This document shows positions 1 to 17,921 of a DNA stretch of 17,921 nucleotides, one piece after another; within the stretch, counting starts at the first letter, position 1; every line of letters begins with the position of its first letter. A program made the translations under genes and the position numbers. The notes under the pieces are model-generated. The model ran no database searches. It saw nothing but the letters and a program-made list of their open reading frames with translations, and was not told the DNA's origin. Location of the stretch: NCBI GenBank assembly GCA_020216655.1, contig JAIWNU010000040.1, positions 1 through 17,921 of the forward strand, written 5' to 3'. Source of the DNA: Treponema sp. (GTDB taxonomy: Bacteria; Spirochaetota; Spirochaetia; Treponematales; Breznakiellaceae).

Positions 1-80
1 AAATATTCAGAACCCTTAAAATGGGTAAGCAATTCTTTTGGAAGCGTAATTTGATTTTTGGAACTTACTTTACAAAGCAT
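1..80 (-). CDS. AbrB/MazE-like (SpoVT-AbrB) DNA-binding protein, N-terminal part
   Basis: Only the first 26 codons are in the window; the gene runs off the left edge. The translation begins MLCKVSSKNQITLPKELL, which closely matches the opening beta-strand and helix of the swapped-hairpin AbrB fold (K-V-S-S-K-x-Q-I-T-L-P-K). Such proteins are transition-state regulators or the antitoxin half of toxin-antitoxin pairs. The start is supported by a GAGGAG ribosome site at 88-93, seven bases upstream of the ATG at 80, and by a strong promoter at 99-127. Whether a toxin gene follows cannot be seen. The family call rests on one motif only. Confidence 0.7.
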   Translation of the reverse strand, partial: MLCKVSSKNQITLPKELLTHFKGSEY

Positions 81-98
81 AACAAAACTCCTCAGTAA

Positions 99-127
99 AA
101 TATATGGAAAGTAAAGTTTTCTGTCAA
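99..127 (-). promoter_or_regulatory. sigma70-type promoter for the AbrB-like gene
   Basis: On the minus strand a perfect TTGACA (122-127) is followed after exactly 17 bases by TATATT (99-104). The predicted start point near position 92 would leave a very short 5' leader that begins around the ribosome site. Confidence 0.6.
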
Positions 128-180
128 ATTTACATCTAGAAAATATGATAAGCATGCCTTTCAATGAATGAAATAAAGAT

Positions 181-209
181 TTGCTTTTACCTCCAAGTCC
201 CTCTATACT
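181..209 (+). promoter_or_regulatory. sigma70-type promoter for the NTF2-SDR-flavoprotein operon
   Basis: TTGCTT (181-186), 17-base spacer, TATACT (204-209). Transcription would start near 216, ahead of the GAGAGG ribosome site at 235-240. This excludes the upstream in-frame TTG at 181 as a start codon and supports ATG 250. Confidence 0.5.
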
Positions 210-249
210 AAGAATCATTACGGAAAAAAGAAAAGAGAGGGACCTATTG

Positions 250-699
250 ATGAACGACGACCCCTATGTGATTACCAGTCTTGAGCAGTTTACTGCCCTC
301 TGGAGCCAGACCTATAACCGGGAAGGAAAACCCGACTGGTCCCACATTATTCCCTATTATGACGAAGCTATTCATTTCCGGGACTGTATTCAGGAAGTCC
401 AGGGGCTTAAGAATTTCAGAGAATTAACGGAACGGCTCACTAAGCGTTCTCAGGATCTTTCCATGGCTATAAAAAATGCGGTCATGCAGGACCGCCTCAT
501 CTATATGGAATGGGAAATGACCATCCTTTTCAGAAATACCCGGTCTTCGGTTGTGTATGGGGCGAGCAGAATACTCCTTAATGAACGGGGAAAGATTGTA
601 GATCAGCGGGATTATTATGATCTCTGGGGTGATATTTTTGATAACATCCCTGGGTTTAACAGGATGTATCGATCCTTTATGAGACGGGTGTTCGGATAA
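250..699 (+). CDS. NTF2/SnoaL-like domain protein
   Basis: A 149-residue cytoplasmic protein with no signal peptide or membrane segment. Its size and pattern (an N-terminal helix with LWSQTYN, then a PDWSHIIPYYDEAIHFRDCIQE stretch, a basic helix LTERLTKRSQDL and C-terminal strands with YMEWEMTILF) fit the cone-shaped NTF2-like fold used by SnoaL-type cyclases, isomerases and accessory ligand-binding proteins. ATG 250 is chosen because GAGAGG lies nine bases upstream and a promoter ends at 209; TTG 181 and TTG 247 are in frame but less likely. It ends one base before the SDR gene, so the two are almost certainly co-transcribed. The substrate is unknown; it may be an enzyme or a non-catalytic partner of the two oxidoreductases that follow. 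Confidence 0.75.
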   Translation: MNDDPYVITSLEQFTALWSQTYNREGKPDWSHIIPYYDEAIHFRDCIQEVQGLKNFRELTERLTKRSQDLSMAIKNAVMQDRLIYMEWEMTILFRNTRSSVVYGASRILLNERGKIVDQRDYYDLWGDIFDNIPGFNRMYRSFMRRVFG

Positions 700-700
700 C

Positions 701-1678
701 ATGGAAAAGCAAACACTTTTTGCCCGCATGAAACGGTATTGGCCCCAATACAAGTGGTCCAATGTAGGGGAAATGATGCAGCATAATCGGCTTCCTCCAA
801 AGGAATGCCATGAAGATTTCCGGGGTAAGCTTGTGGTCATTAGCGGGGCCACCTCCGGTATCGGGTACCATACGGCCCGCCGTTATGCCGCAGCGGGGGC
901 AGATATTCTTTCTATCAACAGGAATCCTGAAAAATCGCAGGCCCTCTGCCAGGAACTCCGCGGTGAATTTGGTGTCCGCTGCGACGCCATGGTGGCGGAC
1001 CTTTCGGTATTGGCGGATATTCACCGGGTGGCCCAGGAGCTTAAAGCTTGGCCCCGGCCCATCGATGTGCTCATCCACAATGCGGGGGTGTATCTGAATA
1101 AGCGGACCGAAACCGTTGATGGCCTTGAAACGACCTTTGCGGTCCATTACCTCTCATCTTTTATCATCAATTATTTACTCCTTGACCGGCTTAAGGAGGA
1201 AGGGCGGGCTCGTATATTGTTTGTCAGCTCTGAGGGGTACCGTTTTGCGGTCTGGGGGCTCGATCTGGATAACCTGCAATTTGAACGGGGCGGGTATTCG
1301 GGGCTAAAGGCCTACGGGTCTGCAAAAACGGCCCAGATCCTTTCCATGCACCGCTTTGCGGAGCTTTTAAAGGGGTCGGGGGTGACCATAAATGCCATGC
1401 ATCCAGGTATGGTGGCCACCAATACGGGGAACGAAAACAACGCTTTTTACCGCTGGTACAAAAAGAATTTTATTGACCGCTATTCTCAGTCTCCCGCAGT
1501 GTCTGCGGAAGCACTCTATTATTTGGGTGTTTCTCCAGAACTAGCGGGGATGACCGACAGGTTTTTTAATTTGACAACCCAGGAAAACCTTGCGCCGCCT
1601 GCTCTGGATCTTGAGATGGCGGAGCTTCTCTGGCCTATCAGCATGCAGCTGGGGAGACTTTCGGGGGGACTGCAATGA
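701..1678 (+). CDS. Short-chain dehydrogenase/reductase (SDR), NAD(P)-dependent
   Basis: A 325-residue classical SDR with about 40 extra residues at the N terminus. Seen in order: the nucleotide-binding loop GATSGIG at residues 49-55, the structural HNAG at 126-129, the strand-5 serines FVSS at 174-177, and the catalytic Y-x3-K as YGSAK at 205-209, followed by NAMHPGMV. The long spacing between serine and tyrosine resembles the retinol-dehydrogenase/WWOX-like branch, which reduces or oxidises hydrophobic alcohols, ketones or aldehydes. It starts one base after the NTF2-like gene with only a poor ribosome site, suggesting translational coupling, and its stop overlaps the next start in ATGA. 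The real substrate cannot be deduced. Confidence 0.9.
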   Translation: MEKQTLFARMKRYWPQYKWSNVGEMMQHNRLPPKECHEDFRGKLVVISGATSGIGYHTARRYAAAGADILSINRNPEKSQALCQELRGEFGVRCDAMVADLSVLADIHRVAQELKAWPRPIDVLIHNAGVYLNKRTETVDGLETTFAVHYLSSFIINYLLLDRLKEEGRARILFVSSEGYRFAVWGLDLDNLQFERGGYSGLKAYGSAKTAQILSMHRFAELLKGSGVTINAMHPGMVATNTGNENNAFYRWYKKNFIDRYSQSPAVSAEALYYLGVSPELAGMTDRFFNLTTQENLAPPALDLEMAELLWPISMQLGRLSGGLQ

Positions 1679-3267
1679 TGGAAGCCCATGAACTCATTGT
1701 TGTCGGGGGCGGCATAGCGGGGCTCACCGCCGCTGCCTATGCTGCAAAACGGGGTATGGACGTACTCCTTATAGAAAAGAACGAAACCTGCGGGGGGCTT
1801 ATTAATACCTTTGCCCGAGATGGCTTTACCTTTGACGGCGGTGTACGGGCCCTGGAAAGCGCGGGCATTATAAAACCCATGCTGGCGGATTTAGGGATTG
1901 AGCTTCCCAGCGTAAAAAGCCCCGTTTCGGTTGGTATTGGGAAAGACATTATTACCGTAGAGAGCGAAGGGGATCTGGAAGCTTATGCAGCGCTGCTCCG
2001 CAGAACCTATCCTGAAAGCGGCGAAGATATTGATAGGCTTGTGTCGCTAATTCGAACCGTTATGTCCCACATGAAGATCCTCTATGCGGTGGATAACCCG
2101 CTCTTTAAAAACTTCCGGGAGGACCTGGGGTATTTTCTGCGGGTATACCTTCCCTGGATGGGTAAATTTATCCTTACCCTCCGGAAACTGGATAGTCTCA
2201 AGGGCCCGGTGGAAGAGTACCTTGCGGGCATCATTAAAAATCCCTCTCTGAGGGATATTGTGGATCAGCATTTTTTTAAGGCCACGCCGACCTTTTTTGC
2301 CATGAGCTACTTTTACCTCTACACCGATTATTTTTATCCCCTTGGCGGTGTTGGGAAGCTCCCTGAGCGGGTCCAGGAAAAATTCCTTAGGTTCGGCGGA
2401 AAACTCAAAACGGGGCGGCGGATTGTAGCCGTGAAACCTGCGGAAAAAGTGCTGGTCGATGACCAGGGCTACAGTTACCAGTACAAGAAGCTCATTTGGG
2501 CCGCGGATCTGCGTTTTCTCTATGCCAATACGGAAACAAACGGACTTCCTGAGCCGGTAGTCCGAAATATTGCTGCCAAAAAGACTGCCATGGAGGGGGC
2601 GAAAAGTTCCGAATCGGTGTTTACCCTTTTTATCGCGGCTGACCTGCCGCCAGACTATTTTAGCGCCCTGTCCCGGGGGCATTTTTTCTATAACCCCTCA
2701 GCCCAGGGGCTGGGTGCCATTCACCGCAAGGAGCTTGCATCGCTTCTAGAACGGTGGGAACGGCTGAGCCGAGCTACTATTCTGGACTGGCTCGATCGGT
2801 TTTGCCGCTACAACACCTATGAAATATCAATTCCTGTATTAAAGGATCCCCAGGCGGCCCCTCCGGGCAAGACCGGTATCATTGCGAGCCTCCTTTTTGA
2901 TTACGAACTAGTTAAACGGGTCCATACCGATGGCTGGTACGATGGGTTTAAGGCCTACCTGGAACAAAAAATCCTTTCGGTGCTTACTGAAAACCTATAC
3001 CCCCAGCTTTCGGGCCGCATCCTTTTTTCGTTTTCCGCGAGCCCCCTCAGTATCGAAGAACGGGTAGCAAGCTCCGGGGGTGCAATTGTCGGCTGGTCCT
3101 TTGAATACCCCATCCCGGTTACTTCCAGCATGCTTGGCGTAAACGAGTCGGTTCTGACGGCCATTCCTGATATATACCAGGCAGGCCAATGGTCCTACAG
3201 TCCGACCGGAGTGCCCACGTCGATTATGACCGGTCGTCTTGCAGCTGACCGGGTGGCAAAAAAATAG
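1675..3267 (+). CDS. FAD-dependent phytoene desaturase/carotenoid isomerase-like oxidoreductase
   Basis: A 530-residue flavoprotein. The N terminus carries the dinucleotide-binding loop VVGGGIAGLTAA (residues 9-20), an acidic end of strand 2 (LLIEKN) and the CGGLINTF motif typical of the phytoene desaturase/CrtISO/amine-oxidase superfamily. The C terminus has the second FAD motif, DIYQAGQWSYSPTGVPTSIM, near residues 497-516. The family desaturates, isomerises or saturates polyene and isoprenoid substrates. No phytoene synthase or other carotenoid gene lies nearby, so a carotenoid role is not supported; modification of a lipid or polyketide-like substrate together with the SDR and NTF2-like protein is an inference. 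The start overlaps the SDR stop (ATGA), with a G-rich ribosome site just upstream. Confidence 0.82.
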   Translation: MMEAHELIVVGGGIAGLTAAAYAAKRGMDVLLIEKNETCGGLINTFARDGFTFDGGVRALESAGIIKPMLADLGIELPSVKSPVSVGIGKDIITVESEGDLEAYAALLRRTYPESGEDIDRLVSLIRTVMSHMKILYAVDNPLFKNFREDLGYFLRVYLPWMGKFILTLRKLDSLKGPVEEYLAGIIKNPSLRDIVDQHFFKATPTFFAMSYFYLYTDYFYPLGGVGKLPERVQEKFLRFGGKLKTGRRIVAVKPAEKVLVDDQGYSYQYKKLIWAADLRFLYANTETNGLPEPVVRNIAAKKTAMEGAKSSESVFTLFIAADLPPDYFSALSRGHFFYNPSAQGLGAIHRKELASLLERWERLSRATILDWLDRFCRYNTYEISIPVLKDPQAAPPGKTGIIASLLFDYELVKRVHTDGWYDGFKAYLEQKILSVLTENLYPQLSGRILFSFSASPLSIEERVASSGGAIVGWSFEYPIPVTSSMLGVNESVLTAIPDIYQAGQWSYSPTGVPTSIMTGRLAADRVAKK

Positions 3268-3380
3268 CCCTCAAAGAGGCTGCCCCTCGTTGCCCCACTG
3301 TCCCTTCGGTATTTTTCCGCAGTCATTGTGTAAAATTTCCATTTATACTATAAAACTGGCAGCACAGAAGGAGCCAGGCT

Positions 3381-3875
3381 ATGCAGGTATTGGTTGGAAT
3401 GATTATGGGATCCAGTTCCGATTGGGAAACCATGAGTCACGGAGCGGCCCTGCTCGATGAATTAGGGATTCCCTATGAGGTGGAAGTGGTGTCGGCCCAC
3501 AGAACACCGGATAAACTTTTTTCCTATGCAGAACAGGCCGAGGGCCGGGGCATCGAGGTTATTATTGCCGGCGCTGGCGGAGCGGCCCATTTGCCGGGCA
3601 TGACGGCCGCAAAAACCTCCCTGCCGGTGCTGGGCGTTCCGGTCCAGTCCAAGGCCTTAAATGGTCTTGATTCACTGCTCTCTATTGTACAGATGCCTGC
3701 AGGGATTCCTGTGGGAACCCTGGCTATCGGTAAGGCCGGGGCTGTTAATGCGGCCATCCTTGCGGCAAGCATCCTGGCAAATAAATATCCAGAAATCCGA
3801 GAACGGCTTAAGGCATACCGGCAAAAGCAGACCGAGACGGTATTAGCTAAGCCAGATCCCCGGGAGGTCCTATGA
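3381..3875 (+). CDS. purE: N5-carboxyaminoimidazole ribonucleotide mutase, PurE class I
   Basis: 164 residues, the usual length. PurE moves the carboxyl group of N5-CAIR to carbon 4 to give CAIR in de novo purine synthesis. Visible motifs: MGSSSDW at residues 9-15, the catalytic histidine in SAHRTP (H40), [10 protein letters not shown] at 64-73 and the long conserved block from VPVQSK to GKAGAVNAA. The [10 protein letters not shown] form marks class I, which needs PurK, as opposed to the CO2-using class II. The start is fixed by AAGGAG about eight bases upstream. A possible -10 (TATACT, 3344-3349) lies in the 113-base gap after the flavoprotein gene, but its -35 is poor. The stop overlaps purK in ATGA, so the two are translationally coupled. 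Confidence 0.95.
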
Positions 3876-5032
3876 GCGAATACGGCGCATTACCGCCCAA
3901 GCCGGCGCAGGGGCCCCGCACCGCCGCCCAGCCAAGCAGCGCTCCCATGAAGCGGATCGGTATCCTGGGCGGCGGCCAGCTTGCCCGCATGCTGGCCTTG
4001 GCGGGCCACAGCCTGGGACTGGAGTTTGCATTCCTTGACCCCGCTCCCGACGCCTGCGCCGCTGCGGTGGCCCGCCAGGTGCGGGGCCCCTACGACGATG
4101 CAGCAAAACTGGAAGAGCTCGCTTCCTGGGCAGATATTATCACCTATGAGTTCGAAAATGTGCCGGCCCAGGCGGTCCGGTTTTTGGAGGAAGGCCGGCG
4201 GCTGGTCTATCCCCCGGCAGAAGCCCTGGCCGTATCCCGGGACCGGCTTTCGGAAAAGACGCTTTTTACCGAGCTTGGTATTCCTACCCCGGCCTTTGCG
4301 GCCATAGAAAGCCTTTCGGATCTTGAGGCGGCGGTAAAAACTATTGGACTTCCTGCGGTATTAAAAACGCGAACCCTGGGCTATGACGGCAAGGGCCAGT
4401 CGGTGCTTCGCCGCACCGAAGACTGTGCCGCCGCCTGGGCTCATATTCAAGGTCGGAGCGCCATCCTCGAAGCCTTTGTGCCCTTTACCCGGGAAGTTTC
4501 GATTATTGCTGTCCGGAGCAGCACAGGAGAAGAAGCCTTTTATCCCCTGACTGAAAATATACACCGGGAGGGTATCCTCAGGTTCTCCCGTCCCCATGCC
4601 GCTGATCCGCGCCAAGCGGAAGCGGAGTCTTATGCCAGAAAAATTCTGGACCAGCTCGATTATGTCGGGGTCCTTGCCCTCGAGCTTTTTGACACCCCCG
4701 AAGCTCTGGTGGCCAACGAGACTGCCCCTCGGGTTCACAATTCGGGCCACTGGACCATAGAAGGGGCCTATACAAGCCAGTTCGAAAACCACCTGCGGGC
4801 TATTCTGGGGCTTCCTTTGGGTCGTACCGACCTGCGGGGGAGCGCTGCCATGGTAAACTGCATCGGAAGCTTGCCAAAGCGGGAAGAAATTCTTGCCATA
4901 CCGGGGGCCCACTATCACGATTATGGCAAGGAAGCACGTCCCGGCCGCAAGGTGGGCCACTATACGCTGTCCGCCGCAAGCGACGATGAGCTTGATGAGC
5001 TTATTCGGCGCTTTGTACCGTCATCAATATAA
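3872..5032 (+). CDS. purK: N5-carboxyaminoimidazole ribonucleotide synthase, PurK
   Basis: 386 residues; ATP-grasp enzyme that uses ATP and bicarbonate to carboxylate AIR to N5-CAIR, the substrate of PurE. Seen: the nucleotide-fold start [20 protein letters not shown], the ATP-grasp loop [24 protein letters not shown] and the metal/ATP block [14 protein letters not shown] near the C-terminal third, ending with the typical [11 protein letters not shown]. The first 25 residues (Ala/Pro-rich) precede the point where PurK proteins usually begin ([13 protein letters not shown] 3947). The longer start is preferred because GGGAGG sits four bases upstream and it overlaps purE in ATGA, while ATG 3947 has no ribosome site. 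The extension is therefore probably real, but ATG 3947 remains possible. Confidence 0.95.
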
Positions 5033-5804
5033 ATCCCCCTATGACGCCCAGCTTCCAGAGCCAGGTATGGCGGCAGATTATCCAGTTTATGTTTCGCCGC
5101 AAGGCCCTATTGTGCTGTATTTTCATGGAGGGGTCTATGTTCTTGGGTCTATCGAGTCATCTCTCCTTTTGTGCGCCCCCCTGGCGGAAGCCCTGTCGCT
5201 TCCGATGTTCCTGTTCGAATACCGGCTTGCGCCGGAACATCCCTATCCGGCCGCATTGGATGACGCCCTCGCGGCCTATCACTGGCTCCGCTCCAGCGGG
5301 TATCAGGGTGAGCAGATTGTGTTTCTGGGAGATTCGGCTGGCGGGGGCCTCGCGTTGGCCGCAGCCATGGCTCTGCGCGACAGGGACGAGCCCTTGCCGG
5401 GAGCGCTCCTCCTTTACTCTCCCTGGACTGACCTGACAAACTCAAGCGATTCCCACCGCACGAACGCTGGCCGAGACGTGATGCTGACTACCGGCATGCT
5501 CCAGCGCTGGGCTCGATCCTATGCTGGGTCTCGGCCCCTCGATGATCCATATATCTCCCCCCGTTTTGGATCCTTTAAGGATCTCCCGCCCATACTTATC
5601 CAGGTTGATGAAAGTGAAATCTTTTTAGATGACAGCCGTTCAGTCGCCGACGCGGCTCGTGCCGCTGGGGTTCCTGTGGAACTGGAGATATGGCAGGGTC
5701 TCTGGCATGTGTGGCCAGCGGTGGGAACCATGATTCCCGAAACGATGCTCTCTTTTCAGCGTATAAAGGATTTTTTAAGCCCCTTTCTCAAATATACAAA
5801 CTAG
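4986..5804 (+). CDS. Alpha/beta hydrolase, hormone-sensitive-lipase-like (family IV)
   Basis: Serine hydrolase probably acting on esters. From ATG 4986 it is 272 residues: the oxyanion motif HGG at 47-49, EYRLAPEHPYPAALDD soon after, the nucleophile elbow GDSAGG at 115-120 (Ser117), an acidic cluster DESEIFLDD, and the catalytic His241 in GLWHVWP. These are diagnostic of the HSL/acetyl-esterase family. The start is uncertain: ATG 4986 and 4995 lie inside the end of purK in another frame, ATG 5067 lies after it, and none has a good ribosome site. The N-terminal cap region is shorter than usual for the family. It follows purK with an overlap, so coupling is likely. Its stop overlaps that of the convergent radical SAM gene. 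Confidence 0.85.
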   Translation: MSLMSLFGALYRHQYKSPYDAQLPEPGMAADYPVYVSPQGPIVLYFHGGVYVLGSIESSLLLCAPLAEALSLPMFLFEYRLAPEHPYPAALDDALAAYHWLRSSGYQGEQIVFLGDSAGGGLALAAAMALRDRDEPLPGALLLYSPWTDLTNSSDSHRTNAGRDVMLTTGMLQRWARSYAGSRPLDDPYISPRFGSFKDLPPILIQVDESEIFLDDSRSVADAARAAGVPVELEIWQGLWHVWPAVGTMIPETMLSFQRIKDFLSPFLKYTN

Positions 5805-6727
5805 ACAAAAACCTCGACCGGAATAGTATAAGGCGCCAGTTTCTGTATCAGAGAGGCCCGGCGCTCAAGAAGATACGCTTCGTTAACCGGTTCGGCCAGG
5901 GGGTCCTCCGGTGCGGGGCGGGCCTTCCCGTAAAGCTGCAGGCGCTGGGGACCGGGCCGCGGCGGAGGTACAGTGCTTGATAGTTCCACTAAACGGCGGA
6001 CCAGGTTTTCCCAGGCCTGGACTTCTTCCTGCGGAGCTGGTTGGCCGCCGATTTTACATACCATGGTCTGGATCACAAAGGGGGCCCGCCCCGCAAAGTC
6101 CTCGATGGCCCGGCACAGGCTATCAAAACTAATGGCGGAGCGGTTTATGTTCCGGTACCAGGCTTCGGTTCCCGCATCGACCTTAAGCCAGATTTCAAGC
6201 TCTTTCCCTGTCCCGCTGAAAGGTTCCATTACTCCCCTGGCTGCAGCGGCCAGGAAATTTGCCGTTTCTGGATCAAGAAGCCCGGTACCGTTAGTAATGA
6301 GTACCAGTTTTGCCTGTGGATACAATTCGTTCCGCAGCCGCCCGGCCATTTCAAGGGCCGGCCTCAAGGCTGGATGCAGGGTAGGCTCTCCATTGCCCGA
6401 AAATGAAAGGTCCTTTACATTCAGGTTTGTGCTAGTCTCCGAAGGAGAAAAAACTGGGTCAGAACGAAGTCCTTGGCTCCCATCCATATTCAGCGCCGCA
6501 GCAAATTCCCGCAGGCCCCGCTCCAGGGCTGGGAGCGAAAATTGTATGTCCGAGGTAAAGGGGAACACCTCGCAATAGGGGCAGTCAAAACTGCAGGTCT
6601 TTTTGTCCGGGAAGAGGTTAATGCCTATCGAAAGGCCTCGGGCCCTGCGGGATATGACAGGATAGACAATAGCTCCCGCTTCCCGGTCAAGCCGGTGGTC
6701 TTGGGCAGAACGAATGGTAAGCGCCAT
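5801..6727 (-). CDS. Radical SAM protein (COG0731-like)
   Basis: 308 residues. The cluster-binding motif is C45-x3-C49-x2-C52 within TCSFDCPYCE, which would hold a 4Fe-4S cluster and S-adenosylmethionine. A SFSGNGEPTLHP block (SAM-binding GGE-like motif) and LVLITNGTGL follow, as in the COG0731 group of Fe-S oxidoreductases related to wyosine-type enzymes. The spacing GINLFPDKKTCSFDCPYC is characteristic of that group, whose substrates are mostly unknown. The C terminus ends with PYTIPVEVFV. The ATG at 6727 has no strong ribosome site; a TATAGT hexamer just upstream on the minus strand would put the transcript start close to the codon. Convergent with the hydrolase, with the two stop codons sharing CTAG. 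Confidence 0.88.
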   Translation of the reverse strand: MALTIRSAQDHRLDREAGAIVYPVISRRARGLSIGINLFPDKKTCSFDCPYCEVFPFTSDIQFSLPALERGLREFAAALNMDGSQGLRSDPVFSPSETSTNLNVKDLSFSGNGEPTLHPALRPALEMAGRLRNELYPQAKLVLITNGTGLLDPETANFLAAAARGVMEPFSGTGKELEIWLKVDAGTEAWYRNINRSAISFDSLCRAIEDFAGRAPFVIQTMVCKIGGQPAPQEEVQAWENLVRRLVELSSTVPPPRPGPQRLQLYGKARPAPEDPLAEPVNEAYLLERRASLIQKLAPYTIPVEVFV

Positions 6728-6773
6728 ACCGAAACTATACTATTACGGGGACCTTCGGTCGAGCAAAAAAAAC

Positions 6774-6802
6774 TTTACAGCTGCGCCAAGGTAGGCTACA
6801 AT
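6774..6802 (+). promoter_or_regulatory. sigma70-type promoter for the GH5 gene
   Basis: TTTACA (6774-6779), 17-base spacer, TACAAT (6797-6802). A start near 6809 leaves about 49 bases before ATG 6858, with GGGGAG at 6845-6850. Confidence 0.6.
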
Positions 6803-6857
6803 TATATTGGTTGGTAATTATCAATCAATATATGACCGGATAAAGGGGAGCGAACCT

Positions 6858-7886
6858 ATGAAACCCATGTACAAAACAATCGGCATCGTTTTAGCATCAA
6901 TGTTAACGATCATCTCCTGTGCTCCGGACGATCGGTTCCTGGCGGTTGATAAGTCAGGCAAGACGGTGGTGGAACGTTTCGGCCAATTGCAGGTAATGGG
7001 GACCCGCCTTGGTACCCAGGATGGTAAACCGGTGCAGCTCCGGGGCATGAGTTCCTTTGGGCTTCAGTGGGCGGGCAAATATGCTAATGAAGCGGTGATT
7101 CAATGGCTCCGGGACGACTGGAACATGCAGGTATGGCGGGCCGCCATGTACCTGACCCAGGGGGGCTATATTGAAAACCCGGTTATTAAGGAAAAAGTAA
7201 TCAGCTCCATAGAAGCGGCCCTTAAATTGGGGATTTACGTTATCGTAGACTGGCATGTATTAAGTGATAAGAATCCCTTAGTGTACAAGGATAAGGCGAT
7301 CGAGTTTTTTACCGACATAGCCCAAAGGTACGGCACATACCCGAACATTATCTACGAAATCTGCAATGAACCGAATGGCAAGGATGTGACCTGGCAGGGC
7401 CAGATAAAGCCCTATGCGGAGGCTGTCATTGGCGCAATCAGGGCAATAGACCCGGATAATATTATTATTGTGGGCACCCCCAACTGGAGCCAGGATGTGG
7501 ATGTGGCTGCGGAAGATCCCATCAAAGACTACAAAAGCATCATGTATACCCTGCATTTCTATGCGGGGACCCACGGGGAAGAACTGCGGAAAAAGGCTGA
7601 AAAAGCGCTGGCCAAGGGGCTCCCGATTTTTGTTACCGAATGGGGGACCTCCGATGCTTCTGGCGGCGGAGGTTTTTATCCTGATCAGTCCAAAGTATGG
7701 CTTTCGTTCCTGAAAAAACACGGCATTTCATGGGTCAACTGGTCGGTGAACAACAAGGGCGAAGAATCGGGGACCCTGGTATACAACGCCGACCGAGAAG
7801 GAAAGGGCCGCTGGCAGGATGCGGACCTTTCTCCCTCAGGCCGATTTATCCGCAAGGTCCTCAGGAACGAAATACGGATTCCGTAA
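6858..7886 (+). CDS. GH5 endoglucanase (cellulase), probable lipoprotein
   Basis: 342 residues. Glycoside hydrolase family 5 enzymes cut beta-1,4-glucans with retention. Seen: LRGMSSFGLQW at 61-71, VIVDWHVL at 128-135, the acid/base glutamate in ICNEPN (Glu171), HFYAGTH at 233-239, the nucleophile glutamate in FVTEWGTSDASGG (Glu261) and SWVNWSVNNKGEESG. The set matches the GH5_2 bacterial endoglucanase subfamily. The N terminus is a short signal with a relaxed lipobox TIISC (Cys21), so the protein is probably lipid-anchored on the outer face of a membrane. There is no carbohydrate-binding module. ATG 6858 is chosen because GGGGAG lies seven bases upstream; in-frame codons before it would add residues ahead of the signal peptide. 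Confidence 0.93.
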   Translation: MKPMYKTIGIVLASMLTIISCAPDDRFLAVDKSGKTVVERFGQLQVMGTRLGTQDGKPVQLRGMSSFGLQWAGKYANEAVIQWLRDDWNMQVWRAAMYLTQGGYIENPVIKEKVISSIEAALKLGIYVIVDWHVLSDKNPLVYKDKAIEFFTDIAQRYGTYPNIIYEICNEPNGKDVTWQGQIKPYAEAVIGAIRAIDPDNIIIVGTPNWSQDVDVAAEDPIKDYKSIMYTLHFYAGTHGEELRKKAEKALAKGLPIFVTEWGTSDASGGGGFYPDQSKVWLSFLKKHGISWVNWSVNNKGEESGTLVYNADREGKGRWQDADLSPSGRFIRKVLRNEIRIP

Positions 7887-7956
7887 AAATTTTAATTTCT
7901 AAGTGGTCATTAAAACAAAAGCTTTATTTTGGTCTCTTCAATTAACTAAAAACTCA

Positions 7957-7985
7957 TTGGTGAAATTTAATAAATTAGATATAAT
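7957..7985 (+). promoter_or_regulatory. sigma70-type promoter for the chemoreceptor gene
   Basis: TTGGTG (7957-7962), 17-base spacer, perfect TATAAT (7980-7985). It lies in the AT-rich 149-base gap between the GH5 and chemoreceptor genes, where no intrinsic terminator is evident. I see no sigma28 (TAAA-N15-GCCGATAA) site. Confidence 0.55.
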
Positions 7986-8035
7986 TGTAGTCAATATTGT
8001 ATACAGAGCTGTCTATTAGCTCTATAGGAGTCATT

Positions 8036-10123
8036 ATGACTATTCAAAGACGCATCAGTATTGTTGCTATATTATCAATTTTAATTGCCGTTTTTCTTGC
8101 CTTAAGTGTTGCTACTTTTCCTATCATGACCTATATCGAAAAACGGTTTTATGACCAAGTACCCCATATGCTCAACTCAATAAAGATTGATATTCAAACT
8201 GAAATTGCCCGAGGAACAGAAGCCTCCCTCTCTTTTGCTCGCAATCCGGCTCTTATAGACTGGATTAAATCCGGAGAAAAGGACCAAAAACTTACGGCAA
8301 TTATGACCGCTACCATGGCAGAACTGGCAACACGGAAAGGTTTTACTACTTCTTTTGCTGCCAGTACTGTTACGGGAGCCTTTTATGACAAGGGTAAATA
8401 TCTCAACACCCTCACAAAGAGTGATCCTGATGATAGCTGGTTTTTTGATAGCCTTTCATCTCCAGAAGATGTGCTGCTCAACGTGGATTATAACGCCAAA
8501 CTCGATTCTACTCTGCTTTGGTTTAATGCACTTGTCCGTGACAATGGGAATGCTATTGGTATCGCTGGTATCGGAATATCTTTAACAGATGTGGTCCGTC
8601 AGTTTAAAGACTCAGAACCAAGTAAAAACAGTGTAGTATTGCTCTGTGATAATACAGATACGATTCTCATTACCAGTCTTGATGAAAATAATAAAACAAA
8701 ATTAAGTGACTTTGTTCCCTCAACAGTGCAAACAATAAAAGGTTATGAAGGTTTGCGATCCTTTATGCAAAAAGGACAAAAACTAATTGTCGCACAATCG
8801 CCAATAAAGAATAGCCGCTACACCATATATGCAATCATGCCAATTAATGATTTTTTACCCACTTTATGGGAAATAAATGGTCTTGCGATACTGGTTGCTA
8901 TCATTCTTGCGGTACTTATTACGTTTATTTTGCAACTATTTTTACGATTCTCATTTAAGAACCTCCGCAAATTGCAGGATGCCCTTCATGACATCGCAAG
9001 CGGTAACGGTGATTTAACCAAACGGATTGAGGTGACAAATGATGAAGTAGGTTTGGTTTCTGACAGATTTAATACTTTCGTCCATAATCTGCAATCCATG
9101 GTTGCTGAAATACGGAACGCTATAGATAAAGCCAAGTCACTCAATACTAGCATTCTCCAATCGAACCATGAAAGCAGCGTTGCCATGGTAGAAATTGCAG
9201 AAAACATCAAGGCTATCAACGAACGGTCTATTTCTCTGGATACGAACATGGATGAATCTAAAAACAAAGCTAGCGAGATTATCCAATCGGTGAACCAGTA
9301 CGGAAACCGTATTGTAGAGCAATCAGCCATGGTGCAGCAATCAACATCTGCGATTGTGGAAATGCAGGCTTCTATAAAAAATCTTTCGGAACTTTCGGAG
9401 AAAAAAAACAAAACAGTAGCTCAGTTGGTAGAAGTAGCGCAGGATGGCGGCAAATCATTAGAAGAAACCAAGGCATCCTTTAAAGAACTTATCGAGAAAC
9501 GTATGCAGGCCATTAGCGATATGAACCAACTGGTCGCTAAAGTTGCGGCCCAGACAAACCTTCTTGCCATGAACGCCGCGATCGAGGCCGCTCATGCAGG
9601 TGAACATGGGGCAGGATTTGCTGTTGTGGCCGATGAAATACGGAACCTGGCCGAAGCTACCGCCACAAATGCGAAGAATATAAGCCTTGCAATTAAGGCT
9701 ATGAAGGATGGGGTGGACCTGACCGGACATACTATAGACAAGAATCTAGAACTTTTTGCCGCTATCGAGCAGGAAGTACAATCCATGGGGAATAGTTTTA
9801 GCGAGATCTTCCATGCCCTCAAAGAAATTGCAGTGAGCAGCGAACAGGTCATGCAAGCTATGAATCGGCTTAATGATTATACAAGCGGAGTCAAGGATGA
9901 TGTTCATCGGGTCGATGAAAATACACGGCTGCTTGCGGATATCTTTGATACGGTAAAGAACCTCTCCTCCGAAATACGAAACGGAATCACCGAGGTTGCC
10001 GCCGGTACCAATGAAATCCGCGACGCTATTCATCTTCTCAACGAGCTGAACCAGCAGTTTACGGATCAGTTCCAGACGATTATCGATCAGGTCCAGAGTT
10101 TTAAAATTGATGAGAACAACTGA
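8036..10123 (+). CDS. Methyl-accepting chemotaxis protein (transmembrane chemoreceptor)
   Basis: 695 residues. A first membrane segment (about 7-29), an extracytoplasmic sensor of about 245 residues compatible with a double-Cache domain, a second membrane segment (about 282-304), a HAMP linker (about 303-357, ending with FNTFVHNLQSMV) and a long helical signalling domain. The kinase-contact hairpin tip is at 503-540 and reads AQTNLLAMNAAIEAAHAGEH then GAGFAVVADEIRNLAE, intact compared with the family consensus. No C-terminal NWETF-type CheR/CheB tether is present. The ATG at 8036 has AGGAG five bases upstream; TTG 7997 is rejected. The first two thirds are visibly richer in A+T than neighbouring genes. 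Its ligand is unknown; adjacency to a cellulase makes a sugar-related cue possible but this is only inference. Confidence 0.95.
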   Translation: MTIQRRISIVAILSILIAVFLALSVATFPIMTYIEKRFYDQVPHMLNSIKIDIQTEIARGTEASLSFARNPALIDWIKSGEKDQKLTAIMTATMAELATRKGFTTSFAASTVTGAFYDKGKYLNTLTKSDPDDSWFFDSLSSPEDVLLNVDYNAKLDSTLLWFNALVRDNGNAIGIAGIGISLTDVVRQFKDSEPSKNSVVLLCDNTDTILITSLDENNKTKLSDFVPSTVQTIKGYEGLRSFMQKGQKLIVAQSPIKNSRYTIYAIMPINDFLPTLWEINGLAILVAIILAVLITFILQLFLRFSFKNLRKLQDALHDIASGNGDLTKRIEVTNDEVGLVSDRFNTFVHNLQSMVAEIRNAIDKAKSLNTSILQSNHESSVAMVEIAENIKAINERSISLDTNMDESKNKASEIIQSVNQYGNRIVEQSAMVQQSTSAIVEMQASIKNLSELSEKKNKTVAQLVEVAQDGGKSLEETKASFKELIEKRMQAISDMNQLVAKVAAQTNLLAMNAAIEAAHAGEHGAGFAVVADEIRNLAEATATNAKNISLAIKAMKDGVDLTGHTIDKNLELFAAIEQEVQSMGNSFSEIFHALKEIAVSSEQVMQAMNRLNDYTSGVKDDVHRVDENTRLLADIFDTVKNLSSEIRNGITEVAAGTNEIRDAIHLLNELNQQFTDQFQTIIDQVQSFKIDENN

Positions 10124-11440
10124 TTAACGCTCCATTTTCACCCTGCTTTCGGCGCTTCGGCGGTGGGCATCCAGGCCTTCCGCCCGGGCTATGACGGCGG
10201 CGGCCCGGCGGCTTGCTTCAAAGCCAGCGCCGGGGGCACAGCGGAGGCTTGTCACGGTTTTGATAAAGTGCCGTACCGAAAGGCCGCCGGTAAAGCGGGC
10301 GCTGCCTGAGGTGGGAAGCGTATGGTTTATCCCCGCCGAATAGTCTCCCAGCACCTCCGCCGCCAAAGCCCCTGCAAACAGGGAACCGTAGTTTCTGAGT
10401 CTTGGTATGATGGCTTCTGCTTTTTTTAGATGCAGTTCCAGGTGTTCCGGGGCGATCGTATTGGCGATGCGGACCGCCTCATCCATTGATGTATAGATAA
10501 CAATGAGTCCACCGGCATCCAAGGATGCGCGGGCCGTTTCTGCGGTGCTCAGCGTTCCAAGCTGTTTTTCCAGGGCTGCCGTTACCCTATCCGCCATGGC
10601 CCGGTCTGGCACGAGGAGCCTTGCCCGGGCGTCCGGGTCATGTTCCGCCTGGGCAAGCAGGTCCGCGGCGATAAGTTCAGGCTCGGCATCTCCGTCGGCG
10701 ATGATAAGTACATCTGTAGGGCCCGCCACAAAGTCTATGCCCACTTGGCCGAAAAGAATGAGTTTGGCCGCGGCTACATACTTGTTCCCTGGCCCTACAA
10801 TAACATCGCAGCGGGGTACCGATTCGGTGCCAAAGGCCGCCGCCGCAATAGCCTGGGCGCCGCCGGTGGCAAATATGCGGTCCGCCCCGGCGAGGGCTGC
10901 CGCTGCAAGGATCCGCCGGTCGGGCTTACCGTCCTCTAAGGGCGGCGAGAGGAGAACCACTTCAGCGACCCCAGCCACCTTAGCGGGGATGACTCCCATG
11001 AGGACCGTAGAAATGAGGGGGAAGCGGCCTGCGGGCACATAGACCGCAGCCCGTTCAACCGGAATACAGCGCTGACCCGTAAAAAGCCCGGGCTCTAGTT
11101 CGGTCTCAAAGTCGGCAAACTGTTTTTTCTGAAGTTCCGCAAAACGCCTGATATGGTCAGACGCAAGGCGGAGAGCGGCTGTGAGCTCACTATCAGCTTT
11201 TTCTAGCTCTTCCAATGCATGGCGGGCCTCCGCAGGAGAAACTTTCAAGTGTTCGGGACTTGAGCGGTCAAAGCGGGCTGCATAGTCCCGCAGGGCCCGG
11301 TCTCCGCCGCTTCTGACCTTGGCGATTATATCCCGTACCGTCTCATCAACCCTGTCCAGACCTGTTTCTGCAGCACTCCCTGTGCTGCCTATAGTCTGGC
11401 TCCAATATGCATCAAAATCCTGTGCTGCTATGATCCTCAT
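10124..11440 (-). CDS. hisD: Histidinol dehydrogenase, HisD
   Basis: 438 residues, normal length. A zinc enzyme that oxidises L-histidinol to L-histidine in two NAD-dependent steps, the last of the pathway. Seen: VERAAVYVPAGR, ATGGAQAIAAAAFGTESVP, VGPGNKYVAAAK, the zinc ligands Gln264 and His267 in LAQAEHDPDA, the catalytic Glu332-His333 in APEHLE, Asp366 in GDYSAG and His426 in GLDAHRRS. All key residues are present. The start overlaps the hisC stop by four bases (ATGA). It is the last gene of the operon and its stop codon directly abuts the stop of the convergent chemoreceptor gene, leaving no room for a separate terminator between them. Confidence 0.97.
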   Translation of the reverse strand: MRIIAAQDFDAYWSQTIGSTGSAAETGLDRVDETVRDIIAKVRSGGDRALRDYAARFDRSSPEHLKVSPAEARHALEELEKADSELTAALRLASDHIRRFAELQKKQFADFETELEPGLFTGQRCIPVERAAVYVPAGRFPLISTVLMGVIPAKVAGVAEVVLLSPPLEDGKPDRRILAAAALAGADRIFATGGAQAIAAAAFGTESVPRCDVIVGPGNKYVAAAKLILFGQVGIDFVAGPTDVLIIADGDAEPELIAADLLAQAEHDPDARARLLVPDRAMADRVTAALEKQLGTLSTAETARASLDAGGLIVIYTSMDEAVRIANTIAPEHLELHLKKAEAIIPRLRNYGSLFAGALAAEVLGDYSAGINHTLPTSGSARFTGGLSVRHFIKTVTSLRCAPGAGFEASRRAAAVIARAEGLDAHRRSAESRVKMER

Positions 11441-12546
11441 GTGTTACCCCTGCAAATGCGGACAAAGCTCTCCATCTCTTCGTCGGTGCCGATGCTGACC
11501 CGGAGATACTCGCTGATCCGCGGCTTGTTCCAGTGCCGCACAAGAATTCCCCTGCTGCGGAGGGCCTGGAAAAGCTCCGCCCCAGGCCGCTCTGGGTGAC
11601 GAATAAAAATAAAGTTCGCCGCCGAGGGAATCACTTCAAAGCCGGCTTCTTCAAGGGCCCGTCTTGTATTTTCACGGGTTGCCTCAATTTTGGCTGCCAT
11701 AGCATCGTAATATTCCCGGTCTTCAATGGCTGCCTGGGCGCCTGCCAGGGCAAGCCGGTCCAGGGTGTAGGAATTAAAAGAGTCCTTTATGCGCCGCAGC
11801 CCTTCGATAAGGTCCGGCTGACCCAGGGCGTAACCCACCCGGAGCCCCGCGAGGGAGCGGGACTTGGACAGGGTGTGAACTACGAGCAGGTTGTCATAGC
11901 GCTGCACCTGGTCTGCCATGGACTCGGCGCCGAAATCCACATAGGCTTCATCGATCAGGAGGACGTTCTGTTCCTGTTGATGAAATGCCGCCAGCTCCGT
12001 AAGGGCCCCTTTCCCCAGGGCGCGGCCGGTTGGCGCGTTGGGGTTAGCGAGAACAACGCCGCTGGCAGGGCGCCGGTAATGCGCCGTATCGATTTCGAAT
12101 TTCTCGGTGACGGGAACTGTTTCGTACTCGATATCCCAGAGGTCTGCGTAGACGGGGTAAAAACTATAGGTTATGTCGGGGAAAAGGAGGGGCCGGCGTT
12201 CCATTCTGTCCCGGGACCCAAAAAAGGCGGCAAAGGCAAAGGCGAGAATTTCATCTGACCCGTTGCCCACAAAGACCCAGTCCGCTCCCGGGAGTCCATA
12301 TCGAGCGGCGATAGCGCTTCTTAAGGCGAGGCAGGTCGGGTCCGGATAGAGCCGCAGATCTTCTTGAGCCGCGGCTCGAATTGCTTCGAGTACCTTCGGC
12401 GACGGAGGGTAGGGGTTCTCGTTGGTATTCAGTTTGATGTACCGGCGGTCCCGGGGCTGTTCCCCCGGGGTGTAAGGTTCAAGCCCGGCAACCCTCTTAC
12501 TCCAATAGGGGCTCTTCCCCGTGGTCTTTTCTGTTGGTTCTTTCAT
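11437..12546 (-). CDS. hisC: Histidinol-phosphate aminotransferase, HisC
   Basis: 369 residues, a fold-type I PLP enzyme. It transfers an amino group from glutamate to imidazole-acetol phosphate to give L-histidinol phosphate. Seen: LNTNENPYPPSP at 39-50, FVGNGSDEIL, NPNAPTG at 168-174, LLIDEAYVDF at 196-205 and the PLP-binding lysine K228 in HTLSKSRSLAGLRVGYA. The N terminus has about 20 residues before the first conserved block, which is usual. It overlaps the upstream hisA/I/E gene by four bases (ATGA) and hisD by four bases, so translation of the three is coupled. Confidence 0.96.
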   Translation of the reverse strand: MKEPTEKTTGKSPYWSKRVAGLEPYTPGEQPRDRRYIKLNTNENPYPPSPKVLEAIRAAAQEDLRLYPDPTCLALRSAIAARYGLPGADWVFVGNGSDEILAFAFAAFFGSRDRMERRPLLFPDITYSFYPVYADLWDIEYETVPVTEKFEIDTAHYRRPASGVVLANPNAPTGRALGKGALTELAAFHQQEQNVLLIDEAYVDFGAESMADQVQRYDNLLVVHTLSKSRSLAGLRVGYALGQPDLIEGLRRIKDSFNSYTLDRLALAGAQAAIEDREYYDAMAAKIEATRENTRRALEEAGFEVIPSAANFIFIRHPERPGAELFQALRSRGILVRHWNKPRISEYLRVSIGTDEEMESFVRICRGNT

Positions 12547-13823
12547 TTCTTGTGCCGCCGGTCCAGTTCTGCCATAACCTCAGCCACGGAGACCCCCGCC
12601 CGGGTCATGAGCACCGTGGTAAAATAAAGAAGATCCGCCACTTCCCAGACTATTTCGTCGTGGGTCTTGGCGGTGCAGACTTCCTCCGCCTCTTCCATCA
12701 CCTTTTCCCGGACCCGTTCATCATCCAGGGTAGCCGTATAAGACCCCGGTTTGGGATTGCGGAACCGCTCGGTTACTATGCTTTGCAAAAGCTCCCAGGT
12801 ATAGCGCTGGTCTGTAAAGCAGGTCCAGTTTCCCGTGTGGCAGGTGGGGCCTGAAGGAACCACCGTGGCAAGCAGTGTGTCCCGGTCGCAGTCTGCCCGG
12901 AGCCGCAGCAGTTTGAGGGTGTTTCCCGAACTTTCGCCCTTCATCCAGAGCTTATTGCGGCTCCGGCTATAAAAGCAAAGGTTCCCCCGCTTAAAGGTTT
13001 CTGCCAGGGCTTCCCGGTTGGTGTAGCCCAGCATGAGGACCTGGCCGTCCTCCGCCTGTGCAATGACCGGCAAGAGCTGTTCGGTGCCTGGGCTGGCTCC
13101 CTCTTTGTTCCAGGCAAGACTTGCGATAAAGGCTTCGGCCAGGTTTATTTTGCCCGTGTACAGGGCCATGCCGAGCTGGACATCGCAGCCCAGGCGGGCT
13201 ATAGCTTCGATTTCTTCCAGGCTGGTCACGCCGCCCGCCACGGTTACCAGGCAGGAGACCGATTCCCGCAGGGCCCGGACGCTTTCCAGATTGGTGCCGG
13301 TCATGGTCCCTTCCCGTTCAACGCAGGTATATAAAAGTTCCCCCGCATAGGGCTCCAGGGCCTTGGCGCTTTCTATCAGGGGAAGCCCCGTGGCGGTCTT
13401 CCATCCATCAACCACAATCTCGCCTTCCCGGGCGTCGACTGCCACGATAATGCGTTCCCGGCCGATTTTTTTTGCCAGGGCTTCGAGAAAGTCCTTATTG
13501 ATGCCGAAACTTTCCGGTCCGGTCCGGAATGCCTTTGAGCCGATGATGACCTTTTTGGCCCCCCGGCTTACCAGTTCTGCCGCCCGTTCCACCGTGGCAA
13601 TACCCCCGCCGACCCGGCAGTCGGCCCGGCGGAGCAGGGACTTTACCAGGCTGTCGTTGGAGCCGGTTTTCATGGCCGCATCCAGATCGATGACCGCTAC
13701 CTCTCCATATTTGTCGAATTCCGCCGCCAGGGCCGCCGCATCGTCCCGTTCCAGCATGAGCTGGGAACCTTGCTTAAGCTGCACGACCTTGCCGTTTTGA
13801 ATATCTATCGAAGCTATTACCAT
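12543..13823 (-). CDS. Trifunctional HisA-HisI-HisE fusion: ProFAR isomerase / phosphoribosyl-AMP cyclohydrolase / phosphoribosyl-ATP pyrophosphatase
   Basis: One 426-residue reading frame joins three pathway enzymes. Residues 1 to about 237 form the HisA (beta/alpha)8 isomerase, with Asp7 in [14 protein letters not shown] at 71-75, Asp130 in IIVAVDA, AGGV at 196-199 and GMALYTGK near the end. About 238-340 is His[32 protein letters not shown], and the zinc/metal residues in DCDRDTLL and [11 protein letters not shown]. About 342-426 is His[18 protein letters not shown] and EVADLLYF. HisI-HisE fusion is common; addition of HisA in the same chain is not usual. An AAAGGAG site lies ten bases before the ATG. 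It overlaps hisF by seven bases and hisC by four. The fusion is continuous without stop or shift. Confidence 0.93.
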
Positions 13824-14593
13824 CGTACTCGTACTCCTTTCTGTTCTGCGTAGGTTTTTATTTCCCCTATGGTTGTTTTTCCGAAATGGAGCATGCTGGC
13901 TACCAGGGCCGCATCCGCATTGCCCCCGCCGGGTAAAAGGGCCTCCACAATTTGATCAAGGCTTCCTGCACCGCCAGAGGCAATTACCGGAACGGGGACC
14001 GCTTCCCCAACCCGGCGGGTGAGCTCCAGGTCGTAGCCAGCGCCGGTGCCGTCCGCATCGATAGAATTAAGGAGTATTTCCCCCGCACCGAGCTTAACCG
14101 CATCGACTGCCCACTGAATTGCATCAATCCCCGTATCTTCCCGGCCTCCCTTGGCAAAGGCATGCCAGCGGGGGGCTTCTCCGGGTGCGGACACCCGTTT
14201 TGCGTCTATCGATAGAACGACGCACTGGCTCCCGTAGGCTCGGGCCATATCGGTAAGCAGTGCCGGGTTCCGGAGGGCCGCGGTGCAGACCGATACCTTG
14301 TCTGCCCCGGCGTTCATGGCGAGCCGCATGTCTTCCACCGTACGGATACCCCCTCCGACGCAGAGGGGAATAAAGACTTCCTTGGCAACCTGGAGGACCA
14401 CTTCCAAAAGGGTGTCCCGGCTTTTGTAGGAAGCACCAATGTCAAGGAAGGTAAGCTCATCTGCCCCCTGTTCATTGTAGCGCCGGGCCAGTTCCACCGG
14501 GTCCCCTGCGTCCTTAATTCCTTCAAACTTCACACCCTTGACGACCCGGCCGTCGTCCACGTCCAGGCAGGGAATAATCCGTTTAGCGAGCAT
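13817..14593 (-). CDS. hisF: Imidazole glycerol phosphate synthase, cyclase subunit HisF
   Basis: 258 residues, a complete (beta/alpha)8 barrel. With HisH it uses ammonia to turn PRFAR into imidazole glycerol phosphate and AICAR. The catalytic acids Asp11 ([15 protein letters not shown]) and Asp130 (VVLSIDAKR) are present, as are the phosphate-binding VGGGIRT at 79-85 and [10 protein letters not shown] near the C terminus, and [17 protein letters not shown]. The start codon lies 11 bases inside the end of hisH, so the two subunits of the heterodimer are made from overlapping cistrons. Confidence 0.97.
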
Positions 14594-15251
14594 GATACAC
14601 CTCGGACCAGCGGCGCAGGAGTTCGAGTCCCAGGGCTCCCGATTTTTCCGGATGAAACTGGACCGCCGCGAGGGCTCCCCGTTCTACTGCGCTGCAGTAT
14701 GTTCCATAGTAATCCGCTTCGGCGGCGGTCCAGCCCTCCTCCGCGGGGACCACATAATAGGAGTGTATATAGTAAAAGAAGGCCCGTTCGGGCAGGTCTC
14801 GAAAAAGACGGGACCGTTCTGCCCCTCGGGTTTCGTTCCAGCCGATTTGGGGCACCTTGGGGCCATTAAATTTCCGCGCCCTTCCTGGAATGACCGAAAG
14901 CCCCCGAATTTCCTGGCCATTAACAGGCGGGGCTTCCTCGCTAGTCTCAAACAGGAGCTGGAGGCCGATACAGATCCCTAAAAAGGGCCTGTCTGCGGCA
15001 ATCCACTCCCGGATGGCATCGCTGTAGCCGGATTTGTTCAGGGCCTCCATGGCAGTGGCAAAGTGACCATCGCCGGGAAAGATAATGGCCGAGTAGGGCG
15101 AGGAAGCCCCGCCAAATCGGGCGGAGCCAAATCGGGCCCTGCCCGATAGTTCCTCGGGCCCGCGGACAAATTGGGCCGGGAGGCCGAGCCGGGCCAAAGC
15201 GTTCATCACCGAACCCAGGTTTCCCGCCCCGTAGTTAATGACTCCAATCAC
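14583..15251 (-). CDS. hisH: Imidazole glycerol phosphate synthase, glutamine amidotransferase subunit HisH
   Basis: 222 residues, class I glutaminase that supplies ammonia to HisF. The start is a GTG at 15251 that overlaps the hisB stop (GTGA). Seen: [12 protein letters not shown] at 4-15, the nucleophile Cys94 in [10 protein letters not shown], the catalytic His200 and Glu202 in VQFHPEKSG, and PQIGWNE at 134-140. Two departures from the family pattern: the usual PGVG oxyanion motif reads PGDG (59-62), and residues about 38-52 form an insertion with a short internal repeat (RFGSARFGG). Otherwise complete and expected to be functional. Confidence 0.95.
15111..15137. repeat. Two in-frame direct repeats of GCCAAATCGGGC inside hisH
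   Basis: The 12-base unit occurs at 15111-15122 and 15126-15137, a period of 15 bases, so the duplication keeps the frame and produces the [10 protein letters not shown] repeat in HisH. It looks like a recent slippage duplication in a surface loop just before the PGDG motif. Confidence 0.8.
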
Positions 15252-15853
15252 GCGAGGACCCCCTTGGTGGAGGGAATCTGGCCCGCAGCGCGGCTGTCGA
15301 CCTCGCAGGCTTCCCGCAGGGCCCGGGCCGCGGCCTTAAAGAGGGCCTCGATTTTGTGGTGGTCGCTGCGCCCCCGCAGTATGTCCAGGTGGAGGGCGCA
15401 GCCCGCATTGCTTGCAAAGCCGAGCCAGAAATCCTCCACCGTATCGGTCTGAAAGCTCGCCCCGGTGGAAACCAGGGGGAGGCCGCTCAAGGAGGCCTCA
15501 AAGACGAGGAAGGGCCTTCCGGAAAGGTCTACCGCGGCCCGGGCCAGGGTTTCATCCATGGGAAAAAGGCAGCTCCCTACCCGGACAATGCCCCGCTTGT
15601 CACCCAGCGCCTTGGCAAAGGCCTGGCCCAGGACTATGCCCACATCTTCCACCAGGTGGTGCTGGTCCACCTCCAGGTCTCCCCGGGCGCTCAGGTCTAG
15701 GTCAAAAAGCCCGTGCTTGGCAAAGGTGGTAAGCATGTGGGTGAGGAACCCCACCGGGCAGTCGATACGGCTGGTTCCCGTTCCATCAATATTCAGTCTG
15801 AGCTGTATATCCGTTTCCCCGGTTTTCCGTGAAATTTCCGCAATCCGTTCCAT
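15248..15853 (-). CDS. hisB: Imidazoleglycerol-phosphate dehydratase, HisB (monofunctional)
   Basis: 201 residues, the size of the dehydratase alone. It removes water from imidazole glycerol phosphate to give imidazole-acetol phosphate in a manganese-dependent reaction. The metal-binding repeats are HHLVED at 65-70 and DHHKIEALFKAAARALR at 164-180; GFLTHMLTTFAKHG and DETLARAAVDLSGRP also match. There is no N-terminal HAD phosphatase domain as in the enterobacterial fused HisB, so histidinol-phosphate phosphatase must be elsewhere. GGGAGGG lies four bases before the ATG; hisG ends 15 bases upstream and the stop overlaps hisH. Confidence 0.96.
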   Translation of the reverse strand: MERIAEISRKTGETDIQLRLNIDGTGTSRIDCPVGFLTHMLTTFAKHGLFDLDLSARGDLEVDQHHLVEDVGIVLGQAFAKALGDKRGIVRVGSCLFPMDETLARAAVDLSGRPFLVFEASLSGLPLVSTGASFQTDTVEDFWLGFASNAGCALHLDILRGRSDHHKIEALFKAAARALREACEVDSRAAGQIPSTKGVLA

Positions 15854-15868
15854 AGGCCCTCCCGCCCA

Positions 15869-16723
15869 TCAGGGCACTACCTTCCGCAGTTCGTATTCCA
15901 CAATGTCTGTGGCGCCGAGTTTCTTGAGTTTCGGGATCAGGACCGGCACTTCGTGACGGGAAACTGCCACTTTGACCGCATAGCCGTCGTCTCCGTACAG
16001 GGGCGCAATGGTGGGGCTCCGCATGGCAGGAAGCCCCGCCACCAGGTCGGGGAAGCGGATCTTGTTCACATTCATTTCGAGCATGACCTTTTCCCTGCCG
16101 TCCAGCACGGCCTTAAAGAGCATCACCAGTTCCTCAATCTGTGCCTTCTTTTCGGGGTCCGCCATGGCCGCCCGGGATGCCACAAAACGGGTCGATGACT
16201 CAAGGACCGTATCCACAATGCGAAGCCCATTGTCCCGCAGGGTCTGTCCCGTGGATGTGTTGTCCACAATCATGTCCGCGTCATCAGGGGGGAAAACCTC
16301 GGTGGCTCCGTAGGTCCTGAGGATGCGGAAATCGTAGCCCTTTTTAGTAAGCCATTCTCGGGCCAGGTTCACATATTCGGTAGCCACCACGAGCTTTTTA
16401 CCCTTCAGGGCAGCCTCGTCCATTTCGTTTGGTACCGCCGCTACAATCCGCACCCGGTCAAAGCCCAGGTCCATAACCTCCACTACATCGGACCCGGTTT
16501 CCCGAATCCAGTCGATGCCAGTAAAACCCGCGTCATGGCTCCCGATTTCCAGGAGTTCCCCGACGTTTTGTGGTTTCATGACCTTGCCGTCTAGCCAGTC
16601 AGCGGCGATGCTCGGCCGGTAGGTCCGTTCCGAAAGACTAATCGGTATCCCCGCCTCCGCAAAAAGCCGCGCTACATTGTCAAAAATCCGTCCCTTGGGT
16701 ATCAGAATCCGCAACTTTCCCAT
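15869..16723 (-). CDS. hisG: ATP phosphoribosyltransferase, HisG long form
   Basis: 284 residues. The committed step: ATP and PRPP are joined to phosphoribosyl-ATP. The length and a C-terminal domain of about 80 residues (containing LPAMRSPTIAPLYGDDGYAVKV in part and ending LKKLGATDIVEYELRKVV) identify the long, homo-hexameric form that carries its own histidine-feedback domain and needs no HisZ. The PRPP loop is at about 148-163 (ADMIVDNTSTGQTL). LRILIPKGRI opens the protein. The ATG at 16723 follows an AAGGAG site by five bases. It is the first enzyme gene behind a 390-base leader that holds the leader peptide, attenuator and further hairpins. Confidence 0.96.
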   Translation of the reverse strand: MGKLRILIPKGRIFDNVARLFAEAGIPISLSERTYRPSIAADWLDGKVMKPQNVGELLEIGSHDAGFTGIDWIRETGSDVVEVMDLGFDRVRIVAAVPNEMDEAALKGKKLVVATEYVNLAREWLTKKGYDFRILRTYGATEVFPPDDADMIVDNTSTGQTLRDNGLRIVDTVLESSTRFVASRAAMADPEKKAQIEELVMLFKAVLDGREKVMLEMNVNKIRFPDLVAGLPAMRSPTIAPLYGDDGYAVKVAVSRHEVPVLIPKLKKLGATDIVEYELRKVVP

Positions 16724-16748
16724 ACATACTCCTTGTGCAGTAAGAATA

Positions 16749-16799
16749 CGGGGGGCGCCATTGGTACGTCATGAAGACGTGCATCAGACGCGCCCCCCG
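16749..16799 (-). repeat. Long perfect hairpin just upstream of hisG
   Basis: CGGGGGGCGC at 16749-16758 is the exact reverse complement of 16790-16799, a 10-bp all G+C stem. The 31-base loop contains a second inverted repeat, ACGTC (16766-16770) with GACGT (16776-16780). On the his transcript it ends about 25 bases before the hisG start and is followed by only scattered T residues (GTATTCTTAC), so it is not a classical terminator. It could protect or process the mRNA, pause polymerase, or be part of a mobile palindromic repeat. Confidence 0.7.
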
Positions 16800-16980
16800 C
16801 CGCTAACCCGTCGGGACTTCCGGGGCCTTGCCGGATACGGCACCGGCTTTCTACGCTCCGGTGCTATTCCGTTGTCCCGCCGGTTTTGCGGCCCCCCACA
16901 ACCTTGGAGGGGCTGGGTAATCACCCTCTCCCCGAGGGCTGCCTTCTTTAGGCCGCTTCCCTGGGAGGGGGCTTTAAGGG
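16799..16980 (-). other. Highly structured untranslated his leader segment of unknown function
   Basis: No credible gene lies in these bases, but inverted repeats are dense. Nested helices 16799-16803/16888-16892, 16805-16808/16882-16885 and 16812-16817/16874-16879 enclose two hairpins, 16819-16823/16831-16835 and 16840-16846/16858-16864, giving a three-way-junction-like shape. Further small hairpins are seen at 16891-16913, 16915-16926, 16924-16938, 16941-16953 and 16959-16969. It matches no riboswitch, T-box, SRP RNA or RNase P consensus that I recognise. It may be a structured RNA element of the leader or a chromosomal repeat element inserted there. Pairings were found by eye and not energy-tested. 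Confidence 0.5.
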
Positions 16981-16983
16981 CAT

Positions 16984-17017
16984 AAAAAAAGCCGTGGACC
17001 CCATAGAGCCCACGGCT
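16984..17017 (-). terminator. Intrinsic terminator/attenuator of the his operon
   Basis: On the minus strand AGCCGTGG (17017-17010) and CCACGGCT (16997-16990) form a perfect 8-bp stem around a 12-base loop, followed immediately by a T7 run (16990-16984). It lies 38 bases after the leader-peptide stop codon and about 260 bases before hisG, so it must act as a conditional terminator for the operon. Confidence 0.85.
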
Positions 17018-17059
17018 GTATATGCCGAATAGAACCGCAATGCGGCACCGGACCCTATG
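17002..17059 (-). promoter_or_regulatory. Candidate antiterminator pairing of the his attenuator
   Basis: CATAGGGTCC (17059-17050), which begins in the last sense codon and covers the leader stop codon, can pair over ten positions (two of them G-U) with GGGCTCTATG (17011-17002). The second strand covers most of the terminator loop and its top two base pairs. A weaker alternative is 17024-17027 with 17013-17016, against the outer stem, which itself competes with 17043-17048/17022-17027. A ribosome stalled at the His codons leaves 17050-17059 free; one at the stop codon covers it. Found by eye. Confidence 0.5.
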
Positions 17060-17099
17060 CCCCCCAAGATGAGTACCCATGATGATGATGGTGGTTCAT
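17055..17099 (-). CDS. hisL: his operon leader peptide with five consecutive histidines
   Basis: ATG at 17099 opens a 14-residue ORF, MNHHHHHGYSSWGA, stop TAG at 17055-17057. The His codons (CAC then four CAT) occupy 17079-17093. A second in-frame ATG at 17114 would give MKRITMNHHHHHGYSSWGA and coincides with the predicted transcript start; neither start has a strong ribosome site (CGGA lies about eight bases before ATG 17099). The position directly behind a promoter and ahead of an intrinsic terminator and hisG is the architecture of a control peptide for ribosome-mediated attenuation: scarce charged tRNA-His stalls translation and lets polymerase read on into the operon. The peptide itself probably has no other role. 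Confidence 0.88.
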   Translation of the reverse strand: MNHHHHHGYSSWGA

Positions 17100-17120
17100 A
17101 GTAATCCGTTTCATATAAAT

Positions 17121-17149
17121 ATACTATCGGTATGCAAAAAATATGTCAA
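17121..17149 (-). promoter_or_regulatory. his operon promoter
   Basis: On the minus strand a perfect TTGACA (17144-17149), 17-base spacer and TAGTAT (17121-17126). Transcription should start near 17114, about 15 bases before the leader-peptide ATG at 17099. Confidence 0.75.
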
Positions 17150-17193
17150 GGGGTGTATAAATATGCAATAATACATTTTTTAGGTGGAGGGCT

Positions 17194-17222
17194 TTGTTTT
17201 GTCATAAAAATCCTGATAGGAT
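17194..17222 (+). promoter_or_regulatory. Possible promoter of the XRE-cupin gene
   Basis: TTGTTT (17194-17199), 17-base spacer, TAGGAT (17217-17222). Both hexamers deviate from consensus. It would start near 17229 and leave about 30 bases before ATG 17260. Confidence 0.35.
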
Positions 17223-17223
17223 T
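17209..17223. promoter_or_regulatory. Inverted repeat AATCCT-GAT-AGGATT, possible operator
   Basis: Six-base arms 17209-17214 and 17218-17223 around GAT form a perfect palindrome that overlaps the proposed -10 of the XRE-cupin gene. HTH_3 proteins often bind such sites as dimers, so autorepression is plausible but not shown. Confidence 0.35.
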
Positions 17224-17259
17224 CTCCATAAATGCGGTTGAGATAAAGGAAGGAACTAT

Positions 17260-17832
17260 ATGGCAGAATACGACAAGGTGGGTGAACGGATCCGGAAGGT
17301 TCGGGAATCGCGGAAAATTACGACGGCAGATTTGGCAGAACGGGCAGGATTGAATCCGGATTTGGTAGCGGGACTGGAAAACAATGAGATGCCGCCGTCC
17401 CTGGCGCCGCTCATTAAAATTGCCCGGGTTTTGGGAGTGCGGCTGGGAACCTTTCTGGATGATGTGGATTCCCTCGGTCCTGTTATTTCACGGGCAGATT
17501 CTCCGGTAAAGGCGGTGCGGTTTGCAGGCAGCACAGGAGCCGTATCGGGAGAATTAGATTTTTATTCCCTGGCTCACAACAAAGCTGGACGCCACATGGA
17601 ACCCTTTGTCATAGATATTCACGGGTCTTCATCAAAAGAAATAAAACCCTCTTCTCATGAAGGGGAGGAATTTATCTATGTGCTGCAGGGTATGGTAGAA
17701 ATTTTTTACGGAAAAGAAACCTACCTGCTCGAGGCGGGGGATTCTATCTATCTCGATTCTATTGTGGATCATCATGTACACAGCAAAAATGGGGAGGCAA
17801 AAATCCTCGCCGTTGTGTATACCCCCTATTAA
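17260..17832 (+). CDS. XRE-family transcriptional regulator with C-terminal cupin domain
   Basis: 190 residues. Residues about 8-65 are an HTH_3 domain (GERIRKVRESRKITTADLAE, then LNPDLVAGLENNE and LIKIARVLGV). Residues about 120-188 are a cupin_2 barrel with SHEGEEFIYVLQG, EAGDSIYLDS and VDHHVHS, suited to binding a small ligand or metal. Proteins of this build usually repress a neighbouring metabolic operon and release DNA on ligand binding. ATG 17260 follows a GGAAGGA site. It is transcribed away from the his operon; nothing in the sequence shows that it regulates his. The target may be the gene that follows, beyond the window. Confidence 0.92.
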   Translation: MAEYDKVGERIRKVRESRKITTADLAERAGLNPDLVAGLENNEMPPSLAPLIKIARVLGVRLGTFLDDVDSLGPVISRADSPVKAVRFAGSTGAVSGELDFYSLAHNKAGRHMEPFVIDIHGSSSKEIKPSSHEGEEFIYVLQGMVEIFYGKETYLLEAGDSIYLDSIVDHHVHSKNGEAKILAVVYTPY

Positions 17833-17921
17833 AAGGAGGCATGATAAAAAGCTCATCCGGGAGGGTCGGTGGATAGAGTATACTGGACCGGAAGACCGGG
17901 ACAGCTAGGTTACTGTTCGTC
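17833..17921 (+). other. Unresolved tail after the XRE-cupin gene
   Basis: An AAGGAGG at 17833-17839 is followed too closely by ATG 17841, whose frame stops after 11 codons (TAG at 17874). A GTG at 17869 with GGAGG four bases upstream opens a frame that stays open to the window end (17 codons, beginning VDRVYWTGRPG). A third frame reads without stop until TAG 17906 but has no good start. A downstream gene probably begins here, but it cannot be identified. Confidence 0.3.

Follow-up and report, generated by a model that had tools for sequence, protein, structure and literature searches.

A probable His-tRNA-sensing attenuator with a predicted leaderless leader peptide in front of the his operon of a Treponema sp.

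Results

The element in front of hisG

In the region upstream of hisG in a Treponema sp. (GenBank assembly GCA_020216655.1, contig JAIWNU010000040.1, positions 1 to 17,921; this whole stretch of 17,921 nucleotides is called the window) an element was found which, as judged from sequence comparison, is very probably a ribosome-mediated transcription attenuator sensing charged tRNA-His and controlling the his operon. A short ORF with five His codons precedes hisGBHF(A-IE)CD and an intrinsic terminator lies between this leader ORF and hisG. The antiterminator is predicted to be mutually exclusive with the terminator, to be freed by a ribosome stalled on the His codons and to be blocked by one at the stop codon. 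The main proof of this putative element is its conservation in the relatives. Its parts, together with the genes behind it, are the following:

17149-17144, minus strand: -35 hexamer TTGACA, kept in the relatives
17126-17121, minus strand: -10 hexamer TAGTAT, 17-nt spacer from the -35 hexamer
17114, minus strand: predicted transcription start, the A of the leader ATG, placed from the 6-nt gap
17114-17055, minus strand: leader ORF, translated MKRITMNHHHHHGYSSWGA, 19 codons and TAG (17057-17055), ATG at 17114-17112
17108-17097, minus strand: segment 1, CGGATTACTATG, partner of segment 2 if the ribosome is absent
17093-17079, minus strand: sensor, five His codons CAC CAT CAT CAT CAT
17059-17050, minus strand: segment 2, the 5' strand of helix A, CATAGGGTCC, including the leader stop codon
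17045-17035, minus strand: hairpin P2 (CCGC-ATT-GCGG), within the three-way junction
17027-17013, minus strand: hairpin P3 (CGGC-N7-GCCG), which in the antiterminator form takes up the base of the terminator 5' arm
17011-17002, minus strand: segment 3, the 3' strand of helix A, GGGCTCTATG, overlapping the top and loop of the terminator
17017-16984, minus strand: intrinsic terminator, segment 3:4, with a 12-bp stem, a TATG loop and T7
16983-16740, minus strand: DNA between the terminator and hisG, single copy, common to G002 and G003
16723-15869, minus strand: hisG, first gene of the operon (TIGR00070, TIGR03455)
15853-10124, minus strand: hisB, hisH, hisF, fused hisA-hisIE, hisC, hisD

The promoter with its 17-nt spacer and the five consecutive His codons were placed correctly by the first-pass annotation of the sequence, which had also described an 8-bp hairpin with T7 and a 10-pair competitor beginning exactly at the leader stop codon. 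The hairpin and the T run exist, but the stem has 12 pairs, i.e. 11 pairs and a closing A-U (17017-17006 with 17001-16990, loop 17005-17002, T run 16990-16984; AGCCGTGGGCTC-TATG-GGGTCCACGGCT and T7). The competitor is real as well, but its first base lies two bases ahead of the stop codon.

A consensus site on its own is weak evidence: at 16700-17300 two promoter-like sites were found vs 0.8 expected, and one terminator vs 0.8 expected. In 400 kb of a complete genome of the same genus (G001), a sample which happened to contain the his leader of that genome, there were two sites at which a promoter is followed after 5-7 nt by a start codon and is combined with a short ORF and a terminator, one of them being the his leader. 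The 135 nt at 16984-17118 gave a folding z of -3.97, and none of 200 dinucleotide shuffles was equally low.

The closest named HisG is that of a Gracilinema caldarium MAG (99.6%), in agreement with the spirochaetal lineage which had been supposed from the letters alone; the other named hits include Breznakiella homolactica and many Treponema MAGs. The family of the genome we take to be Breznakiellaceae. In the operon HisA is fused to HisI-HisE in one protein of 426 aa (12543-13823, minus strand), and a divergent gene for an HTH-cupin regulator (17260-17829, plus strand) is located directly beyond the leader promoter.

The intervening DNA at 16740-16983 makes this region approx. 180 nt longer than in G001. 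By eye, the G002 copy of the insert has the same ends and a different hairpin-forming centre. The insert is possibly a mobile or recombination element.

Conservation and distribution

Altogether 111 hisG loci were fetched, of which 96 were distinct by their last 150 nt upstream and three of these were too short. A terminator was found upstream of hisG in 45 of the 93 distinct, sufficiently long sequences and 48 were without one; 44 loci were carried forward, as one with a clear His leader (L038) was lost by a later pattern. It had been suggested in the first-pass annotation that related genomes should carry conserved His-codon runs in this place, and this is the case: at least three His codons within six were present in 37 of the 44 terminator-bearing loci, while the other seven fall short. 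The leaders of the relatives include MKRIFAHHHHHHGFSLRGA, MKRIFEARGHHHHGYSFYPESGVVAT, MNLIFVPGSHHHHVFLQTPGSGAR and MKEIRHHHHFYSFLPETGAV. Apart from the His codons and a short motif at the N-terminus they have little in common, and the rest of the peptide drifts. The distance from the T run to hisG is 9-15 nt in many loci and 260 nt in the window.

A covariance model (R1) was built from loci of the same family as the genomes searched, and therefore many of its hits arise by construction. Within the family R1 matched 62 of 195 genomes (in 32 of 56 genera), including 16 of the 42 more complete ones, and gave no match in 133 and 26 of these sets, respectively. Of its 65 matches in the family 60 lie before his genes: 56 before hisG, plus those of G012 and G033 before hisG by coordinates, and, by eye, one before hisB (L158) and one upstream of hisG at L155. 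Two matches precede an aminotransferase gene with an alanine-rich leader. Three others (L162, L168, L170; E 3e-4 to 7e-3) have no his gene behind them and were taken as chance. At L155 (G019:C74:79268-81877) an apparent group II intron reverse transcriptase ORF is seen by eye between the his attenuator and hisG.

Order-wide, R1 matched 49 of 291 genomes, 41 in this family and 8 outside it, the latter only at E 9e-4 to 9e-3. In the other families of the order, for which 15 of 16 hisG matches were fetched, a His-rich leader preceded hisG in 7/7 loci of family f4, 5/5 of f5 and 0/3 of f3. The f4 and f5 leaders (L193, L195-L205) differ in sequence (e.g. LHHHGHHSAA); by eye, GC-rich hairpins with T runs are located downstream of them, and they start about 6-10 nt after a -10-like hexamer. 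Searching Rfam gave no match among 16 related loci at E up to 1.

In the phylum hisG was present in 97 of the 120 genomes searched. Among the best-scoring 29 hisG loci besides that of the window, a His-rich leader was detected by the pattern used in none of the 22 outside the order, in none of the six from f3 and in the single one from f5. His leaders thus look old within the order, and among the loci examined none was seen in the rest of the phylum.

Covariation of the segments

The duplex energy of segments 2 and 3 averaged -15.05 kcal/mol for cognate combinations, both segments being taken from one locus, vs -11.65 kcal/mol for non-cognate ones, taken from two loci (39 loci; z -8.4, 0/20,000 permutations). 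The terminator's own arms gave z -7.2 in the cognate test, and segments 1 and 2 gave -12.6 vs -10.2 kcal/mol (37 loci; z -5.2, 0/20,000). A control region further upstream reached z -2.6 (38 loci, 120/20,000 permutations), which is the baseline from relatedness or composition. Individually, p 0.05 was reached by 19 of 44 loci for segments 2 and 3 against dinucleotide shuffles and by 20 of 40 loci for segments 1 and 2.

Of the 44 loci, 30 were chosen as the rows of an alignment (A1) and the rest were omitted as less clear. In A1 the outer pairs of helix A are misplaced where the loop is short, and for the pair of columns 23-97 no pairing is present in 12 of 17 cells. On A1 the antiterminator had 83.7% of its cells paired vs 28.5-47.7% when slid, and the terminator 97.2% vs 27.8-48.1%. 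The covariation score of the antiterminator was 0.220 vs 0.032-0.091 for the slid versions, and 4 of 500 shuffles reached 0.220. Compensatory changes had been anticipated by the first-pass annotation for both stems, and pairs changed on both sides were indeed found in helix A (5/10) and in the terminator (5/11) as well as in P2 (3/5), but over the 30 rows of A1 there was none in P3 (0/5). The both-sides count of the antiterminator, 8, is weak evidence, since slid versions gave 3-8 and 51 of 500 shuffles reached 8. Since no pair of P3 is changed on both sides, its support is conserved complementarity (90.6% of cells) and folding; the 3' strand of P3 is fixed by the terminator.

The control of the his operon by His codons, which the first-pass annotation had proposed, is supported by the retention of these codons while the peptide drifts, by the covariation of 2:3 and 3:4 and by the position of the element before hisG.

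Antiterminator and segment 1

Helix A consists of CATAGGGTCC paired with GGGCTCTATG and encloses P2 and P3. According to the model the antiterminator is a three-way junction in which helix A takes the top and the loop of the terminator and P3 takes its base. In P3 the GCCG from the base of the terminator 5' arm is paired, so that helix A and P3 together hold the whole arm. The junction is found again in relatives, where the strands of helix A are often 35-38 nt apart, and is absent from the predicted fold of some of their loci. Helix A changes as a unit across the loci (CATAGGGTCC/GGGCTCTATG, CCCGGAATCC/GGATTCCGGG, TGAGTCC/GGACTCA, TGCCGGAA/TTCCGGCA). The register of P2 in the window and the other Gracilinema rows differs from that in the remaining relatives.

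In segment 1 the Lys-Arg-Ile codons, (A)CGGAUU, have as their partner the end of segment 2, which reads (G)GGUCCG or AAUCCG; the pairing in the window is that of CGGATT-A-CTATG (17108-17097) with CATAGGGTCCG. Since this 5' segment pairs with the 5' strand of helix A, the classical 1:2 / 2:3 / 3:4 logic applies, and as read from the sequences the element follows the classical scheme of four segments, of which segment 1 comes first from the 5' end. A geometry deviating from it had been proposed on first reading. Helix A does take only the loop and the top of the stem, as stated there, but segment 1 exists and the base of the arm is taken by P3.

The distance from the last His codon to segment 2 has a median of 14 nt (range 1-23, 40 loci) and is only 1-2 nt in four of the 40 (L011, L021, L078, L081). 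The stop codon follows the end of segment 2 at a median of 9 nt; in 10 of 40 loci it lies inside or before segment 2, and in two of 40 (L070, L091) the reading frame continues 63-66 nt beyond segment 2. By these distances the median spacings would fit a ribosome covering segment 2 when it is at the stop codon and leaving it uncovered when on the His codons.

The multi-branched fold of the antiterminator is what one would also find if a T-box or a ligand-binding riboswitch controlled the terminator. We regard this explanation as very remote, because no Rfam family reached its gathering score in the window, no Rfam T-box model was among the window's matches at E<=10, and the 5' strand of helix A coincides in most loci with the last codons or the stop codon of the leader, so translation must disturb this helix. 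The attenuator read by a ribosome is therefore retained as the preferred reading.

Start of the leader transcript

The leader mRNA is predicted to be leaderless, because the conserved start of the ORF lies only 6 nt past the -10 box. For all 44 loci the DNA upstream of the densest His codons was searched for its strongest TTGACA-like promoter, blind to start codons. Fourteen loci were left out, seven with too few His codons and seven without a promoter at the cut-off (the sequence of one of the latter, L012, begins two bases before the ATG), and the 30 testable loci include the window and three loci of the same genus. In all 30 the first in-frame start codon follows the -10 box at 6 nt (21 loci), 7 nt (8 loci) or 8 nt (one locus). 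In the window six bases separate TAGTAT from the leader ATG, and with such a gap of 6 the A of AUG falls on the usual +1.

The same spacing was observed in front of other genes. Among 299 ORFs of at least 150 aa in the 400 kb of G001, a full promoter was located 6 nt before the ATG in 11 and 7 nt before it in 4, and 0-3 full promoters were counted at every other gap. In the window's genome the strict promoter-ATG pattern was found 15 times vs 3 times for the reversed pattern. Apart from the leader there were 14 such sites; 13 open frames of at least 92 aa, most of which extend beyond the fetched stretch, and one is an ATG-stop. The genus thus seems to use leaderless initiation for other genes too, as far as promoter spacing can indicate it. 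At loci that have no attenuator (e.g. L056, L080, L085, L095) a -10-like hexamer is seen by eye 6-7 nt before the ATG of hisG, so hisG itself may be leaderless there.

The 14-codon ORF reported in the first-pass annotation is present, but it opens with an in-frame Met (ATG at 17099) inside the conserved frame, whose start is found five codons earlier, at 17114. The same attenuator could in principle be translated from this internal ATG, on a transcript with a normal 5' leader, since the codon is in frame and only two codons upstream of the His codons. This is improbable in our judgement: no Shine-Dalgarno sequence is visible by eye in front of it, 28 of the 36 leaders compared (with the promoter-ATG gap restricted to 5-8 nt) have no internal Met, and both the constant gap of 6-8 nt in 30/30 loci and the clustering of promoters 6-7 nt before ATG in G001, as well as the 13 of 14 open frames behind the other strict-pattern sites, argue against it. 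Initiation at 17114 on a leaderless mRNA is preferred.

An alanine leader relative

A related arrangement was found upstream of a PRK06855-type aminotransferase gene. At three loci, L163, L169 and L229, the last of which is in the window's own genome, a leader ending in LAAAAAI-x-E(D/G)R(G/V) is followed by a terminator and the aminotransferase:

G000:C230:5231-6475 and upstream: L229, aminotransferase with the alanine leader

An alanine-rich leader was present in nine of the ten aminotransferase loci examined (L221-L230), and by eye the tenth (L230) has four Ala codons and a stop at the corresponding position. One example is MFIQFCMTNSISLAAAAAIPEDRG, the exact start of which is uncertain; in L224, L225 and L227 an ATG is seen by eye 6 nt after CATACT. 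Segment 2 of the alanine version, GGAGGATCGCGG, can by eye pair with the whole 5' arm of the terminator, CCGTGGTCCTCC, which is the classical form. The aminotransferase was absent in 6 of 16 genomes searched at E 1e-60. The alanine codons of the leader suggest that the PRK06855-type aminotransferase may make alanine.

Folding at the decision point and the proposed mechanism

The decision point was modelled with the polymerase just past segment 3. In the window helix A had a probability of 1.00 for each of the five His codons as the ribosome's position, of 0.00 for the stop codon and of 0.21 in the absence of a ribosome. The mean upstream pairing of segment 3 over 40 loci was 0.79 for the first His codon, 0.71 for the last His codon, 0.44 for the stop and 0.61 without ribosome. 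The value for the first His codon exceeded that for the stop by >0.2 in 23 of the 40 loci, the reverse was seen in 2 and no clear difference in 15 (Wilcoxon p 3e-6); for the last His codon the excess was found in 20/40 and the reverse in 4. The no-ribosome value was below that of the first His codon by >0.2 in 14 of 40 loci, with the reverse in 2, thus a strong 1:2 default is not universal. The folding check proposed in the first-pass annotation therefore gave a divided result: the decision point fits a switch, but in the full-length fold the terminator prevails (0.98) whatever the state of the ribosome, the stalled one included. Since the full-length terminator wins in all states, the switch must be kinetic.

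From the elements themselves, their conservation, the covariation of 1:2, 2:3 and 3:4 and the predicted folding we infer a start site, ribosome stalling, termination and read-through as follows. RNA polymerase would start on the A of the leader AUG or right beside it, and a ribosome would load on the leaderless 5' end. When His-tRNA is ample, the ribosome would reach the stop codon and cover segment 2, the terminator 3:4 would form and transcription would end at T7. When it is scarce, the ribosome would stall on the His codons, covering segment 1 and freeing segment 2, and the three-way junction of helix A, P2 and P3 would hold the whole 5' arm of the terminator, so that the polymerase could read into hisG. 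If no ribosome is present segment 1 would pair with segment 2, and termination would be the default in this genus.

The preference of equilibrium folding for the terminator in all states would also be expected from a constitutive partial terminator next to a His-rich, metal-binding peptide unrelated to control, and runs of His can bind metals. Such a terminator would not need the covariation observed among segments 1, 2 and 3; moreover, the peptides share hardly more than the His codons and their N-terminal motif, the element keeps its place in front of his genes and a version with an alanine run precedes an aminotransferase. For these reasons we consider this explanation highly improbable and keep the attenuator with a kinetic switch.

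Discussion

On balance we lean to the wider view that one order of Spirochaetota has separately evolved leaderless attenuators, for histidine and alanine at least, in which ribosomes at a 5'-AUG would displace segment 1 as well as begin the sensor peptide, and the antiterminator would be a three-way junction instead of a simple hairpin. Such a system adds a phylum to the range of leader-peptide attenuation and provides an RNA family with a branched antiterminator, the main helices of which are backed by covariation. It would couple attenuation to leaderless initiation, and, as with the alanine leader, the sensor codons can hint at the function of an enzyme.

In the enterobacterial his operon, which starts with hisG, runs of His codons in the leader peptide couple the charging of tRNA-His to termination. 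The element of the window has in common with that attenuator (RF00514, His_leader) the run of His codons in a leader peptide, the mutually exclusive terminator and antiterminator and hisG as first gene. A comparison with this Rfam family, proposed in the first-pass annotation, did not place the window in it: the element scored 15.1 bits vs a gathering score of 49 (E 6.7). It also differs in its predicted leaderless start and in the three-way junction of the antiterminator.

According to the excerpts of PMC2965389 considered here, leader-peptide systems were known in 2010 only from Proteobacteria and Actinobacteria, and bacilli were then added, with a His leader before hisS/hisZ. Excerpts of a work from 2022 (PMC9413887) describe His-leader attenuators in Firmicutes, namely in the Bacillus cereus group, Peptostreptococcaceae and Lutispora, and Erysipelotrichales. 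As far as these portions go, the Firmicutes and bacilli leaders are likewise His-rich, lie outside Proteobacteria and were found by comparative genomics; they belong to another phylum, and no leaderless start or three-way junction is described in these portions. Neither of the two texts contains a word beginning with 'spiroch'. Spirochaetes genomes were analysed for new RNAs in PMC8632094, according to the portion of that article used. In the open-licence PMC literature, subscription papers being outside the scope, no spirochaetal leader-peptide attenuator was found, and in the open-licence PMC texts the combination of a three-way junction, a leader peptide and an antiterminator was not found either.

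Leaderless leader peptides are described, in the extracts used, for trpL of Sinorhizobium meliloti (PMC7298713) and for leuL, trpL and ilvL of Streptomyces lividans (PMC8079986), and an alanine leader before alaS is listed in the extract of the latter. By these extracts the S. meliloti and S. lividans leaders share with the spirochaetal one a transcript beginning at the start codon of an attenuator leader peptide; they concern other amino acids and phyla, and the spirochaetal start site is a predicted one. As far as the literature was searched, the attenuator is thus new for the phylum and the kind of system is already known, the predicted leaderless start and the predicted branched antiterminator being the features of this variant.
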